Shown here: one piece after another, positions 1-64,000 of the stretch
Layout: every line of letters begins with the position of its first letter
Numbering within the stretch: the first letter of the stretch is position 1
Assembly (NCBI GenBank): GCA_026129405.1
Contig: JAHCID010000001.1
Span: 1-64,000, forward strand
Source: a bacterium
Lineage (GTDB): Bacteria > Desulfobacterota > Binatia > DP-6
Reading direction: 5' to 3'
Length of the DNA stretch: 64,000 nt
Made by a program: the position numbers and the translations under genes
The notes under the pieces: generated by a model
Told to the model about the DNA's origin: nothing
What the model saw: only the letters and a program-made list of their open reading frames with translations
Database searches by the model: none

Positions 1-241
1 CGCTTCCCGTCGGGCCGGCGGCACCGGTCGGGCCCGCCGCGCCCGGGGCGCCGGTCGGCCCGGGGATGGCCGCGATCTGGAGCGCGACCTGACGCTCCTT
101 CGGCTTGCAGACGCCGGACGGCGGGATGCGCACGGCGCCGGACTTCCGGTGCACGCAGCCCACGATCGACGACGCCTCCTGCCCGAACGCCGCCCCTCCG
201 GCCAGCGCGCCCGACACCACCGCAACCACCAACATCCGCAT
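1..241 (-). CDS. Collagen-like secreted protein, N-terminal part
   Basis: Partial gene running off the left edge. From ATG at 241 it reads a short hydrophobic leader (MRMLVVAVVSGALAGGAAFG) with likely cleavage near FGQEA, then a small region with two Cys (VGCVHRKSG, SGVCKPKE), then Gly-X-Y triplets GPTGAPGAAGPTGAAGPTG at the window edge. Gly-Pro-Thr/Ala triplets are typical of bacterial collagen-like surface proteins whose repeats form a triple helix. A second ATG at 235 is possible. Secretion and the repeat are seen directly; the role (surface or adhesion) is inference. Confidence 0.75.
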   Translation of the reverse strand, partial: MRMLVVAVVSGALAGGAAFGQEASSIVGCVHRKSGAVRIPPSGVCKPKERQVALQIAAIPGPTGAPGAAGPTGAAGPTGS

Positions 242-477
242 GCGCCCCCCTTGCGCGCGCATTCTATCCGTCGAGGCGGTGCGATTTGAAGCGATCCCAC
301 ACTCGCGCGGCGAGCCCGATCCGTTTCGCAGCGGGCTACTCCAGCTACCGGTGGCCCGAGGTGCCGTCGGCCGACACCGGCTCTCCGCCTTCGAGGACGC
401 GGGGGCTCGCCGACGCGGTGGGGCCGTCGCCGAGGTCGGCCGCCGCCGGCGCGAGCGGTGCCGGCGTTCCGGCGGGG

Positions 478-1476
478 CTACCCCCGCAGCGCCGCGAGAC
501 AGCCCGTTCGCTCGAGGATCGCATCGACCGCCGCCCGGTCCGCGACCGCCGCGTACTTCTCCCGCAGCTTTCCCAGCGAGCGCGCGTGGTACTTCTGCGT
601 CTCCTGCCTGAACGGTGCGCCGCCCATCTGCACCGTGAACTCCTTCTCGCCCGCCGCGAGCGCGGCGGCGTTCGCGACCGTCCACGGCAGGAAGGTCGCC
701 GCGACCTCGTCGCGCAGGAACGGCTCGAGCGTCGGCGCGAGCGCGCTCCACGGCTCGAAGACGCCCTCGGCCTTCGGGTCGAGCATGCGGTCGATCCAGC
801 GCTGCGCCGCCGGGGCTTCGGCGCGCACGATGGCGCCGGGGGTCGGGTCGGTCGAGCACTCGTAGAGCTGGGCCCAGACGCCGAAGTCGCCGAACGCCGG
901 ACGGCCGCCGAAGAGATAGGGCCGCGTCGCCAGGTGCTTCTCCAGGAGCGCGAGCTGGCGGCGGTACGAGCCTTCGATGCGGTCCTTGGTCGCCTCGGAC
1001 GAGCCGACGAAGGCGAGGCGCGGCACCATGCGGCCCTTCACCGCGCCGACGACGGTCTCGAAGGCGTCGGCGGGCAGCTCGGGATTCATGTCGCGGGCGA
1101 TGCGCTCCGCCGCCGACTGCGCGTCGGCCTCGTAGAACCACCGGTAGTGGAACATCGGCTTGTTGCCCCACTCGTCGCCGTACTCCTCGAGCAGGACGGA
1201 GACGAAGGCTGCGACCGGGTCGGCCGGCGTGATCGACGGCTCGGGGACGCGCGCCTCCATCTTCTCGATGATCGGCGTCGAGTCCTGCATCGCGGTGCCG
1301 TCGTCGCCGAGCACGAGGGGGATCAGCGGCAGCTTCGCGTGCTGGTCGAACTCGGCCTGGTTCTGGATGGTGCGCGGCGTCCAGACGTGCGGAATGCCCT
1401 TGTAGCGGAAGTAGGAGCGGACCTTCACCGAGTAGGGGGAGAGCTCCGAGCCGAAGATGCGATACGAGGTGGTCAT
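478..1476 (-). CDS. Glutathione S-transferase family protein
   Basis: 332 residues. The N-terminal ~85 residues are a thioredoxin-like GST domain: a strand then SPYSVKVRSYFRYKGI, a cis-Pro region (LPLIPLVL) and QDSTPIIEKME, the family's glutathione-binding Q/E-S turn. The rest is a helical GST C-terminal domain (YLFGGRPAFGDFGVWAQL). It is longer than a typical GST of ~210 residues because of an extended C-terminus. The start at 1476 is chosen because GAGGAGG lies just upstream; the open frame extends 21 codons further but that part is arginine-rich and unlike the family. A TetR gene lies upstream on the same strand and may control it. The substrate is unknown. Confidence 0.85.
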   Translation of the reverse strand: MTTSYRIFGSELSPYSVKVRSYFRYKGIPHVWTPRTIQNQAEFDQHAKLPLIPLVLGDDGTAMQDSTPIIEKMEARVPEPSITPADPVAAFVSVLLEEYGDEWGNKPMFHYRWFYEADAQSAAERIARDMNPELPADAFETVVGAVKGRMVPRLAFVGSSEATKDRIEGSYRRQLALLEKHLATRPYLFGGRPAFGDFGVWAQLYECSTDPTPGAIVRAEAPAAQRWIDRMLDPKAEGVFEPWSALAPTLEPFLRDEVAATFLPWTVANAAALAAGEKEFTVQMGGAPFRQETQKYHARSLGKLREKYAAVADRAAVDAILERTGCLAALRG

Positions 1477-1496
1477 CGAGATCCTCCTCAGCCGCG

Positions 1497-1523
1497 GGCG
1501 ATGGCGATCGGATCGCCGTCGCC
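1497..1523 (-). other. Hairpin between TetR gene and GST
   Basis: Inverted repeat GGCGATGGCGAT / ATCGCCGTCGCC with a 3-base loop and one wobble position. It lies in the 103-base gap between the TetR stop and the GST ribosome site. It may be an attenuator or partial terminator; there is no T tract. Confidence 0.3.
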
Positions 1524-1579
1524 GAAGGCGGTGGGACACGGCTTCGTGAAGTGCTCGTCGGACATGCGCAGGAGCTCCC

Positions 1580-2188
1580 TCAGCGCTCCTCGTGCAGCAG
1601 CGCCGTGAGCATATGGGCGAGCACCCGCCGGGCCTGCGTGCGATCGAGGCCCTGATGCTCGCGCAACCCTTGCCAGGTGGTCCAGCCGCTCGCGACCACC
1701 AGCGCCGCGACCAGCGGCCGGCGCGAGGCCGACGGCCGCGCCGCGATCTCGCGCGCGAAGACGCGTTGCACCTCGGCGCCCTTGTCGTTGCGGAAGCTCG
1801 CCAGGCGCACGTGCAGCTCGCGCGAGAACGGCTCCATCAGGATCGCCGCGCGGCGCACCGGCGTGATTGCCTCGAGCACCTTCGCACGCTGGCTCGCGAA
1901 CGCCGCGATGCGCTCGGCGAGCGGGCCGTCGAGCGAGATCGGCCGCACCAGCGGCATGAGACGCACCTTCTGGCGCTCGGCCGCGGTGGCGAAGAGCGTC
2001 TCGACGTCCGAGAAGTGCTGGAACACCGAGCGCAGCGAGACGCCCGCCCGCTCGGCGATGCGTGCCGCGCTCGGCCGCAGCTCGCCGGCCTCGAGGAGGT
2101 CGAGCAACGCGTCGACGATGGCCCCGCGGGCGCGCTCGCCGCGGGCGAGCCGGCCGTCGACGCGGGACGCGGTAGAGGGGCCGGCCAT
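1580..2188 (-). CDS. TetR/AcrR family transcriptional regulator
   Basis: 202 residues. The N-terminal ~60 residues hold the TetR helix-turn-helix: GAIVDALLDLLEAGELRPSA, then IAERAGVSLRSVFQHFSDVE with the usual recognition-helix FxHFxD pattern. The C-terminal ligand domain is helical and unassigned. ATG 2188 is the first canonical start; a TTG at 2221 would place the start inside a palindrome that is better read as operator. It is divergent from exonuclease III and upstream of the GST on the same strand, so it may regulate the GST and itself. Confidence 0.88.
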   Translation of the reverse strand: MAGPSTASRVDGRLARGERARGAIVDALLDLLEAGELRPSAARIAERAGVSLRSVFQHFSDVETLFATAAERQKVRLMPLVRPISLDGPLAERIAAFASQRAKVLEAITPVRRAAILMEPFSRELHVRLASFRNDKGAEVQRVFAREIAARPSASRRPLVAALVVASGWTTWQGLREHQGLDRTQARRVLAHMLTALLHEER

Positions 2189-2214
2189 GGCGCGGCGAAA
2201 CTTATTGCAGTCGG

Positions 2215-2227
2215 TGTGCAAAGCACA
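2215..2227. promoter_or_regulatory. Candidate TetR operator
   Basis: Perfect inverted repeat TGTGC-AAA-GCACA in the only AT-richer patch between the divergent TetR and exonuclease genes, about 27 bases upstream of the TetR start. Position and symmetry fit an autoregulatory operator; binding is inferred. Confidence 0.5.
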
Positions 2228-2274
2228 ATACTCGGTTGCCCGTCGCCCGGCCCGGCCATAGAGTCTCGCGCCCG

Positions 2275-3051
2275 ATGCGCCTCGTCACCTGGAACGTGAA
2301 CGGCATCCGCGCCCGCCTCGAGCGCGTCCGCGCGTGGATCGGCGAGCATGGACCGGACGTCCTCTGCCTCCAGGAGACCAAGATCGCCGACGACGCGTTT
2401 CCCCACGACGCGTTCACCGAGCTCGGGTACTACGTCGCGATCCATGGCCAGCGGAGCTGGAACGGCGTCGCCATCCTGTCGCGGACGCCGCTCGACGCCG
2501 TGCAGCGCGGCTTCGACGACGGCGTCGAGGACGCCCAGGCCCGCCTGATCGCCGCGACGACGGGCGGCGTGCGCGTCGTCAGCGCCTACGTTCCGAACGG
2601 CGAGACGATCGGCTCCGACAAGTACGCCTTCAAGCTCGCCTGGATGACGCGCTTGGGCGCCTGGCTGCGCCGGATCGTGCCGGAGACGCCGCGGCTGGCG
2701 CTGTGCGGCGACTTCAACGTCGCACCCGCGGAGCTCGACGTCCACGACCCCGCACGCTGGATCGACACGGTCCTCTTCACCCCCGAGGTGCGCGAGGCGC
2801 TCGAGACGCTGCGGCAGGACGCCGGCCTCGTCGACGTCGTGCGCCGTCTCAACCCGGGCCAACCGTGCCTCTCCTGGTGGGACTACCGCATGCTCGCGTT
2901 CCCCAAGGGCCGCGGGCTTCGCATCGACCACATCTTCCTCACGCCGGCGCTCGACGCGTTGGCGTCGGCAGCCGGCGTGGACCGCAACGCGCGCAAGGGC
3001 GCGCAGCCGAGCGATCACGCGCCGGTATGGGTGGAGCTGCGCCGGGCATGA
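2275..3051 (+). CDS. xth: Exodeoxyribonuclease III
   Basis: 258 residues, the normal length for an ExoIII/AP endonuclease of the exonuclease-endonuclease-phosphatase fold. Visible motifs: WNVNGIRAR (metal and DNA site, N-terminus), QETKI with the metal-binding Glu34, GDFNVAP (catalytic Asp/Asn) and SDHAPV with the catalytic His near the C-terminus. It repairs abasic sites and trims 3' ends in the cytoplasm. ATG 2275 matches the conserved family start MRLVTWN. The stop overlaps the next TetR gene by ATGA, so the two are translationally coupled. Confidence 0.95.
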   Translation: MRLVTWNVNGIRARLERVRAWIGEHGPDVLCLQETKIADDAFPHDAFTELGYYVAIHGQRSWNGVAILSRTPLDAVQRGFDDGVEDAQARLIAATTGGVRVVSAYVPNGETIGSDKYAFKLAWMTRLGAWLRRIVPETPRLALCGDFNVAPAELDVHDPARWIDTVLFTPEVREALETLRQDAGLVDVVRRLNPGQPCLSWWDYRMLAFPKGRGLRIDHIFLTPALDALASAAGVDRNARKGAQPSDHAPVWVELRRA

Positions 3052-3689
3052 GCGCGAGGCCGGCACGGCCGCGGCGCCGGCGCGCCACCTACCATCACGG
3101 CGACCTCAAGCGCGCGCTGCTCGACGCCACGCGGGCACTCCTCGCCGAGCGCGGGCCCGAGCAGATCGGCCTGCGCGAGGTGGCACGCGCGGTCGGCGTC
3201 GACCACGCCGCCGTGTACCGCCACTTCGCCGACAAGCGCGCCCTCGTCGCCGGCCTCTCGGAGACCTGCTACCGTGAGCTGATCGCGACGCTGGAGACCG
3301 CGCTCCGGCGCGTGCCCGCGGACGACGTGCCGGTGCGCCTCGAGCGGCTCGCCGTGACCTTCCTGCGCTTCGCGTACGACGACCCGGCGCGCTTCGCCTT
3401 GATGTTCGGACCGCGCGTGAACCTCGACGGGCGCTTTCCCTCCCTCGACGCCGCCACCCAGGAGGTGCTCGCCGTGCTGGTGCGCGAGATGGCGCACGGC
3501 ATCGCCACCGGGCGCCTCGCCGGCGCGAAGCCCACCGACATGGCCATCGCCCTGTGGAGCTTCCTCCAGGGCTACGCCGACATGGTGCTGCGCGGGCGCA
3601 TCCAGGTGCGCTCGCCCCGCGTGGCGACGTCCTATCTCGTGAAGCTGCTGGCGCCGCTGCTGCGCGGGCTCGCCGCACCGGCGCGCTGA
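3048..3689 (+). CDS. TetR family regulator of the adjacent dehydrogenase
   Basis: 213 residues. It starts with a basic tail (RPRRRRATYHHGDLKRALL), then a TetR HTH with recognition motif VDHAAVYRHFADKRAL. The C-terminal region resembles the WHG/TetR_C_33-like ligand-binding type. The ATG overlaps the exonuclease stop. Eighty bases downstream begins an alcohol dehydrogenase gene preceded by a perfect 8-bp palindrome, the obvious operator candidate. The ligand is unknown. Confidence 0.9.
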   Translation: MSARPARPRRRRATYHHGDLKRALLDATRALLAERGPEQIGLREVARAVGVDHAAVYRHFADKRALVAGLSETCYRELIATLETALRRVPADDVPVRLERLAVTFLRFAYDDPARFALMFGPRVNLDGRFPSLDAATQEVLAVLVREMAHGIATGRLAGAKPTDMAIALWSFLQGYADMVLRGRIQVRSPRVATSYLVKLLAPLLRGLAAPAR

Positions 3690-3735
3690 CGCCGAGCAGC
3701 GCGGCGCGGGCGTCGCTTGACCTGCCCCGGCATCA

Positions 3736-3754
3736 ATGTCACCAGCGGTGACAT
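3736..3754. promoter_or_regulatory. Perfect palindrome, candidate operator of the ADH gene
   Basis: ATGTCACC-AGC-GGTGACAT, 8-bp arms without mismatch, 15 bases before the dehydrogenase start and directly abutting its Shine-Dalgarno (AGGAGG). A TTGACC hexamer (3717-3722) lies upstream as a possible -35. The size and spacing fit a TetR dimer site. Confidence 0.65.
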
Positions 3755-3769
3755 AGGAGGACACGACCC

Positions 3770-4792
3770 ATGCGTGAGCTCACCTTCGTCGAACCCGGCC
3801 GCGTGGAATGGACCGACGCTCCCGAGGCACGCCTCGAGGGGCCCGACGACGCGCTCGTCCGTGCCGTGGCGGTCACGACCTGCGACCTCGACCACGCCTT
3901 CGTCCAGGGCACCGTTCCCATCCCGGGCCCGTTCCCGCTCGGGCACGAGTTCGTGGCCGACGTCGTCGCCGTCGGGGACGCCGTGCGAAACGTCCGTCCC
4001 GGCCAACGCGTCGTGGTGCCGTTCCAGATCAGCTGCGGCCGCTGCGACCGCTGCACGCGGGGGCAGACGGGCGCCTGCCGCGCGGTGCCCCACCGCTCGG
4101 CCTACGGGCTCGGCCCGATCGGCGGGACGCAATGGGGCGGCGCCTTCGCCGATCTGCTGCGCGTGCCCTTCGCCGACGCGATGCTCCTGCCGCTGCCCGA
4201 CGGCGTCGCGCCCGAGATCGTCGCCTGCGCCAGCGACAACCTCTGCGACGGCTGGCGCGCCGTCGCTCCGTATCTCCGCGGCGACGCCGCCGGCGCCGAG
4301 GTGCTGGTGCTCGGCGGCGAAGCGCGCAGCATCGGGCTGTACGCGGTCGCTGCCGCACGCGCGCTCGGGGCGTCCCGCGTCGTCTACCAGGACGCCGACG
4401 CCGACCGCCGCAGCGTCGCCGCCGCACTCGGCGCCGAGGTCGTCGCCGAACGCGCCCACCGCCTCGGCCGTTTTGCCGTCACGGTCGACGCCAGCAACGA
4501 TGCCGAGGGCCTCGCCTGCGCCATCCGCTCGACGGACGCGTGGGGTACGTGCACCTGCGTCGGCGTCTTCTTCGCCGACGTCGCGCTGCCGATGCTCGAG
4601 ATGTACGGCAAGGGCATCCACTTCGTCACCGGCCGCGCCAACGCCCGCGCGGACATGCCCGACGTGCTCCGCCACGTCGCCGACGGCTCCCTCGACCCGC
4701 GGCCGGTGATGACGGGGGTGCACCCCTGGGAGTCGGCGCCGGAGGTGCTGCTCGCGGGCCCGATGAAGCCCGTCTTCCTGCGGGGGGCGTAG
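3770..4792 (+). CDS. Zinc-dependent alcohol dehydrogenase (MDR family)
   Basis: 340 residues, medium-chain dehydrogenase/reductase. Catalytic zinc ligands visible as Cys38 (TTCDLDH), His59-Glu60 (PLGHEF); structural zinc ligands C89, C92, C95 and C103 in SCGRCDRCTRGQTGAC. The Rossmann part follows (EVLVLGGEARSIGLYAVAAA), although the usual GxGxxG is degenerate (LGGEARSIG). The start has a strong AGGAGG. Likely oxidises an alcohol or polyol with NAD(P)+; the substrate cannot be read. Repressed, by inference, by the upstream TetR through the palindrome at 3736-3754. Confidence 0.88.
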   Translation: MRELTFVEPGRVEWTDAPEARLEGPDDALVRAVAVTTCDLDHAFVQGTVPIPGPFPLGHEFVADVVAVGDAVRNVRPGQRVVVPFQISCGRCDRCTRGQTGACRAVPHRSAYGLGPIGGTQWGGAFADLLRVPFADAMLLPLPDGVAPEIVACASDNLCDGWRAVAPYLRGDAAGAEVLVLGGEARSIGLYAVAAARALGASRVVYQDADADRRSVAAALGAEVVAERAHRLGRFAVTVDASNDAEGLACAIRSTDAWGTCTCVGVFFADVALPMLEMYGKGIHFVTGRANARADMPDVLRHVADGSLDPRPVMTGVHPWESAPEVLLAGPMKPVFLRGA

Positions 4793-4863
4793 GTGTTCCG
4801 CGCATGCCGGACGGGACGTGGGCCCCCGGCCGCCACGCGTCCGCGCAGCACGCGCGCCCCCCG

Positions 4864-6651
4864 TCAGACGTCGAGCCCGACCGCGCGCATCAGGGCGAGG
4901 GCGTTGCTCTTCGTGACCACGCCGTCGCGGAGGCGGTAGTCGAAGTGGAGCTGGGCACCGGCGAGGTCGTCGATGAAGTGGACGTTGCGCGCCAGCGGCG
5001 ACAGGGCGTCGGCGACCTTCGCCAGCGTCAGGTCGTGGGTCGTGACGAGACCGATCGCGCCGCGGGCGACGAAGGTGCGGACCACGGCTTCGGCGCCGAT
5101 GGCGCGGTCGTGGGAGTTGGTGCCGTGGAGAACCTCGTCGAGGAGGAAGCAGAGGGGGCGCGGCCCGGCGGCGAGATCGACGAGCTGCTTCAGACGCGTG
5201 ATCTCGGCGTAGAAGCGCGAGCGGCCGTCGCGCAGGGAGTCCTGGACGCGGATCGAGGCGCCGAGCGCGAGCGGCGAGAGGCGCAGACTGCGCGCCGGCA
5301 CCGGGGCGCCCGCCTGGGCGAGCACGACCGCCATGCCGACCGTGCGGAGCAGCGTGCTCTTGCCCGACATGTTCGAGCCGCTGACGACGAGCACGCGCGG
5401 CGCGGCGCCCAGCCGGACGTCGTTGGCGACGGCGTCGCGCGCGAGGAGGGGATGGACCAGGCCCTCGCCGTCGAGCACGCGCCCGTCGTCGAGCAGCTCC
5501 GGGTACGGCAGATCGGGATGCTCGAAGGCGAAGGCGGCGAGCGCCATCAGCGCCTCTATCTCGCCGACCGCGTCGAGCCACGCGGCGAGCGCCGAACCGC
5601 AGCGCTGCCGCCAGGCCTCGATCGCGGCCGCGCATTGGAGCGACCAGCACAGCAGGAAGGCGATCGGGGCGAAGAACTGGTTGCGACGCGCGTCGAGCAG
5701 GTCGACCAGGCGGCGCAGCCGCACGATCTCGGCGGCCGGCGGATCGCCGGCCGCCGAGAGAGCGGCGCGCAGGGCGACGAGACGCGGCGACGTGAAGGTC
5801 TCCGCCTCGAGCCGTCCGAGCAGCGCCGCCACGAGCGGCAGCTCGCGTCCGGGCCGATCGACGGCCGCCACCACGGCGGCGACGCGTCTCCGTACGGCGA
5901 CGGCCAGCACCGCTTCCGCCGCGATCACGGCGAGCAGCGGCCGCGCGTCGCCCATGAGCCAGACGACGACCGCGCCGACCGCGAGCAGCGCCGCCGACGC
6001 GGCGACCCACCGCTCCCAGGCGGCGAAGACGATCGCCGGCGCGGACGCCCACGTCCGCAGCGCCGTCGGATCGACGCCGCGTCGCACGTCGCCGCCGAGC
6101 ACGGCGAGGTCCTCGCGCAGGTCGAGGCGGTCGCGCAGCTCGCCGATCGCCGCGTGGCGCGGGCGCACGTCCGCCGGGTCCGACGGCGCGGCGAGCCAGC
6201 GGGCCAGGGTCGCCTCGCCGGCCGGCGTCCGGGCCGTGCAGAGGCGCTCGAAGAGCGAGCCCGCCCCGAAGACGTCGAGATCGTCGGCATAGGGATGCTC
6301 GGGATCGCGGAAGCGGTCGCCGCTCGTGCCGCCGCCCGGCCAGGTGCCGTCGAGACAGGCGAGGCCGCGTGCCCAGTGCACCGCGGCGCGCTGCGCCCGC
6401 TCGCGCGCCGCCGTCGCGCCCCACTGCCGGAGCACCAGGGCGGCGAACGCCGCCAGCGGCACGCCGACGCTCCACGCCGGCAGCACGTGCCGGCCGAACG
6501 CCATCCAGGTCACGATCCCTGCGGCGACGAGGCAGGCGAAGCGCGCCCACCCGAGCCGCTCGTCGCGGCGGTCGGCGGTCTCCGCCTCGGCGCGCCGCGC
6601 GGCGAGCCGCTCCGCATACGTCTTCGCCGGCCCGACCTGCACGTCCGTCAT
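4864..6651 (-). CDS. Membrane-associated MutS-like ATPase
   Basis: 595 residues. The C-terminal third is a MutS-type ATPase: Walker A in GSNMSGKST (about residues 425-433), Walker B LCFLLDEVLHGTNS, and the H-loop LVTTHDLTLAKV. The N-terminal MutS mismatch-recognition and connector domains are absent; instead there are hydrophobic segments near residues 36-75 and 205-250. This architecture is a known family of MutS-related proteins with transmembrane segments whose function is unclear, so canonical mismatch repair should not be assumed. ATG 6651 was chosen over an upstream arginine/serine-rich extension. It lies 49 bases downstream of the MFS gene, probably co-transcribed. Confidence 0.8.
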   Translation of the reverse strand: MTDVQVGPAKTYAERLAARRAEAETADRRDERLGWARFACLVAAGIVTWMAFGRHVLPAWSVGVPLAAFAALVLRQWGATAARERAQRAAVHWARGLACLDGTWPGGGTSGDRFRDPEHPYADDLDVFGAGSLFERLCTARTPAGEATLARWLAAPSDPADVRPRHAAIGELRDRLDLREDLAVLGGDVRRGVDPTALRTWASAPAIVFAAWERWVAASAALLAVGAVVVWLMGDARPLLAVIAAEAVLAVAVRRRVAAVVAAVDRPGRELPLVAALLGRLEAETFTSPRLVALRAALSAAGDPPAAEIVRLRRLVDLLDARRNQFFAPIAFLLCWSLQCAAAIEAWRQRCGSALAAWLDAVGEIEALMALAAFAFEHPDLPYPELLDDGRVLDGEGLVHPLLARDAVANDVRLGAAPRVLVVSGSNMSGKSTLLRTVGMAVVLAQAGAPVPARSLRLSPLALGASIRVQDSLRDGRSRFYAEITRLKQLVDLAAGPRPLCFLLDEVLHGTNSHDRAIGAEAVVRTFVARGAIGLVTTHDLTLAKVADALSPLARNVHFIDDLAGAQLHFDYRLRDGVVTKSNALALMRAVGLDV

Positions 6652-6700
6652 CGTCGCCCGCGCGCTTACCTGGCGCTGCGCCGCAGCGCCACCGAGGCGC

Positions 6701-7771
6701 TCAACGAAGGAGCCGCGCGAGGCGCCACGCCGGCGCCCACGCCAGCGCCGCGATCGCGGCCTCGAGCCCGAAGAGGGCCGCCGTGCCAATGCGGTCGACG
6801 AGCAGCCCCGCGAGCGCGAACCCGGCGCTGCCGCCGAGCCCGAAGCCGACGAAGCCGTAGAGACCCTGCCCACTCGTGCTGCTCGCCGCCGGCACGAGCC
6901 GCGGCAGCAGCAGCATGGTCGCCAGGTGGAATACGGAGAACGTGACGGCGTGCCCCAGCTGCAGCGCCACCACCGCCGGCGCGCTCGTCGCCACGGCCGT
7001 CGCCGCCCAGCGCACGACGGTGACGACGAGCGTGAAGCCGATCAGCTGCGTCGCGGTGAAGCGGCCGACGAGGCCGCGGCCGAAGCGGAACAGCAGGATC
7101 TCGGCGACCACGCCGAGGCCCCATGCCAGGCCGGGCACCGCGTCGGACAGGCCGAGCGCCGCGGTGTGGATGGCGAAGAAACCGCCCCAGGCGCCGCAGC
7201 TCACCTGGAGCAGGAACGCGGTGGCCAGGAAGGCGCGCATGGGCGGCGTCAAGAGCCGCCACGGCGGGCGCACCTCGTGCGCGTGCCCGAGCTGCGCCCG
7301 CGGCAGCCCGAGCAGCGCGGGTGCGACGACGACCTGAGCCGACAAGAGGAGCCAGGGCAATGCCGCGGGCGACCAGGCCGCGAGGATCGGCGCGCTCGCC
7401 AGCGCCCCGACCGCGAACGAGACGCTGCCCGCGACCCGCAGCCGCGCGTAGTCGCCGCCGAGCCGAGGCAGGTGGTCGAGCACGGTCGCGTCGACGAGCG
7501 GGATCAGCGAGCCGTGCAGCAGCGCGATCGCCGCGAACACGACGAGCAGCGTCTCGAAGCGCGTCGCGCCGACGAGCGCCAGGAAGCAGAGCGATCCGGC
7601 GCAGGCGGTGACGACGAGCAGACGGTGCCGCACGCGCCAGCGATCGACCGCCGCCGCGAGCGCGATCGCGCTCACCCAGCGCAGGAGGGGCTGCTGCGCG
7701 CCGAGGAGCCCGATCTGCATGCCGTCGAGCCCGAGCCACGCGAGCCAGCGCGGCACGTACGGCAGCCACAC
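6701..7771 (-). CDS. MFS transporter (LacY / MFS_1-like)
   Basis: 356 residues from GTG 7771, with about 11 hydrophobic helices typical of a major facilitator. The motif near the start (WLPYVPRWLAWLGLDGMQIG) resembles the 3-phenylpropionate/MFS_1-like group. The same frame is open upstream to 7900 and encodes the expected first helix (LLAYFAVFLGAG) before the GTG, but offers no ATG, GTG or TTG. The true start is therefore unclear (rare start codon or sequence error). Substrate unknown. It is divergent from the SDR gene. Confidence 0.75.
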   Translation of the reverse strand: MWLPYVPRWLAWLGLDGMQIGLLGAQQPLLRWVSAIALAAAVDRWRVRHRLLVVTACAGSLCFLALVGATRFETLLVVFAAIALLHGSLIPLVDATVLDHLPRLGGDYARLRVAGSVSFAVGALASAPILAAWSPAALPWLLLSAQVVVAPALLGLPRAQLGHAHEVRPPWRLLTPPMRAFLATAFLLQVSCGAWGGFFAIHTAALGLSDAVPGLAWGLGVVAEILLFRFGRGLVGRFTATQLIGFTLVVTVVRWAATAVATSAPAVVALQLGHAVTFSVFHLATMLLLPRLVPAASSTSGQGLYGFVGFGLGGSAGFALAGLLVDRIGTAALFGLEAAIAALAWAPAWRLARLLR

Positions 7772-7942
7772 GCCGGCACCGAGGAAGACCGCGAAGTACG
7801 CGAGGAGGACGGTGCGGCGCTCGGACCGGATGGGCGGCGTGTCGCAGGAAGCTCCGGGGCCGGCAAGCGCAGCCGTGGCGTGTCCGGTGCGAAGCGGCTA
7901 CGACGGCCCACGTCGGCGCGGCCGCGCCGCGAGGAGGTTCGC

Positions 7943-8716
7943 GTGGAGCTCCGGGATCGCGTCTGCGTCGTCACGGGAGGAGCGAGCGGCATCGGCCGCG
8001 CGCTCGTGGAGCGCTTCGCCGCCGAGGGCGCGCGCACGGTGGTCGCCGTCGACCGGGACGCCGGCGGCGCGCGAACGGTGGCCGAAGCGGTCGGCGGGAT
8101 CGGCCTCGGCGCCGACGTCGGCCGCGACGCCGAGGTGGCGCGCGTCGTCGACGAGGTCGAGACCCGCGTCGGCCCCATCGACCTCTTCTGCTCCAACGCC
8201 GGCATTCTCCTCGTCGGCGGCGCCGAGGTGGCCGACGCCGACTGGCAGCGCATCTGGGACGTCAACGTCATGGCCCACGTCTTCGCCGCACGGCACCTCG
8301 TCCCGCGCATGCTGGCCCGCGGCGGCGGCTATCTCCTGAGCACCGCGTCGGCGGCGGGGCTGCTGTCGCAGATCGGCTCGGCGCCCTACTCGGTGACCAA
8401 GCACGCGGCGGTCGGCTTCGCGGAGTGGCTGTCGATCACCTACGGCGATCAGGGCCTGCGCGTCTCGGTGCTGTGCCCGCAGGCGGTACGCACCGCCATG
8501 ACGGCCGACTTCGAGGGCGGCGGCGTGGCCGGCGTCGACGGCATGCTCGAGCCCGCGCAGCTCGCCGACGTCGTCGTCGAGGGGCTCTGCGACGAGCGCT
8601 TCCACATCCTGCCCCACCCGAGCGTCGCCGAATACGTGCGCCGCAAGGCCGAGGACCCGGAACGCTGGATCCGCGGCATGCGCCGCCTCCAGGCCCGCTT
8701 CGGCGGGGGCGGCTGA
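7943..8716 (+). CDS. Short-chain dehydrogenase/reductase
   Basis: 257 residues. Classical SDR: cofactor motif TGGASGIG near residue 12, CSNAGI, catalytic Ser in STASAAG and YSVTK with the Tyr-x3-Lys pair. Starts at GTG 7943 with GAGGAGG seven bases upstream; no ATG precedes it in frame within the gene. The C-terminal part (LPHPSVAEYVRRKAEDPERW) is typical of acyl/steroid-type SDRs in hydrophobe-degrading bacteria. The substrate is not readable. It is followed at 32 bases by an LLM-class oxidoreductase. Confidence 0.88.
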   Translation: MELRDRVCVVTGGASGIGRALVERFAAEGARTVVAVDRDAGGARTVAEAVGGIGLGADVGRDAEVARVVDEVETRVGPIDLFCSNAGILLVGGAEVADADWQRIWDVNVMAHVFAARHLVPRMLARGGGYLLSTASAAGLLSQIGSAPYSVTKHAAVGFAEWLSITYGDQGLRVSVLCPQAVRTAMTADFEGGGVAGVDGMLEPAQLADVVVEGLCDERFHILPHPSVAEYVRRKAEDPERWIRGMRRLQARFGGGG

Positions 8717-8748
8717 CTCGCCGCGACGATCGGGCTAACCACCCTGCC

Positions 8749-9630
8749 ATGGACATCGGCCGCGTCGGCATCTGGACCTTCCAGCTCGACCTCCTTCCCT
8801 CCGCCCAGGCGCGCGACGTCGCCGCCCAGCTCGACGCGCAGGGCTGGGGCGCCATCTGGTTCCCCGAGGCGATGGGCCGCGAGGCCTTCACCAACGCCGC
8901 GATCCTCCTCGGCGGCACCCGCCGCATCCCGATCGCGACCGGGATCGCGAACGTCTGGGGGCGCGACGCGATGGCGACGGCGGCGGCGCAGCGCACGCTC
9001 GCCGAGGCGTGGCCGGATCGCTTCCTCCTCGGCATCGGCGTCAGCCACGCACCGCTCGTGCAGATGCTGCGCGGGCACGACTACCGCAAGCCGTACTCGT
9101 TCATGGAGCAGTACCTCGAGGCGATGGCCCGTGCGCCGTTCGCCGCCGCCGGCCCCGCGACGCCGCCGGAGACCGTCATCGGGGCGCTCCACCCGCGCAT
9201 GCTGAAGCTCGCGGCCGAGCGCACCCGCGGCGCGCACCCCTATCTCGTGACGCCGGAGCACACCGCCCGCGCCCGCGGCATCATGGGCCAGGGCCCGCTG
9301 CTCGCGCCCGAGCAGGGCGTCGTGCTCGAGACGGATCCATCCGTGGCGCGCGAGATCGCGCGCACGCACCTCGCGACCTACCTCCCGTTGCCGAACTACA
9401 ATCGCAACTGGCGCTCGCTCGGCTACGACGACGCCGACCTCGAGAACGGCGGCAGCGACCGCCTCGTCGACGGGCTCATCGCCTGGGGCGACGTCGACAC
9501 CGTCGTCGCGCGCGTGCGCGCGCACCACGACGCCGGCGCCGACCACGTCTGCCTGCAGGTGCTGGGGCGTAATCAGACCGCGGTGCCGATGGAGGAGTGG
9601 ACGCGACTGGCGGAGGCGCTGCTGGCGTGA
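8749..9630 (+). CDS. LLM-class F420-dependent-type oxidoreductase
   Basis: 293 residues, luciferase-like TIM barrel: LGRVGIW-type opening (RVGIWTFQLDLLP), AIWFPEAMGREAFTNAAIL, and LGIGVSHAPLV. It matches the TIGR03620-like probable F420-dependent group. It presumably reduces or oxidises an organic substrate with F420 or flavin; no substrate evidence is present. It lies directly after an SDR and overlaps the next gene by GTGA, so the three are one operon. Confidence 0.85.
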   Translation: MDIGRVGIWTFQLDLLPSAQARDVAAQLDAQGWGAIWFPEAMGREAFTNAAILLGGTRRIPIATGIANVWGRDAMATAAAQRTLAEAWPDRFLLGIGVSHAPLVQMLRGHDYRKPYSFMEQYLEAMARAPFAAAGPATPPETVIGALHPRMLKLAAERTRGAHPYLVTPEHTARARGIMGQGPLLAPEQGVVLETDPSVAREIARTHLATYLPLPNYNRNWRSLGYDDADLENGGSDRLVDGLIAWGDVDTVVARVRAHHDAGADHVCLQVLGRNQTAVPMEEWTRLAEALLA

Positions 9631-10649
9631 GGCCCCTCGTCGCCGCGCTGCTCGTCCTGGCGCTCGGCGGTGCTTCCGGCATGGCGAACGACCGGCCCGC
9701 ACATCACGATCCGGGCGGCGGATTCCGCAACCTCGAGCCGTGGGAGCGGGCCGGACCGCTCGTCACCGTACCCTTCTTCCTGCGCCGGATCGGCGCGAGC
9801 ATCGTCGGCCGTGGCGGCGCGCCGTCGCCGATCGCGAACGACGGCGCGGCGCTGCGCGAGAACGCCCGCCACAGCTCGCCCACCGTCACGTGGATCAGAC
9901 ATGCGACCGTGCTCGTGCAGATGGACCACGTGACCTTCCTCACCGATCCCATCTGGTCGGACACGGCGAGCCCGGTGTCGTTCCTCGGGCCGCGGCGGTT
10001 CGTGCCGCCCGCGCTCGCCCTCGACGACCTGCCGCCGCTCCACTTCGTCGTCGTCTCGCACAACCACTACGACCATCTCGACCTGCCGACGCTGCGCCGG
10101 CTGTCCGCACGCGGCACACGCTTCTTCGTACCGCTCGGCGTCGGTGCGCTGCTGCGTGCAGAAGGCATCGGGCCGGTCGAGGAGCTCGACTGGTGGGAGT
10201 CCCGCGACGTCGGCGGTGTGACGGTACACTGCGTCCCGGCACGCCACTGGAGCCAGCGGGGCCTCACCGACTTCAGCCAGACGCTCTGGAGCGGCTGGGC
10301 CGTCGTCGGCCCCACCCGCCGCTTCTGGTTCGCCGGCGACACCGGCAGCACCACGAGCTTCCGCGAGATCGGCGCGCGGCTCGGGCCCTTCCAGCTCGCC
10401 GCCGTGCCGATCGGCGCCTACGCGCCGGCCGAGATGATGCAGCCCGTGCACATGAATCCCGAGGAAGCGCTCCAGGCCGGGCTCGACGTCGGCGCGCAGC
10501 GGCTCCTCGGTGTGCATTGGGGCACCTTCGATCTGACCGACGAGCCGGTCGACGAACCGCCCCGCCGCTTCCACGCGGCCGCGGTGGCGCAGGGTGTGGA
10601 GCCGGCACGCATCTGGACGCCGTCTCCGGGCGAGACGCGCCCCTGGTAG
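9627..10649 (+). CDS. Exported metallo-beta-lactamase-fold hydrolase (UlaG/NAPE-PLD-like)
   Basis: 340 residues from GTG 9627, overlapping the upstream stop. The first ~20 residues are a signal peptide (RPLVAALLVLALGGASG). Metal ligands are seen in SHNHYDHLD (HxHxDH), CVPARHWSQRG, WFAGDTG and the late HWGTFDL. The family includes the N-acylphosphatidylethanolamine phospholipase D-like and UlaG-like hydrolases, acting on phosphodiesters or lactones. A periplasmic lipid or phosphodiester substrate is plausible but inferred. Confidence 0.85.
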   Translation: MRPLVAALLVLALGGASGMANDRPAHHDPGGGFRNLEPWERAGPLVTVPFFLRRIGASIVGRGGAPSPIANDGAALRENARHSSPTVTWIRHATVLVQMDHVTFLTDPIWSDTASPVSFLGPRRFVPPALALDDLPPLHFVVVSHNHYDHLDLPTLRRLSARGTRFFVPLGVGALLRAEGIGPVEELDWWESRDVGGVTVHCVPARHWSQRGLTDFSQTLWSGWAVVGPTRRFWFAGDTGSTTSFREIGARLGPFQLAAVPIGAYAPAEMMQPVHMNPEEALQAGLDVGAQRLLGVHWGTFDLTDEPVDEPPRRFHAAAVAQGVEPARIWTPSPGETRPW

Positions 10650-10692
10650 AGCCGTTCACGCGGTCGCTGGGGCGTATGCCCTTGCAACATCC

Positions 10693-10722
10693 TTGACACC
10701 TTCGACGCCCTCTCGCTATGAC
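10693..10722 (+). promoter_or_regulatory. Sigma-70-type promoter of the DUF1302 gene
   Basis: TTGACA (10693-10698), 18-base spacer, TATGAC (10717-10722), 59 bases before the start. Both hexamers stand out in very GC-rich surroundings. Confidence 0.65.
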
Positions 10723-10780
10723 GCGCGCGCTTTCCGCGAGATTAGCGGCGCTTCTGCGTCGGAGAAGGGGGTCGGACACG

Positions 10781-12640
10781 ATGGCGACGACGCGGATCCG
10801 GGGTGGCTTCCTCCTCGCCCTGACGACGCTGACCATCACCCTGGCGGTGGATGCCGTCACACCGGTGTCGGCATACGACATCGATCCTCGCGGCGAGATG
10901 CGACTGGGACTGCGCGCGTATACGGCGGTCCGTGTCGGCACCGAGCGCATCGGCGGCTCGGACAACCCGCTCAACTGGCCGGTGTCGCCCGCCGGCCACG
11001 TACGCCAGCATCGCTACTTCCTGCAGATCGACTGGGAGCACGACCTCCGGCGCCTCGCGAAGGACAGCTGGGGGCTCATGATGCCCTTCCGCTGGATGGA
11101 CGCGGACCTGCTCAAGTACACGGTCCAGTACCGCGGCGAGTGGGAGGGCATCTACGACTACGGCCCCGAGGAGTACAGCGACCCCGGCGGCACGACGCGC
11201 AAGTTCCGCGCCGACCTGCCCAACGTCCCGGGCCTCGTCAGCCGTGAGCTGCCCGACAAGTACATCGATCGCCGCGTCAGCCGGTTGAACCGGCGCGCCC
11301 GCATCCGCCAGCGCCTCTTCCTCGCCTATTTCGACTTCGAGAAGGGTCCGTTCTTCGCCCGCGTCGGCCGCCAGATCCTGGCCTGGGGCGAGACCGACAT
11401 CTTCCGCCTGATGGACAACATCAACCCGCTCGACGACAGCTTCGGCGGCTTCCTGATCGCCCTCGACGAGCGCCGCGTGCCGCTCGACATGGTCCGGGCG
11501 AGCTGGAACTTCGGCTCGATCGGCCCGTTCGCGGACATCTTCGTCGAAGGCTTCGCGGCCGAAGGCAACGTCGTCTCGCAGGTTCCGGGTACCCCCGCCG
11601 GCTCGCCCTGGTCGCCGGGCGGCATCGGCCGCCCGAACACGTCGATCAACCAGGTCGTCACCGTGCCGGACGCGACCGACGTCCGCGGCGGCGCCCGCCT
11701 GGTGTTCACGGCCAAGGACGTCACCTTCACCCTGGCCCACTACTACACGTACCTCGACATTCCCGGGACGCAGTACCGGCTGCCGGGCATCGGCCCGAAC
11801 GGCACGTCGCTGCCGGTGTTCGAGAACCCGATCACCGCCTATGCCCGCTTCCCGCGCGTGCCGATCACGGGCCTGTCGGCGACCTTCCCGGTCCCGAGCC
11901 TGTACACGATCGTCCGCTCGGAGGTGGCGTACTTCCAGGGCGAGCCGATGAGCCGCCAGGGCGAGGGGCTCAACCGGGACAGCGTCGGCGCTCCGGGAAC
12001 GCCGGGGTATCGCCGCCTGTGGCGCGCGGGGAACATGGTCGGCGGCGTCGACCCGTTCCTGTACCCGGGCTTCTACCGCACGGATCGCCAGAACCAGTTC
12101 TGGGGTCGCGTCCTCCAGCTCGACACCTTCAACCTGTCGGTCGGCTTCGACGTCAACCGCTTCATCCGCTGGCTCAACCCGACGCAGACGTTCTTCTTCT
12201 CGACGCAGGTCTTCTACAAGCACGTCTTCGACTCGCCGGGCGATCTCGTGCTGCCCGTGCCGTTCCGGAACCTGCGGGTGAATCCGAAGAACAGCTTCCT
12301 CATCGCCGGCAACCCGGGCTGCAACCGCAAGAAGCAGGCCGACGGCAGCTTCAAGAGCAAGGGCTGCCCCTCCGAGCCGCGCTTCTTCAGCCTGGCCGAC
12401 GACCGCATCCTCCAGACCCTGCTCATCACGACGTCCTACTCGGGCGGCCGCATCGTGCCGTTCTACGGCATGTTCTACGACTGGCAGGGCGGCCTCGTGT
12501 TCCAGCCTGGCGTCACGCTGGTCCGCGACCCCTTCCGGGTGACGTTCGATTACTCGCGCATCTCCGCCGCGCCGACCGGGCAGTTCGGCGCCGCGCGCGA
12601 CCGCGACAACGTCCGCTTCCAGGTCGAGTACGTATTCTGA
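10781..12640 (+). CDS. DUF1302 family outer-membrane protein
   Basis: 619 residues with a signal peptide (FLLALTTLTITLAVDAVTPVSA) and a body of alternating aromatic/polar strands ending in Phe (FQVEYVF), the usual sign of an outer-membrane beta-barrel. The GPFFARVGRQILAWGETDIFR segment is typical of DUF1302 porin-like proteins. In many proteobacteria DUF1302 proteins are encoded with DUF1329, YCF48 and RND exporters, as here. ATG 10781 follows GGGGG; an upstream ATG at 10718 sits inside the -10 element and is rejected. Likely an outer-membrane channel for hydrophobic compounds (inference). Confidence 0.88.
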   Translation: MATTRIRGGFLLALTTLTITLAVDAVTPVSAYDIDPRGEMRLGLRAYTAVRVGTERIGGSDNPLNWPVSPAGHVRQHRYFLQIDWEHDLRRLAKDSWGLMMPFRWMDADLLKYTVQYRGEWEGIYDYGPEEYSDPGGTTRKFRADLPNVPGLVSRELPDKYIDRRVSRLNRRARIRQRLFLAYFDFEKGPFFARVGRQILAWGETDIFRLMDNINPLDDSFGGFLIALDERRVPLDMVRASWNFGSIGPFADIFVEGFAAEGNVVSQVPGTPAGSPWSPGGIGRPNTSINQVVTVPDATDVRGGARLVFTAKDVTFTLAHYYTYLDIPGTQYRLPGIGPNGTSLPVFENPITAYARFPRVPITGLSATFPVPSLYTIVRSEVAYFQGEPMSRQGEGLNRDSVGAPGTPGYRRLWRAGNMVGGVDPFLYPGFYRTDRQNQFWGRVLQLDTFNLSVGFDVNRFIRWLNPTQTFFFSTQVFYKHVFDSPGDLVLPVPFRNLRVNPKNSFLIAGNPGCNRKKQADGSFKSKGCPSEPRFFSLADDRILQTLLITTSYSGGRIVPFYGMFYDWQGGLVFQPGVTLVRDPFRVTFDYSRISAAPTGQFGAARDRDNVRFQVEYVF

Positions 12641-12647
12641 GGCACCG

Positions 12648-12683
12648 GGTGTGGACGCGACGGCTCGCCGTCGCGTCCACACC
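12648..12683 (+). terminator. Strong hairpin after the DUF1302 gene
   Basis: A perfect 16-bp stem (GTGTGGACGCGACGG paired with CCGTCGCGTCCACAC plus one further G-C pair) with a CTCG loop begins 8 bases after the stop. There is no T tract, so it acts as a terminator or mRNA-stabilising hairpin. Confidence 0.6.
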
Positions 12684-12708
12684 GAGGCCCGTCTGACGCA
12701 ACGGGCCG

Positions 12709-12738
12709 TTGACACCGCGTTCGGCGGCCGGGTAATTG
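12709..12738 (+). promoter_or_regulatory. Promoter of the YCF48-RND-ABC operon
   Basis: TTGACA (12709-12714), 18-base spacer, TAATTG (12733-12738). The -10 lies inside the left arm of the inverted repeat at 12730-12739. Confidence 0.55.
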
Positions 12739-12788
12739 CCCCGATGGCCCGGCGCCCGGGCCAACGTGCACCGCGCGTGCAATTACCC
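12730..12788. promoter_or_regulatory. Split inverted repeat overlapping the promoter
   Basis: Ten-base perfect arms GGGTAATTGC (12730-12739) and GCAATTACCC (12779-12788), separated by 39 bases that include another small hairpin (GGCCCGG-CGC-CCGGGCC). The left arm covers the -10 and the right arm lies in the leader before the YCF48 gene. This fits a two-site operator or an RNA structure controlling the cluster. Confidence 0.5.
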
Positions 12789-12818
12789 ATGTTCGACGCC
12801 CGCCCGTAGGAGACCCCC

Positions 12819-13826
12819 ATGCATCGCCTACTCGCCGCCGCCGCGGCGCTGTCCGCAGTGACGGCGTTCGCCGAGCCGGTCCGGCTCGGCGAGGTTCGAC
12901 AGAACCTCTTCGCCACGTGCTTCGCCAGCGACTCCGAAGGTTGGATGGTCGGCGAGCTCGGTCGCATCTTCCGCACCGCCGACGGCGGCAAGACCTGGGA
13001 CCGCCAGGACGCCGGAACGAAGCGCCCCTTCCTCGCCATGTCCTGCCTCGACGGCAAGACGGCCTGGATCGCGGGCAAGGAAGGCATCATCTACGCGACC
13101 AAGGACGGCGGGAGCAGCTGGCAGCTCCAGAAGACCGGCTCTCCCCGGCACATCTTCGCCCTCCAGTTCGCCGACGCCCAGCGCGGCCATGCCGCCGGCG
13201 ACTACGGCTCGATGGTGCACACCGAGGACGGCGGCGCCACCTGGACGGTGCACAACGTGCCCCCCGAGGTGAAGCTACCGGAGATCGCGCTCGACACCGG
13301 CGTCGAGCCCGGCGACGTCAACCTCTATGGCATCGCGTACGGCGATCGGGACCACGCCTGGATCGTCGGCGAGTTCGGCATCGTCATGGCGAGCACCGAC
13401 GGCGGCCTCACCTGGCAGCAGCAAATGGCGCCGATCGAGAGCACGCTGTTCGGCGTGTATTTCGCCGACGCGAAGCGCGGCTGGGCAGTGGGCATCGACT
13501 CGATGATCCTCCAGACCGACGACGGCGGCGTCACCTGGACGCCGACGCCGGCTCCGATCCCGGGCCGCTCGCTCTACGACGTCGTCGTGAGCGGGCAGCG
13601 GGGTTGGATCGTCGGCGAGTCGGGGACGGTGCTGAAGAGCCAGGACGGTGGCCGCACCTGGCTGGTCGAGCAGCTGCCGATCCAGCTCGCGGCCAACTGG
13701 ATTCGCGACATCTGGATGCAGCCCGATGGCGCCGGTCTCGCGGTGGGCTCCGAGGGGCTCATCCTGCGCGTCGACGAGAAGGGCCTCGAGCAAGTGAAGG
13801 ACCGCCCCGAAGGCGCCCCCTCATGA
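12819..13826 (+). CDS. YCF48-type beta-propeller, secreted
   Basis: 335 residues with a signal peptide (MHRLLAAAAALSAVTAFA). The body is a repeat of W-x-VG-E/D-x-G-x-I-x-x-T-x-DGG-x-TW blades, for example EGWMVGELGRIFRTADGG, WIVGEFGIVMASTDGG and WIVGESGTVLKSQDGG, about six to seven in all. This is the YCF48/Hcf136 propeller, a periplasmic assembly or partner protein. In DUF1302/DUF1329/RND clusters it is a standing companion of the exporter. AGGAG precedes the start; the stop overlaps the first RND gene by ATGA. Confidence 0.88.
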   Translation: MHRLLAAAAALSAVTAFAEPVRLGEVRQNLFATCFASDSEGWMVGELGRIFRTADGGKTWDRQDAGTKRPFLAMSCLDGKTAWIAGKEGIIYATKDGGSSWQLQKTGSPRHIFALQFADAQRGHAAGDYGSMVHTEDGGATWTVHNVPPEVKLPEIALDTGVEPGDVNLYGIAYGDRDHAWIVGEFGIVMASTDGGLTWQQQMAPIESTLFGVYFADAKRGWAVGIDSMILQTDDGGVTWTPTPAPIPGRSLYDVVVSGQRGWIVGESGTVLKSQDGGRTWLVEQLPIQLAANWIRDIWMQPDGAGLAVGSEGLILRVDEKGLEQVKDRPEGAPS

Positions 13827-16381
13827 TCTCCAAGCGGCTCGTCGAAGCCTACCTCCGCTTCCTGCTCCGGCACCGCGTCGCGGTGTCCGTCGTCATCGCC
13901 GTGATGACGGCGTTCTTCGCGTGGCAATGCACGCACATCAAGGTCCTCCCGCAGTTCCTGGACTTCTATCCGGGCCCGCTGAAGCTCTCGTTCCTCGGCA
14001 AGGAGGTCACCCTCCGCGAGGGCCATCCCTACATCCAGATCTACAACGAGTTTCGCCGGATGTTCGGCAGCGCGAACGTGCTGACGATCATCGTCGAGAA
14101 GAAGGACGGCGACATCTACAACCCGGCGACCCTCCAGAAGGTCGACCAGGTCACCCGCGCCCTCACCGAGACCAAGGGCGTCGTGCCGTACCAGATCCTC
14201 TCCATCGCGCACCCCAAGATGAAGAGCATCACCAACGCGGGCGGTGCGATCCAGATCCGCGAGGTGTACTGGCCGGCCCTGCCGAAGACCCAGGAAGACG
14301 CCGAGCGGGTGAAGTTCGCCGTCTACTCGACCAAGGGCATCCGCGGCCTCTACGTGTCCGAGGACGACACCGCCGCCCTTGTCACCGCGGGCTTCTGGGA
14401 AGAGGAGCTCGACTTCAACTACCTCTACGACCGCCTGACGAAGCTCCAGGCGGAGGTGCAGGACGCGGATCACAACGTCTACATCACGGGATTCCCGTGG
14501 CTGTACACGTCGATCCAGCGTTACGTGCCGGAGGTGGGCGAGGTCTTCGTCATCACCATCGCCGCCCTCACGTTCCTGCTGTGGAACTACTTCCGCAGCT
14601 GGCCGGGCGTGTGGGTGCCGGTGTTCTCGGGCATCCTCTCGTCGATCTGGGCACTCGGCATGGTGCCGTTGCTCGGGCTGAACCTCGACCCGCTCGTTCT
14701 CGTGATCCCGATCTTCCTGTCCGCGCGCGCCCTGTCGCACTCGGTGCAGTCGATGGATCGCTATCACGAGGAGTACCACCGCACCCACGACAAGCACACG
14801 GCGATCGTCGAGTCGTACTCACACCTGTTCCCGCCGGCGATCGCGTCGGTGCTGAGCGACGGCATCGGCATCCTGCTCGTGGCCATCGCGCCGATCCCGC
14901 TGATCCAGAAGTGCGCCTTGTTCTCGAGCTTCTGGATCGTCTCGATCATCATCAGCGTCGTCACGCTGCACCCGATCATCCTCTCGGCGACGAACCCGCC
15001 GGGCGCCCATGGCGTGTTCCCGGGCTGGGCACGGCTCCTCGGCAACCTGACGCTCGCCGTCGGCGGCGCGCTGTTCTTCGGGTACGCGCTCTGGCTCGCC
15101 ACCTCGCTGCTCGGCTACGGTGGCGTCGCGGTGATGCTCCTCATCGCGTTCGTGCTCTACCGCTGGCACGAGGTGATCTACGAGCGGGCCACGCACTGGA
15201 CGATCGCCGCATCGAACGGCGGCTGGCGCTTCGTCGGCGTCGGCCTGACGATCGCGCTCTACCTGATCTGCCCCTACTTCGGATGGCGGCTGAAGGTGGG
15301 CGACATGACGCCCGGCGCGGCGCTGCTCTTCCCGCACCACCCGTACAACGTCGCCTACGCGAAGCTGAACGAGAAGTTCCTCGGCGCGAACCAGCTCGTC
15401 ATCATCGCCGACACCGGCAAGCCCGACGGCATGAAGGACGTGGCCCCGCTCACGGCGATGGAGGAATTCGCCGACCACATGGAGGCGACGGAGGGTGCCG
15501 GCGCGTCGGTGACGGTCATCGACATCCTGAAGCAGCTCTCGCGGCTCTTCCACGAGGGGGAGCCGAAGTGGGCGTTCATCCCCGACAAGCAGAAGTACAT
15601 CGCCGAGCTCTTCTATCAGTTCACCCAGACCGGCCAGGCCGGCGACCTCGACCGCTTCATGTCGACGGACATGCGCTACGGCACCATCATCACGCTCTAC
15701 AGCGGCTACTCGCACGACATCATCATGAACGCGATCGCCGACGGGAAGGCGTGGGCCGCGCAGAACTCCGACGACGGCGTGCAGTACCTGTTCGCGGGCG
15801 GCCTCTTCGGCGTGCTGGCGGCCGTCAACGAAGCCGTCGACGATTCGTACTGGATGACGCTGGCGCTGGTGATGGTCGCCGTGTCGGCCTGCCTCTACTT
15901 CACTTACGGCTCGCTCGTCGCGACGCTGCTGCTGATGATCCCCGTGATCCTCTCGCAGCTCGCCTGCGAATGCGCGATGTGGCTGTGGAACATCGACCTC
16001 AACGTCAACTCGTTGCCGATCGCGGCCGCGGGTGCGGGCGTCGGCGTCGACTACGGCATCTACCACTTCAGCCGCATGATCGACTTCGTCGACGAGGGCC
16101 TCGGCCTCGACGAAGCGGTCGACCGAGCGACGGCGACGACCGGCAAAGCCATCATCTTCACCGCGACGACCATGCTCGCGGGCACGATCTTCTGGTGGTT
16201 CTCCGACCTGAAGTTCCAGGCGGAGATGGGCCTCCTGCTCGCGCTCCTGATGGTGTTCAACACCTTCGGCGGGCTCGTGCTCGTGCCGGCATGGATGAAG
16301 GTCGTCCGACCTCGATTCCTCACCAACCGGCCCGCCCGGACGATCGGCACACCAGCACCCGTGCCGCTCGCTGCCGGGTGA
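13823..16381 (+). CDS. RND/MMPL-family transporter, copy A
   Basis: 852 residues. One N-terminal helix (FLLRHRVAVSVVIAVMTAFF), a large periplasmic loop, five or six helices (from about residue 235), a second periplasmic loop and a C-terminal helix bundle with the MMPL signature NSLPIAAAGAGVGVDYGIYH. The whole is the hydrophobe/amphiphile-type RND fold of the DUF1302-associated group; it uses the proton gradient to move lipids or hydrophobic compounds. It is followed by a close paralogue (copy B); many blocks are identical, for example SVQSMDRYHEEYHRTHDKHT. Confidence 0.9.
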   Translation: MISKRLVEAYLRFLLRHRVAVSVVIAVMTAFFAWQCTHIKVLPQFLDFYPGPLKLSFLGKEVTLREGHPYIQIYNEFRRMFGSANVLTIIVEKKDGDIYNPATLQKVDQVTRALTETKGVVPYQILSIAHPKMKSITNAGGAIQIREVYWPALPKTQEDAERVKFAVYSTKGIRGLYVSEDDTAALVTAGFWEEELDFNYLYDRLTKLQAEVQDADHNVYITGFPWLYTSIQRYVPEVGEVFVITIAALTFLLWNYFRSWPGVWVPVFSGILSSIWALGMVPLLGLNLDPLVLVIPIFLSARALSHSVQSMDRYHEEYHRTHDKHTAIVESYSHLFPPAIASVLSDGIGILLVAIAPIPLIQKCALFSSFWIVSIIISVVTLHPIILSATNPPGAHGVFPGWARLLGNLTLAVGGALFFGYALWLATSLLGYGGVAVMLLIAFVLYRWHEVIYERATHWTIAASNGGWRFVGVGLTIALYLICPYFGWRLKVGDMTPGAALLFPHHPYNVAYAKLNEKFLGANQLVIIADTGKPDGMKDVAPLTAMEEFADHMEATEGAGASVTVIDILKQLSRLFHEGEPKWAFIPDKQKYIAELFYQFTQTGQAGDLDRFMSTDMRYGTIITLYSGYSHDIIMNAIADGKAWAAQNSDDGVQYLFAGGLFGVLAAVNEAVDDSYWMTLALVMVAVSACLYFTYGSLVATLLLMIPVILSQLACECAMWLWNIDLNVNSLPIAAAGAGVGVDYGIYHFSRMIDFVDEGLGLDEAVDRATATTGKAIIFTATTMLAGTIFWWFSDLKFQAEMGLLLALLMVFNTFGGLVLVPAWMKVVRPRFLTNRPARTIGTPAPVPLAAG

Positions 16382-16397
16382 CCGGACGCCCCTTGCA

Positions 16398-16425
16398 CGC
16401 GGGAACGGGATTCGCCCGTCCCGCG
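16398..16425 (+). other. Hairpin between the two RND genes
   Basis: CGCGGGAACGGG / CCCGTCCCGCG with one bulged base and a 5-base loop, 17 bases after copy A. The gap of 121 bases is the longest inside the cluster, so this may be a processing or partial termination site that sets the ratio of the copies. Confidence 0.4.
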
Positions 16426-16502
16426 CGTCGTCGCGGCGTGACCACCGGCGGTATGGTCGCGACGGCAGTCTTCCTCATGAGCCGGCAGCGCGAGGCACCT
16501 GA

Positions 16503-19058
16503 ATGATCCCGAAGCGATGGGTCGAGAGCTACCTGCGGTTCCTACTGCGGAACCGCCTGCTCGTGACGCTGGCGATCGCGGTGATGACCGTCTTCTTCAC
16601 GTACGAATGTACGCGCATCAAGATCATCGCCAACTTCATCGACTTCTACCCCAGCGCCACGAAGATCTCGCTCTTCGGCAAGGAAGTGACGCTGCGGCAG
16701 GGGCATCCCTACATCAACATCTACAACGACTTCCGGCGGATGTTCGGCAGCGCCAACGTGCTGACGACCATTCTCGAGGTGAAGGACGGCGACATCTACA
16801 ACCCGACGACGCTCCAGAAGCTCGATCAGATGACGCGCTGGATCGTCGAGACCAAGGGCGTCGTGCCCTACCAGATCACCTCGATCGCGCACGCGAAGAT
16901 GAAGAGCATCACGACCGTGCAGGGCGCGATCCAGGTGCGCGAGGTCTACTACCCCGGGGTCCCGAAAACCCAGGAGGACGCCGACCGCGTGAAGTTCGCG
17001 GTCTACGCGACGAAGGGGATCCGCGGCATCTACGTCGCCGAAGACGACAGCGCGGCCCTCGTGCATGCCGGCTTCTGGGAGGAGGACGTCGACGCCGGCT
17101 ACCTCTACGACCGGATGATGGAGCTGAAGCAGCTCGTCGAGGACGACCACCATACCGTCTACATCACCGGCTTCCCGTGGTTGCAGACGTCGATCCTGCG
17201 CTACATCCCCGAGGTGCAGCAGGTGTTCATCATCACCTGCGCGGCGCTGACGTTCCTGCTCTGGAACTACTTCCGATCGTGGCCGGGGGTCTGGGTGCCC
17301 ATGTTCTCGGGCATCCTTTCCGGCATCTGGGCGCTCGGCCTCGTGCCGCTGCTCGGGCTGAATCTCGATCCGCTCATCCTCGTGGTGCCCGTCTTCCTTT
17401 CGGCCCGAGCGCTGTCGCACTCCGTGCAGTCGATGGACCGGTATCACGAGGAGTACCACCGCACCCACGACAAGCACACGGCGATCGTCGAGTCGTACTC
17501 GCACCTGTTCCCGCCGGCGATCGCGTCGATCCTGAACGACGCCGCGGGCATCTTCCTCGTCACGATGGCGCCGATCCCGCTCATCCAGAAGGTCGCGCTG
17601 TTCTCGTGCTTCTGGATCTTCTCCATCCTGATCAGCGTCGTCACGCTGCACCCGATCATCCTCTCGGCGACGAACCCGCCGGGCGCGCCGAGCTCGTTTC
17701 CGGCGTGGGCGCGCTGGCTCGGCAAGGCGACGCTGGCGCTCGGCTTCGTCGCGTTCGCGTACGTCTCGCTCCAGGCGGCACACGATCTCCTCGGCACGAC
17801 GAAGACCATCGTCATGTGCCTCATCGCCGCGGCGCTGTACCTGCGCCACGAGCAGATATACCAGGGCCTCACCGACGCGATCATCGCGGCGAGCGCCGGG
17901 TGGCGAAAGTGGGCGGGCGTCGGCCTCACCATCGCCCTCTTCATCGTCTGTCCGTACTACGGCTGGCAGCTGAAGGTGGCCGACATGACGCCGGGTGCGG
18001 CGCTGCTCTTCGCCGACCATCCATACAACATCGCCTACGCGAAGCTGAACGAGAAGTTCTTGGGCGCGAACCAGCTGGTCGTCATCGCCGACACCGGCAA
18101 GCCCGACGGCATGAAGAACGTCGAGCCGCTCACGACGATGGAGGAGTTCGCCGACCACATGGAGTCGGCGGAAGGCGCGGGCGCGTCGGTCACCGTGATC
18201 GACATCATCAAGCAGCTCTCGCGGCTCTTCCACGAGGGCGAGCCCAAGTGGGCGTTCATCCCCGACAAGCAGAAGTACATCGCCGAGCTCTTCTACCAGT
18301 TCACGCAGACGGGCGGCGCCGGCGACCTCGACCGCTTCCTCTCCGCCGACATGCGCTACGGCACCGTGGTCACGCTCTTCCACGGCTACTCCCACGACAT
18401 CATCATGAACGCCATCAACACCGGCCAGGAATGGGCGGCGCAGCACAGCGACGGCGGGGTGAAGTTCCTCTTCGCGGGCGGCCTGTTCGGCGTGCTCGCG
18501 GCGGTGAACGAGGCGGTGGAGGACTCCTACTGGACGACGCTGGCGCTGGTCATGTGCGCCGTCGCGTTGTTCCTCTTCTTCACCTACGGCACGCTGGTCG
18601 GAACGATCATCTTGATGATCCCCGTGCTGATGGCCCAGTTCGCGACCGAAGCGTTCATGTACCTCATGCAGATCGACCTCAACGTGAACTCGCTGCCGGT
18701 TGCGGCGGTGGGCGCCGGCGTCGGGGTCGATTACGGCATCTATCACTTCAGTCGCATGATCGACCTCGCCGACGAGGGGCAGAGCCTCGACGACGCCGTC
18801 GACGGCGCGACCGCGACCACCGGCAAGGCCATCATCTTCACGGCGAGCACGATGATCGTCGGCTCGTTGTTCTGGTGGTTCTCGGACTTGAAGTTCCAGG
18901 CCGAGATGGGCTTCCTCCTGGCGCTGCTCATGGCGTTCAACACCTTCGGGGGGCTCGTGCTGGTGCCGGCGTGGATCAAGGTGCTGAAGCCCCGCTTCCT
19001 CACGAAGCGCGGGCCCAAAGCCGACGCCGAGCCCTCCGCACGACTCGCGGTCGGGTGA
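16503..19058 (+). CDS. RND/MMPL-family transporter, copy B
   Basis: 851 residues and colinear with copy A over its full length, including the N-terminal helix, HPYINIYNDFRRMFGSANVL, the PDKQKYIAELFYQFTQTG segment and the core NSLPVAAVGAGVGVDYGIYH. The paralogues differ most in the middle helices (around 17,690-17,900). Either they form a hetero-oligomer or they handle different substrates. The stop overlaps the ABC ATPase start (GTGA), which ties the RND pair to an ABC transporter. Confidence 0.9.
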   Translation: MIPKRWVESYLRFLLRNRLLVTLAIAVMTVFFTYECTRIKIIANFIDFYPSATKISLFGKEVTLRQGHPYINIYNDFRRMFGSANVLTTILEVKDGDIYNPTTLQKLDQMTRWIVETKGVVPYQITSIAHAKMKSITTVQGAIQVREVYYPGVPKTQEDADRVKFAVYATKGIRGIYVAEDDSAALVHAGFWEEDVDAGYLYDRMMELKQLVEDDHHTVYITGFPWLQTSILRYIPEVQQVFIITCAALTFLLWNYFRSWPGVWVPMFSGILSGIWALGLVPLLGLNLDPLILVVPVFLSARALSHSVQSMDRYHEEYHRTHDKHTAIVESYSHLFPPAIASILNDAAGIFLVTMAPIPLIQKVALFSCFWIFSILISVVTLHPIILSATNPPGAPSSFPAWARWLGKATLALGFVAFAYVSLQAAHDLLGTTKTIVMCLIAAALYLRHEQIYQGLTDAIIAASAGWRKWAGVGLTIALFIVCPYYGWQLKVADMTPGAALLFADHPYNIAYAKLNEKFLGANQLVVIADTGKPDGMKNVEPLTTMEEFADHMESAEGAGASVTVIDIIKQLSRLFHEGEPKWAFIPDKQKYIAELFYQFTQTGGAGDLDRFLSADMRYGTVVTLFHGYSHDIIMNAINTGQEWAAQHSDGGVKFLFAGGLFGVLAAVNEAVEDSYWTTLALVMCAVALFLFFTYGTLVGTIILMIPVLMAQFATEAFMYLMQIDLNVNSLPVAAVGAGVGVDYGIYHFSRMIDLADEGQSLDDAVDGATATTGKAIIFTASTMIVGSLFWWFSDLKFQAEMGFLLALLMAFNTFGGLVLVPAWIKVLKPRFLTKRGPKADAEPSARLAVG

Positions 19059-19975
19059 TCGAAGCCCGGGCACTCACCAAGCGCTTCGGCGGCCGCACCG
19101 CCATCGAGAACGTGTCGCTCGCGGTCGCGCGGGGCGAGGTGTGCGGGTTCCTCGGCCCCAACGGCGCGGGCAAGACGACCACGCTGCGCATCCTGGCGGG
19201 CGTCTTCCCGCCGACGAGCGGGCAGGCCGTCGTCGCGGGCTGTGACCTCGCCCACGATCCGCTCGGCGCACGCCGGCAGCTCGGCTACGCGCCCGAGCGC
19301 CCGGCCCTGCACGCCGACATGACCGTCGAAGCGCAGCTGGCGTTCGTGGGCGGGCTGCGCGCCGGCGGCGACGTCCGGGCGGCGGTGGCACGCGTCCTCG
19401 ACGACACGGGCCTCGGCGAGGTGCGCGCACGGCGTATCGGCACCCTGTCGCGCGGCTACCGCCAGCGCGTAGGCCTCGCGACGGCGCTCGTCGGCGATCC
19501 GCCCGCGCTCCTGCTCGACGAGCCCACGGCGGGCCTCGACCCCGCGCAGGCGGCCGACGCCCGCGCCCTCATCCGCCGCCTCGGCGCCGATCACGCCGTC
19601 TTCGTGTCGAGCCATCTGCTGGCCGACGTCGAGGCTCTCTGCGACCGCGTCGTCATCCTGCATCGCGGGCACGTGCTCGCCACCGACACGCCGGCGCACC
19701 TCGCCGCCCGCCTGCGCTCGACGACGATCGTCGAGGTCGAGGCCGGCGCCCCGCGTGAGGCGCTCGCGGCAGCGCTGGGCGCGATCGCCGGCGTCCGTAC
19801 GGTGACGCCGCTCGCGCCGGGGCCCGGGCCGGCGCGCTGTCGCGTCGAGCTCGAGCCGGGCGGCGATCCCCGCCCGGCGATCGCGGAGGCGATCGCCGGC
19901 GCCGGATGGCCGCTGTACGGCCTCGTGCCGATCGAGCCCTCTCTGGAGGAGGCGTTCCTCGCCCTGACGGCGTGA
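19055..19975 (+). CDS. ABC transporter ATPase (GldA-like)
   Basis: 306 residues from GTG 19055. Walker A GPNGAGKTTT near residue 37, signature LSRGYRQRVGLA, Walker B ALLLDEPTAGLDP and the H-loop SSHLLADVE are all present. The C-terminal domain resembles the DUF4162-like extension of GldA/NatA-type ATPases. It pairs with the downstream permease and auxiliary protein to give a Gld-type exporter. Confidence 0.92.
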   Translation: MIEARALTKRFGGRTAIENVSLAVARGEVCGFLGPNGAGKTTTLRILAGVFPPTSGQAVVAGCDLAHDPLGARRQLGYAPERPALHADMTVEAQLAFVGGLRAGGDVRAAVARVLDDTGLGEVRARRIGTLSRGYRQRVGLATALVGDPPALLLDEPTAGLDPAQAADARALIRRLGADHAVFVSSHLLADVEALCDRVVILHRGHVLATDTPAHLAARLRSTTIVEVEAGAPREALAAALGAIAGVRTVTPLAPGPGPARCRVELEPGGDPRPAIAEAIAGAGWPLYGLVPIEPSLEEAFLALTA

Positions 19976-20715
19976 CGGTCGCGTGGCGCATCTGCCGGCG
20001 CGAGCTGGCGTCGCTCTTCGGCGGGTCGCTGGCCTGGGTGCTCGCCGCCGTCTTCACGCTGCTCTGCGGGTACTTCTTCTGGGCCGACCTGGCATTCTTC
20101 GTCCTGTTCGGCGGCAGCAACCTGCCGGCCGGCCTGTGGCGCTACGTCTTCCTCGACTTCCGGCTGGTGGCCCTGCTCGTGGTGCCGCTGCTCACCATGC
20201 GACTGCTGGCCGAGGAGCGGAAGCTCGGGACCCTGGAGCTCCTCTGGACGCTCCCGGTGCGCGACCGCGACGTGCTGGCGGGGAAGTTCGCGGCCGCCGC
20301 CATCGTCTATGTGACGATGCTCGCCGCGACCCTTGCCGGCCCGCTCGCGCTCTGGTCGCTGCACCCGTTCGCGCTCGGCCCGGTGCTCGCCGGCTACACC
20401 GGCATGCTGCTCCTCGGGCTCGCGTTCATCGCCGTCGGCCTGGCCGCGTCGGCGATCACGGAGAACCAGGTGGTGGCCGCGATGCTGGCGTACGGCGTTC
20501 TCGTGTTCTCCTGGTTCGCGACCTGGAACGAGGCCGCGCTGCCGGACGCGGTCGCGCCGATCCTCGTTTTCTGCTCGCTCTTCGACCGCTTCTACGGCTT
20601 CGCGCAGGGCGTGATCGACGTCCGCGACGTCACCTACCTCCTCGCCGTCACCGTCCTGTTCGCCTTCCTCGCGCATCGCGCGCTCGGCGCCCGCGCCTGG
20701 CGGGGCACCATATGA
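19972..20715 (+). CDS. ABC transporter permease (GldF-like)
   Basis: 247 residues from GTG 19972, overlapping the ATPase stop. Six hydrophobic segments, with the family's RLLAEERKLGTLELLWTLPV between helices 2 and 3. This is the ABC-2 permease type of the GldF/NosY group. It presumably forms the inner-membrane channel with the ATPase before it and the GldG-like protein after it. Confidence 0.88.
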   Translation: MTVAWRICRRELASLFGGSLAWVLAAVFTLLCGYFFWADLAFFVLFGGSNLPAGLWRYVFLDFRLVALLVVPLLTMRLLAEERKLGTLELLWTLPVRDRDVLAGKFAAAAIVYVTMLAATLAGPLALWSLHPFALGPVLAGYTGMLLLGLAFIAVGLAASAITENQVVAAMLAYGVLVFSWFATWNEAALPDAVAPILVFCSLFDRFYGFAQGVIDVRDVTYLLAVTVLFAFLAHRALGARAWRGTI

Positions 20716-22061
20716 GGCGCGCGGTCGTCCTCCTCGTGGTGCAGACGGCGACGCTGCTCGCGATCCTCGCCTGCGTCCTCTTCCTCGCCGTGCGCAATCC
20801 CTCGCGTCTCGACCTGACCCCGGAGCGCAGCTTCACGCTGTCGCCCTACACCCGCGACGTGCTCGAGCGCCTGAAGGCGCCCGTCGACATCACGGTCTTC
20901 TACTCGAGCCAGGAGGGTGCGATCCGGCGCGCGATGTCCGACCTGCTGACGCTCTACCGCGACGCCTCGCCGCGCGTCCGCCTCCACATGCTCGATCTCG
21001 ATCGCAGCCCGGGCGCCGCCGAGCGCCTCGGGGTGAGCGACTACAACGTCGCGGTGGTCGAAGCGCCGCGCGAGTCCGGCGTCCGCCGCACGCAGATCGA
21101 CCTCGTGAACGAGGACAACGTCACCGCCGCCCTCCTCGAGGTGGCGGGCATGCCGACGCTCACCGCCTATTTCGTCGGCGGCCACGGCGAGCGCGACATC
21201 CGCAACACGGACGACCGTCTGGGCGCCGGCGAGGCCGCACGCGCGCTCGCGGCCGAGGGCTTCCGCGTCGAGCGGCTGACGGGCGCTGCCGGCATCCCGG
21301 CCGACGCCGATCTCGTCGTGCTCGCCGGCGCAACGCGCGACCTGCGCCCGCCCGAGGTCGACGCGCTCGCCGCCTGGGTGAAGGACGGCGGGCATCTGCT
21401 CGTCTTCGCCGATCCGGGCACGCCGCCGTCCATCGACGGGCTGCTGCGGCGCTTCGGCGTGGAGCTCGGGAACGACCTCGTCGTCGACGACCAGGCGCGC
21501 CTCTTCGGCACGGACGGGCTCGCGGCGCGCATCGCCTATCTGAACCAGCAGCTCGTGCCGCGCGAGCCGGCGGCCGAGGCCCTGCTGCCGCTCGCGCAGT
21601 CGCTGCGACTGGCCGACGTGCCCGGCATGCGCAGCGAGTACCTGGCGGTCACGGGCGAGCAGACCTGGGCCGACGTCGACAAGCGCACCGGGGGCGGCGT
21701 GGCGCCGTTCCGTCCCGGCGTCGACCGCCGCGGACCGCTGCCGGTGGGCGCCGTCGTCACCGTCGAGCGCGGCGACGCGCCGCCGGGACGCCTCGTCGTC
21801 CTCGGCGACGCCGACTTCATGACCAACCTGCACCTGAGCGTGCTCGGCAACCGGGACCTGCTCGGCCTGCTGGCGAGCCTCACGGCGCGCGACGAGCTCG
21901 TCACCGCGCCGCGACGCCGGCCCGCGGCGGAGGGCGTGTTCTCCGGGCTCGCGCTCACGGCGCGCGAGGCGCGCATCGTCTTCTGGGTCGCGGTCGCGGG
22001 TCCGGCGCTGTTGTTCGCGCTCGGCGGCCTCGTCGCGGTGCGTCGCGGAGCACGCGCATGA
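20712..22061 (+). CDS. GldG-like ABC auxiliary protein
   Basis: 449 residues. An N-terminal helix (VVLLVVQTATLLAILACVLFLAV) followed by RLDLTPERSFTLSPYTRDVL, the conserved start of ABC_transp_aux/GldG proteins; a periplasmic domain with FVGGHGERDI; and a C-terminal helix (VFWVAVAGPALLFALGGLVAV). In gliding Bacteroidetes GldAFG forms an ABC complex; in other phyla the trio has no settled role. ATGA overlap with the permease. Confidence 0.88.
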   Translation: MRRAVVLLVVQTATLLAILACVLFLAVRNPSRLDLTPERSFTLSPYTRDVLERLKAPVDITVFYSSQEGAIRRAMSDLLTLYRDASPRVRLHMLDLDRSPGAAERLGVSDYNVAVVEAPRESGVRRTQIDLVNEDNVTAALLEVAGMPTLTAYFVGGHGERDIRNTDDRLGAGEAARALAAEGFRVERLTGAAGIPADADLVVLAGATRDLRPPEVDALAAWVKDGGHLLVFADPGTPPSIDGLLRRFGVELGNDLVVDDQARLFGTDGLAARIAYLNQQLVPREPAAEALLPLAQSLRLADVPGMRSEYLAVTGEQTWADVDKRTGGGVAPFRPGVDRRGPLPVGAVVTVERGDAPPGRLVVLGDADFMTNLHLSVLGNRDLLGLLASLTARDELVTAPRRRPAAEGVFSGLALTAREARIVFWVAVAGPALLFALGGLVAVRRGARA

Positions 22062-22654
22062 CGGTGCGCGGCACGCTCGGGCTCGTCGCCGTGCTCGTCG
22101 TGCTGCTGGCGCTCGTGTGGATCGGCGAGCGCAGCGCGCCGCCGCCGGGCGCGCCGGCAATCGATGCACCGCCGCTACTCGCGGCAGCGCCGTCGTCGGT
22201 GACGCGGCTCGAATGGGTCGATCGCGGCAGGCGTCTCATTCTCGTGCGCGCGCCCGGCGGCTGGATCGACGTCGCGGGGCGCCCGTGGCGATCGAACGCG
22301 CCGGGGGACCTCTTGGAGGCCCTCACGACGCTTCGGCCCGTCGCGGTCGTCTCCGCGGATACCACCACGCTAGGCGAGTACGGTCTTGGTGCCGACGCGT
22401 CGCGCCTGGAGGTCCTCGGAGCCGATGGCGAGGCCGTGCTTCGTCTCGACCTCGGCAAGCGGAATCCGGCCTGGACCGGCGTCTACGTGCGACGCGAGGG
22501 CACGAGCGAGGTCCTCCTCGTCGGCGCATTGCTGCACTGGGAGCTGCGCAAGCTGCGCGACGCGGAACCCATCCCGGAAACCTTGACAACCGCAGGAGAA
22601 ACGGGCGAACGAGGGTCCCCACCCGAGTCCCCGATCCGCAGGGAGGTCCCATGA
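22058..22654 (+). CDS. DUF4340-like membrane-anchored protein
   Basis: 198 residues: one N-terminal helix (LGLVAVLVVLLALVWIG) and a periplasmic domain with RLEWVDRGRRLILVRAPGGW and LGEYGLGADASRLEVLG. DUF4340 proteins regularly follow Gld-type ABC genes, and this one is shorter than usual (often 300 or more). Overlaps neighbours on both sides by ATGA. The annotation rests on position and pattern, so family membership is moderately certain. Confidence 0.65.
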   Translation: MTVRGTLGLVAVLVVLLALVWIGERSAPPPGAPAIDAPPLLAAAPSSVTRLEWVDRGRRLILVRAPGGWIDVAGRPWRSNAPGDLLEALTTLRPVAVVSADTTTLGEYGLGADASRLEVLGADGEAVLRLDLGKRNPAWTGVYVRREGTSEVLLVGALLHWELRKLRDAEPIPETLTTAGETGERGSPPESPIRREVP

Positions 22655-23940
22655 AGAGAACGGCCCGCTTTCCGCTCGCGCTCGTCGCGGCGCTCGGCAT
22701 CGTCGCTGCGGCCGTGTCGCCGGGCGCGGCCGACGACAAGCCGTGGATCCTCGACGCGAACAACTGGCAGGAGGGCAAGGACCTGCTGCCGGAGCCCGTG
22801 CTGAAGCGCCTCCAGGACGGCCAGTACTGGTTCAAGGTCGTCCCGGTCGACCCCGTCGCATACAAGAACAACTACGCGAAGAAGTTCTGGGATCAGACGG
22901 CGTCCAACGAAGGCAAGTACGACCTCGGTCCCAATTGCGGCCTGCGCGACAAGGAGACGGGCAAGATCCCGGACTTCCTGATCGGCCTGCCGTTCCCGAA
23001 GATCGACAAGAACGACCCCGAGGTCGCCTGCAAGATCGCGCAGAACTTCGCCTTCGCCGGCTCGCAGGGCGGCGGCGGCGGCGCGACGTTCAGCCTGAAC
23101 GGCGTCGACACCGGCGGCGAGTTCCGCAAGGTCAAGGCGTTCATCCATGCGATGGGCTATCAGGGCCGCATCGACGGCAAGATCGAGAACAACCCCGAGA
23201 ATCTCGCCGGCCAGGCGATCGGCGCCGCCATCGAGCCGATCGACGTCGAGGGCGTCTCGACGCTCACGAAGCGCTATTGGGACTGGGAGAGCCAGGACGC
23301 GATCTGGGCCTACGTGCCGTCGACCCGCCGCGCGCGCCGCGTGAACGCCGCCTCGCGCTCCGATCCGGTCGCGGGCCTCGACATCTTCTCCGACGACCTC
23401 AACTGCTACGCCGGGAAGATCGAGTACTATCAGTGGAAGCTCGTCGGCGAGGGCACCATCCTCGCGCCGGTGCTGCGCCCCGAGCCGTTCCCGATGACGC
23501 CCGCGGGACCGTCCCGCTTCACCATCAACACGCCCTACATGCAGGCGGGTTACGAGAAGCCCGGCAGCAAGGGTGCGCCGTGGTGGATCCAGGACAATCT
23601 CGTCTTCGTGCCGCGACCGGTGTGGATCATCGAAGGACAGTCGAGTGACCCGTACTACAACTTCGGCAAGGTCATCATGTACTTCGACAAGGACATCTAC
23701 CGCATCTACTGGAAGCTCGTGCACAATCGCGCCGGCGAGTACTTCTACACCGCCGCCTGCGGCTACCACTTCGTGAAGGACGGCGAGACGTTCTCCGCCG
23801 TCTACCCGAACCTGGTCATCGGCGTGAACGACAAGACGAACCGCGCCGCGCTGGGCGGTCGCTATCAGTCCTCGTTCGTCGAGCGGAAGTGGGATCCGAA
23901 CTACTTCTCGCTCCGCACGCTCACACGCCTCACCGACTGA
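22651..23940 (+). CDS. DUF1329 family outer-membrane-associated protein
   Basis: 429 residues with a signal peptide (RFPLALVAALGIVAAAVSPGAA). The body (YWDWESQDAIWAYVPSTRR, FSDDLNCYAGKIEYYQWKL) is the DUF1329 pattern, related to LolB/LolA-type lipid-binding folds. Paired throughout proteobacteria with DUF1302 and RND exporters. GGGAGG precedes the ATG, which overlaps the previous stop. Likely a periplasmic or outer-membrane partner that receives the exported substrate (inference). Confidence 0.88.
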   Translation: MKRTARFPLALVAALGIVAAAVSPGAADDKPWILDANNWQEGKDLLPEPVLKRLQDGQYWFKVVPVDPVAYKNNYAKKFWDQTASNEGKYDLGPNCGLRDKETGKIPDFLIGLPFPKIDKNDPEVACKIAQNFAFAGSQGGGGGATFSLNGVDTGGEFRKVKAFIHAMGYQGRIDGKIENNPENLAGQAIGAAIEPIDVEGVSTLTKRYWDWESQDAIWAYVPSTRRARRVNAASRSDPVAGLDIFSDDLNCYAGKIEYYQWKLVGEGTILAPVLRPEPFPMTPAGPSRFTINTPYMQAGYEKPGSKGAPWWIQDNLVFVPRPVWIIEGQSSDPYYNFGKVIMYFDKDIYRIYWKLVHNRAGEYFYTAACGYHFVKDGETFSAVYPNLVIGVNDKTNRAALGGRYQSSFVERKWDPNYFSLRTLTRLTD

Positions 23941-23945
23941 GCGGG

Positions 23946-24365
23946 ATGCCCCGCTTCCCCGCCTTCCTGCTGGCGCTCCTCGCTGCGACCACCGTCGCAG
24001 CGGGGGCGCCGGCGGTGAAGGTGCTCGAGCACGGCGGGAAGTGGGAGTCGGGCTACGGCGCGAAGTTCTACAACGTCGTCGGCACGCTCGAGAACGACGG
24101 CTCCGCGGCGGTGCGCTGGGTGAAGCTGCGCATCGACGCCCTCGACGACCACGGCAAGGTCGTCGCCTCGACCGACGCCTACAACGAGACGGCCGAGATC
24201 CTGAGCGTCCCCGAGGTGAAGCCCGAGGACGCGGCGAAGACCGGCAAGCTGAAGCCCTTCGCCCCCGGCACCACACAGCGCTTCCGCGGCTCCTTCCTCG
24301 CCGAAGAGACCCCGCCCTTCGCGACGTACCGGGTCGCGGTCGTCGACGCCCCGCCCGAGCCGTAG
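23946..24365 (+). CDS. Small secreted FxLYD-like protein
   Basis: 139 residues with a signal peptide (FPAFLLALLAATTVAAGAPA). The mature part reads as one Ig-like/FxLYD-type sandwich: VVGTLENDGSAAVRWVKLRI and LKPFAPGTTQRFRGSF. Such domains are common in secreted accessory proteins. It starts five bases after the DUF1329 stop and is the last gene of the cluster. Function unknown. Confidence 0.6.
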   Translation: MPRFPAFLLALLAATTVAAGAPAVKVLEHGGKWESGYGAKFYNVVGTLENDGSAAVRWVKLRIDALDDHGKVVASTDAYNETAEILSVPEVKPEDAAKTGKLKPFAPGTTQRFRGSFLAEETPPFATYRVAVVDAPPEP

Positions 24366-24406
24366 GCGCGTCGCTCGGCGCCTCGCATCGAGTCGCTGTG
24401 GTGCGC

Positions 24407-24427
24407 GCGGCGTGCCTGTCACGCCGC
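24407..24427 (+). terminator. Hairpin at the end of the RND-ABC cluster
   Basis: GCGGCGTG-CCTGT-CACGCCGC, perfect 8-bp stem, 42 bases after the last stop. No T tract. Confidence 0.45.
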
Positions 24428-24542
24428 CGCGTCACGATCCGCGGTCCGGCGTGCCCCGACGCCCCGGTCGCTGCACCGCAGCGATACATGCGTGGTAGTG
24501 CAGTGCGTTGACAGCCTCCCGCGCCCGTTGTTAGCCGAGCGC

Positions 24543-25082
24543 GTGCATCGTTGGCTGGTGATCGGTTTGTTGCGTGACGGTGTGGCGCGGTCCCAGGACG
24601 GAATCGCCACGGCGTATCGGGAGCGGACGGGCGTAACGCCGGATCGGGAGGCGCTCCATGCCGAGCTGAGGCACCTCGTGGCCAAGGGCGTGCTCGACGT
24701 CGCCGGCGGCGCCGCGGCCCCGGCGTATCGTCTCGGTGCCGACGGCGCCGCGGCCTTCGACATCTGGCTCACCGCACCAGCGGCCATCGACGAGGACGAC
24801 GACGAGCGCGTGACGTCGCGCCTGCTGCTGCTCGGCGAGGTGTCCCCGGCCGATGCAGCGCAGCTACTGGGGCGTTGGGAGCGCGAGCTCTGGGAGCGCG
24901 CCCGCACGCTCGAGCGCGCACGAACGGCCGCGGTCGCCGACGCCGCATCCTCCGCGCAGGAGATCGCCGTGCGTCCGGCCCTGCTCGAGCGCCTGCTCGA
25001 GCGCGTGGCGGCCGATCTCGCGACGCTCGCCGAGCTGCGCCGTGCCTGGGAGGCATGGCGCACGCCGTCGCGAACGCCCTGA
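24543..25082 (+). CDS. PadR-like winged-helix regulator, divergent copy
   Basis: 179 residues from GTG 24543. The opening VHRWLVIGLLRDGVARSQDG aligns with VFRYVVLGLLRDGKPRHGYA of the next gene, which decides this start over the in-frame GTG 24492. A PadR-type wHTH covers residues ~1-85 and the C-terminal part is helical (LLLLGEVSPADAAQLLGRWE). TTGACA at 24508-24513 would put transcription close to the GTG, so the mRNA may be leaderless. Probably a tandem paralogue of the following PadR. Confidence 0.65.
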   Translation: MHRWLVIGLLRDGVARSQDGIATAYRERTGVTPDREALHAELRHLVAKGVLDVAGGAAAPAYRLGADGAAAFDIWLTAPAAIDEDDDERVTSRLLLLGEVSPADAAQLLGRWERELWERARTLERARTAAVADAASSAQEIAVRPALLERLLERVAADLATLAELRRAWEAWRTPSRTP

Positions 25083-25182
25083 ACCGCCACGTCCTACGGG
25101 CGTCGCGCGCGAATGGATGCCCGGCAGCGATTTTCTGAGTTCATTGTCGCCAGAGGCCGGCGTCCTTAACTCGGGAGTCACT

Positions 25183-25839
25183 GTGTTTCGCTACGTCGTT
25201 CTCGGACTTCTTCGCGACGGCAAGCCCCGTCACGGGTACGCACTCATGAAGGCCTACCGCGACCAGGTGGGCGTGCAGGTGAGCACCGGGAATTTCTACC
25301 GGGAGCTCCAGCGCCTGGTCACGGAGGGCTGGGTCCGCACCGTCGAGCGTGCGGACGGCGCCGATGCCCGACAGGCGCCCTACGCGATCACGCCGACGGG
25401 GGCGGCGAGCTTCGACGAGTGGTTCGCCGACACCAACACGCCGCCGACGCACACGGCGTCCGAGGACCAGCTCTCCTCACGCATCCTGTTCCTCGCCGAG
25501 GTGAGCCCCGACGTCGCCCGGCGCCTGCTCGACCGCTGGACGGACGAGCTCTGTCGCCGCGCGAAGCAGCTCGAGCAGGCACGCACCGCCGCCCAGGCGG
25601 CGGCCGCCGAGCATCCCGATCGCTTTCCGGTGCTGCCGATCCTTCTGGGACGTCGGCTGCGCCACGTCACGGCCGACCTGGCCCTCGTGGACGAGCTCCG
25701 CGACGCCTACGAGACCTGGCTCGGCGAAGTCGCGCCGGTGCCCGATTGCATCACCACGGCACCGCGCCCGCGCGGTGAGCGGTCCCACCCCGCCACCGCT
25801 TCTTCGTCCCTCCTCTACCCGCGCGCGGGCGTCGGCTGA
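25183..25839 (+). CDS. PadR family transcriptional regulator
   Basis: 218 residues from GTG 25183 with GGGAG five bases upstream. PadR wHTH: VVLGLLRDGKPRHGYALMKA, then STGNFYRELQRLVTEGWV and the wing. The C-terminal half is a coiled helical dimerisation domain (ILFLAEVSPDVARRLLDRW). A possible promoter TTGTCG/TTAACT lies at 25144-25171. No obvious regulated neighbour except the adjacent PadR copy. Confidence 0.85.
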   Translation: MFRYVVLGLLRDGKPRHGYALMKAYRDQVGVQVSTGNFYRELQRLVTEGWVRTVERADGADARQAPYAITPTGAASFDEWFADTNTPPTHTASEDQLSSRILFLAEVSPDVARRLLDRWTDELCRRAKQLEQARTAAQAAAAEHPDRFPVLPILLGRRLRHVTADLALVDELRDAYETWLGEVAPVPDCITTAPRPRGERSHPATASSSLLYPRAGVG

Positions 25840-25851
25840 CCGGCGCCCGCG
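25824..25851 (+). terminator. Hairpin over the PadR stop codon
   Basis: CGCGGGCGTCGG / CCGGCGCCCGCG around CTGA, 12-bp stem with one wobble; it overlaps the end of the gene and serves the convergent gene pair. Confidence 0.45.
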
Positions 25852-25916
25852 TCCCGGGGGTGCGACTCGACGCTGCCGCCCGGCAGCCTCGGTCGCGCGC
25901 CTCGCGGCGGGACGCG

Positions 25917-26297
25917 CTACTCGTTCGCGACCGGAAAGCGCGGGCTGAGCGCGAGCGGCGTGATCTTCCCGCCCGCCTTCGTCTGCACCTGGATGGCGGC
26001 GAGGGGCGCGCGCCACGGTGCCGCGAGCGCGACCTTCCAGGCGACGGTGGCACGCAGCTCCCCCCCGGCCGGGATCTTCTTCGCCCCGCTCCAGCCCGCT
26101 GGCAGATCGATGTCGATCCGCCGTGTGCCGCCGGCGATCAGCACGACCTCGAGGTCGGTGAGCTCGACGTCCTTGCCCACGTTCCGCACCACCAGCTCCC
26201 CGTTCACCTCGACCTCCTTCTTGAGCTCGCGGGCAACCGCGAGGGTCGGCGTGAACGTGGCCTCGAGCTTGGGGGTTTTCTTGAAGAGCCCGAGCAT
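25917..26297 (-). CDS. Conserved hypothetical, beta-sandwich-like protein
   Basis: 126 residues, no signal peptide, beginning MLGLFKKTPKLEATFTPTLA and rich in alternating strands (ELKKEVEVNGELVVRNVGKDV). The look is that of an arrestin-like or Spo0M-like sandwich, but I do not recognise it firmly. Third gene of an SDR-phosphatase operon with 3-base spacing. Confidence 0.5.
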   Translation of the reverse strand: MLGLFKKTPKLEATFTPTLAVARELKKEVEVNGELVVRNVGKDVELTDLEVVLIAGGTRRIDIDLPAGWSGAKKIPAGGELRATVAWKVALAAPWRAPLAAIQVQTKAGGKITPLALSPRFPVANE

Positions 26298-26300
26298 CCC

Positions 26301-26795
26301 TCAATCCTCCAGCAGGCGATCCAGCCCACGCTCGAGACACTCGGCGATGTCGATCCGGCACTGGCGGAAGACGTCGTCGCTCTGCATGGCGGGGTCGGCG
26401 ATGTCGCCCGAGGTGCCACCCAACTCGCGAAGGGTCAAGACGCGCTTGCCCTCGGCCTCGGGGAACGCGGCCAGCATGCGCCGCTGCTCGTCCGTCATGA
26501 CCAGGATGACGTCGGCGGCGGCGATCAGATGGGTGTTGCGCTTGAGGTCGGTCGCCCCCGGCTTCGGCGGGTCCGGGATGCCCACTTCGCGCAGCACGAA
26601 CTTGGCATCCAGCGAGACCAGGCTGCCGTCGCGGGCATAGGGAGCGATGCCTCCCGAGCCGACCTCGAGCCGATGATCCAGGCCGCGCTCGCGAACCATG
26701 CGCAGCAGCAGCGCCTCGGCGATGATGCTGCGGCTCGTGTTGGCGTGACAGACGATGAGCACCCGCCGGCGCGCGGGGCCGGCGGGTGCCGTCAT
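26301..26795 (-). CDS. Low-molecular-weight phosphotyrosine phosphatase / arsenate reductase-like
   Basis: 164 residues. The P-loop CHANTSRS (C-x5-R-S) sits at residues ~16-23 after VLIVCH and the general acid is in GDIADPAM near residue 130. This is the LMW-PTP fold, acting on phosphoprotein or, in related proteins, arsenate. Two bases separate it from the SDR before it and three from the protein after it, giving a three-gene operon. Arsenic function is not supported by neighbours. Confidence 0.8.
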   Translation of the reverse strand: MTAPAGPARRRVLIVCHANTSRSIIAEALLLRMVRERGLDHRLEVGSGGIAPYARDGSLVSLDAKFVLREVGIPDPPKPGATDLKRNTHLIAAADVILVMTDEQRRMLAAFPEAEGKRVLTLRELGGTSGDIADPAMQSDDVFRQCRIDIAECLERGLDRLLED

Positions 26796-26797
26796 GG

Positions 26798-27739
26798 TCA
26801 CATGCCGCCCATGAAGATGTCGGCCATCGACTCGGCCTTGGTGTTGCCCTTGGCGAGCTCCGCCTTGAGCGCCGTGCCGAGCTTGGCGGCGTCCCAGGTG
26901 GCGAGCTCGGAGTTCTGCACCTTGCCGGCGGAGTGCCAGCCCTTCATCGGCCACACGTTGCGACCGGCGACGCGGAAGACCTGACCGTTGCACCCGGCGG
27001 CGTCGTCGCTGCCGAGCCAGGCGACGAGCGGCGCGACGTTCTGCGGACCCCAGGCGTCGAAGTCGCCCGGCTTCACCTCGCCGCCGAGGAGGCCGGCGGT
27101 CGACGGGGTGGCATCGGTCGTGAGGCGGGTACGGGCGACGGGCGCGATCGCGTTCGCCGTGACGCCGTACTTCTTCATCTCCTGGCCGATGATGATGGCC
27201 ATGACCGCGACGGCGGCCTTGCAGGCGCCGTAGTTCGACTGGCCGACGTTGCCGAGGAGGCCCGCATCCGAGGCCGTGTTGATGATGCGGCCGTTCAGGA
27301 TGTTCCCCTTCTTGTGCTCCTCGCGCCAGTACTCGCAGGCATGGCGCGACATCGCGAACGTGCCCTTCAGGTGCACCGCGACGACCGCGTCCCAGCTCTC
27401 CTCGTCCATGTTGAAGATCATGCGGTCGCGAAGGATGCCGGCGTTGTTGACGACGATGTTCACCTTGCCGAAGGTGTCGATCGCGCACTCGATGATGCGC
27501 TTGGCGGCGTTGAAGTCGGTGACGCTGTCGCCGTTGGCGACGGCCTCGCCGCCGTTCTTCTTGATCTCCGCGACGACCTCCTGCGCGGGGGAGCCGGTGG
27601 GGGCGCCGGTGCCGTCGAAGTGCGCGCCGAGGTCGTTGACGACGACCTTCGCGCCGAGCTTGGCCATGAGCAGCGCCTCTTCACGACCGAGGCCCCGGCC
27701 CGCTCCGGTGATGACTGCGACCTTACCTTCGAGAAGCAT
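26798..27739 (-). CDS. SDR family oxidoreductase (MFE-2-like hydroxyacyl-CoA dehydrogenase type)
   Basis: 313 residues, longer than classical SDRs. Cofactor motif TGAGRGLGREEALLMAKLGA, VNDLG, NNAGILRD, catalytic Ser in NTASDAG and Tyr-Lys in SNYGACKAA. The arrangement resembles the dehydrogenase domain of peroxisomal-type multifunctional enzyme 2, so a 3-hydroxyacyl-CoA or similar substrate is plausible. AAGGAGG precedes ATG 27739, which decides the start. Confidence 0.82.
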   Translation of the reverse strand: MLLEGKVAVITGAGRGLGREEALLMAKLGAKVVVNDLGAHFDGTGAPTGSPAQEVVAEIKKNGGEAVANGDSVTDFNAAKRIIECAIDTFGKVNIVVNNAGILRDRMIFNMDEESWDAVVAVHLKGTFAMSRHACEYWREEHKKGNILNGRIINTASDAGLLGNVGQSNYGACKAAVAVMAIIIGQEMKKYGVTANAIAPVARTRLTTDATPSTAGLLGGEVKPGDFDAWGPQNVAPLVAWLGSDDAAGCNGQVFRVAGRNVWPMKGWHSAGKVQNSELATWDAAKLGTALKAELAKGNTKAESMADIFMGGM

Positions 27740-27965
27740 CAGAACGCCTCCTTTGAAATGTGGACAATCCGGGTCGTTTGCCCCAGGCCGCTTCGCCTTG
27801 TCAAGGCGACCGGGCACCGGGTGATGGCCGGATTAGGACACCCCGCCGGTGAAAACCGGCCACTCGCACCTGGGCCAAATTTTCTGTATTGGCGCCCGCG
27901 AGCGCAGGGGTGACTCTGTGGCTCGGGAGGGAACCGGATGCCGACGCCAGACCGCACGACCACCC

Positions 27966-28640
27966 GTGCGTGACCGCGACATTCGCGTCGCGCTGCTCGG
28001 GTGGCTGCGCGACCAGCACGCGGACGACGACAGCCTGATCCTGGAGGAACTGGGCCTGTGCCAGGGCGAGGCGCGGGTTGACCTCGCGGTCGTGAACGGT
28101 TCGCTCTCAGGCTACGAGATCAAGAGCGAACGGGACACGCTCGATCGGCTACCGGGCCAGCGGTCGATCTACAGTCAGACCCTCGACCACGTGTGGGTCG
28201 TGGCCTCACCTTCGCACGTCCCCCAACTGCGCAAGTCGACCCCTCGGTGGTGGGGCATTCAGGAAGCAGCGGTGACGGCGGAGGGTGCCATCACGTTCCG
28301 GGTTATCCGCCACGCAAAGCCGAACCCGAAAGTCCGCCCGCTGGCTCTCGCGCGACTGCTCTGGCGTGATGAAGCACTGGCGATCCTGGCGAGCCTCAAC
28401 CTCGCCCAGGACTTGCGCTCCACGACTCGCTGGGCGCTCTGGGGACGCCTTGCCGATCAGGTCCCCGTGCCGATCCTCCGAGAGCTTGTTCGGGCGAGGC
28501 TCAAGGCACGGGGAGACTGGCGAGCTGGGCCCTCACCTTTTCGAGGTGATGGTTCAGCCCGATCCGCCGCCAAGTCTCAGCGTTTCCAGGAGAACCGCCG
28601 ACGGTTGCTTTCTCGTATATCTCCGCGTCCGCAGCGCTGA
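27966..28640 (+). CDS. sce7726 family protein, PD-(D/E)XK nuclease-like
   Basis: 224 residues from GTG 27966 (MRDRDIRVALLGWL). Core pattern: EELGLCQGEARVDLAVVNG then GYEIKSERDTLDRLPGQ, that is D...E-x-K of a restriction-endonuclease-like fold. The sce7726 family usually sits beside a Beta-family (sce7725-type) gene, as here. A Shine-Dalgarno (GGGAGGG) is placed for an out-of-frame ATG at 27938 (11 codons ending at 27973) that overlaps the GTG, so the start may be coupled or one base lost. Codon use and GC are less extreme than in the flanks. The last ~140 bases overlap antisense with the next gene. Confidence 0.65.
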   Translation: MRDRDIRVALLGWLRDQHADDDSLILEELGLCQGEARVDLAVVNGSLSGYEIKSERDTLDRLPGQRSIYSQTLDHVWVVASPSHVPQLRKSTPRWWGIQEAAVTAEGAITFRVIRHAKPNPKVRPLALARLLWRDEALAILASLNLAQDLRSTTRWALWGRLADQVPVPILRELVRARLKARGDWRAGPSPFRGDGSARSAAKSQRFQENRRRLLSRISPRPQR

Positions 28641-29548
28641 ACGTCCGGCCATCGTACCACTGCTGCCGGATCAGGTTTCGACAGATCGCCAGGAACTGTC
28701 CGTAGCCCTGCGCCTGCTTAAAGACGTTGCCGCCCTTCCAGATCATGAACTGCGTGTCGATCGAGTAGCGCAGTTGGGCGAGAATCGTAGCGCGCCCCGT
28801 GGGTGGCAGATCGGGATGGCCTATCCCGTAGTCGCCGTATGACGGCAGGCGCGGGACGCGATCCGGCCGGGACACAACCCGCCGCCAACCACCCCAATCC
28901 GATCGGTCCGCCGCGTTCCAGGTGCCGCTCACGAGCGGCCCGAGGCCGAGCGGGAATGCACCCGAGAGAACCGTCAAGGTCCGCCACTCGCTGACGCGCG
29001 GGACCAGATCGAGGGTCGCGCGCATAATGCTCGTGACCGCTGCGGACCGCTCTCCTGCGACGCTGCCGAGATCAATGAACACATCGACGCTCGGCGCATC
29101 TAGCCCCACGCGCTCCAGCAAAGCCGCAACGATCGCCTCCAGCTCGTCCTCGTCATCGAAGTCGTCTCGCACGAGTCTTAGGCCGCACCCGCGACCCTGA
29201 TCCCTCGCGATAGTCGCAACTGCCTCCTGGTAGGCTTCGGATCGGCCGGTCCCGGTGATGGGAATAGCTGCCTGCTGGCGGCTGGCTACTTCCTGGAAGC
29301 ACTCAAAGATCGGATGTTCCTCGGCGTCGTCGTCGGGCCAGTCCTCGTCGTCCAGGAAGAGCCCGTCGATGAAGTACGGGCGCTCCGAACGCCAACTCTT
29401 CCCCATCTGCTCAGGGACGAACGCCGCTTCGGAGCCAGGGATGACTTCCACGATCGGCGTTAGCCACTCGTGATCGGCCACGTCGCGAAGCCGGAAACTC
29501 CGCGCGCTTCCCCTTCAGAATAGGCACGTAGTGCTTGTGGCCAAACAT
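28501..29548 (-). pseudogene. Beta-family protein (sce7725-type), frameshifted
   Basis: From ATG 29548 the reading MFGHKHYVPILKGKRAEF matches the family's N-terminus, then the frame breaks near 29485-29497. The frame one base over continues VADHEWLTPIVEVIPGSEAA for 326 residues to 28501. Removing one T of the TTT at 29495-29497 would restore GAG TTC CGG CTT CGC GAC GTG GCC and join both parts. The body has family features such as YGIGHPDLPP and LRYSIDTQFMIWKG. Either a real pseudogene, a sequencing indel, or a truncated protein starting at GTG 29481. The partner of the sce7726 gene; function unknown. Confidence 0.7.
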
Positions 29549-29594
29549 AGATACCAGGCGTATTCGACTTGAAGTGCGAAATGCAACCCCCCGC

Positions 29595-30566
29595 CTAGCT
29601 GCGCCCTCCGGGTATGAGGCGCAGCTTTCGTGGGCCGCGGGGACCGCGGTAGCTGCCGCGAGTCTCACCCTTGGCCTGCGCCGCGGTGAGTCCCGGAAGC
29701 GTCTGCTGACCGGGCCCCGGCAGCGGCGACGGCTCAGGCGCAGACAGCGCGGCGTGCACCAGCTCCCCGATCGTCCACACGTGATCCGTCACGCCCAGAG
29801 CCATCGCAGGCGTCACGCGCAGCGTCTCGTGGACACGCACGAAGTTGTAGAAGGCGAAGTGCAGGCTGATCGCGGCCTGGTGGTTCTCCAGCTTCCGCGA
29901 GAAGCCCGACGTGAGGCGTGTGAAGCGGCGCATGTGCATGCGCGTGCTCAGGTTGAACCTCTCGACGTAGCTCGTGCTGATCTTCGTCGGGTCGGGGTTT
30001 CCGCACACAACCGTCTTGGTCGTGGCTATAACCTCTCCCGGGGAGTAGCGATGCGCGGCATCGTTCCCGGTGACGGCCGCGTAGTCCTTCACGATCTGCG
30101 CGAAGTCGACATCGCGCCCGAACGCATAGTCGATCGCGCCGACATAGGGGCCGAAGCCATCCGCCGTGATCTGCGGTCGGTTCAGGATGCGCGCCCGCAG
30201 GTCGGTCGCGATAGCGAGCGCCTCGCGGCCGGTGCGCTTGCCAACGACGTACGAGAGAACGGCCTTCGTCGTGGCGTCGAGCGCGACCCACACGTAGCAA
30301 TCTCCCATGTCGGGCGCGTCGTCGATCTTCACGCGCTTCTGCTTCTTGCCGATGAACGCCCACTGCTCGTCCATCTCAATGAGGCTCACCTGAAGGTTGC
30401 GCATCATCGCGCCGTGGAGGCGGGCGCAGCCTTCGCCGACGCGGACACCGAGCCGCATGATCGTGTCGCGGTGAACGTCCGTCAGTCGCTCCGTCGCCCG
30501 GATGCTGCACCCCTCGGTCAACGCCGCGATCACCTGAACCTGCTTTTCAAACGGGAGGATGTTCAT
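29595..30566 (-). mobile_element. IS1-like DDE transposase gene
   Basis: 323 residues. The N-terminal HTH (MNILPFEKQVQVIAALTEGC, SIRATERLTDVHRDTIMRLG) and the DDE core (LIEMDEQWAF, ITADGFGPY, STSYVERFN) are those of the large IS1-type transposase group common in actinobacteria, cyanobacteria and deltaproteobacteria. The tail AFYNFVRVHETLRVTPAMAL is characteristic. The frame is intact, so it could be active. I found no convincing terminal inverted repeats in the flanks, so the element's ends are undefined. It interrupts nothing obvious and lies in the accessory island. Confidence 0.8.
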
Positions 30567-30705
30567 GAGCCCTTGCGCCTCTCCGGCTCGGGGCCCATCC
30601 TGTCGTTGTGGAGCGCTGGGTGGGGCAACCCGTCCGGTGTTCTAGGCCCCGTCTCCGGTTGCCGCCGGGGGCGGGGCCGTTTTCGTTACTGCGTCACGGG
30701 ACATA

Positions 30706-30771
30706 ATGTAGCCACATTGTAGGCACGTCGTCAAGTCCTTTACGAGACGGCCTGATGTCGCTACACTAGGC
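30706..30771 (+). promoter_or_regulatory. Promoter and repeated operator of the RHH gene
   Basis: TTTACG (30739-30744), 17-base spacer, TACACT (30762-30767). Two imperfect direct repeats, ATGTAGCCACATTGTAGGC (30706-30724) and ATGTCGCTACACTAGGC (30755-30771), flank it; the second covers the -10. The first contains AATGT-AGCC-ACATT. This is the layout of ribbon-helix-helix autorepression. The start codon is about 10 bases after the -10, so the mRNA may be leaderless. Confidence 0.5.
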
Positions 30772-30777
30772 CGCGTG

Positions 30778-30945
30778 ATGAAACGCCGGAAGGCGAAGGC
30801 GCAACGGAAAGAGGACGTGATCCGGCTGCGGGTCACGGCCGAGCAGAAGCGCGTCATGGTCGAAGCCGCCGAGCGAGCGGGCCTCGACGTTTCCGCCTGG
30901 CTCCGCTCGCTCGGGCTTCGTGAGGCCGGGCAGAAGCCCGGCTAG
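30778..30945 (+). CDS. Ribbon-helix-helix miniprotein
   Basis: 55 residues: a basic N-terminus (MKRRKAKAQRKED), a strand VIRLRVT, helix EQKRVMVEAAERAG and helix LDVSAWLRSLGLREAG. This is the Arc/CopG/MobC-type RHH pattern, with the strand binding DNA. No toxin gene is seen beside it. It may be an orphan antitoxin or a small repressor or mobilisation protein of the island. A GTG three bases earlier (30775) is an alternative start. Confidence 0.65.
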   Translation: MKRRKAKAQRKEDVIRLRVTAEQKRVMVEAAERAGLDVSAWLRSLGLREAGQKPG

Positions 30946-30999
30946 GGTATTATCGCGCGGTCGAGATACCGCACCGCCCACCTCCGCCGCCGTGAAGAT

Positions 31000-31026
31000 G
31001 CCCGGGCCGATGAAGCTGGCCCGGGC
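31000..31026. terminator. Bidirectional hairpin between convergent small genes
   Basis: GCCCGGGCC-GATGAAGCT-GGCCCGGGC, perfect 9-bp stem, sitting between the RHH gene and the convergent 41-residue gene. Confidence 0.55.
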
Positions 31027-31036
31027 TGGTTGAGGG

Positions 31037-31162
31037 TTAGTTCCGCACGAGCATCGGGAAGACGCGCCCGTTCTTCGGGTACACGATCTTGCCGCTGCGA
31101 GTCCGGCGCCAGGGGCGGAATATCAGGCGGTACCCGGGGGGTACGCGGATGCGCTTGGCCAT
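31037..31162 (-). CDS. 41-residue conserved-type miniprotein
   Basis: MAKRIRVPPGYRLIFRPWRR followed by TRSGKIVYPKNGRVFPMLVRN. The pattern GYRxxFRPW-x(n)-GKxxxxKxxGxxxFPMxV recurs in small proteins of unknown function in phages and other bacteria (from memory, not searched). AAAGGAGG just upstream of ATG 31162 is the best ribosome site in the region. Lies downstream of the ImmA/XRE pair on the same strand. Confidence 0.6.
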   Translation of the reverse strand: MAKRIRVPPGYRLIFRPWRRTRSGKIVYPKNGRVFPMLVRN

Positions 31163-31230
31163 GTGGGGCCTCCTTTCCGCATCACCGCCCTGGACGCGGG
31201 GGTGCTTGTGACGGAGGCCCCGAGGGGTTA

Positions 31231-31257
31231 AGAAGGCGGTTAGCAAGAGGGCCTTCT
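31231..31257 (-). terminator. Hairpin downstream of the ImmA-like gene
   Basis: AGAAGGC and GCCTTCT arms (7 bp) with a 13-base loop, in a stretch of 198 bases without a gene that also holds an AT-rich patch (31308-31325). Confidence 0.3.
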
Positions 31258-31360
31258 GTACCAGGCTCCGCGGCCGGGTCGACGTCCTACCGTCGCCTCG
31301 GCCGTTTCATTTTATCGTATCGTCAGTGCGTACCTCGTTCGCGAATTCGATCTAGCTCGA

Positions 31361-31990
31361 CTACGCCGCGAGCAGCTCACGACGCCGCTGCGTGAAGACC
31401 TGCAAACGGATCTGCGCCGCGTGCGCCGAAACGCCATAGACACGCTGGAGGCGTGACGCGGTCAAGACGCCGCCGGCGCTCTCCAGCTCGGCCAGGCCGA
31501 CGGCAGGCATCAAGAGTGCGCCCGCGAAGGCGTTCGCCTGCCATTCGGTGTCCCGATACCGAGGATGCTCCGCCTTGCCTCGCAGCATGCTGACGGCCCG
31601 CTGGTGAGGGATTCGCCCCAGCCGGACGAGCTGCTCACCATGCAGGCAGGCATGGCCGATCTCGTGACAGAGACAGAAGCGCGCTCGCGGATAGCCGGCC
31701 TGTAGCCCGCGGTATGTTTCGGGCGACACGGCCACCAGCAGACGATCGCGACCTTCGTCATACACCGCGAGCGCTTCGACTCCGGGAGGCAGCGGGTTCA
31801 CCGCGTAGTCGAGGCGAACCGGCCGCCCGGAAGCCTTGATGTAGTGATCGTCGAGCCTCTCGAACGCGCGCACATCCGGGAACTGCTGCGTGGGCGACAC
31901 CCCCTTGAGGATCACCGATCGCGCGAAGCGGGCGGCCCGCTCCACCTCGACGTACCCGAGCCCACGGTCGGCCTGAAGTCCACGAGTCAC
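31361..31990 (-). CDS. ImmA/IrrE family metallo-endopeptidase
   Basis: 209 residues. Zinc motif CHEIGHACLHGE (His109, Glu110, His113) and the later acidic ligand region TEWQANAFAGALLMP, both diagnostic of ImmA/IrrE (COG2856) proteases. Such enzymes cleave a partner XRE repressor in integrative elements or act as toxin-like partners. Its ATG overlaps the stop of the XRE gene (ATGA), so the pair is coupled. Confidence 0.9.
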   Translation of the reverse strand: MTRGLQADRGLGYVEVERAARFARSVILKGVSPTQQFPDVRAFERLDDHYIKASGRPVRLDYAVNPLPPGVEALAVYDEGRDRLLVAVSPETYRGLQAGYPRARFCLCHEIGHACLHGEQLVRLGRIPHQRAVSMLRGKAEHPRYRDTEWQANAFAGALLMPAVGLAELESAGGVLTASRLQRVYGVSAHAAQIRLQVFTQRRRELLAA

Positions 31991-32358
31991 GGCTTCCCTC
32001 CCCGCCGCCCGCGGCCCTGTAGGACGTTGCGGATCAGCTCCAGATCATCGTCAGACAAGTCGGGCCAGCCACGCATCAGCGCGGCCCCCACCTCCCTTGC
32101 GGTCGGGCTGACATCCGCCACGTCCAGCTCGAAAGCCCCCTTAGAATCCGCGGCCGCCATGTAGAGCGGGTTCGGATCCGCGATGTTCAGGAACGCCACG
32201 GCCCGCGCCAGCCGATCAGCCGTGAGCGGCGCGCGGTTCCCGCGCTCGACGTCCGAGATGTATGCGACCGAGACCCCGAGGTGCTCCGCCAGGTCCCCCA
32301 TCGTTCGATCCGCCTTCGTTCGCCACCTGCGAAGCAGTTCACCGAACTTCTCCGCCAT
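31987..32358 (-). CDS. XRE-family repressor, partner of ImmA
   Basis: 123 residues. HTH_XRE in the first 65 residues: FGELLRRWRTKADRTMGDLA, EHLGVSVAYISDVERGNRAP. The remainder (LDVADVSPTAREVGAALMRG) is a short linker/effector domain. Strong GGAGGGAGG-type ribosome site before ATG 32358. It likely represses its own promoter at 32400-32428, whose -10 lies in a palindrome. Confidence 0.88.
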   Translation of the reverse strand: MAEKFGELLRRWRTKADRTMGDLAEHLGVSVAYISDVERGNRAPLTADRLARAVAFLNIADPNPLYMAAADSKGAFELDVADVSPTAREVGAALMRGWPDLSDDDLELIRNVLQGRGRRGGKP

Positions 32359-32394
32359 GATTTCCTCCCTCCGCCCGCATCGGACGGTGATTCA

Positions 32395-32428
32395 CGTTAA
32401 GCTTAGCGGCTGAAGTCCCCGCCGTCAA
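32395..32428 (-). promoter_or_regulatory. Autoregulated promoter of the XRE-ImmA pair
   Basis: On the minus strand TTGACG (32423-32428), 17-base spacer, TAAGCT (32400-32405). The -10 is inside TAAGCTTA (32398-32405), the core of a 14-base near-palindrome (32395-32408), a likely XRE operator. Confidence 0.55.
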
Positions 32429-32474
32429 GAGTGATGGGCGCTGAACAGGACAGGTGCCTAGCCCCCCAGACTTA

Positions 32475-32520
32475 GGACACTCGCGCGCTCAAACGCGGAC
32501 ACTCGCGCTCAAAGACGGAC
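32475..32520. repeat. Tandem end-type repeats (IS21-like remnant)
   Basis: Two adjacent copies of GGACACTCGCGC(GC)TCAAA: 32475-32496 and 32497-32516, then a third GGAC start at 32517. Read on the minus strand this is TGTCCG..TTTGAGCGCGAG repeated, the pattern of IS21-type termini. No istA/istB gene is nearby, so it is a solo end or scar at the right border of the island. Confidence 0.45.
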
Positions 32521-32585
32521 ATCACCGGGCACCACCGGCGGCGCCCGCTAGGCGGCCGCAGTCGGCTTCGATAAGAGGGCGCCGC

Positions 32586-33350
32586 ATGCGTCGCGCCGTC
32601 CGCTGGATGAACGCGCTGGGGCTGGTGGCGACGCTCGCCAGCGCCCTCGCCGTGCTCGGGTCCTGGGTCCTCGACCCCACCTACCGGCAGCATTACGGAG
32701 ACCAGCCGCTCTTCGTGCTCGGCTACGTCGCCCTGCACGCCTGGTACCTGCGGGCCTACCTCACCGATGCCCGGGCCCTGCCCGCGATCGCCTTCGCCCG
32801 GGCCGCGGCCGGCCTCTTCTTCCTCGTCACCTTCACGTACATCGGGCCGGCGTGGATGGTCGTCAGCCCGGCGCGCTACGTCTACCTGCTCTTCGAGTGG
32901 GGGTCGGCGTTCAAGATCGGCATGTTCGCGTTCGTCTTCCTCGGCCGCGGTGCTTTCAACGTCTTCAGCGCCTTCGTGCTGACGGAGACCTGGTGGCGGC
33001 CCATGCGCGAGACCCGGCCGCTCCTCGCGCGCCTCGTCACCGGCGTCCCGGTGCTGCTGATCGTCGGCTGCCTGTGGCTGTTCCTCCAGCTGGCCCGCAT
33101 GGATGCGCGGACGTTCTCGCCGGAGGCGCACGGCGTCGCCGCGGAGGTCCTCGCGACCATCGACTGCGAGACGCTGCGCCAACGCCGCGGCACCACGACC
33201 ACCGACGTCCGCCAGCGCGGCGAGCGGCGCTACGAGGTCACGGTGCGCTGGGATTGCCGCGACGTGCAGGTGATGGTGCGGGATCCCGACGGCAAGCTCG
33301 GGACCGAGCACGGGCCGCGGTTCGACTGCTGCCCGAACACGTCCGGCTGA
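32586..33350 (+). CDS. Polytopic membrane protein of unknown function
   Basis: 254 residues with about five hydrophobic helices (NALGLVATLASALAVLGSWV, LFVLGYVALHAWYL, FARAAAGLFFLVTF, FKIGMFAFVFLG, LVTGVPVLLIVGCLWLFLQL) and a soluble C-terminal domain of ~80 residues with Cys-Cys near the end (FDCCPNTSG). No family recognised. ATG 32586 is preferred; the upstream frame crosses the IS-like repeats. First gene right of the island. Confidence 0.65.
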   Translation: MRRAVRWMNALGLVATLASALAVLGSWVLDPTYRQHYGDQPLFVLGYVALHAWYLRAYLTDARALPAIAFARAAAGLFFLVTFTYIGPAWMVVSPARYVYLLFEWGSAFKIGMFAFVFLGRGAFNVFSAFVLTETWWRPMRETRPLLARLVTGVPVLLIVGCLWLFLQLARMDARTFSPEAHGVAAEVLATIDCETLRQRRGTTTTDVRQRGERRYEVTVRWDCRDVQVMVRDPDGKLGTEHGPRFDCCPNTSG

Positions 33351-33360
33351 GGAGTGATCG

Positions 33361-33486
33361 CCTGATCCGGCTGGCGGCGCGCCGGCGCCGGAGCCCGTCC
33401 GAGAAATCCTTGGGGAGGGAACGAGCCGGGGGCGGCACGTCTTCCCGGACGGGCTCCGGCGCCGGCGCGCCGCCGGCTGGATCAGG
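33361..33486. repeat. 41-bp-arm inverted repeat between convergent genes
   Basis: Left arm 33361-33401 and right arm 33446-33486 are reverse complements over 41 bases, with only two non-identical positions, both able to form G-U pairs. The loop is 44 bases. The right arm runs into the stop codon of the RND gene. It is by far the longest inverted repeat I see in the window; it can serve as a bidirectional terminator but is much longer than needed. Confidence 0.8.
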
Positions 33487-35845
33487 CGTGCGCCGCGACC
33501 GCCTCCGGTGCCGCCACGACCGGCCGCGCGCCGGCGCCGGCCTCGACGAAGGCCGGTCGCAGGACCGTGAGCAGGGCCGGCAGCACGACCAGCGCGCTCG
33601 CCGCCGACACCAGCATCGCCAGCGCCACCAGCGCCCCCAGCTCCACGTGGAGCGCGAACCCCGACAGGCAGAGCGTCGCGTAGCCGACGGCGATGGCCGA
33701 GGCGACGAAGCAGACGGCCTTGCCCGAGGTGTCGAGCGCGCGGCGCAGCGCGGTGGCGAGATCGCCGCTCGTCGCGCGCTCCTCGCGCACGCGGAAGAGG
33801 AGGTACATGGCGTAGTCGGCGCCGATGCCGACCGCCATCGCCGAGATCGTGGCCGTGATGCCGTCGAGCGGCACCCGGAGCAATCCCATGACGCCGAAGT
33901 TCACGGCCACCGTCAGCGCGAGCGGCACCACGACGAGCAGCCCCGCCAGGAACGAGCGCAGGAGCAGCGCCGACACGGCCACCGTGATGGCGGCGATCTG
34001 GAGGATGTTGCGCAGCTTCCCGTGCACCATCACCTCCGTCGACGCGGCGATCGACGCGATGGTGCCGGTGAACGCGACGTCGACCCCCGGGGGCAGGTGC
34101 GTCGCTGCCAGCGCGGCCGCGCGCGCGATCAGTGCCTCGCCGGCGTGCGTGCTGTCGTCGCGGACGAGCAGCCGCACCTTCGCCCAGCGATGGGTCGGAT
34201 CGAGGATGACGTCGAAGTCGTCGGCGCCGCCCGAGAGGCCGTAGAGGAAGAGGTACTGGGCGACCAGCTCGCGCGACGCCGGCAGCTCACCGGCGTCGGC
34301 GCGATCGGCGTTCAGCGCCAGGTGCATGCGCCGCACGAAATCGACGTAGGACGTCACCTTACCGACCCCGGGCGCCGCCGCCAGCTTACCCTGGAGCTTC
34401 CACAGCCCGGCGAGCACGCCCGGCTCCTCGAGCCCGCCGTCGCGGCCGCCGTCGAGCAGCAGGATCAGCGTGCTCGTGCCGGCGAAGGCGTCGTTCAGTG
34501 CGGCGTCGTCGACGCGCACGGCCTCGCCTTCGCGGAACTGGCGCTTCACGCTCATGTCGACCGCGAGCCGACTGGCGGCGAGCCCGCAGAGGGCGACGAG
34601 GAGACCGGCGGCGCCGAGCACGCGCCACGGCCGACGCGTCGCCAGCGCCGCAACCCCGCCGAGCAGCCGATCGAGGATCGGGTGCGCCGCCGCCTCGCGC
34701 TCACGCTCACGCCGCGCGGGAGCCGGCAGCATCGCGCGCACTGCGGGGATCAGCGTCGCCTCGATCACGAGCGCCGACACGATGCCGAACGCCGTGAAGA
34801 TACCGAACGTGCGGATGCTCGCCGTCCCGAACGTCACCAGCGACGCGAAGGACAACGCCGCGACCGCACCGGCGGCGAGCATCACCGGACCGACGGTGCG
34901 CAGCGACGCCACCACCGCCGTCTCGACGTCGCCGCAGCGGTCGTACTCCTCGTAGAAGCGCTTCAGGACCTGCACGGCATGCCCGGCGGCGACCGCGAGG
35001 ATGAGGACCGGCGTGGTGGTGTTGAAGGGATCCAGCGCCACCCCGGCGAGGCCCATGAGGCCGAGCGCCCACAGCACCGAGAGGAGCCCGGTCGCGAGCG
35101 GCAGGACGAGCGCCTGGAGCGTGCGGAAGGCCTCGTAGTGGACCAGCCCGATGACGAGCAGCGCCAGCGGGAACAGGTAGGCCATGCGGCTCGAGTAGGC
35201 GCTCAGCTGCGACAGGAAGGCGACCGGACCGGACAAGCGCCACGTGAAGGTGCCGTCGTCCTCGCTCGCGATGGCCGCGCGCACGGCGGCGTCGAGCTGC
35301 CGATAGCCGGGCGTTGCCGGCGTCAGCTCGAAGCTCGCCTGCACCGCGGCCGCGGACCCGTCGGCGGCCACGAGCGTGCCGATCCAGGCGTCGTTGGCGA
35401 ACGCCCGGGCGCGCACGGCGGCGGCGCCCGCCGCGTCCGTCGGCGGCTCCGGCATCACCGCTTCGACGACCAGCCCGTCGGCGTTGCCGCCGATCGCCTT
35501 CACCTGCGGCGCGGCGAGGCTCTGGATCAGCGCCGGGTTGGCCCCCGGCACGTGACGGAGCTTCTCCGTGACCCGTGCCAGCTTGTGGAGGAACGCCGGC
35601 GTGAAGACCTGCCCGTCGTGCGGGAACAGCCCGACGACGACGAGGTTCTTGTCGCCGAACAGCGTGTGCACGCGGTCGAGCGTCTCGACGTAGGGATGCC
35701 CCTGGGGCAGCTGCGCGTCGGGGTCGACCTCGACGTGCAGACGCGTGGCCGCGACACCGAGCCCGAGCGTGATCGCGCAGAGGGTGCCGAGGACGAGAAG
35801 CCGCCGCCGCACCACCCATCGCGCCAGACGCTCGAGCCGCGTCAT
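33482..35845 (-). CDS. RND/MMPL exporter coupled to the acyltransferase
   Basis: 787 residues. N-terminal helix (LLVLGTLCAITLGLGVAAT), periplasmic loop with QGHPYVETLDRVHTLFGDKN, helix group from ~210, second loop, and the C-terminal core AVGIGADYAMYLLFRVREE, typical of hydrophobe-type RND/MMPL proteins such as HpnN and actinobacterial MmpL. It exports lipids or acylated small molecules. The ATG lies one base after the acyltransferase stop, so both are made from one mRNA under the sigma-54 promoter at 36591-36606. It is distinct from the tandem RND pair at 13.8-19.1 kb. Confidence 0.88.
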   Translation of the reverse strand: MTRLERLARWVVRRRLLVLGTLCAITLGLGVAATRLHVEVDPDAQLPQGHPYVETLDRVHTLFGDKNLVVVGLFPHDGQVFTPAFLHKLARVTEKLRHVPGANPALIQSLAAPQVKAIGGNADGLVVEAVMPEPPTDAAGAAAVRARAFANDAWIGTLVAADGSAAAVQASFELTPATPGYRQLDAAVRAAIASEDDGTFTWRLSGPVAFLSQLSAYSSRMAYLFPLALLVIGLVHYEAFRTLQALVLPLATGLLSVLWALGLMGLAGVALDPFNTTTPVLILAVAAGHAVQVLKRFYEEYDRCGDVETAVVASLRTVGPVMLAAGAVAALSFASLVTFGTASIRTFGIFTAFGIVSALVIEATLIPAVRAMLPAPARREREREAAAHPILDRLLGGVAALATRRPWRVLGAAGLLVALCGLAASRLAVDMSVKRQFREGEAVRVDDAALNDAFAGTSTLILLLDGGRDGGLEEPGVLAGLWKLQGKLAAAPGVGKVTSYVDFVRRMHLALNADRADAGELPASRELVAQYLFLYGLSGGADDFDVILDPTHRWAKVRLLVRDDSTHAGEALIARAAALAATHLPPGVDVAFTGTIASIAASTEVMVHGKLRNILQIAAITVAVSALLLRSFLAGLLVVVPLALTVAVNFGVMGLLRVPLDGITATISAMAVGIGADYAMYLLFRVREERATSGDLATALRRALDTSGKAVCFVASAIAVGYATLCLSGFALHVELGALVALAMLVSAASALVVLPALLTVLRPAFVEAGAGARPVVAAPEAVAAHA

Positions 35846-35846
35846 T

Positions 35847-36566
35847 TCACGCCCCCACGCAGAGCCGCTCGGGCGCCGGGAAGCCGAGCTCGGGCAGGAT
35901 CTCCGCCAGCTGCGACTCCGGGAACGCCTCGCCGACGAGGAACGGGCGGAACGGATGATCCGCCAGGTCGGCCGCGACCCGCCGCAGGTCGAAGTAGAGC
36001 AGCTCGTGCTCCCCGCCCGCGAGCTTCTCGTAGCGCGCGCTGAGGCCGGTGCGCTGGAAGCGCATCCACTCGTACGTCCACACGCGCTCGGGCTTGGCGC
36101 AGATGACGAGGTTGCGGGCGTCGATGCGGTCGATGACCTGCTTCACGAGATTGAAGAGGCCGAGCGACACGACCGGGAGGAACGTCTTGCCCTTGCGGTA
36201 CTCGGGGAGGATCGCGAAGCGCGTGATCTCGACCGCGCCCGCGTTGCGCAGCGGCAGCGGCAGCCGAAAGTACTCTTCGCACTCGAGCGGCCCGGCGCGG
36301 CGCGGCGTGAGCCGGACGGTGCCGCAGGCGGTCCCGGTCTCGACGTCCTCCGCGAGGAGGAACCAGGAGCGGGGATCGTAGGCGTCGGGTACCGGCACGT
36401 CGTAGCCGTTGCCGTGGACGTAGACCCGGCGGCGGACGTCGATCGCGCGGGAGATCGCCTCCGGCGTCGAGCAGAGGGAGAAGCGGTACCCGGAGAGGAG
36501 ACCGCGCTTGAAAGCCTCGTCCTCGGGGGCGTCGCTGGGCGGGAGTTGGACCGGACCGGACTGCAT
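35847..36566 (-). CDS. LuxI/FeeM-superfamily N-acyltransferase (exosortase-associated type)
   Basis: 239 residues. Acyl-homoserine-lactone-synthase-like core in GNAT fold: AIDVRRRVYVHGNGYDVPV, DAYDPRSWFLLAED, GTACGTVRLTP and EITRFAILPEYRKGK; the R, D-x2-D, GTVR and E-x2-R positions match those conserved in LuxI and in FeeM/PEP-CTERM-associated acyltransferases. The length is nearer FeeM/exosortase-type than LuxI. Such enzymes move an acyl chain from acyl-ACP to an amine. GGAGGG precedes ATG 36566. No exosortase is visible. The product (acyl amino acid, acyl lactone, other) cannot be told. Confidence 0.75.
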   Translation of the reverse strand: MQSGPVQLPPSDAPEDEAFKRGLLSGYRFSLCSTPEAISRAIDVRRRVYVHGNGYDVPVPDAYDPRSWFLLAEDVETGTACGTVRLTPRRAGPLECEEYFRLPLPLRNAGAVEITRFAILPEYRKGKTFLPVVSLGLFNLVKQVIDRIDARNLVICAKPERVWTYEWMRFQRTGLSARYEKLAGGEHELLYFDLRRVAADLADHPFRPFLVGEAFPESQLAEILPELGFPAPERLCVGA

Positions 36567-36590
36567 GTGACCCTCCAGGCCATCTGCCTG

Positions 36591-36606
36591 TGCAACGCCT
36601 GTGCCG
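36591..36606 (-). promoter_or_regulatory. Sigma-54 promoter of the acyltransferase-RND operon
   Basis: On the minus strand CGGCAC-AGGCG-TTGCA, matching the -24/-12 consensus TGGCAC-N5-TTGCW at all but the first base; GG and GC are exactly 10 bases apart. It predicts a transcript start near 36581, 15 bases before ATG 36566. Confidence 0.8.
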
Positions 36607-36652
36607 CGGGCCATGCAGCCGTCCCCGCATGCTTTTCGGTACTTGCGGGGCA

Positions 36653-36666
36653 GGAACCGCGGTTCC
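36653..36666. promoter_or_regulatory. Palindromic activator site GGAACC-GC-GGTTCC
   Basis: Perfect 14-base palindrome about 80 bases upstream of the predicted sigma-54 start, the normal place for an enhancer-binding protein. A further half site CGTTCC lies at 36673-36678. The same motif occurs upstream of the ketoacyl synthase (38942-38955). It sits between two divergent genes and may serve both. Confidence 0.65.
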
Positions 36667-36789
36667 CACCACCGTTCCCAGGGCCCTCTGGGGCCCATCC
36701 GGACGTTTCCCGTCAGTCCGGAACGCCGTGAGAAGGGCCGCCACCGGCTTGTGAGTCCGGCGGGCGACCCACAGAATCGAGGCGTCCGG

Positions 36790-38868
36790 ATGCGCTACGA
36801 CTGGCTCGTTCCGCTGCTCGCCGCCGTGGCGAACGTCGTCATCTGCGGGGCCGTCCTGTGGCGGCGCCGCCGCGACCGCATGGCCTGGGTGTTCGCGGCC
36901 ATGACCCTCACCATCGCGGCGTGGGACCTCGGCATCTTCGCGCTCTACTTCTTCGAGGATCCCGCCCGCGCGGAGTGGTGGAGCCGGCTGGCACGGGTAG
37001 GGATGTGCTTCGCGCCGGTCGCCGGCTTCCACACGGCGGTGCTCATCACGGGCTTCCGGGGTCGCGCCTGGGACACCGCGCTGGGCGTCGGCTACCTCTC
37101 CGCCGCAGTACTCTCGCTCGTCAACCTGCAGGGTCAGCTCGTCGCCGGCGTCCAGCCGCACGTCTGGGGCTGGTACCCGCGCATCCTGCCTGCCTACGCC
37201 GGCGTGACGGTCGTGGTGGCCGTCTACATGCTGCTCACCATCGGGGTCATGTGGGCGCGCTACCTCCATCCCGAGTCCGCCCGGCAGCGCGCGCAGGCGA
37301 AGCTCTTCTTCCTCGGCGCGCTCGTGCAGGTGCCGTTCTCGTTCACGAACCTGCTGCCGCTCTACGGCGTCGAGATGTATCCGCTCGGGCAGCTCGGCAA
37401 CGTCTTCTTCACCGGTGCCCTCGCCTACGCGATCGTGCGGCACCGGCTGATGGACGTCGACTTCGTCGTCCGCAAGGTGCTGAGCTTCACGCTCGCCGCG
37501 GCGGTCGTGCTCGTGCCCGGAGCGCTCACGGTCGCCGGACTGAGCCAGCATCTCCACGCGGAGGATCCGCTCGGCATCGGCACCGCGGCGGCGTTGCTCG
37601 CGCTCTGCGCGGCAGTCCTCGTGCCGATGCTCCAGCGCGCCCTCGAAACGCGCATCCAACGCGCCTTCTTCCCGGACCGCTGGGACTACCGTCGCCGGCT
37701 GCGCCAGTTCGCGACCACGCTCGTACACGAGCTCGACGAGCAGCAGCTCCTGCGCCGGCTCGGCGACACGCTGACGGAGATCCTCGAGCTCGAGCACTGC
37801 CACGTGTTCGCCCGCGAGGCCGACGGCAGCGAGCTGCTGCTGGCCCATCCGGTGCCCACCACGCCGCAGCCGCTCGACGCGAGCCTGGTCGCGGCGCTCG
37901 AATCGTCGTACGGCCCGGTGCTCGCGGGCGAGCTCGAAGGCCCCTCCCCCGAGGCCGCCGCGTACGCCGCGGCGCACTACTGGGAGGTGCTCGCGCCGTT
38001 GCGGGTCAACGATCGGCTGATCGGCGTGCTCGCCCTGGGCGAGAACCGCGAGAAGAACATGATGTCGGCGGAGGATCTCCAGCTGATCGCGACGGTCGCC
38101 GCGGGCGCCAGCGTGGCGCTGGAGAACAGCCGTCTGTCGCGCGAGCTGCGCCGCTCGGAGGTGGTGCTCCAGCGCGCCAGCAAGCTGTCCTCGCTCGGCA
38201 TGCTCGCCGCGGGCATCGCGCACGAGATCCGCAACCCGCTGGTCGCCGTGAAGACGTTCCTCGACCTGCTGCCGCAGCGGCTCGACGATGCCGACTTCGT
38301 GTCGCGCTTCCGCGAGCTCAGCCAGAGCGAGCTGAAGCGGGTCACCGACCTCATCAGCGACCTCCTCGCTCTCGGCAAGTCGAAGACCGCCGAACGGCGG
38401 CCGATCGAGCTCGCGACCACGCTCGAGCCGGTGCTGCGCCTGATGGAATCGACCGCCCGCAAGCGCCAGGTGGAGGTGATCGCCCGGTTGCCGCCCGACC
38501 TGCCCCTGGTGCTCGCCGACAGCGACCAGATGAAGCAGATCGTGCTGAACCTCCTCTTGAACGCCATCGAGGTCAGCCCCCCGGGCAGCGCGGTGCAGTT
38601 CGACGTCCACCTCGCGACGCCGTCGACGGTCGTGCTCGAGGTCCGCGACCAGGGTCCCGGCATTCCACCGGAGCACCTGGAGACGATCTTCGAGCCCTTC
38701 TTCACCACCAAGGAGAGCGGTACCGGACTCGGCCTGCCGCTCGTACACCAGATGGTCACCGAGCACGGCGGCGAGATCGACGTCGAGAGCCACGTCGGCC
38801 GGGGCAGCGCGTTCCGCATCACGTTCCCGCTGGCGGCGCATCTCGTGCTCCGCGACACCGGCACCTGA
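36790..38868 (+). CDS. 7TM-GAF histidine kinase 1
   Basis: 692 residues. Residues ~1-225 form seven helices of the HisKA_7TM type, residues ~225-290 add two more helices, then a GAF domain (about 310-450), HisKA with His478 in GIAHEIRNPLVAVKTFLDLL, and HATPase with NLLLNAIE, DQGPGIP and GTGLGLP. Resembles the PrsK kinase of exosortase/PEP-CTERM systems. No receiver is fused; the only response regulator near is at 43.4-44.8 kb. Its catalytic half is nearly the same as that of kinase 2, so they may phosphorylate the same regulator. The start at 36790 places the first helix at the N-terminus. Confidence 0.85.
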   Translation: MRYDWLVPLLAAVANVVICGAVLWRRRRDRMAWVFAAMTLTIAAWDLGIFALYFFEDPARAEWWSRLARVGMCFAPVAGFHTAVLITGFRGRAWDTALGVGYLSAAVLSLVNLQGQLVAGVQPHVWGWYPRILPAYAGVTVVVAVYMLLTIGVMWARYLHPESARQRAQAKLFFLGALVQVPFSFTNLLPLYGVEMYPLGQLGNVFFTGALAYAIVRHRLMDVDFVVRKVLSFTLAAAVVLVPGALTVAGLSQHLHAEDPLGIGTAAALLALCAAVLVPMLQRALETRIQRAFFPDRWDYRRRLRQFATTLVHELDEQQLLRRLGDTLTEILELEHCHVFAREADGSELLLAHPVPTTPQPLDASLVAALESSYGPVLAGELEGPSPEAAAYAAAHYWEVLAPLRVNDRLIGVLALGENREKNMMSAEDLQLIATVAAGASVALENSRLSRELRRSEVVLQRASKLSSLGMLAAGIAHEIRNPLVAVKTFLDLLPQRLDDADFVSRFRELSQSELKRVTDLISDLLALGKSKTAERRPIELATTLEPVLRLMESTARKRQVEVIARLPPDLPLVLADSDQMKQIVLNLLLNAIEVSPPGSAVQFDVHLATPSTVVLEVRDQGPGIPPEHLETIFEPFFTTKESGTGLGLPLVHQMVTEHGGEIDVESHVGRGSAFRITFPLAAHLVLRDTGT

Positions 38869-38941
38869 TCTCGCCGCGGCCTCCGGCGCACCCGTCCCAC
38901 GCCGCCGAATGGGAACCCCCGGGACCGCAACGGCGCGGAGC

Positions 38942-38955
38942 GGAACCCGGGTTCC
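38942..38955. promoter_or_regulatory. Palindromic activator site GGAACC-CG-GGTTCC
   Basis: Perfect 14-base palindrome of the same 6-2-6 form as at 36653-36666, centred about 65 bases upstream of the predicted sigma-54 start. A second, imperfect copy (GGAACC-CCC-GGGACC) lies at 38912-38926. Confidence 0.65.
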
Positions 38956-38987
38956 CTGCCGCACCACGTCGCACCGCCCATGCAGGA

Positions 38988-39003
38988 CGGCATGAGGGTT
39001 GCT
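38988..39003 (+). promoter_or_regulatory. Sigma-54 promoter of the ketoacyl synthase gene
   Basis: CGGCAT-GAGGG-TTGCT with GG (38989-38990) and GC (39001-39002) ten bases apart. Predicted start of transcription near 39013, so the first ATG (39016) would be almost leaderless. Confidence 0.7.
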
Positions 39004-39015
39004 CGGCAGTATCCC

Positions 39016-40353
39016 ATGCAGTTCATCGAAGGCACCAGCGTCGCGCCCCACCCGAACACGATCCCGGCGATCCGCTTCGAGCAGCCGCGCAGCGAGGCGC
39101 GGCCCGCGTCCCGGCGCGTCGTCGTCACCGGGATCGGCCTCGTCGCCAGCAGCGGCATCGGCATCGACGCGCTCTGGAAGACGCTGGTCGACGGCGGCTC
39201 GACCGTCCGCCCCCTCAGCAGCTTCGACGTCAGCGACTACGCCGTCCAGATCGCCGCCCAGGTCCCCGACTTCCGGCCGCGCGACTTCATGACCGGCATG
39301 CGCGCCCGCGGCGGCGGCCGCTACTGCCAGCTCGCGGTCGCCGCGACGCGGCTCGCGGTCGAGGACGCGCGCGTGCCCGACGGCGCGCTGGCGTCGACCC
39401 GCGCCGGGCTCTTCCTCGGCACCGCATCGGGCGCGGCCGAGCTGTACGAAGCCCAGTCGATGGTCTTCCAGCGCCGCGGGCCGGGCTCGGTCGGCCGGAC
39501 CTTCCCCCTCGTCGCCTCGCCGCACGCCGCCGCCGCGCTGGCGGCGAGCGACTGGGGCATCGTCGGCCCCATCCTCACCGTATCCACCGAGTGCCCGGCG
39601 GGGCTCGACGCCCTCGTGCACGCGACGCGCGCGATCCGCAGCGGCACGATCGACGTCGCCGTCGCCGGCGGCGCCGACGCGCCCCTGACGCCCCTCCTCT
39701 TCGCCGGCTTCGCTCGCTGCGGGCTGCTGTCGGCGGACAACGACGCGCCGGCGAGCGCGGCGCGACCCTTCGATCGCCGGCGCGCCGGCTTCGTTCTCGG
39801 CGAGGGCGGCGCCATGCTGGTCCTCGAGAGCGAGGAGCACGCCCGCGCCCGCGGCGCCCGCATCCTCGGGACGATCCTCGGCGCCGGCGTGGCCCGCGCG
39901 CGGCCCACGTTCCTCGGCGACGTCGACCCGACCGGCCAGGGCTTCGCGGCGGCGGGCCGCCAGGCGCTCGCGGAGGCGGGCCGCACCGTCGACGACGTCG
40001 GCCTCGTGTGCGCGCACGCGACCGGCATCCAGATGACCGACCTCGCCGAGGCCCACGGGCTCGCGACGCTGCTCGGCCCGCGGCGCAGCCGCGTGCCGGT
40101 GATGTCGGTGAAGGGCGCGCTCGGCCATCCGCTGGCCGCGGCCGGCATCCTCCAGGTGGCGACCGCGCTGCGCACCATCGCGACGGGGCGGATCCCGGCC
40201 ACGCGCAACTGCGAGCAGGTCGACCCGGCGTGCGGGCTCGACGTCGTGCACGGCGGCTCCCGCTGCGAGGACGTACGGACGGCGCTGGTCGAGAGTCACG
40301 CCTTCGGCGGCAACACGACCTCGCTGCTGCTCGGCGGCGCCGAGGCCGCCTGA
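39016..40353 (+). CDS. Beta-ketoacyl-ACP synthase (FabF-type, stand-alone)
   Basis: 445 residues from ATG 39016 (a ~30-residue N-terminal tail precedes RRVVVTGIGLVASSG, where FabF normally begins). Catalytic Cys in VSTECPAGLDAL, first His in CAHATGIQMTD, Lys/second His in KGALGHPLAAAG, so the C-H-H triad is intact. Condenses acyl-ACP with malonyl-ACP. The location in a sigma-54-controlled group with an acyltransferase and away from fab genes suggests it makes a dedicated acyl chain rather than bulk fatty acids; this is inference. Confidence 0.85.
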   Translation: MQFIEGTSVAPHPNTIPAIRFEQPRSEARPASRRVVVTGIGLVASSGIGIDALWKTLVDGGSTVRPLSSFDVSDYAVQIAAQVPDFRPRDFMTGMRARGGGRYCQLAVAATRLAVEDARVPDGALASTRAGLFLGTASGAAELYEAQSMVFQRRGPGSVGRTFPLVASPHAAAALAASDWGIVGPILTVSTECPAGLDALVHATRAIRSGTIDVAVAGGADAPLTPLLFAGFARCGLLSADNDAPASAARPFDRRRAGFVLGEGGAMLVLESEEHARARGARILGTILGAGVARARPTFLGDVDPTGQGFAAAGRQALAEAGRTVDDVGLVCAHATGIQMTDLAEAHGLATLLGPRRSRVPVMSVKGALGHPLAAAGILQVATALRTIATGRIPATRNCEQVDPACGLDVVHGGSRCEDVRTALVESHAFGGNTTSLLLGGAEAA

Positions 40354-40359
40354 GCCTGC

Positions 40360-40398
40360 GGTGCCGGAGGGTCCGCGAGCCGCCGACCCTCCGGCACC
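40360..40398. terminator. Bidirectional hairpin terminator
   Basis: GGTGCCGGAGGGTC / GACCCTCCGGCACC, perfect 14-bp stem, 11-base loop, between the convergent ketoacyl synthase and Spy-like genes. Confidence 0.7.
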
Positions 40399-40404
40399 GG
40401 TGCG

Positions 40405-40917
40405 TCAGAGCCGCAGCGTCCCCGAGCGGATCAGGTAGGCGAGCCGCCGGCGCTGCTCCGGCCGCAGCAGCGCATGGATGCGGCCGAGCGCCCGCTCGAC
40501 CACCTCGCGCAAGCGCTCGGCACTGCGCACGCGCGTCGTGCCGCCCTCGCCGGCGCGGGCGACGTCGTAGGTGTCGCCCGCGACCGCGTCGGCGAACGCA
40601 GCCATGGCCCGGCGCGTGTCGACCTCGGCCTGCGCCCGCTCGGTCTTGAGGTCGCCCAGGATGGTGGCGAGATCGGCGGTCTGCTCCTCGTCGAGCTCCA
40701 GCTTGTGGGCGAGATACCGCAGCGGCCGGCGGACGCCGAAGTCGCCGCCGCCGAGCTCGCCGGCGTCCATCCGCGACGCGAACGCCGCGATCCAGTCCCG
40801 ATCGACATGGCGGTGCTCGTGGCCGCCCTCGTGGTCGCGGACGGGGCTGCAACCGCCCGCAAAGGCCCAGGCAGGCGCGCCGCCGTGGCGGGCCCACCAA
40901 CGTAGGTGTCGGTGCAT
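40405..40917 (-). CDS. Spy/CpxP-like periplasmic protein
   Basis: 170 residues, mainly helical. Pattern LAHKLELDEEQTADLATILG and RIHALLRPEQRRRLAYLI with two LTxxQ-like segments, as in Spy/CpxP and periplasmic heavy-metal-sensor proteins. His-rich stretch HEGGHEHRHVDRDW near residue 30 may bind metal. The N-terminus (WWARHGGAPAWAFAGGC) is a short, poor signal or lipoprotein-like peptide ending in Cys. GAGGAG precedes ATG 40917. Promoter at 40992-41020. Confidence 0.65.
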   Translation of the reverse strand: MHRHLRWWARHGGAPAWAFAGGCSPVRDHEGGHEHRHVDRDWIAAFASRMDAGELGGGDFGVRRPLRYLAHKLELDEEQTADLATILGDLKTERAQAEVDTRRAMAAFADAVAGDTYDVARAGEGGTTRVRSAERLREVVERALGRIHALLRPEQRRRLAYLIRSGTLRL

Positions 40918-40991
40918 CGTCTTCTCCTCGTGCCGGGGCTGGTCGCACCCGGCGGGAATTCCGCGTGGGCGGGATGCCACACGCAGCCCAC

Positions 40992-41020
40992 CTCGTAGGC
41001 GCGCGAGGCGCCCGGGTCAA
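40992..41020 (-). promoter_or_regulatory. Promoter of the Spy-like gene
   Basis: On the minus strand TTGACC (41015-41020), 17-base spacer, TACGAG (40992-40997). The 352 bases between 40918 and 41269 otherwise hold only this and the sigma-54 site of kinase 2. Confidence 0.5.
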
Positions 41021-41208
41021 CGCAGCCCGCACGCGGCGGTGCGCAGCGCCTGCCGTCACCATCGTGCCGCGACGGACCGTTGCACCCCGCCGCGCAACCC
41101 GCAGAGCATCGGCCGCGTTGTGCCACGCACGACACACCGTCCTGTGCCGCCTGGGTCAGGCTGACGCGTTCCCCCGCCCAAAGGCCTTCGCTCGAGGGCG
41201 ACTCTGCG

Positions 41209-41224
41209 AGGCACCGGCTTTGCT
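41209..41224 (+). promoter_or_regulatory. Sigma-54 promoter of histidine kinase 2
   Basis: AGGCAC-CGGCT-TTGCT, full GGCAC/TTGCT match with GG and GC ten bases apart. It predicts a start near 41235, 35 bases before ATG 41270. No full 14-base palindrome is seen upstream; a half site CGTTCC lies at 41167-41172. Confidence 0.75.
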
Positions 41225-41269
41225 CCACGGATCCCCGGACCCGCACGACGCCGGCGGGACACGCACGTC

Positions 41270-43336
41270 ATGGGTGGCGATCCCTACGTCTACATCGCCG
41301 CCGTGGGTGCAGTGGGACTCCTGCTCGCCGCCCTGCTCCTCGTGGCGCGTCCAGACCCCCTGCGCACCGCGGTCGCGCTGGTCACGGCCAATCTCCTTGC
41401 CTGGCTCGGGGGAGAGGTGTGCGTCCTGCTGGCGCCGAACGTCGCCCAGGCCGACCTCGCCATCCGCGCCACGTACGGAGCGCTGCTGCTCCTGCCGTGG
41501 ACGGTGCACCGCCTCACCGCCCAGCTGGACGACCCGGGGGCACGCCTCCATCGCGTCGCCGCGGCCGCCACGGGGGCGGCCGCCGGCATCGGCGTCGGAC
41601 TCCTCGCCGCCACCGACCTCGTGATCGCGGGCGCGCGGTTCGAGCCGCCGCACTTCCACCGCGTCGGCGGTCCGCTCTTCGTCCCGGTGATGGCGACGAT
41701 GTTCACCGGGCTGCTCGCCGCGCTGGCGATCGCGATCCGGGCCATGCGGCGCACGACCGACCGTCTGCGCCGCATCCGCTTCCAGTACCTCCTCGCCGGG
41801 GTGGCGGCGAACGCGGCCCTCGGCCTCGTCGACCTGGCGGTGCTCCAGCCGCTCGGCTTCCGCGCCCACCGCGCGTTCCTCTTCCCGCTCGGGACGGTCC
41901 TCGCGTGCGGGGCGACGATCTACGCCGTCGCGCACACGCGCCTCCTCGATCTACCCACCGCCGCCCGTCGCAGCATCGTCGCCGTCGGCCTCCTCGGCGT
42001 GCTGCTCGTGCCCTGCCTCGGGCTCTCGCTCCTCGCCGAGCTGGCGCTGACCGGGCGCATCGAGCTGTGGCACAGCGTCGTCACCGCCGGCCTCTTCGTC
42101 ATCGCCGGCTTCGGGTTCCCCCGCCTGCGCGTCGTCGCCGAGCAGTCGCTCGAGCAGCTCTGCTTCGGCGCCCGCGCCGACGAGCGACGGCTGGTACGCG
42201 CGCTCGGCGAGGAGGTGACGACCGTGCTGAGCCTCGCGACGCTCGCCGTCGTCACGCGCACGGCGCTCGGCCGGGCGTTCGGCGACGCGGAGCCGCGGCT
42301 GTGGCTCTGGCAGGACGAGCGCCTCGGACGCCTCGATCCCGCCGGCGACGCGCCTCCCACCGACCCGCATCTGCTGGCGCTGCTCGCGGACGCCTCCGGG
42401 CCCGTCCTGCGCGCCGAGCGCTCCGCGCGCGACGCCGGCCTCCTCGAAGCCGCCCACATAGAGCTCGCCGTCCCGCTGCGCGTGAAGGGCCGCCTCGTCG
42501 GCCTGCTCGCGCTCGGCCCGCGCGGCGACGGCCGCGTCTACACCGACGACGACCTGGGCCTCGTGGCGACGGTCTCGAGCCAGGTGGCCATCGCGCTCGA
42601 GAACGCGCGGCTCTACGAGGAGCTACGGGAATCGCGCGCCGAGGTGGGGCGCGCGAGCCGTCTGTCGGCGCTCGGCATGCTCGCCGCCGGCATCGCGCAC
42701 GAGATCCGCAACCCGCTGGTCGCCGTGAAGACCTTCCTCGACCTGCTGCCGCACCGGCTGAACGACCCCGAGTTCCTCGGCACCTTCCGCGACCTGAGCC
42801 TCTGCGAGCTGCGGCGGGTCACGGATCTGATCAGCGACCTCCTGACGCTCGGCAAGTCGCCGCGCGCCGAGCGCTGTGCCGTGGCCCTCGACGTGACGCT
42901 CGAGCCGGTGCTGCGCCTGATGGAATCGACCGCGCGCAAGAGCGGGGTCGAGGTCACGCTCGCGGCCGAACGCAACCTGCCGCCGGTCTGGGGCGATCCC
43001 GACCAGCTGAAGCAGATCGTCCTCAACCTGCTGCTGAACGCCATCGAAGCGAGCCCGCGCGGCGCGGGCGTGACGCTCTCGCTCTCCGCGGCACGCGACG
43101 TCGTCGAGCTGGCCGTCGCCGACCAGGGCCCGGGGATTCCGCCCGAGCGCCTCGACGCCATCTTCCAGCCGTTCTTCACCACCAAGGAGAGCGGCACCGG
43201 GCTCGGCCTGCCGCTCGTCCACCAGATGGTCGTCGAGCACGACGGCGACATCGCGGTCGACAGCACGCCGGGACGCGGCACCGTCTTCCGCGTCCGCCTG
43301 CCCGCCGCGACGCCGCTGCGCGCGACCGGGACGTAG
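41270..43336 (+). CDS. 7TM-GAF histidine kinase 2
   Basis: 688 residues with the same order as kinase 1: N-terminal helices (~1-285), GAF (~305-445), HisKA with His477 in GIAHEIRNPLVAVKTFLDLL, HATPase with NLLLNAIEAS, DQGPGIPPE and GTGLGLPL. The kinase cores of 1 and 2 are almost identical while their sensors differ, showing a duplication with input change. Preceded by its own sigma-54 promoter, so the kinase itself is under NtrC-type control and could form a feedback loop. Confidence 0.87.
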   Translation: MGGDPYVYIAAVGAVGLLLAALLLVARPDPLRTAVALVTANLLAWLGGEVCVLLAPNVAQADLAIRATYGALLLLPWTVHRLTAQLDDPGARLHRVAAAATGAAAGIGVGLLAATDLVIAGARFEPPHFHRVGGPLFVPVMATMFTGLLAALAIAIRAMRRTTDRLRRIRFQYLLAGVAANAALGLVDLAVLQPLGFRAHRAFLFPLGTVLACGATIYAVAHTRLLDLPTAARRSIVAVGLLGVLLVPCLGLSLLAELALTGRIELWHSVVTAGLFVIAGFGFPRLRVVAEQSLEQLCFGARADERRLVRALGEEVTTVLSLATLAVVTRTALGRAFGDAEPRLWLWQDERLGRLDPAGDAPPTDPHLLALLADASGPVLRAERSARDAGLLEAAHIELAVPLRVKGRLVGLLALGPRGDGRVYTDDDLGLVATVSSQVAIALENARLYEELRESRAEVGRASRLSALGMLAAGIAHEIRNPLVAVKTFLDLLPHRLNDPEFLGTFRDLSLCELRRVTDLISDLLTLGKSPRAERCAVALDVTLEPVLRLMESTARKSGVEVTLAAERNLPPVWGDPDQLKQIVLNLLLNAIEASPRGAGVTLSLSAARDVVELAVADQGPGIPPERLDAIFQPFFTTKESGTGLGLPLVHQMVVEHDGDIAVDSTPGRGTVFRVRLPAATPLRATGT

Positions 43337-43352
43337 CGCCGCCGGCGGCGTC

Positions 43353-44759
43353 TCAGAGCTTGAGACGCCGCAGCTTCTTCATGAGGCCGCGGTAGCTCAT
43401 GCCGAGCTCCTCCGCGACCCGCGCCTTGACGCCGTTGTGGCGATCCAGCGCTTCGAGGATCTGGCGGCGCTCGAAGTCGTCGGTCTTCTGCTGGAGCATG
43501 CCCGGCGGCCGATCCGCCTCGGCGGACTCGAGCAGCTCCGTCGACAGCAGCTCCTCGCCGAGCGGGCCGCCCGGCTCGGCCAGCAGCATCGCGCGCTCGA
43601 TCTCGTTGGCCAGCTCGCGCACGTTGCCACGGAACGGGGCGCGCTGGAGGACCGCGAGGGCTTCGGGCGTCAGCTCGCCGACCGGCTTCTTCATCTGACC
43701 CGCGATCCGCCGGACGAGATGGCGCGCGATCGGCGCGATGTCCTCCGGGCGCTCGCGCAGCGGCGGGATCGTGATCGGGAAGACCTTCAGGCGGTAGTAG
43801 AGATCCTCGCGGAAGCGCCCGGCGCGCACCTCCTCGTCGAGCCGGCGATTGGTGGCCGCGACGACGCGCACGTCGACCGCGTGCGTGCGGCTGTCGCCGA
43901 TGGGACGCACCTCCCCCTCCTGGAGGACGCGCAGCAGCTTCGCCTGGAAGCCCAGCTCGGTCTCGGCGATCTCGTCGAGGAAGAGCGTGCCGCCGTCGGC
44001 GACCTCGAACAGGCCCTTGCGGTCGGCGACCGCGCCGGTGAAGGAGCCCTTGCGGTGCCCGAAGAGCTCGCTCTCGAGCAAACCCTCGGTGAGCGCGGCG
44101 CAGTTCACCGGCACGAAGAGCTCGTCGCGCCGCGGGCTGTGCGCGTGGATCGCGCGCGCGACCAGCTCCTTGCCGGTGCCCGTCTCGCCCTGCACCAGCA
44201 CCGTGCTGCGCGACGGCGCGACCTTCGCGACGAGCCCGAGGACGTCCTTCACCGCGGCGCTCACGCCGACGATCTCGGCCGCCGGCACCGCCGCCTCGCG
44301 CAGGTAGGCGTTCTCGACCGCGAGCCGCTCGTTGGCGCGGCGCAGCGCCTCGACCAGACGCGCGTTCTCGCGCGTCAGATGGAACAGCTCGATGGCCCGG
44401 AAGAGGGCCAGCCGCAGCTCGTCCGGCTCCCACGGCTTCTGCACGTAACGGAAGATGCGGCTCGCGTTCACCGCCTGCACCAGCGCCTCGACGTCGGTGT
44501 AGCCGGTGAGCACGATGCGCGTGGCGTCCGGCCGGATCGCCATCGAGCGCTCCAGGAACTCGGTGCCGCCCATGCCCGGCATGCGCTGGTCGGCGACGAT
44601 GACGGCGACGTCGGTCTCCGTCAGGACATCCAGCCCACGCGCCCCGGACTCCGCCGTGACGACCTCGAACTCGTCCCCGTAGTTGAAGCCGAAGGCCCGC
44701 AGGATGTCCGGCTCGTCGTCGACGACGAGGATCGGAAACTGGCGGTAGTCGAGCGCCAC
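43353..44759 (-). CDS. NtrC-family sigma-54 response regulator (PrsR-like)
   Basis: 468 residues: receiver with Asp57 (VIVADQRMPGMGG), AAA+ domain with Walker A GETGTGKE (191-198), the sigma-54 contact loop GSFTGA (238-243, a variant of GAFTGA), Walker B GGTLFLDEIAE, and a C-terminal Fis-type HTH (RVAEELGMSYRGLMKKLRRL). Co-transcribed with kinase 3 (9 bases between). The only bEBP in the window, it is the natural reader of the palindromes and sigma-54 promoters at 36.6, 38.9 and perhaps 41.2 kb. Confidence 0.9.
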   Translation of the reverse strand: MALDYRQFPILVVDDEPDILRAFGFNYGDEFEVVTAESGARGLDVLTETDVAVIVADQRMPGMGGTEFLERSMAIRPDATRIVLTGYTDVEALVQAVNASRIFRYVQKPWEPDELRLALFRAIELFHLTRENARLVEALRRANERLAVENAYLREAAVPAAEIVGVSAAVKDVLGLVAKVAPSRSTVLVQGETGTGKELVARAIHAHSPRRDELFVPVNCAALTEGLLESELFGHRKGSFTGAVADRKGLFEVADGGTLFLDEIAETELGFQAKLLRVLQEGEVRPIGDSRTHAVDVRVVAATNRRLDEEVRAGRFREDLYYRLKVFPITIPPLRERPEDIAPIARHLVRRIAGQMKKPVGELTPEALAVLQRAPFRGNVRELANEIERAMLLAEPGGPLGEELLSTELLESAEADRPPGMLQQKTDDFERRQILEALDRHNGVKARVAEELGMSYRGLMKKLRRLKL

Positions 44760-44768
44760 GCGCGTCGT

Positions 44769-47315
44769 CTATCGACCCGCGCTCGCGACGCTGTCAAGCG
44801 AGGCGCCCGCGGTGACGGGGAGCCGGAGCCGCACCGTGGTGCCGGCGCCCGGCGTACTCTCGATCGCGATCGTGCCGCCGTGGGCGGTGACGATGCCATG
44901 GCTGATGGCCAGGCCGAGCCCGGTGCCGGCCCCGACGTCCTTGGTGGTGAAGAAGGGCTCGAACACGCGCGCCTGCACGTCGGCCGGCATGCCCGCCCCG
45001 TCGTCGCGGATGGCGATCTCGACGGCGTCGCCGCCGGCGCGGGTCGTGATCCAGAGGTTCCCCGGCCCGGCGATGGCGTCGCAGGCGTTCGCGAGGAGAT
45101 TCATGAAGACCTGATTCATTTGCCCCGGATCGCACTCCACCGGCGGCAGCGTGCCGAGCTCGCGATGCACGACGACGCGGTCGCGCCAGCGCGACTCGAG
45201 GAGGCGCAGGCTCACCTCGAGGCCGTCGTGCAGATCGACCGCCTTGCGCTGCGCTTCGCCGAGACGCGAGAACGTGCGCAGGTCCTTCACGATCGCCGCC
45301 GTGCGCTCGGCGCCGCGCGCCATGATGCCGACGATCTCGTCGGCCTCGCCGAGGAGCTTCTGCACGTCGGGCGAGCCGGCGGCGGCGGCGCGCTCGATGC
45401 GGCGGCGCAGCGGCGACACGCTCGTCGCGATGAAGCTGACCGGGTTGTTGATCTCGTGCGCGACGCCCGCGACGAGCCGGCCGAGCGACGCCATCTTCTC
45501 CGACTGCACGAGCTGCACCTGCGCCTGCCGCAGCTCGCCGAGCGCGTGGTGCAGCTCGCGGTTCGACGTCTCCAGCTGCACGGTGCGCTCGGCGACGCGC
45601 TCCTCGAGGCTGGCGTTGAGGGCGACGAGCGCCTCGTACGAGGCGGCGTTCTGGAGCGCGATCGCCGCCTGGTTCGCCAGCGCCCGCAGGAAGCCCGCGT
45701 CGCCCGCGGTGAAGAAGAGGCCGGAGCGTTTCGGACCGACGGTCAGGACGCCGACCACCGCGCCGCGGAGCAGGAGCGGCACGGCCAGCTCGGCGCCGAG
45801 CGCCGTCAGCGCCGCCCGCACCACGTCGAGCGCCGCGGGCTCGGCGTAGCTCTCGGCCGAGTCGAAGGCGGTGAGCACGCGGCCGGCACCGAGCGCGGGC
45901 ACGAGCGCCGCGGGCACCGTCGCGTCGCCGCCGACCTCGTGCAGTCCCTCCGCCGCCGTGCCGACGAAGAGACGCGTCCCCGCGTTCGGGATCGCCCCCT
46001 GCACGCCGTCGCGCACCAGGCGTGCGATCTGCTCGCGCTGGAGCGCCGAGGCGAGCGCCCCGCCGACCCGGTCGAGCACGGCGGCGCCGTCGTACGCGGT
46101 GCGGAAGAAGACGCGGTCGACGATGCCCTGGAGCAGGCTGCGCAAGGGGTTGAACAGCAGCAGCACCGCCAGCGTGAAGGCGACGGGAAAGGCGGGCGAT
46201 CCCGTGACGTCGCCCGGCAACGCCAGGTTGAAGACGAGCACCGACCCGACGTACGCGGCGCCGACGGCGCCGGTGAGGAGCAGGTAGTACGCCCCCCGCT
46301 TCACCATCGCGTCGATCTCGAAGAGGTCGTGCTTGACGACGGCGTAGGCGAGCGCCATCGCGAACAGGAAGCCCGTGAACGCCCCGCTGTTGACGGCGAC
46401 GCTCCCCGCCGTGAGCGCCGAGGCGAGGAAGATCACGCCCGGCAACGCGAACCCCATGAGGGTCCCGAGCGTCATCACACGGATGCGCTGGCGATCGAGC
46501 TGCGAGCGGCCGCGCCAATACTCGAGGACGAGGCGCCAGCCGAAGAAGAGCGCCGCGCAGCCGAGGTAGACCATCGCGGCGTTGTGGATCAGCGTGTAGA
46601 GCGCCGGCGTGTAGAGGAAGAGCTCGTAGGGGATGAGCAGCGCCGTCCCGAGGGCGTAGAAGACCCACGCGTACGGCGCCCACGGGTGCGGGGACGGGAA
46701 GAGCAGCCCCAGGTGGAAGCCCGCGGCCGGGAACAGGGACTCGCCGACGAGGTGCAGGCGCACGAAGGTCGCGGGACCGTAGAGGTCCATCGCCGTGACC
46801 ATCCACAGCGTCGACAGCGTGCCGAACGCGAGCAACGCGCGCCCGAGCGAGGCCCGCGGACGCAACGTCCACGTGACCAGACCCGAGGCGAGGTAGACGG
46901 CGGAGTTGAGGAGATACGCGCCGAAGAGGAGGACCCAGTCGCGCGCGCCGAAGCGCTTGGTCGGCACGACGACGTCGCGGTCGGCCCCGCGCCAGCGCAC
47001 GCGATAGCGGACCGCCGTGCCGGGGGCGAGCTCGGCGACGTAGTCGTAGACGTCGGCGGTGCTCGCCACCGGCCGCCCGTCCACCGCGAGGACCTCGTTC
47101 TGATACAGCTCCTGCGGCCCGCTCCAGTCCGCCAGCCCGATCGATGCGACGACCCGATTCGGCAGCAGGAGGAAGCCCGGGAACGTGCGCCCGACCCACT
47201 CGGCACTGGTGATCGTCGTGCGGGTGGCGAGCGCGATCGCGAGCACGCCGAGGACGATGGCTGCGAGCCGAACCGTGGTCGCCGCGCGGGGCGTGGTCGG
47301 GAAGCCCTCCGCCAT
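44769..47315 (-). CDS. Histidine kinase 3 with PDZ-like sensor
   Basis: 848 residues. A first helix (AAIVLGVLAIALA), a periplasmic PDZ-like segment (YQNEVLAVDGRPVASTADVY, ~55-115), about eight helices (~125-400), GAF (~410-560), a coiled coil, HisKA with His620 in LVAGVAHEINNPVSF, and HATPase (NLLANACDAI, DDGAGMP, GTGLGLAI). The core is of a different subfamily from kinases 1 and 2. Upstream of and cotranscribed with the sigma-54 response regulator, hence its likely cognate kinase. Confidence 0.88.
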   Translation of the reverse strand: MAEGFPTTPRAATTVRLAAIVLGVLAIALATRTTITSAEWVGRTFPGFLLLPNRVVASIGLADWSGPQELYQNEVLAVDGRPVASTADVYDYVAELAPGTAVRYRVRWRGADRDVVVPTKRFGARDWVLLFGAYLLNSAVYLASGLVTWTLRPRASLGRALLAFGTLSTLWMVTAMDLYGPATFVRLHLVGESLFPAAGFHLGLLFPSPHPWAPYAWVFYALGTALLIPYELFLYTPALYTLIHNAAMVYLGCAALFFGWRLVLEYWRGRSQLDRQRIRVMTLGTLMGFALPGVIFLASALTAGSVAVNSGAFTGFLFAMALAYAVVKHDLFEIDAMVKRGAYYLLLTGAVGAAYVGSVLVFNLALPGDVTGSPAFPVAFTLAVLLLFNPLRSLLQGIVDRVFFRTAYDGAAVLDRVGGALASALQREQIARLVRDGVQGAIPNAGTRLFVGTAAEGLHEVGGDATVPAALVPALGAGRVLTAFDSAESYAEPAALDVVRAALTALGAELAVPLLLRGAVVGVLTVGPKRSGLFFTAGDAGFLRALANQAAIALQNAASYEALVALNASLEERVAERTVQLETSNRELHHALGELRQAQVQLVQSEKMASLGRLVAGVAHEINNPVSFIATSVSPLRRRIERAAAAGSPDVQKLLGEADEIVGIMARGAERTAAIVKDLRTFSRLGEAQRKAVDLHDGLEVSLRLLESRWRDRVVVHRELGTLPPVECDPGQMNQVFMNLLANACDAIAGPGNLWITTRAGGDAVEIAIRDDGAGMPADVQARVFEPFFTTKDVGAGTGLGLAISHGIVTAHGGTIAIESTPGAGTTVRLRLPVTAGASLDSVASAGR

Positions 47316-47369
47316 GGGCCAGACGGTTCCTAACCCCTCCGCCGGGCCCGGCGCCAGCGCGCCGCCGGC

Positions 47370-47397
47370 TTGCCCCGCCGCAGCACCCCGGTATAGA
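47370..47397 (+). promoter_or_regulatory. Promoter of the small basic protein gene
   Basis: TTGCCC (47370-47375), 16-base spacer, TATAGA (47392-47397), 12 bases before the ATG, so a very short leader. Confidence 0.5.
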
Positions 47398-47408
47398 GCC
47401 CCGGCACC

Positions 47409-47534
47409 ATGGCATCGGAACGTCAGCGAGAGATCCGCCGGCGGCGCAAGCGCCGCAAGGAGGCCAACCGGTTGAAGCAGCGCGAGACGGCCAAGGAGAA
47501 GCGCCGCCAGCGCGCCGCCGCCAAGAAGCCCTGA
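47409..47534 (+). CDS. 41-residue highly basic small protein
   Basis: MASERQREIRRRRKRRKEAN then RLKQRETAKEKRRQRAAAKKP. More than half of the residues are Arg or Lys; predicted to be one helix. Resembles small conserved basic proteins of unknown function in deltaproteobacteria and similar phyla, perhaps nucleic-acid or ribosome-associated. It lies in the 248-base gap between kinase 3 (divergent) and the PDZ gene (convergent) with its own promoter. Confidence 0.6.
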   Translation: MASERQREIRRRRKRRKEANRLKQRETAKEKRRQRAAAKKP

Positions 47535-47563
47535 CTCGCGGCCGACGGGACCGCCGCCCGGCC

Positions 47564-48691
47564 CTAGGTTCCCGTCCGGGCGCGCAGGGCCTCGAGCTCC
47601 TGCGCCGCCCGCTCCCAGAGGAGGATGCGCGCCCACGCCGGGCGCCACTTCCCCGACTGCTCGAGGCCCATCGGCCCGCGCGCGGGCTGGCGCGACACGG
47701 TCGCCTCGAGGAAGGCGTACTCGTCGACGATGCCGGCGGCGGGCGAGTCGCCGAAGAAGTCGACCGTGGCCCCCTCGGCCACCGGCAGCCGGCGGCTGCG
47801 GCGGTCGAGGTCCTGATCCCCCTGCATCGCGCTCCACGCCACCACGGCCGCGGCGTGGTAGCGGCCGATGCGACGCAGCTCGACGACGACGTCGGCCGGC
47901 GCCGCCTGACGGACGGCGAGCGTCTCGATCTGCCGCCGCACCTCGTCGACGGCCTCGCGATGGCTCGTGAGGTCGCGCGGCGGATCCTCGGCCGTGCCGA
48001 GGTCGGCGAGCCCGCGCACGACCGCCTCGAGCGACACCGGCACGTCGAACGGCAGGGGCGCGGGCGTCGCGATCGCAGGCGGCTTCGCCTCGGCCGCGAC
48101 CGGCGCGCCGGGGCGGTCGAGCGGCGGACCGGGACGATCGGCTTCGGGCACCGGCGGCGGTACGGGGACCGCGGCCGGAGCGGAGCCCGCCGGCGCCGGG
48201 GCCGGGACGGGTGCGGAGCCCGTGGTCGGCTCCGGGACGGGGACCGGAGCGACGCCGGGCGGAGGCACGGTCGCCGGCGGCGCCGATGCGACCTCGGCCG
48301 GCTCCGCCGGCTCGAGCGGCGGAGAGAGCAGCGTGTGCGGCAGCAACAACGGCTGATCGATGCGGCCGCGGCGGACGAGCACGAGCACCGCCATGCGCTC
48401 GTCGCGCGCGTCCTCGAGCGTGCTCGCCCACTGCGCGCACGACCGCGGCACGGTGGCGTTCACCTGGAGCAGCTCGTCGCCGACGCGGAATCCCGCGCGC
48501 GAGGCCGGCGACCCCGCGTCGACCTCGCCCACGACGAGAGTGCCCCCGCGGATCGCGAGCCCGAGTCCGAGCACGGCGCGCTCCGCGTCGCAGGCGCCGG
48601 CCGCCGCCGCGCTGCGGGCGCCGGCGCCGGCGCCGGCGAGCAGCGTCGCCGCACCGATGAGGGCCGTCAGGAGCCGCCGACCGCTCGCCAT
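47564..48691 (-). CDS. Secreted PDZ-domain protein with Pro/Ala-rich linker
   Basis: 375 residues. Signal peptide (LLTALIGAATLLAGAGAGARSAAAAG), a PDZ-like domain (ERAVLGLGLAIRGGTLVVGE, SPASRAGFRVGDELLQVN), a Pro/Ala/Val linker of about 90 residues and a C-terminal helical domain (WRPAWARILLWERAAQELEAL). It begins inside the end of coaE (25-base overlap). Likely a periplasmic scaffold or protease regulator; no catalytic triad is seen. Confidence 0.65.
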   Translation of the reverse strand: MASGRRLLTALIGAATLLAGAGAGARSAAAAGACDAERAVLGLGLAIRGGTLVVGEVDAGSPASRAGFRVGDELLQVNATVPRSCAQWASTLEDARDERMAVLVLVRRGRIDQPLLLPHTLLSPPLEPAEPAEVASAPPATVPPPGVAPVPVPEPTTGSAPVPAPAPAGSAPAAVPVPPPVPEADRPGPPLDRPGAPVAAEAKPPAIATPAPLPFDVPVSLEAVVRGLADLGTAEDPPRDLTSHREAVDEVRRQIETLAVRQAAPADVVVELRRIGRYHAAAVVAWSAMQGDQDLDRRSRRLPVAEGATVDFFGDSPAAGIVDEYAFLEATVSRQPARGPMGLEQSGKWRPAWARILLWERAAQELEALRARTGT

Positions 48692-49272
48692 GCCGCCTCC
48701 ACCTGCGCCCGCAACGCCGCGGGCGTCCCGTCGTTGTGGATCACGCGCGTCGCCCGGCGCACGCGCTCGTCGTTCGTCATCTGGGCCGCGAGCCGCTGCT
48801 CGACGTCGACCCGCGACAGCCCGCGCGACGCCGTGACGCGCGCGATCGCGGTCTCGGGCTCGACGATCACCGCCCAGACCTCGTCGAAGAACGTCCAGCC
48901 CGCCTCCATCATGATCGCCGCCTCGACGACGATGGGCGTGCGCGCCGCCTCGGCCTGCGCGGCCATCAGGCGCTCGCGGATGGCGAGGCCGATCAACGGA
49001 TGGACGAGCCCGTTCAGGCGGCGCAGCTGCGCCGGATCGGCGAAGACGGTCGTGCCGAGCCGCCGCCGATCGATCGTGCCGTCCGCAGCCACGATCTCGG
49101 ACCCGAAGGCCTCGACGACGGCACGGAAGCCGCCGGTGCCCGGCGCGTAGACGTCGTGGCCGACCTTGTCGGCGTCGATGACGTACGCGCCCAGCTCGCC
49201 CAGGATCTTCGCCGCGGTGCTCTTGCCGGCGCCGATGCCGCCGGTGAGCCCGATGACGGGCCGCGCCTGCAT
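48667..49272 (-). CDS. coaE: Dephospho-CoA kinase
   Basis: 201 residues, normal for CoaE. P-loop GLTGGIGAGKS at residues ~8-18, then ILGELGAYVIDADKVGHDVY with the conserved DAD, and HPLIGLAIRERL. Phosphorylates the 3'-hydroxyl of dephospho-CoA, the last step of CoA synthesis, in the cytoplasm. ATG 49272 is the family start. The first CoA step (pantothenate kinase) is encoded elsewhere in the window, at 61,652. Confidence 0.94.
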   Translation of the reverse strand: MQARPVIGLTGGIGAGKSTAAKILGELGAYVIDADKVGHDVYAPGTGGFRAVVEAFGSEIVAADGTIDRRRLGTTVFADPAQLRRLNGLVHPLIGLAIRERLMAAQAEAARTPIVVEAAIMMEAGWTFFDEVWAVIVEPETAIARVTASRGLSRVDVEQRLAAQMTNDERVRRATRVIHNDGTPAALRAQVEAAWRAVGGS

Positions 49273-49364
49273 GGGGGCGGGGGCTACCGGAATCGGCCCG
49301 CGAAGTCGAGGAATCGCACCGCCCGCGATGGCGCGTGCGCGGCGCGCGGCGTAGGAACCGCGGC

Positions 49365-50024
49365 GTGGAGGACGTCCGCATCCCGCTCCCCGCCGGCGCC
49401 GCGGTGTCGGGCCGCGTCGCGCGCGCCGGCGCCGGCGCGCCTGCCGTGGTGCTCGGTCACGGCGCCGGCAGCGATCTCGCGCATCCGCACCTCGTGGCGC
49501 TCCAGGAGCACCTGCCGGCACACGGGTTCGCCGTGGTCACGTACAACTTCCCCTACCGCGACGCGCGCCGCCGCTTCCCCGATCGCCGTCCCGTGCTCGA
49601 CGCGACCGCGCGCGCCCTCCTCGACTGGACGGCCGACACGCTCGCGCCGGCGTGGCTCGTCGCGGGCGGGCGCTCGATGGGCGGGCGCATCGCCTCCCAC
49701 GTCGTCGCCGGCGACGCGCGCGTCCACGGGCTCTGCTTCCTCGGCTTCCCGCTCCATCCCGCCGACGAGCCGGCGGTCGAGCGTGCCGCGCATCTGCCGG
49801 GGCTCGATCTGCCGATGCTCTTCGTGCAGGGCGAGCACGACGCGCTCGCCGAGCGCGCGCTGCTCCGCACCGTGCTGGCCGGGCTGCCGCGCGCGACGCT
49901 GCACGAGATCGCCGCCGCCGATCACTCGCTCGCGGCCGCGAAGCGCAGCGGCCGCACGCCGGCCGAGGTGACGGACGAGGTGCTGGCGGTCGTGGGCGAC
50001 TGGCTCGCCGCGCTCGCGCGCTGA
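49365..50024 (+). CDS. Alpha/beta hydrolase (KANL3/Tex30-like)
   Basis: 219 residues from GTG 49365. LGHGAGSDLAHPHL (oxyanion region), nucleophile elbow GGRSMGGRIASH, DALAERALL and AADHSLA with the catalytic His. This is the short dienelactone-type hydrolase group related to Tex30/KANL3. Substrate unknown. It is divergent from coaE and followed by a hairpin. Confidence 0.82.
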   Translation: MEDVRIPLPAGAAVSGRVARAGAGAPAVVLGHGAGSDLAHPHLVALQEHLPAHGFAVVTYNFPYRDARRRFPDRRPVLDATARALLDWTADTLAPAWLVAGGRSMGGRIASHVVAGDARVHGLCFLGFPLHPADEPAVERAAHLPGLDLPMLFVQGEHDALAERALLRTVLAGLPRATLHEIAAADHSLAAAKRSGRTPAEVTDEVLAVVGDWLAALAR

Positions 50025-50037
50025 GCCGAAACGACGG

Positions 50038-50069
50038 ACGGGGGACCGGCGCCACGGCCGGCCCCCCGT
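50038..50069 (-). terminator. Terminator hairpin of cysteine-rich protein A
   Basis: ACGGGGGACCGGC / GCCGGCCCCCCGT, one mismatch, convergent between the hydrolase and the cysteine-rich gene. Nearly the same sequence as the hairpin of copy B. Confidence 0.6.
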
Positions 50070-50097
50070 CGCATCGGGGAATGGTGTGGTGGTTGGA

Positions 50098-50913
50098 TCA
50101 GTCGAGGAACGCGCCGCTCGGCGAGCCGCAGGCGATTATCGGCACCTGCGCGTCGACGGCCGCCTCGGCCAACGCGGTCCAGCCGGCGCCCGTGTTCGGT
50201 GCCGGCGCGTTGTTGTAGCAGGCCGGGTTCGCACCGGCCGCGCTGCACGCCTTGTCGATCGTCGCGACCGACTTGCTCTCGGCCTTCTGGATGCACGCCA
50301 TGGTGGCGGCATCGGACGGCGTCGGCGGGTTGCAGCTCCCCTCCGGAAGCTTGCCCTTGAAGACGTTCGCGTTGCACTTGTCGTAGCACTTCGTCTTCGA
50401 CGCCACGAACTTCGCGAGCGTCTTACCGACGGAGTCCTCGCACTTCGCCTGGGGCTTATCCGGCGTATTGCCCCCGGCCTCCGTGCAGTAGACGAGCGTG
50501 CCGAACGCATCGAGCTGCGTGCTCGTGTTGTCCACGAAGGGCTGACCCGTGTCGCAGGTCATCTGCCCGTAGCACTCGGGGCAGTCCTTCGCGCACGCCT
50601 TGATGATGCCCTTCTCCGCCTTCGCCTCGGCACCCTTCACCGGGTCCTCGAGACAGCTCAGCGTCGCGCCGCCGTACGGTGGGAAGCAGTCGGTGTACGG
50701 ACCCGACGTCTTCCGCGCGGTGGCGAGACACTTCTGGGCACACTTGCCTTTGGCGCCGACGAACTTCGACAGCGTCTTGCCGGTGCCCGACTCACACTTC
50801 TGCTCGTCCTTGGTCACACCCGCCGGCTGCGCCAGGACCGGCGCGGCGGCGAGTCCCACACACGCCGCGGCGGCGGCGAGCGTGAGGCTGCGGAAACGGA
50901 ATCGTGTCGACAT
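50098..50913 (-). CDS. Secreted 18-cysteine protein, copy A
   Basis: 271 residues. Signal peptide (LTLAAAAACVGLAAAPVLAQ) and 18 cysteines in the mature part. Two internal repeats with the form GKTLxKFV-x-K-x-KCxxKC...CxPP...K-x6-KAC: CESGTGKTLSKFVGAKGKC and CEDSVGKTLAKFVASKTKC. Ends in ACGSPSGAFLD. No known family. Copy B at 51.3-52.1 kb has all 18 cysteines at the same places. Disulphides or metal/heme binding are possible, but no CxxCH is present. Confidence 0.75.
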   Translation of the reverse strand: MSTRFRFRSLTLAAAAACVGLAAAPVLAQPAGVTKDEQKCESGTGKTLSKFVGAKGKCAQKCLATARKTSGPYTDCFPPYGGATLSCLEDPVKGAEAKAEKGIIKACAKDCPECYGQMTCDTGQPFVDNTSTQLDAFGTLVYCTEAGGNTPDKPQAKCEDSVGKTLAKFVASKTKCYDKCNANVFKGKLPEGSCNPPTPSDAATMACIQKAESKSVATIDKACSAAGANPACYNNAPAPNTGAGWTALAEAAVDAQVPIIACGSPSGAFLD

Positions 50914-50977
50914 GTTCTTCGTACCCCCCTGTGGTCGTAGCCGCGTCCCCACTCCCACGGACGCGACGTCCACCCCC

Positions 50978-51005
50978 GGCTTAGCGAGGCCCTCCGGGAC
51001 GTCAA
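50978..51005 (-). promoter_or_regulatory. Promoter of cysteine-rich copy A
   Basis: On the minus strand TTGACG (51000-51005), 16-base spacer, TAAGCC (50978-50983). Copy B has the same CATTGACG upstream element. The rest of the 356-base gap 50914-51269 holds no gene I can support. Confidence 0.45.
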
Positions 51006-51214
51006 TGCGTCTCGACGCCGAACGGTCGAGCAAAACGAGTCGCCGCCAGGTGATCGCGTGCGATCCCGGGGCATCATGCCTCGGTGCCTGCGACCAAGGT
51101 CGCACGTCCGGCCGCCGGCGCGCACGCCGGGCACGGCGACGCGCCGGCCTGCCGGTGTTCCGACGCGGCCGGTTGCCACGGCACGGCACTCGCGCGCCGG
51201 AGCCAGAAACGCGA

Positions 51215-51246
51215 ACGGGGGACCGGCCTCGCGGCCGGTCCCCCGT
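51215..51246 (-). terminator. Terminator hairpin of cysteine-rich protein B
   Basis: ACGGGGGACCGGCC-TCGC-GGCCGGTCCCCCGT, perfect 14-bp stem, 23 bases past the stop. Confidence 0.65.
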
Positions 51247-51269
51247 GTGCTGCGTTGGCTGCGCGTCGC

Positions 51270-52076
51270 TCAGTCGAGGAACGCGCCGCTCGGCGAGCCG
51301 CAGCCGATGATCGGCACCTGGATGTCGACGGCCGCCTCGGCGAGCGCCGTCCAGCCGGTGCCCGAGTTCGGGATGACGACACCGTCCCAGCAGGTCGGCT
51401 TCGCGACCGCGCAACCCTTGTCGATCGTCGCCACCGACTTCTGCTCGGCCTTGAGGATGCACGCCGCGGTCGCGGCATGGGTCGGCGTCGGCGGATTGCA
51501 GCTGCCCTCGGGAAGCTTGCCGCTGAAGACGCTCTGCTGGCACTTATCGTAGCACTTGGACTTCGACGCGGCGAACTTCGCGAGCGTCTTGCTGGCGCCG
51601 TCGGCGCACTTCGCCTGGTCCTTCGACGGCGACTGGCCGGCGGCCTCCATGCAGTAGACCAGCGTGCCGAAGGTTCCGAGCAGCCCGCTCGTGTTGTTCA
51701 CGAACGGCTGTCCCGACGTGCACACGCTCGCCGGGTAGCACTCGGGGCAGTCGGCCGTGCATGCCTTGACGATGCCCGCCGCCGCCTTCGTCGTGGCGCC
51801 CTTCACCGGATCGTTCACGCACGCCGCCATCGCACCCGTGTACGGCGGGAAGCACTCGGTGTAGGGCCCCGACGTCTTACGCGCCGTCGCGAGGCACTTC
51901 TGGGCGCACTTCCCCAGTGCCCCGGCCAGCTTCGACAGCGTCTTGCCCGTCCCCGACTCGCACTTCACCTCGTTCTTGGTGACGCCCGCGGGCTGCGCCA
52001 GCGCGGGCGCCGCCACGAGCGCCGTGCCGGCCGCCAGCGCGGCGGCGAGTGCGAATCGACCAATTCCTCTCTGCAT
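51270..52076 (-). CDS. Secreted 18-cysteine protein, copy B
   Basis: 268 residues with a signal peptide (FALAAALAAGTALVAAPALAQ). Same length, cysteine spacing, internal duplication (CESGTGKTLSKLAGALGKC / CADGASKTLAKFAASKSKC) and C-terminus CGSPSGAFLD as copy A, about two thirds identical by eye. ATG 52076 has GGGGG at the best spacing; ATG 52082 is an alternative. Upstream promoter element and downstream hairpin are also shared, so the whole unit was duplicated in tandem. Confidence 0.75.
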   Translation of the reverse strand: MQRGIGRFALAAALAAGTALVAAPALAQPAGVTKNEVKCESGTGKTLSKLAGALGKCAQKCLATARKTSGPYTECFPPYTGAMAACVNDPVKGATTKAAAGIVKACTADCPECYPASVCTSGQPFVNNTSGLLGTFGTLVYCMEAAGQSPSKDQAKCADGASKTLAKFAASKSKCYDKCQQSVFSGKLPEGSCNPPTPTHAATAACILKAEQKSVATIDKGCAVAKPTCWDGVVIPNSGTGWTALAEAAVDIQVPIIGCGSPSGAFLD

Positions 52077-52138
52077 GTTCATCGTCCCCCTGTCCAAAGT
52101 CGTCGCGCTCTTCCCGAAGGTCCACGCGACGCTCGGAG

Positions 52139-52167
52139 GGGGTAGGGCACCGGCGGCGCGGCGTCAA
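52139..52167 (-). promoter_or_regulatory. Promoter of cysteine-rich copy B
   Basis: On the minus strand TTGACG (52162-52167), 17-base spacer, TACCCC (52139-52144); the -10 is weak, but TTGACG is shared with copy A. Confidence 0.35.
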
Positions 52168-52262
52168 TGATTTTCGAGCTGCGCGCACAGGTTTCTTCCC
52201 ATCCCGCGCGATGGAGTGCTTTCGCGCCGCAGAGCGTCGTGCCGGGACGCACGATCCGGGCG

Positions 52263-53180
52263 TCAGCAGGCGACGGCGTGCGCGCTGTCGCCGCCGAGCC
52301 CGCCGCGGTAGGCGCGCAGCCACGCGACCGTCGACACCTCGGCCGCCGCGAGGAGCCGCAGGAGCTCGCGCGTCTCGGCATCGCCGGCGAGCGCGGCGGC
52401 GACCGCGCCGAGCGGACGGGCGACGACGTCGTCGGTCGGGTAGCGCGCCAGCATGCCGTCGAGCTTGCTCTCGTCGGCGACGTCGGCGACGCCCCAGCGT
52501 GCGAGCGCCGCCGCCCGCGACGCCTCCGGGACCTGCATCCGCGGCGTACCGCCGAGCTCGGCCAGGCGCTCGGTGAGCAGCGCGGCGTGCACCCGCTCGC
52601 GCGCCGCGATCGCGCGCAGCCCGCCCCGCAGCCCGTCCGCGCGGCAGACGGCGACCCAGGCCTCGACCACCTCCGCCGACGCGGCCTCGGCCGCCCGCAG
52701 GGCGTCGCAGAAGCCTGCGGCGAACGCCGTCTCGCCGCGCCCCGAGGCGACCACCGGCTCGGGTCCGACGTCGGCGAGTCCGCGCAACCAGCCCAGGCTG
52801 ACGCGATCGTCGTCGCGCACCGCCTCGAGCAACGCGCGGGTCTCGGGATCGCCTTCGAGCACGCCGCCGAGGCCGGCGAGGGGATCGTCGGTGGCGGCCG
52901 GAAAGCGCGCGATCAGGATCGACAGCTTCGAGCGATCCGAGACCGCCTGCGCGGCGAGCACGCCGCAGAGCGACGTCAGGCTGCGCGTCGGGGTCGCCGT
53001 GGGACGTCCGCCGAGGGCGTGGAGTCGCGCCACGGCGAGACGGGCGTGCGCCGCGTCGCGCGCCTGGATGACGCGCATCCCGCCGCGCAGACGCGGATCA
53101 CGACAGGAGGCGATCCACCGAGCGAGCGCATCGGCGCCGGCATGCTCGGCCGCCTGGAGCTCGTCGAGCAGCCCGATCAC
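52263..53180 (-). CDS. Tandem helical-bundle (ferritin-like-type) protein
   Basis: 305 residues from GTG 53180, no signal peptide. Two halves align: ELQAAEHAGADALARWIASC...GGMRVIQARDAAHARLAVARL and ALRAAEAASAEVVEAWVAVC...GGLRAIAARERVHAALLTERL. The E-x2-A ... R-x3-H helix pairs recall rubrerythrin/ferritin-like four-helix bundles, but the full metal ligand set (two ExxH) is not kept in every helix. An internal duplication or fusion; function unknown. Confidence 0.55.
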   Translation of the reverse strand: MIGLLDELQAAEHAGADALARWIASCRDPRLRGGMRVIQARDAAHARLAVARLHALGGRPTATPTRSLTSLCGVLAAQAVSDRSKLSILIARFPAATDDPLAGLGGVLEGDPETRALLEAVRDDDRVSLGWLRGLADVGPEPVVASGRGETAFAAGFCDALRAAEAASAEVVEAWVAVCRADGLRGGLRAIAARERVHAALLTERLAELGGTPRMQVPEASRAAALARWGVADVADESKLDGMLARYPTDDVVARPLGAVAAALAGDAETRELLRLLAAAEVSTVAWLRAYRGGLGGDSAHAVAC

Positions 53181-53287
53181 GTGGGTGCGCTCCGACGGCG
53201 TCTGGGAGCCTTCCGGGATGCGCGGCAGGGTACGGACCGACCCACACCCTGTCAATATTCAGGACTGGGTTGCGCGCGACGCGAGGC

Positions 53288-56164
53288 TCAGCGTCCCGTG
53301 CCCTGGATGACCCGCACCTTCTGCTTGCGCTCGACGACCGGCGTCGTCTCGATGCGCGCGAGCAGATCGGAGACGATCTGCGCCAGCGGGATCAAGCGAC
53401 GCGCGTTGGTCCCGTCGGTCAGCTGCGCGCGCAACGCCGCCGGCGCGTCGTCGCTGCCGCCCACGACGACCGCGTACGGGATCGGCTCGATCGCGCCGAG
53501 CGCCGCGATCACCGAGTAGCCGTCGCGGCGCGGCAGATCCAGATCGACGACCACCGCCAGCGGCTTCACCACCGACAGCAGCTCCGCGGCCTGCTTGCCG
53601 TCCCAGGCCATCGACACCGAGACGCGGCGCCGCGACAGCGCCTGGCGCAGGCTCATGAGCGCGTCGACGTCGGCGCCCGTGGTCACGACGCGCCCCCCCT
53701 GCCCGGCGTAGAGCCCGAGCGTCTCGATGACCGCGTCGGGGTCGAGCGGCGCGACGGCGGGCTCCACCGGCCCGAGCGCGAGCCCGTGTCCCGCGCGGGG
53801 ATCGGCGATGCAGCCCCAGAAGCGGGCGCTGCACCCGGCGGCGCGCAGCGCCATCATCGCCTGAAGCGCCCCGGGCGCGGCCAGGTTGACGATGACCCGC
53901 TCGGGCTCGACCGCAGCGATGTGCTCGCCCGCGCCGCCGTCGGGAGGCAGCACGATCACCTGATGCTCGGCGAGCGTGGCGTCGGCCCAGGCTTCCTGGA
54001 CGTCGAGCACGACGACCGCGGTCTTGCCGGGCTCGACCTTGGGCGTCTGCGCGACCGCGTCGGTGACCGCGATCGCGATGACGGCATCGTCGGGCTCGGC
54101 GTCGTCGAGCGCGCCCGGCTCGGGCATGGGGATCGCCGCGGCGACGTCGTCCTCGCCGTCGGCGTCTGCGGCGACGTCGTCGTCGCCCTCGGCCTCCGGC
54201 GCCGGGATCTCGAGCGGCGAGACGTCGGCCTCGGCCGCCGCGAGCTTCGACTCGAGCGCCTCGCGCTCGGCGAGGAGCCGGTCGTGCTCCAGCGCCAGTC
54301 GATCGCGCTCCGCGACCAGCCTCGACAGGGCGGCCTCGTGCTCGCGTTGCGCGCCGCGCAGCTGGCTCTCCAGCGTCGCGAGCTGCGTACCCGCTTCGGC
54401 GCGCACCCGCTCGCGCTCCTCCTCCGCGGTCGCGAGCAGGGCGCGCAGCTGGTCGCGCTCGGCGGCCAGCATCTCGAGCCGCGCTCCCACCGCCGCGCCT
54501 TCGGCCTCGCGCTGGCGCGATCCGGCGACGCTGCGCTCGTAGTCCTCGCGCACGGCCGCCAGCTCGGCGGCCAGGCGATCGCGCTCGGCGCACGCCTCGC
54601 GCACCGCGGCCACGTGGGTCGCGACGAGCGAGGCCAGCCGCTCCTGCTCGGCCGCCGCGGCGCGCTGCCCGTCCTCCAACCGCGCGATCTCGGCCTGCGC
54701 CCGCGCGCTCGCCCTTCGAGCGCCTCGAGCGCCGCGCGCGTCGTCGCGAGCTCCGTCGCGGTCGCCGCCGCCAGCCCTCGGCCGCCGCGCGCTTTGGGTC
54801 AAGGATGGCCTTATTGAAAAATGGGAAGCGCGACGCGGTAAGGATCGAGCGGTCGCGACGTCCGCATCCTCCGCCGCACGGCCGGCCGACACGCGCTCCA
54901 GCTCCTCGTGCAGCTGCTTCTCGCGCGTCGCCGCGGCCTGCTGCGCCGCCGTGAGCCGCGCCAGCTCGGCCTGGAACCCGTGCTCGCGATCGCGCTCCGC
55001 CTGGAGCTGCGTCTCCAGCTCCGCGCTCCGCTTGCGCAGGCGCTCGATCTCCTCCTGCCGCTCGCGCGCGACCCGCTCGCTCGCCACGGCCCGCTCGTCG
55101 CCCGCCGCGCGCACGCGCTCCAGCTCGTGCGCGTGCGTCTCGGCCAGCCGCTGCGCTTCGCGCCGCGCCTCGTCGAGCATGCTCTCGCGCTTCACCTGGT
55201 CGCTGTGCAGCGACGCCGCCGCCTCCAGCGCCGCGGCGAGCCGCTCGCGCTCGCGCTCCGCGGCTTCGAGGGAGGCGGTGAGACGGGCGACGCGGTCGTC
55301 GCTGCGCGCGCGCTCGACCTCGCCGCGCAGCCGATCGCGCTCCGCGCCCGACTCCGCCACCGCCGTCCGCAGCGACTCGACTTCCTGCGCGTGCTCGCGG
55401 AGCATCACCGCGAAGCGCTCCTGATCGGCGCGCAGCGCGGTGACCTCGCCGAGCAGCCGATCGCGCTCGGCCGTCAGCGTGACCACGTCCGGGGTCGGCA
55501 CGAAGCGCCGCGGCGGCGGCGGCAGGTCGTGCCCGATCTCCGACCCGCCCGCGCCCACCTGACGCCGCACCGCCTCGATCATCCGCACCAGCTCGGCGAG
55601 CGGCCGCCACAGCGCCTGGATGTCGCGCTCGACGAACGCCCGCGGTGCGACCGTCACGAGGACGAGGCTGCCGAGCGGGGTCGTCTCCGCATACAGCGGC
55701 ACGCAGGCCACCGTGCGCACCGGGGCGCCGGCGGTGAGCAGCCGCGGCACGTAGCGGTTCCGCGCCGCGCTCTCGATGAGGTACGCGCGCCGGTTGAGCA
55801 GGCCGTGCAGCGGCATGTCCCACGACGCCGGGTCGCCGCGCCGCACCGAGCGCAGCCGGCGGCAGCCCTCGTCCGACAGGCCGACCTCGGTGGTCAGACG
55901 CAGGATGCCGTAGCGCACGTCGAACAGGCACAGCGCCCCGGCCGACGCGCCGGTCGCTTCGAGGATCGCCTGGAGGGCCGGCTCGAACGCGTCCTCGGGC
56001 AGCGTCGCCTGCTCGGCGATGGCCCGCAGCTGCGCCGCCAGGTTCGGCCCGCGACGCACGACCGCGCCCACCGGCACCACGGGGGCGTCGGCGACCTCGC
56101 GCGCCCCCTCCTCGGCAGCCCCCGCCTGTGGACGTGCGCGGCGTATCTTGCGGAACATCGGCAT
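53288..56164 (-). CDS. GAF - coiled-coil - receiver protein
   Basis: 958 residues from ATG 56164 (GGGGG upstream). Residues ~40-200 form a GAF-like domain (GASAGALCLFDVRYGILRLT, PVRTVACVPLYAET). About 230-620 is a long coiled coil of E/R/A heptads. The C-terminus (~690-950) has two receiver-like folds; the last (AVVVDLDLPRRDGYSVIAAL) keeps a phospho-Asp context, the first is degenerate. Probably a large cytoplasmic signalling or localisation protein. Between 54,715 and 54,850 the coiled-coil pattern is lost and an AT-rich patch appears (see findings). Confidence 0.7.
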   Translation of the reverse strand: MPMFRKIRRARPQAGAAEEGAREVADAPVVPVGAVVRRGPNLAAQLRAIAEQATLPEDAFEPALQAILEATGASAGALCLFDVRYGILRLTTEVGLSDEGCRRLRSVRRGDPASWDMPLHGLLNRRAYLIESAARNRYVPRLLTAGAPVRTVACVPLYAETTPLGSLVLVTVAPRAFVERDIQALWRPLAELVRMIEAVRRQVGAGGSEIGHDLPPPPRRFVPTPDVVTLTAERDRLLGEVTALRADQERFAVMLREHAQEVESLRTAVAESGAERDRLRGEVERARSDDRVARLTASLEAAERERERLAAALEAAASLHSDQVKRESMLDEARREAQRLAETHAHELERVRAAGDERAVASERVARERQEEIERLRKRSAELETQLQAERDREHGFQAELARLTAAQQAAATREKQLHEELERVSAGRAAEDADVATARSLPRRASHFSIRPSLTQSARRPRAGGGDRDGARDDARGARGARRASARAQAEIARLEDGQRAAAAEQERLASLVATHVAAVREACAERDRLAAELAAVREDYERSVAGSRQREAEGAAVGARLEMLAAERDQLRALLATAEEERERVRAEAGTQLATLESQLRGAQREHEAALSRLVAERDRLALEHDRLLAEREALESKLAAAEADVSPLEIPAPEAEGDDDVAADADGEDDVAAAIPMPEPGALDDAEPDDAVIAIAVTDAVAQTPKVEPGKTAVVVLDVQEAWADATLAEHQVIVLPPDGGAGEHIAAVEPERVIVNLAAPGALQAMMALRAAGCSARFWGCIADPRAGHGLALGPVEPAVAPLDPDAVIETLGLYAGQGGRVVTTGADVDALMSLRQALSRRRVSVSMAWDGKQAAELLSVVKPLAVVVDLDLPRRDGYSVIAALGAIEPIPYAVVVGGSDDAPAALRAQLTDGTNARRLIPLAQIVSDLLARIETTPVVERKQKVRVIQGTGR

Positions 56165-56491
56165 CGGACGACCCCCGAGAGCGCACGAGCAACCCTCATG
56201 CCGACCGCGGCGCGTGCAGCACCCGCATGGAGCCTCGCGCCGCGGCGGCCGAGCGTCCACGAACGAACGCCGCGGCGGGCGCGGCGTCACCACAACGCCA
56301 TGGCCGCGCGCGACGCCACGGCGCTCGCGAGGTTCCGCGGGGCGCGCCGCCCCGACTCTTCGGCGCGCGCACGGCGGCTGCGCCATCCGACGAAGGGCGT
56401 TCGGCGCCGCATCCACGTCGCCCGGCCGTCCCGCAGGCGGGAGCTCGGTCCGCGTTGACACCGCACCGGGGGTCTTGCATGGTTCGAGGTC
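56165..56491 (+). other. Intergenic region with promoter-like element
   Basis: 327 bases between divergent genes. I see no gene in it. TTGACA at 56455-56460 lies 32 bases before the next start; the best -10 (CATGGT, 56478-56483) is weak. Confidence 0.35.
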
Positions 56492-57133
56492 GTGACGGCC
56501 CCCGTCTCTTCGTCTGTCCGCGGTGCGCTCGCAGCCCTGCTGCTGTGCTTCGCCGTCGCACCCGCCTGGGCCGGTCCCTCCGCCGAGGAGCTCGCCAAGC
56601 AGTCGATCGCCGACTGCCTGGCCGGCCAGAAGACGAAGGACCGCGCCGGCAAGGTCGCGCTCTTCACCCGCGGCCAGGAGCTCGCCGAGAAGGCCATCGC
56701 CCTCGACGACGGCCTCGTCGACGCCCACTACGGCCGCTTCTGCAACCTCGGCGAGTCGCTCCGGGTCGACGGCGAGAAGATCACCTCGGTCTTCAAGCTG
56801 AAGGACCTGATGCGCGAGCTCGACAGGACGCTCGCGCTCGACCCGAACCACGTCGAGGCCCTGGCGACCAAGGGCGCCCTCCTGGTGCAGCTCCCGCGCC
56901 TCTTCGGCGGCGACGTGCCGAAGGGCGAGCAGATGCTGAAGAAGGTCGTCCACCTCGACGACAACGCCGTCAACTCGCGCATCGTCCTGGCCAAGGCGTG
57001 CAAGTGGCGCGGCGACACCGAAGAGGGCGTCGCCTACGCGCAGCGCGCGCTCCAGATCGCCAAGGACGAGGGCCGCACCGACAAGGTGGCCGAGGCGCAG
57101 GCCGTGCTCGCCGACCTCGGGGCCAAGCCCTAG
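56492..57133 (+). CDS. Secreted TPR-like protein
   Basis: 213 residues from GTG 56492. Signal peptide (GALAALLLCFAVAPAWAG) and about four TPR-like helix pairs: GQELAEKAIALDDGLVDAHYG, LDRTLALDPNHVEALATKGA, GEQMLKKVVHLDDNAVNSRI and GVAYAQRALQIAKDEG. Resembles the TRAP-transporter T-component-like or regulator-of-microtubule-dynamics TPR family. It precedes the glycerophosphate/ether-lipid operon by 15 bases and may be its first gene. Partner unknown. Confidence 0.7.
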   Translation: MTAPVSSSVRGALAALLLCFAVAPAWAGPSAEELAKQSIADCLAGQKTKDRAGKVALFTRGQELAEKAIALDDGLVDAHYGRFCNLGESLRVDGEKITSVFKLKDLMRELDRTLALDPNHVEALATKGALLVQLPRLFGGDVPKGEQMLKKVVHLDDNAVNSRIVLAKACKWRGDTEEGVAYAQRALQIAKDEGRTDKVAEAQAVLADLGAKP

Positions 57134-57148
57134 CCCGCTCGCGCCGGC

Positions 57149-58756
57149 ATGGGGGGGCTCTCGCCGGCGACGCGTGAGGCAGGCTTCGCGGCCCTGCCGC
57201 ACGCCGATCTCGATCTGCTCGTCGTCGGCGGCGGCATCACCGGTGCCGGCATCGCGCGCGACGCCGCGCTGCGCGGGCTGTCGGTCGCGCTCGTCGAGGC
57301 GGTCGACTTCGCCGCCGGGACGTCGAGCCGCAGCTCCAAGCTAATCCACGGCGGCGTCCGCTACCTCCAGCAGGGCGACGTCGCGCTGGTGCGCGAGGCG
57401 GCGAGCGAGCGCGCCGTCCTGCGCCGTCTCGCCCCGCATCTCACGCAGCCGATCCTGATGGTGATGCCCACCTACGGGCGCGCCACCCAGATGAAGCTCC
57501 AGGCGGGGCTGTGGGCCTTCGACAAGATCGCGTCGGTCGGCAGGGACGAGCGCCACGAGATGTGGGACCGCGCGGCGGCGCTGCGCGAGGTGCCGTCGCT
57601 GGCGCCGGATCGCCTGTTCGGCGCCGCCGTCTTCGTCGAGTACCTCACCGACGACGCCCGTCTCGTGCTCGCCACCGTGCGCGGCGCCGCCGACGCCGGC
57701 GCGATCTGCGTCAACCACGCCGAGGTCACGGCCATCGACGGCGGCCGGGTCACGATCTGCGACGCCTTCGGCGAGCGCAGCGTGCAGGCCAGCGCGCGCG
57801 TCGTCGTCAACGCCGGCGGCCCGTGGGTGGACCAGGTCCGCCAGCGCGCCGGCACGCGCGGCACGCAGCGCCTGCAGCTGACGAAGGGCATCCATCTGGT
57901 CGTCGACCACGCGCGCCTGCCGATCGCGCACAGTGTGGTCATGACCGCGCGCGACAAGCGCTCGGTGTTCGCCATCCCGCGCGACGGCATCACCTACCTC
58001 GGCACGACCGACACGCTGTCGCCGTCGCCGGAGCTGCACCCGGGCGTCACGCGCGACGACGCCGACTATCTCCTCGAGGCCGCGAATCGCACCTTCGCAG
58101 GCCGCCCGCTCGAGCGTGCCGACGTGCTCGGCGCCTGGGCCGGGCTGCGGCCGCTGCTCGCCGAGGAGGGCAAGGCGCCGTCGGAGATCTCGCGCAAGGA
58201 CGAGATCATGACCGACCCGAGCGGGCTGGTGTCGATCGCCGGCGGCAAGCTGACGACGTACCGCAAGATGGCCCGCCGCATCGTCGACCTGGTCTGCGAG
58301 AAGCTCGGCAAGCGGGACCTGCGCTCGCGCAGCCGGGACGTGCCGCTGCCCGGCGGCGAGCCCGGCAGCGTCGCCGACGCGGCGGCGCTGGCCGCACGCC
58401 TCCCCGCGCTCGGCCGCGAGGGCGCGGAGCGCCTGTGGCGTCTGCACGGCAGCGGCTGCGACGCGCTGCTCGCCCGCATCGCCGCCGACCCGCGCGCGGG
58501 CGAGCCGATTCCCGGCCTGCCCGGCGTGCTGCGCGCCGAGATCGAGCACGCGCTCGACGCCGAGCTGGCGCTGACGCTCGAAGACGTGCTCGAGCGCCGC
58601 ACGCGCGCGCTGCTCTTCGATCGCCGGCAAGGCCTCGACGGCGTGGAAGCGGTCGCGGCGATCGCCGCGGATCGCCTGGGATGGAACGCCGCGCGCACCG
58701 CGGCCGAGATCGACGGCTACCGCCGCCTGGCGGACGGCCTGCGGAGCTTCCGATGA
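57149..58756 (+). CDS. glpD: Glycerol-3-phosphate dehydrogenase, FAD-dependent
   Basis: 535 residues, normal for GlpD. FAD motif VVGGGITGAGIARDAALRG at ~25, SSRSSKLIHGGVRYLQQGD, MPTYGR, TKGIHLVVDH, and GGKLTTYRKMA. It oxidises sn-glycerol 3-phosphate to dihydroxyacetone phosphate at the membrane. The product is the entry substrate for ether-lipid synthesis, and the next gene is an alkylglycerone-phosphate synthase. ATGA overlap to that gene. Confidence 0.92.
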   Translation: MGGLSPATREAGFAALPHADLDLLVVGGGITGAGIARDAALRGLSVALVEAVDFAAGTSSRSSKLIHGGVRYLQQGDVALVREAASERAVLRRLAPHLTQPILMVMPTYGRATQMKLQAGLWAFDKIASVGRDERHEMWDRAAALREVPSLAPDRLFGAAVFVEYLTDDARLVLATVRGAADAGAICVNHAEVTAIDGGRVTICDAFGERSVQASARVVVNAGGPWVDQVRQRAGTRGTQRLQLTKGIHLVVDHARLPIAHSVVMTARDKRSVFAIPRDGITYLGTTDTLSPSPELHPGVTRDDADYLLEAANRTFAGRPLERADVLGAWAGLRPLLAEEGKAPSEISRKDEIMTDPSGLVSIAGGKLTTYRKMARRIVDLVCEKLGKRDLRSRSRDVPLPGGEPGSVADAAALAARLPALGREGAERLWRLHGSGCDALLARIAADPRAGEPIPGLPGVLRAEIEHALDAELALTLEDVLERRTRALLFDRRQGLDGVEAVAAIAADRLGWNAARTAAEIDGYRRLADGLRSFR

Positions 58757-60153
58757 GCGACATCGCACGCGCCCTCACCGACGTCCTCGGCCCCGATCGC
58801 GTCTCCACCGACGCCGCCGTCATCGCCGCGCACCGCAAGGACTACTGGGTCCTGGCGCACCTGCGGGAGCGCCGCGGCGAGCTCGGGCCGCCGCCCGCGT
58901 GCGTGGTCACGGCGCAGTCGACCGCCGACGTCTCGACGACCCTGCGCACGGCGCAGCGGCACGGGGTGCCGGTGGTGCCGTTCGGCGGCGCCTCGGGCGT
59001 GCTCGGCGGCGCGGTGCCGCCGGGGGGCACGATCGTCCTCGACCTGACGGCGATGGACCGTCACCTCGAGCTGAACGAGACCGCGCTCTACTCCGTCGCG
59101 CAGGCCGGGCTCCTCGGCGGCGAGTACGAGAAGCTCCTCGCGGCGCGCGGCTACACCACCGGCCACTATCCGCAGTCGATCGACCGCGCCAGCGTCGGCG
59201 GCCTCGTCGCCACGCGCTCGGCGGGCCAGTTCTCGACCAAGTACGGCAACATCGAGGACCTGCTCCTCGGGCTCGAGGTGGTGCTGGCGAGCGGCGAGAT
59301 CGTGCGCCTCGGGCCGATCGTGCCGCGCGCGGCGGCGGGGCCGTCGCTGCGCGAGCTCTTCCTCGGCAGCGAGGGCGCGCTCGGCGTCATCACCGAGGTC
59401 ACGCAGCGCGTGTATCCGCTGCCCGAGACGCGGGTCACCGACTGCTTCCCGTTCCCCTCGATGGCCGCGGGGCTCGACGCGATCCGCCGCATCCTGCGCG
59501 TCGGCTGGCGGCCCGCCGTGCTGCGGCTCTACGACGGGCTCGAGTCGGGACGGAACTTCGCGTCGGCGGGCCTCACCGACGGCAGCTGCGCGCTGCTCGT
59601 CGTGTCGGAGGGGCCGGCGGCGCTGGTCGCCGCCGAGATGGCCGCCGTCGCCGCGATCGCCGGCACGAAGGGCTACGGCGCCGCGCCCGGCGAGCACTGG
59701 CTCGGGCATCGCAACATGGTGCCGTCGTGGGACTTCTTCCTCGACAAGGAGATCGTCGTCGACACCATCGAGATCGCGGCGACCTGGGACCGCCTGCCGC
59801 AGCTCTACGACGGCGTCATCGCCTCGCTGAACACCGTCCCCGGCATCCTCGCCGCGAGCGCCCACACCTCGCACGGCTACCCCGAGGGCACGAACCTCTA
59901 CATCACCTTCGCGCTCAAGCCCGACGACTGGGCCCGTGCCGAGGATATCTACCTCGACGCCTGGGGCCGCGTGATGCAGACGACGCTCGCGGGCGGCGGC
60001 ACGATCGCGCACCACCACGGGGTCGGCCGCCTGCGCGTGCCGTGGCTCGAGAAGGAGCTGGGCACCGCCTATCCGATCCTGCGGGCGCTCAAGCGCGCGC
60101 TCGATCCCGCCGGCATCCTGAACCCGGGCACGCTGCTCGGCGCGGGCTCGTGA
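58753..60153 (+). CDS. Alkylglycerone-phosphate synthase-like FAD oxidase
   Basis: 466 residues, VAO-type flavoprotein. FAD domain PFGGASGVLGGAVPPGG, then GHYPQSIDRASVGGLVATRS, QFSTKYGNIEDLLLGLEVVL and SEGALGVITEVTQRVYP. The C-terminal HHHGVGRLR and HTSHGYPEGTNLYITF are signatures of AGPS, which swaps the acyl chain of acyl-DHAP for a fatty alcohol to make the ether bond. Coupled to glpD. Some D-lactate dehydrogenase-type enzymes share the fold, but the HHHG motif favours AGPS. Confidence 0.85.
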   Translation: MSDIARALTDVLGPDRVSTDAAVIAAHRKDYWVLAHLRERRGELGPPPACVVTAQSTADVSTTLRTAQRHGVPVVPFGGASGVLGGAVPPGGTIVLDLTAMDRHLELNETALYSVAQAGLLGGEYEKLLAARGYTTGHYPQSIDRASVGGLVATRSAGQFSTKYGNIEDLLLGLEVVLASGEIVRLGPIVPRAAAGPSLRELFLGSEGALGVITEVTQRVYPLPETRVTDCFPFPSMAAGLDAIRRILRVGWRPAVLRLYDGLESGRNFASAGLTDGSCALLVVSEGPAALVAAEMAAVAAIAGTKGYGAAPGEHWLGHRNMVPSWDFFLDKEIVVDTIEIAATWDRLPQLYDGVIASLNTVPGILAASAHTSHGYPEGTNLYITFALKPDDWARAEDIYLDAWGRVMQTTLAGGGTIAHHHGVGRLRVPWLEKELGTAYPILRALKRALDPAGILNPGTLLGAGS

Positions 60154-61010
60154 CCGCGGCGGGCGGGGTCGTGCGGCCGGCACGCCGCCCCGCCGGCTGG
60201 CGCGCGCCCGGGCCTGCGCCCGCGGCGCCCGACGATCCCGTCTGCTGGCCGTCCGCCGGCGAGGATCTCTGCGCGCTCGCCGGCGACTGGCGCATCCTCC
60301 AGCTGCGTCGCGGCCACCGCTGGTCGCTCGACGATCTCGCGACCGCGTGGCTCGCCGCCGAGGTCGCGACGCCCCGGCGCCACGCCGACCTCGGCTGCGG
60401 CATCGGCACGGTGCTGCTGCTCCTCGCCTGGCGCTTCCCGCAGGCGTACGGCGTCGGCGTGGAGGCGCAGGCGGTGAGCGTCGGGCTCGCGCGCCGCTCG
60501 ATCGCGTGGAACGGCGTCGCCGACCGCTGCCGCGTGGTCGGCGGCGACCTGCGCAACCCGGCCGTCCTCGCCGGTGCGGCGTCGTTCGACCTCGTCACGG
60601 CGACGCCGCCGTACCTGCCGCCCGGCACCGCGCACGAGTCGGCGCGGCCGCAGTGGGGGCCGTGCCACGTCGAGCAGCGCGGCGGCATCGAGGACTACGC
60701 CCGCGCCGCCGCGCACCTGCTGGCACCGGACGGCTGGTTCGTCACCTGCGCGGGCGGGACGCAGGACGGGCGCGTCGACGCCGCGGCGCACGCCGCCGGC
60801 CTCGTCGTCGTGTGCCGGCGGGCGGTCGTGCCGCGCGCGGGCAAGTCGCCGCTCCTCGCCGTGCACGCGCTCCGCCGCCGCGCCGCCGCGGACGGCCCGC
60901 CCGCGGTCGAAGCGCCGCTCGTCGTGCGCGACCACGCCGGCCGCTGGACCGACGGCTATCGCGCCGTGCGCCGCGCCTTCGGCATGCCGGACCGGCCGCC
61001 CGCCGGCTGA
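60150..61010 (+). CDS. TrmN6-like N6-adenine methyltransferase
   Basis: 286 residues from GTG 60150, overlapping the AGPS stop. GDWRILQLRRGHRWSLDDLA, SAM motif ADLGCGIGTVLLLLAWRFP, and the amino-methylase motif as TPPYLPPG (N/D-PP-Y with Thr for Asn). The fold is that of tRNA1(Val) A37 N6-methyltransferases; the changed first residue makes the exact target uncertain. Its end overlaps the convergent YkgJ-type gene by 55 bases. Confidence 0.75.
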   Translation: MTAAGGVVRPARRPAGWRAPGPAPAAPDDPVCWPSAGEDLCALAGDWRILQLRRGHRWSLDDLATAWLAAEVATPRRHADLGCGIGTVLLLLAWRFPQAYGVGVEAQAVSVGLARRSIAWNGVADRCRVVGGDLRNPAVLAGAASFDLVTATPPYLPPGTAHESARPQWGPCHVEQRGGIEDYARAAAHLLAPDGWFVTCAGGTQDGRVDAAAHAAGLVVVCRRAVVPRAGKSPLLAVHALRRRAAADGPPAVEAPLVVRDHAGRWTDGYRAVRRAFGMPDRPPAG

Positions 61011-61558
61011 CCGGAGGCACGGCCGAGCTCGGCGATCTCGGCCGCGAACGCCTCGCGCACGCTCGGCTGCCCCGGCAGCGCCGCGCGCGGCGCGACGCAG
61101 CCGATGGCGCGTGCGTGCGGCTGCACGGTGACGCGTACCCGGCCGCGGACGACGTCGAGCATGAGCGGCCAATGCCGGCACGCCGCCGGCTTCACCGCGG
61201 CGACCTCGCGACCGGTGCGCAGCGCCAGCGTGTGGATCGAGCACAGGGCGCGACGCCGCGTGCGCAGCAGGAACGGACACGCGCCGTGGTCGTCGCTCTC
61301 GATCACCCAGCCGGGCGGATCGGGCACGAAGACGCTCGCGTAGCCGTCGGCGTCGCGCAGCGACGGCTTCAGCGCGGCGAGCTCGTCCATGAGCGCGTCG
61401 ATGACGCGTACCTCGCGTCGCGACGCCTCGACCACGAGCCCGACGCAGCAGGTGCGGTCGCGCGGACAGCCGTCGGGATGGCAACGGTACGCGAGACGGT
61501 CGAGCTCCGGATCGACGAGCAACGCGGGCAGGCGGGAGGGACGGCGCGGCGACGGCAC
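60956..61558 (-). CDS. YkgJ-type cysteine-cluster protein
   Basis: 200 residues from GTG 61558. Cysteines in YRCHPDGCPRDRTCC, GACPFL, ALCSIHTL and AACRHWPL form the Fe-S/Zn cluster pattern of the YkgJ (CxxxCxxCC type) family. Function in the family is open; several members are metal-binding. The start is uncertain (GTG 61558 or TTG a little later). Confidence 0.75.
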   Translation of the reverse strand: MPSPRRPSRLPALLVDPELDRLAYRCHPDGCPRDRTCCVGLVVEASRREVRVIDALMDELAALKPSLRDADGYASVFVPDPPGWVIESDDHGACPFLLRTRRRALCSIHTLALRTGREVAAVKPAACRHWPLMLDVVRGRVRVTVQPHARAIGCVAPRAALPGQPSVREAFAAEIAELGRASGQPAGGRSGMPKARRTAR

Positions 61559-61651
61559 GGGTGCGCGCCGTCTACAGCGGCATGCGCCGCGCCGCCAGCG
61601 ATCGTGAACCGCGGCGCCGGCGCGCAGTTGGCCGGCGGGCGGCCGCGGGCT

Positions 61652-62481
61652 ATGAACCGGCGCCGGGTGCCCTCCCCTCCCGTCACCGTCGGCATCGACG
61701 CCGGCGCCACCCTCACGAAGATCGTGCGCCGCGACGCCGCGACACACGTCGCGCGCGTACCGTCGTCCGACCTCGCCGCCGTCCGGGCCCAGATCGCAGC
61801 GTGGGAGCCCGCGCGCGTCGGCGTGACCGGCGGCGGCGCCGCGCGGCTCGGCGCCGCGCTGGACGGCCTGGCGCTGCACCCCGTCGGCGAGTTCGACGCC
61901 TGGGCGGCGGGGGCGGGGCTGGCCGCGGGCGCCGAGGGCACGACCCTGCCCGCGCGCTACCTCCTCGCCTCGCTCGGCACCGGCACGTCCGTGCTGCACC
62001 TCGGCGACGGCCCGGTCGCGCGTGCCGGCGGAACGGCGTTGGGCGGCGGGACCGTCCTCGGGCTGGGACGCCTGCTGCTCGGCGAGTCGGACTTCGCCCG
62101 CATCGCCGCCCTCGCCGCCGCCGGCGACCGGCGCCGCGTCGACCTGCTGGTCGGGGACGTCTACCAGGACACCGCCAGCCCCCTCCTGCGCGAGCTGACC
62201 GCGGCGAGCTTCGCGAAGGCCGGGGCCGCGCCGCGACGCGAGGACCTCGCGCACGCGCTCATGGGCCTCGTCGGCGAGAACGTCGCGCTCGTGTGCGGCG
62301 GGCTCGCCCGCGCCGCCGGCATCGAGACGATCGTGTTCGGCGGCTCGACGCTCGACGGCAACCTCGCGCTCGCCACCATCGTCGGCGGCATCACGACGCT
62401 CTTCGGGCATCGGCCCGTCTTCCTGCGTGAGGGCGCGTTCTGCGGCGCGCTCGGCGCAGCCGCGCTGGCGGCGGAGGACGC

Positions 62482-62485
<4 letters not shown>
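61652..62485 (+). CDS. coaW: Type II pantothenate kinase
   Basis: 277 residues. N-terminal phosphate motif TVGIDAGATLTKIVRRD, VGVTGGGAARLGAAL, second phosphate motif LASLGTGTSVLHL and GGGTVLGLGRLLLGESDF, then GENVALVCGGLARAAGIETI. This is the eukaryote-like Fumble/CoaW class. Catalyses the first step of CoA synthesis. Overlaps the ion-channel gene by ATGA, an unexpected partnership. Confidence 0.88.
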
Positions 62486-63656
<1,171 letters not shown>

Positions 63657-63672
<16 letters not shown>

Positions 63673-64000
63673 TCCCGCCGCCACTGCCGGGCGACCACGC
63701 GCACGCCCCGCGCGCGCCAGAACCGCGCCGCCGCGACGTTGCCGGCGTGCACGTGCAGGGTCACGTGCCGGTAGCCGATCGCGCCGGCCCAGCCGAGCGC
63801 CTCGGCGAGCAGCGCGGCGGCCACGCCACGGCCGCGTGCGGCGGGTGCGACGACGAGATCGGGCACGTGGATCGCGTCGGCGGGCGCGTGCAGCGGCGAG
63901 ACGACCGTGCCCGGAGGTTGCAGCACCACCATGCCGAGCGCGACGCCGTCGACGAGCGCGAGCCACACGCCGGTACGCAGGTCGGCGAGGCGCACGCGCT
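63657..64000 (-). CDS. GNAT acetyltransferase, truncated by the window edge
   Basis: Open from the right edge to a stop at 63657. The acetyl-CoA motif reads VPDLVVAPAARGRGVAAALL, then GYRHVTLHVHAGNVAAARFW, the usual GNAT motifs A and B. A GTG at 63995 could be a start, but the N-terminal strand of GNATs would be missing, so the gene probably begins beyond the window. Overlaps the end of the channel gene by 16 bases. Confidence 0.75.

Follow-up and report, generated by a model that had tools for sequence, protein, structure and literature searches.

The 64,000-nucleotide stretch of DNA analysed here (positions 1 to 64,000 of contig JAHCID010000001.1; hereafter the window) carries a minus-strand operon in which a FeeM-superfamily N-acyltransferase (35847..36566, 239 aa, matching PF21926 above the cut-off) is followed, as the second gene, by an RND/MMPL exporter (33482..35845, 787 aa, PF03176 at 1.6e-43). 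The two genes meet in a TGA-A-ATG junction with a 1-base gap which, together with the Pfam matches, bears out the coupling of acyltransferase and exporter that had been claimed from the letters of the window (hereafter the sequence-only reading). Divergent from the acyltransferase lies HK1, a 7TM-GAF histidine kinase (36790..38868, plus strand; PF16927, GAF, HisKA and HATPase_c), followed on the same strand by a FabF-like beta-ketoacyl-ACP synthase (39016..40353, 445 aa, PF00109/PF02801) with its Cys-His-His residues present. Farther along are a small gene of the LTXXQ (CpxP/Spy) type assigned by Pfam (40405..40920, minus strand), the HK1 paralogue HK2 (41270..43336, plus strand; 46-48% identity over about 510 residues), an NtrC-type sigma-54 activator made up of a receiver, an AAA+ domain with GSFTGA and a Fis HTH (43353..44759, minus strand), and, just upstream of it on the same strand, the membrane GAF histidine kinase HK3 (44769..47300). 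The H, N and G boxes are intact in all three kinases, as are the phospho-Asp, Walker A and GSFTGA of the NtrC-type protein; the adjoining synthase, the two paralogous membrane kinases, the third kinase and the activator of the sequence-only reading are therefore all present with key motifs intact.

Since sigma-54 sites fall within the longer open reading frames, the starts of two genes were revised, that of the acyltransferase to ATG 36566 (replacing 36698) and that of the synthase to ATG 39016. The synthase scores 328.9 bits against TIGR03150, below the cut-off of 493.75, and is FabF-like by its match to PDB 1j3n (1.1e-72). The exporter belongs to the same MMPL fold family as the HpnN/HAE3 lipid transporters and is related by score to TIGR00921 and TIGR03480 (HpnN hopanoid transporter; 100.4 against a cut-off of 751.85); it differs from them in that all of these scores lie below cut-off and in that it is partnered with an acyltransferase operon. 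A membrane protein without a Pfam match (32580-33350, plus strand) is convergent to the RND gene, as it is in L022 and L024, and is also present in G003.

The acyltransferase has a FeeM-type fold

In good agreement with the proposed FeeM-superfamily identity, the acyltransferase scores 40.1 bits against PF21926 (FeeM; cut-off 27), and the top structural match of the AlphaFold2 model of ACYLTRANSFERASE (pLDDT 82.8) is FeeM itself (2g0b; Z 19.9, rmsd 2.5, 176 residues aligned), with the next structural entry at Z 16.7 and the AHL synthases at Z 14-16. E113 (in VEITRF) and R116 form an E-x-x-R pair that is invariant in nine of nine homologues. This pair aligns with that of the AHL synthases, E113 falling on the AHL-synthase Glu; the alignment is with the AHL synthases, not with FeeM. 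The residues that serve as the criterion for N-acyl synthases have been shown to be essential in Nas354 (PMC4897644). The nearest subfamily model, the exosortase-associated TIGR03694, gives 29.7 against a cut-off of 111.95, and the LuxI autoinducer synthase family PF00765 gives no match at E 0.001. Because the model matches the FeeM structure and the E-x-x-R pair aligns with that of the AHL synthases, FeeM-type N-acylation is our best guess for the role of the enzyme, with neither acceptor nor donor readable at an identity to FeeM of about 14%.

With the FeeM N-acyl synthases the enzyme shares a GNAT/LuxI-like fold and an origin in soil bacteria; unlike them, it is predicted to be co-transcribed with an MMPL pump from a sigma-54 enhancer-dependent promoter. 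With the AHL synthases (LuxI family: TofI 3p2f, LasI 1ro5, BjaI 5w8a) it shares the superfamily fold and the E-x-x-R pair, and in both cases the synthase adjoins a candidate sensor, although here PF00765 is unmatched and the candidate sensor is a histidine kinase rather than LuxR.

The acyltransferase is present in all 7 genomes of the source family and in 3 genomes of one other genus. Weak matches in L055-L058, which adjoin PlsC-like genes or resemble those that do, were set aside as being of the OlsB-OlsA (ornithine-lipid) kind (Pfam check: L055 only). A GNAT plus PlsC-like pair of this kind is encoded in the source genome, G000 (C8, L055:9302-10829), and also in relatives. The distant L028 acyltransferase gave no match when its sequence was searched against the PDB.

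Sigma-54 promoters share a candidate enhancer dyad

The sequence-only reading had noted sites of the form GGCAY-N5-TTGCW before the acyltransferase, the synthase and HK2. We found all three again, at a frequency far above chance: the window holds 4 such sites against 0.21 expected, a count reached by none of 100 shuffles, and all four directly precede ORF starts. They lie at 36591..36605 (minus strand; GGCACAGGCGTTGCA) before the acyltransferase operon, at 38989..39003 (plus strand; GGCATGAGGGTTGCT) before the synthase, at 41210..41224 (plus strand) before HK2, and at 56188-56202 (minus strand), 24 bases before a gene for a GAF/coiled-coil/receiver protein (56164-53288, minus strand). This fourth site is without a dyad (see below) and matches the core of the synthase promoter over 17 identical bases; a protein similar to the one it precedes is encoded in G003 (L107:16191-18998). 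Across the source genome, TGGCAC-N5-TTGCW has 23 matches and the reversed pattern 2.

Sigma-54 control of the acyltransferase is supported by its homologues, in 11 of the 11 checked of which a -24/-12 element precedes the gene, 22-28 nt before the ATG; no clear sigma-54 site precedes the acyltransferase of G117. For the synthase, about 14 nt separate the -12 element from the downstream ATG, and a nearly leaderless transcript would therefore be expected. The locus combines -24/-12 promoters with an AAA+ activator carrying a GAFTGA-type loop, two features expected of a sigma-54-dependent regulon.

The promoters of the acyltransferase and the synthase have a further feature in common that was absent from the sequence-only reading, a perfect dyad GGAACC-N2-GGTTCC upstream of -24/-12. 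The candidate enhancer GGAACCGCGGTTCC (36653..36666, minus strand) lies 48 bp upstream of the -24 GG of the acyltransferase promoter, and GGAACCCGGGTTCC (38942..38955, plus strand) 34 bp upstream of that of the synthase promoter. The 5.63 Mb genome contains the exact dyad GGAACCNNGGTTCC only four times (reversed pattern: 0), two of these being the copies at the acyltransferase and synthase promoters. The functional link between these genes, previously argued from adjacency, is better supported by this common dyad.

We then defined a composite element, GAAC-N4-GTTC / 31-60 bp / GGCAY-N5-TTGC, with the reversed pattern as control. It has 14 matches in the 7 genomes of the source family (control 0) and 4 in 138 other genomes of the class (control 3), one of these four, in G118, again being upstream of an acyltransferase. 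By genome, the composite is present in 7 of the 10 that have the acyltransferase and in 3 of the 135 that lack it (Fisher p = 6e-8, with related genomes treated as independent), suggesting that the dyad is restricted to acyltransferase-bearing genomes. The 3 acyltransferase-negative genomes with a match are G077, G108 and G142; the match in G077 reads like kinase coding sequence, and those in G108 and G142 were examined at the level of DNA. Loosening the -24 element yielded no additional composite site. Two sites were missed by the strict pattern: that of the RND promoter in G003, due to its sigma-54 site of the form GGTATGCTGGTTGCT behind a dyad, and that of G036, due to a dyad-promoter spacer of 66 bp.

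The distances from dyad to promoter cluster at 33-34, 45-48, 55-57 and 66 bp, one per gene kind and genus, and are helically phased: R is 0.80 for 10.5 bp, and simulation against uniform spacing gives p 0.0004. Phasing of this kind would be expected if an activator occupied a single face of the helix. The HK2 promoter carries no GAAC-N4-GTTC dyad, so that while its sigma-54 site stands, its membership of the same regulon, as supposed in the sequence-only reading, is unsupported.

Dyad-bearing promoters precede predicted acyl-modifying genes

Besides the acyltransferase-RND operon and the synthase, the dyad-bearing promoters of the source genome precede an XRE-type HTH gene (L080) and an unlinked gene for a membrane fatty-acid desaturase (L079:6660-7721, PF00487 (FA_desaturase) at 2.4e-35). 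In relatives, the dyad-bearing genes encode acyltransferases, lipase-like hydrolases (L081, L083, L084) and another hydrolase (L082); the hydrolases of L081 and L083 adjoin carrier proteins. A copy of the desaturase in G003, 60% identical, is clustered with HK1, a DUF1302 protein, RND and an NtrC-type activator, and this placement offers an independent check on regulon membership. Proteins with acyl-carrier domains are encoded near dyad-controlled genes (L081:3444-4388, L083:3862-4740 and 4988-6010, L080:7924-9525) and have a short conserved part, LTPYxxEMIVEDALRAG, after the carrier domain; in the copy of the source genome the carrier serine is seemingly missing.

A gene set of this kind could also serve membrane remodelling. 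The acyltransferase would then make a structural aminolipid, much as ornithine- or glutamine-lipid synthesis begins, with no secreted small molecule; acyl-chain adjustment would fall to the desaturase and hydrolases, and under envelope stress the MMPL pump, together with DUF1302/LolA-like partners, would deliver the lipid to the outer membrane. The desaturase and lipase-like hydrolases among the regulon members are in line with this, as are the DUF1302 and LolA-like genes adjoining the RND gene in G003 and G117, the LTXXQ (CpxP/Spy-type) gene within the cluster and the HpnN-type pumps among the closest named families of the RND gene. However, no PlsC-like partner adjoins the acyltransferase, and the genome encodes its OlsB-OlsA-type GNAT-plus-PlsC pair separately, at another place (L055:9302-10829). 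We regard membrane remodelling as a possible but doubtful explanation.

Conservation of the cluster and co-occurrence with the activator

A synteny search in relatives upheld part of the gene group of the sequence-only reading: RND, acyltransferase, HK1, the activator and HK3 are grouped together, whereas the synthase, the LTXXQ gene and HK2 were not found in the relatives' clusters. RND copies 57-70% identical adjoin the acyltransferase or the NtrC-type gene, HK1 is found at the same place (52-60% identical), and HK3 adjoins the NtrC-type gene in most relatives. The relatives usually have a ferritin-like gene between acyltransferase and RND. Its product (E-x-x-H twice; L023:2692-3342, at the same place in L022, L024, L031 and L032; model pLDDT 57.6), absent from the source operon, may be a diiron oxidase with the acyl product as its substrate. 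The close loci belong to soil and lake MAGs deposited under the name 'Deltaproteobacteria bacterium', with one labelled 'Chloroflexi bacterium'; they may belong to Binatia.

The NtrC-type gene follows the acyltransferase closely. Nine of the 10 genomes with the acyltransferase have its orthologue (E<=1e-140), which was found in no member of the other 135; the tenth positive genome, G004, holds a copy disrupted by a gap and 63% identical. In G003 and G117 the acyltransferase and the NtrC-type gene are unlinked, yet both are present. Activator and acyltransferase thus co-occur exactly.

No close homologue of the synthase was found in 144 other genomes of the class. As the best class matches are only about 40% identical, the synthase is an addition of the source lineage; HK2 is likewise one. 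It could be argued from these absences that the synthase and HK2 are unrelated neighbours that merely landed beside a conserved acyltransferase-kinase cluster. As an account of the two genes this is very unlikely: the synthase has one of the only 4 exact dyads of the genome, phased to a sigma-54 promoter, and other ketoacyl synthases and ACPs adjoin distant acyltransferase-HK1 pairs. For HK2 the unrelated-neighbour reading stands.

These distant acyltransferase-HK1 homologues adjoin in two other families of the class, with a ketoacyl synthase and a carrier protein nearby (L028:3176-11203, L029:3341-9900, L054:8163-12790); the L028 pair is also accompanied by an RND gene and an acyl-CoA dehydrogenase, and the L029 pair by an acyl-AMP ligase. 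The three loci are candidate lipid gene clusters without the dyad, and the combination of acyltransferase and HK1 with lipid enzymes seems to be a theme that recurs with different enzymes. On a contig labelled Chloroflexi (L030:9964-15885), an acyltransferase with a sigma-54 site lies alongside a MacB-type ABC exporter and a KAS III-like gene, that is, another exporter and another kind of synthase beside the same enzyme.

The circuit resembles PrsK/PrsR in logic

The sequence-only reading saw in the kinases and activator a PrsK/PrsR-type circuit used apart from protein sorting. PEP-CTERM genes form a sigma-54 regulon under PrsK/PrsR (Haft et al. 2006, PMC1569441), and RpoN dependence was shown for the PEP-CTERM gene pepA (PMC9850573). 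Both systems have a membrane kinase, an NtrC-type regulator and an enhancer motif set tens of bases ahead of a -24/-12 promoter, and in both, motif and regulator show exact phylogenetic co-occurrence. They differ in the enhancer, which is GGAAC-N4-GTTCC here and PEP-CTERM motif 1, a 17-mer ending TTTACA (PMC1569441), in the PrsK/PrsR regulon, and in their targets, lipid genes standing here in place of PEP-CTERM genes. Against TIGR02916 (PrsK; cut-off 300) HK1, HK2 and HK3 score 129.7, 110 and 111.3, and against TIGR02915 (PrsR; cut-off 502.6) the NtrC-type protein scores 338; TTTACA/TGTAAA is absent from the 12 promoter regions examined. The statement that no exosortase is present agrees with our PF09721 search, which gave no match in the 100% complete genome G000 and in which the control was positive only in M. 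jannaschii. Because the scores lie below cut-off, the motif differs and no exosortase was found, the circuit would seem to work like PrsK/PrsR without being a member of it, and the assignment to that type is not sustained.

The locus might still be a former or partial PEP-CTERM/exosortase circuit that lost its exosortase and kept the acyltransferase as a TIGR03694-type partner. This would explain the common logic of histidine kinase, NtrC-type regulator, enhancer plus sigma-54 promoter and FeeM/TIGR03694-like acyltransferase, and would fit the tie between N-acyl amino acid synthases and PEP-CTERM loci that PMC4897644 cites from Craig et al. 2011. However, TIGR02916, TIGR02915 and TIGR03694 all score well below cut-off, PF09721 detects no exosortase, and the enhancer is a GGAAC dyad with TTTACA absent from the 12 promoter regions. 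We consider this origin highly improbable; the reading is already disfavoured.

Discussion

In this study we have described a locus that is very likely part of a dedicated sigma-54 lipid regulon. It is fairly likely that the locus is the hub of such a regulon for an acylated small molecule, and the regulon probably makes and exports an N-acylated amine. The observations of the sequence-only reading have thus held up, and its interpretation is supported in part.

In the mechanism that we propose, HK1 and HK3 (perhaps also HK2) would respond to a signal by phosphorylating the NtrC-type activator, which would bind the dyad GGAAC-N4-GTTCC 33-66 bp upstream of the -24/-12 promoters and open them with sigma-54 polymerase. 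Once switched on, the FeeM-type acyltransferase would join an acyl chain, with acyl-ACP as the presumed donor, to an amine, for instance an amino acid, and the co-transcribed MMPL pump would move the product into or across the envelope. Chain-tailoring genes would be placed under the same switch: the FabF-like synthase and the unlinked desaturase in the source genome, and lipase-like hydrolases in relatives.

A more ambitious version, in which the exported N-acyl product is itself sensed by HK1 and, via the activator and sigma-54, raises expression of the synthase and acyl-tailoring genes, would make the circuit a positive loop for cell-to-cell signalling, with a LuxI/FeeM-type synthase paired with a 7TM histidine kinase in place of LuxR. 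That acyltransferase and HK1 are neighbours in three families even at about 30-40% identity, with the NtrC-type gene not adjacent, favours signalling, which we nevertheless judge unlikely. A literature search combining MMPL, N-acyl amino acid, histidine kinase and sigma-54 returned nothing relevant.

What biological purpose is served by N-acyl amino acid synthases of the FeeM type, which often come from soil DNA, has been called still unclear (PMC4897644). Here, an enzyme of this type is found within a defined regulon that offers a candidate activator, an enhancer, an exporter and a co-regulated synthase, desaturase and hydrolases, and that turns the open question on these enzymes into a short list of tests. 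Enhancer-driven control of the enzyme class would also be extended beyond exosortase systems. Finally, the genes behind the synthesis, modification and export of a fatty-acyl molecule appear to be linked by one shared DNA element, which makes their role testable.
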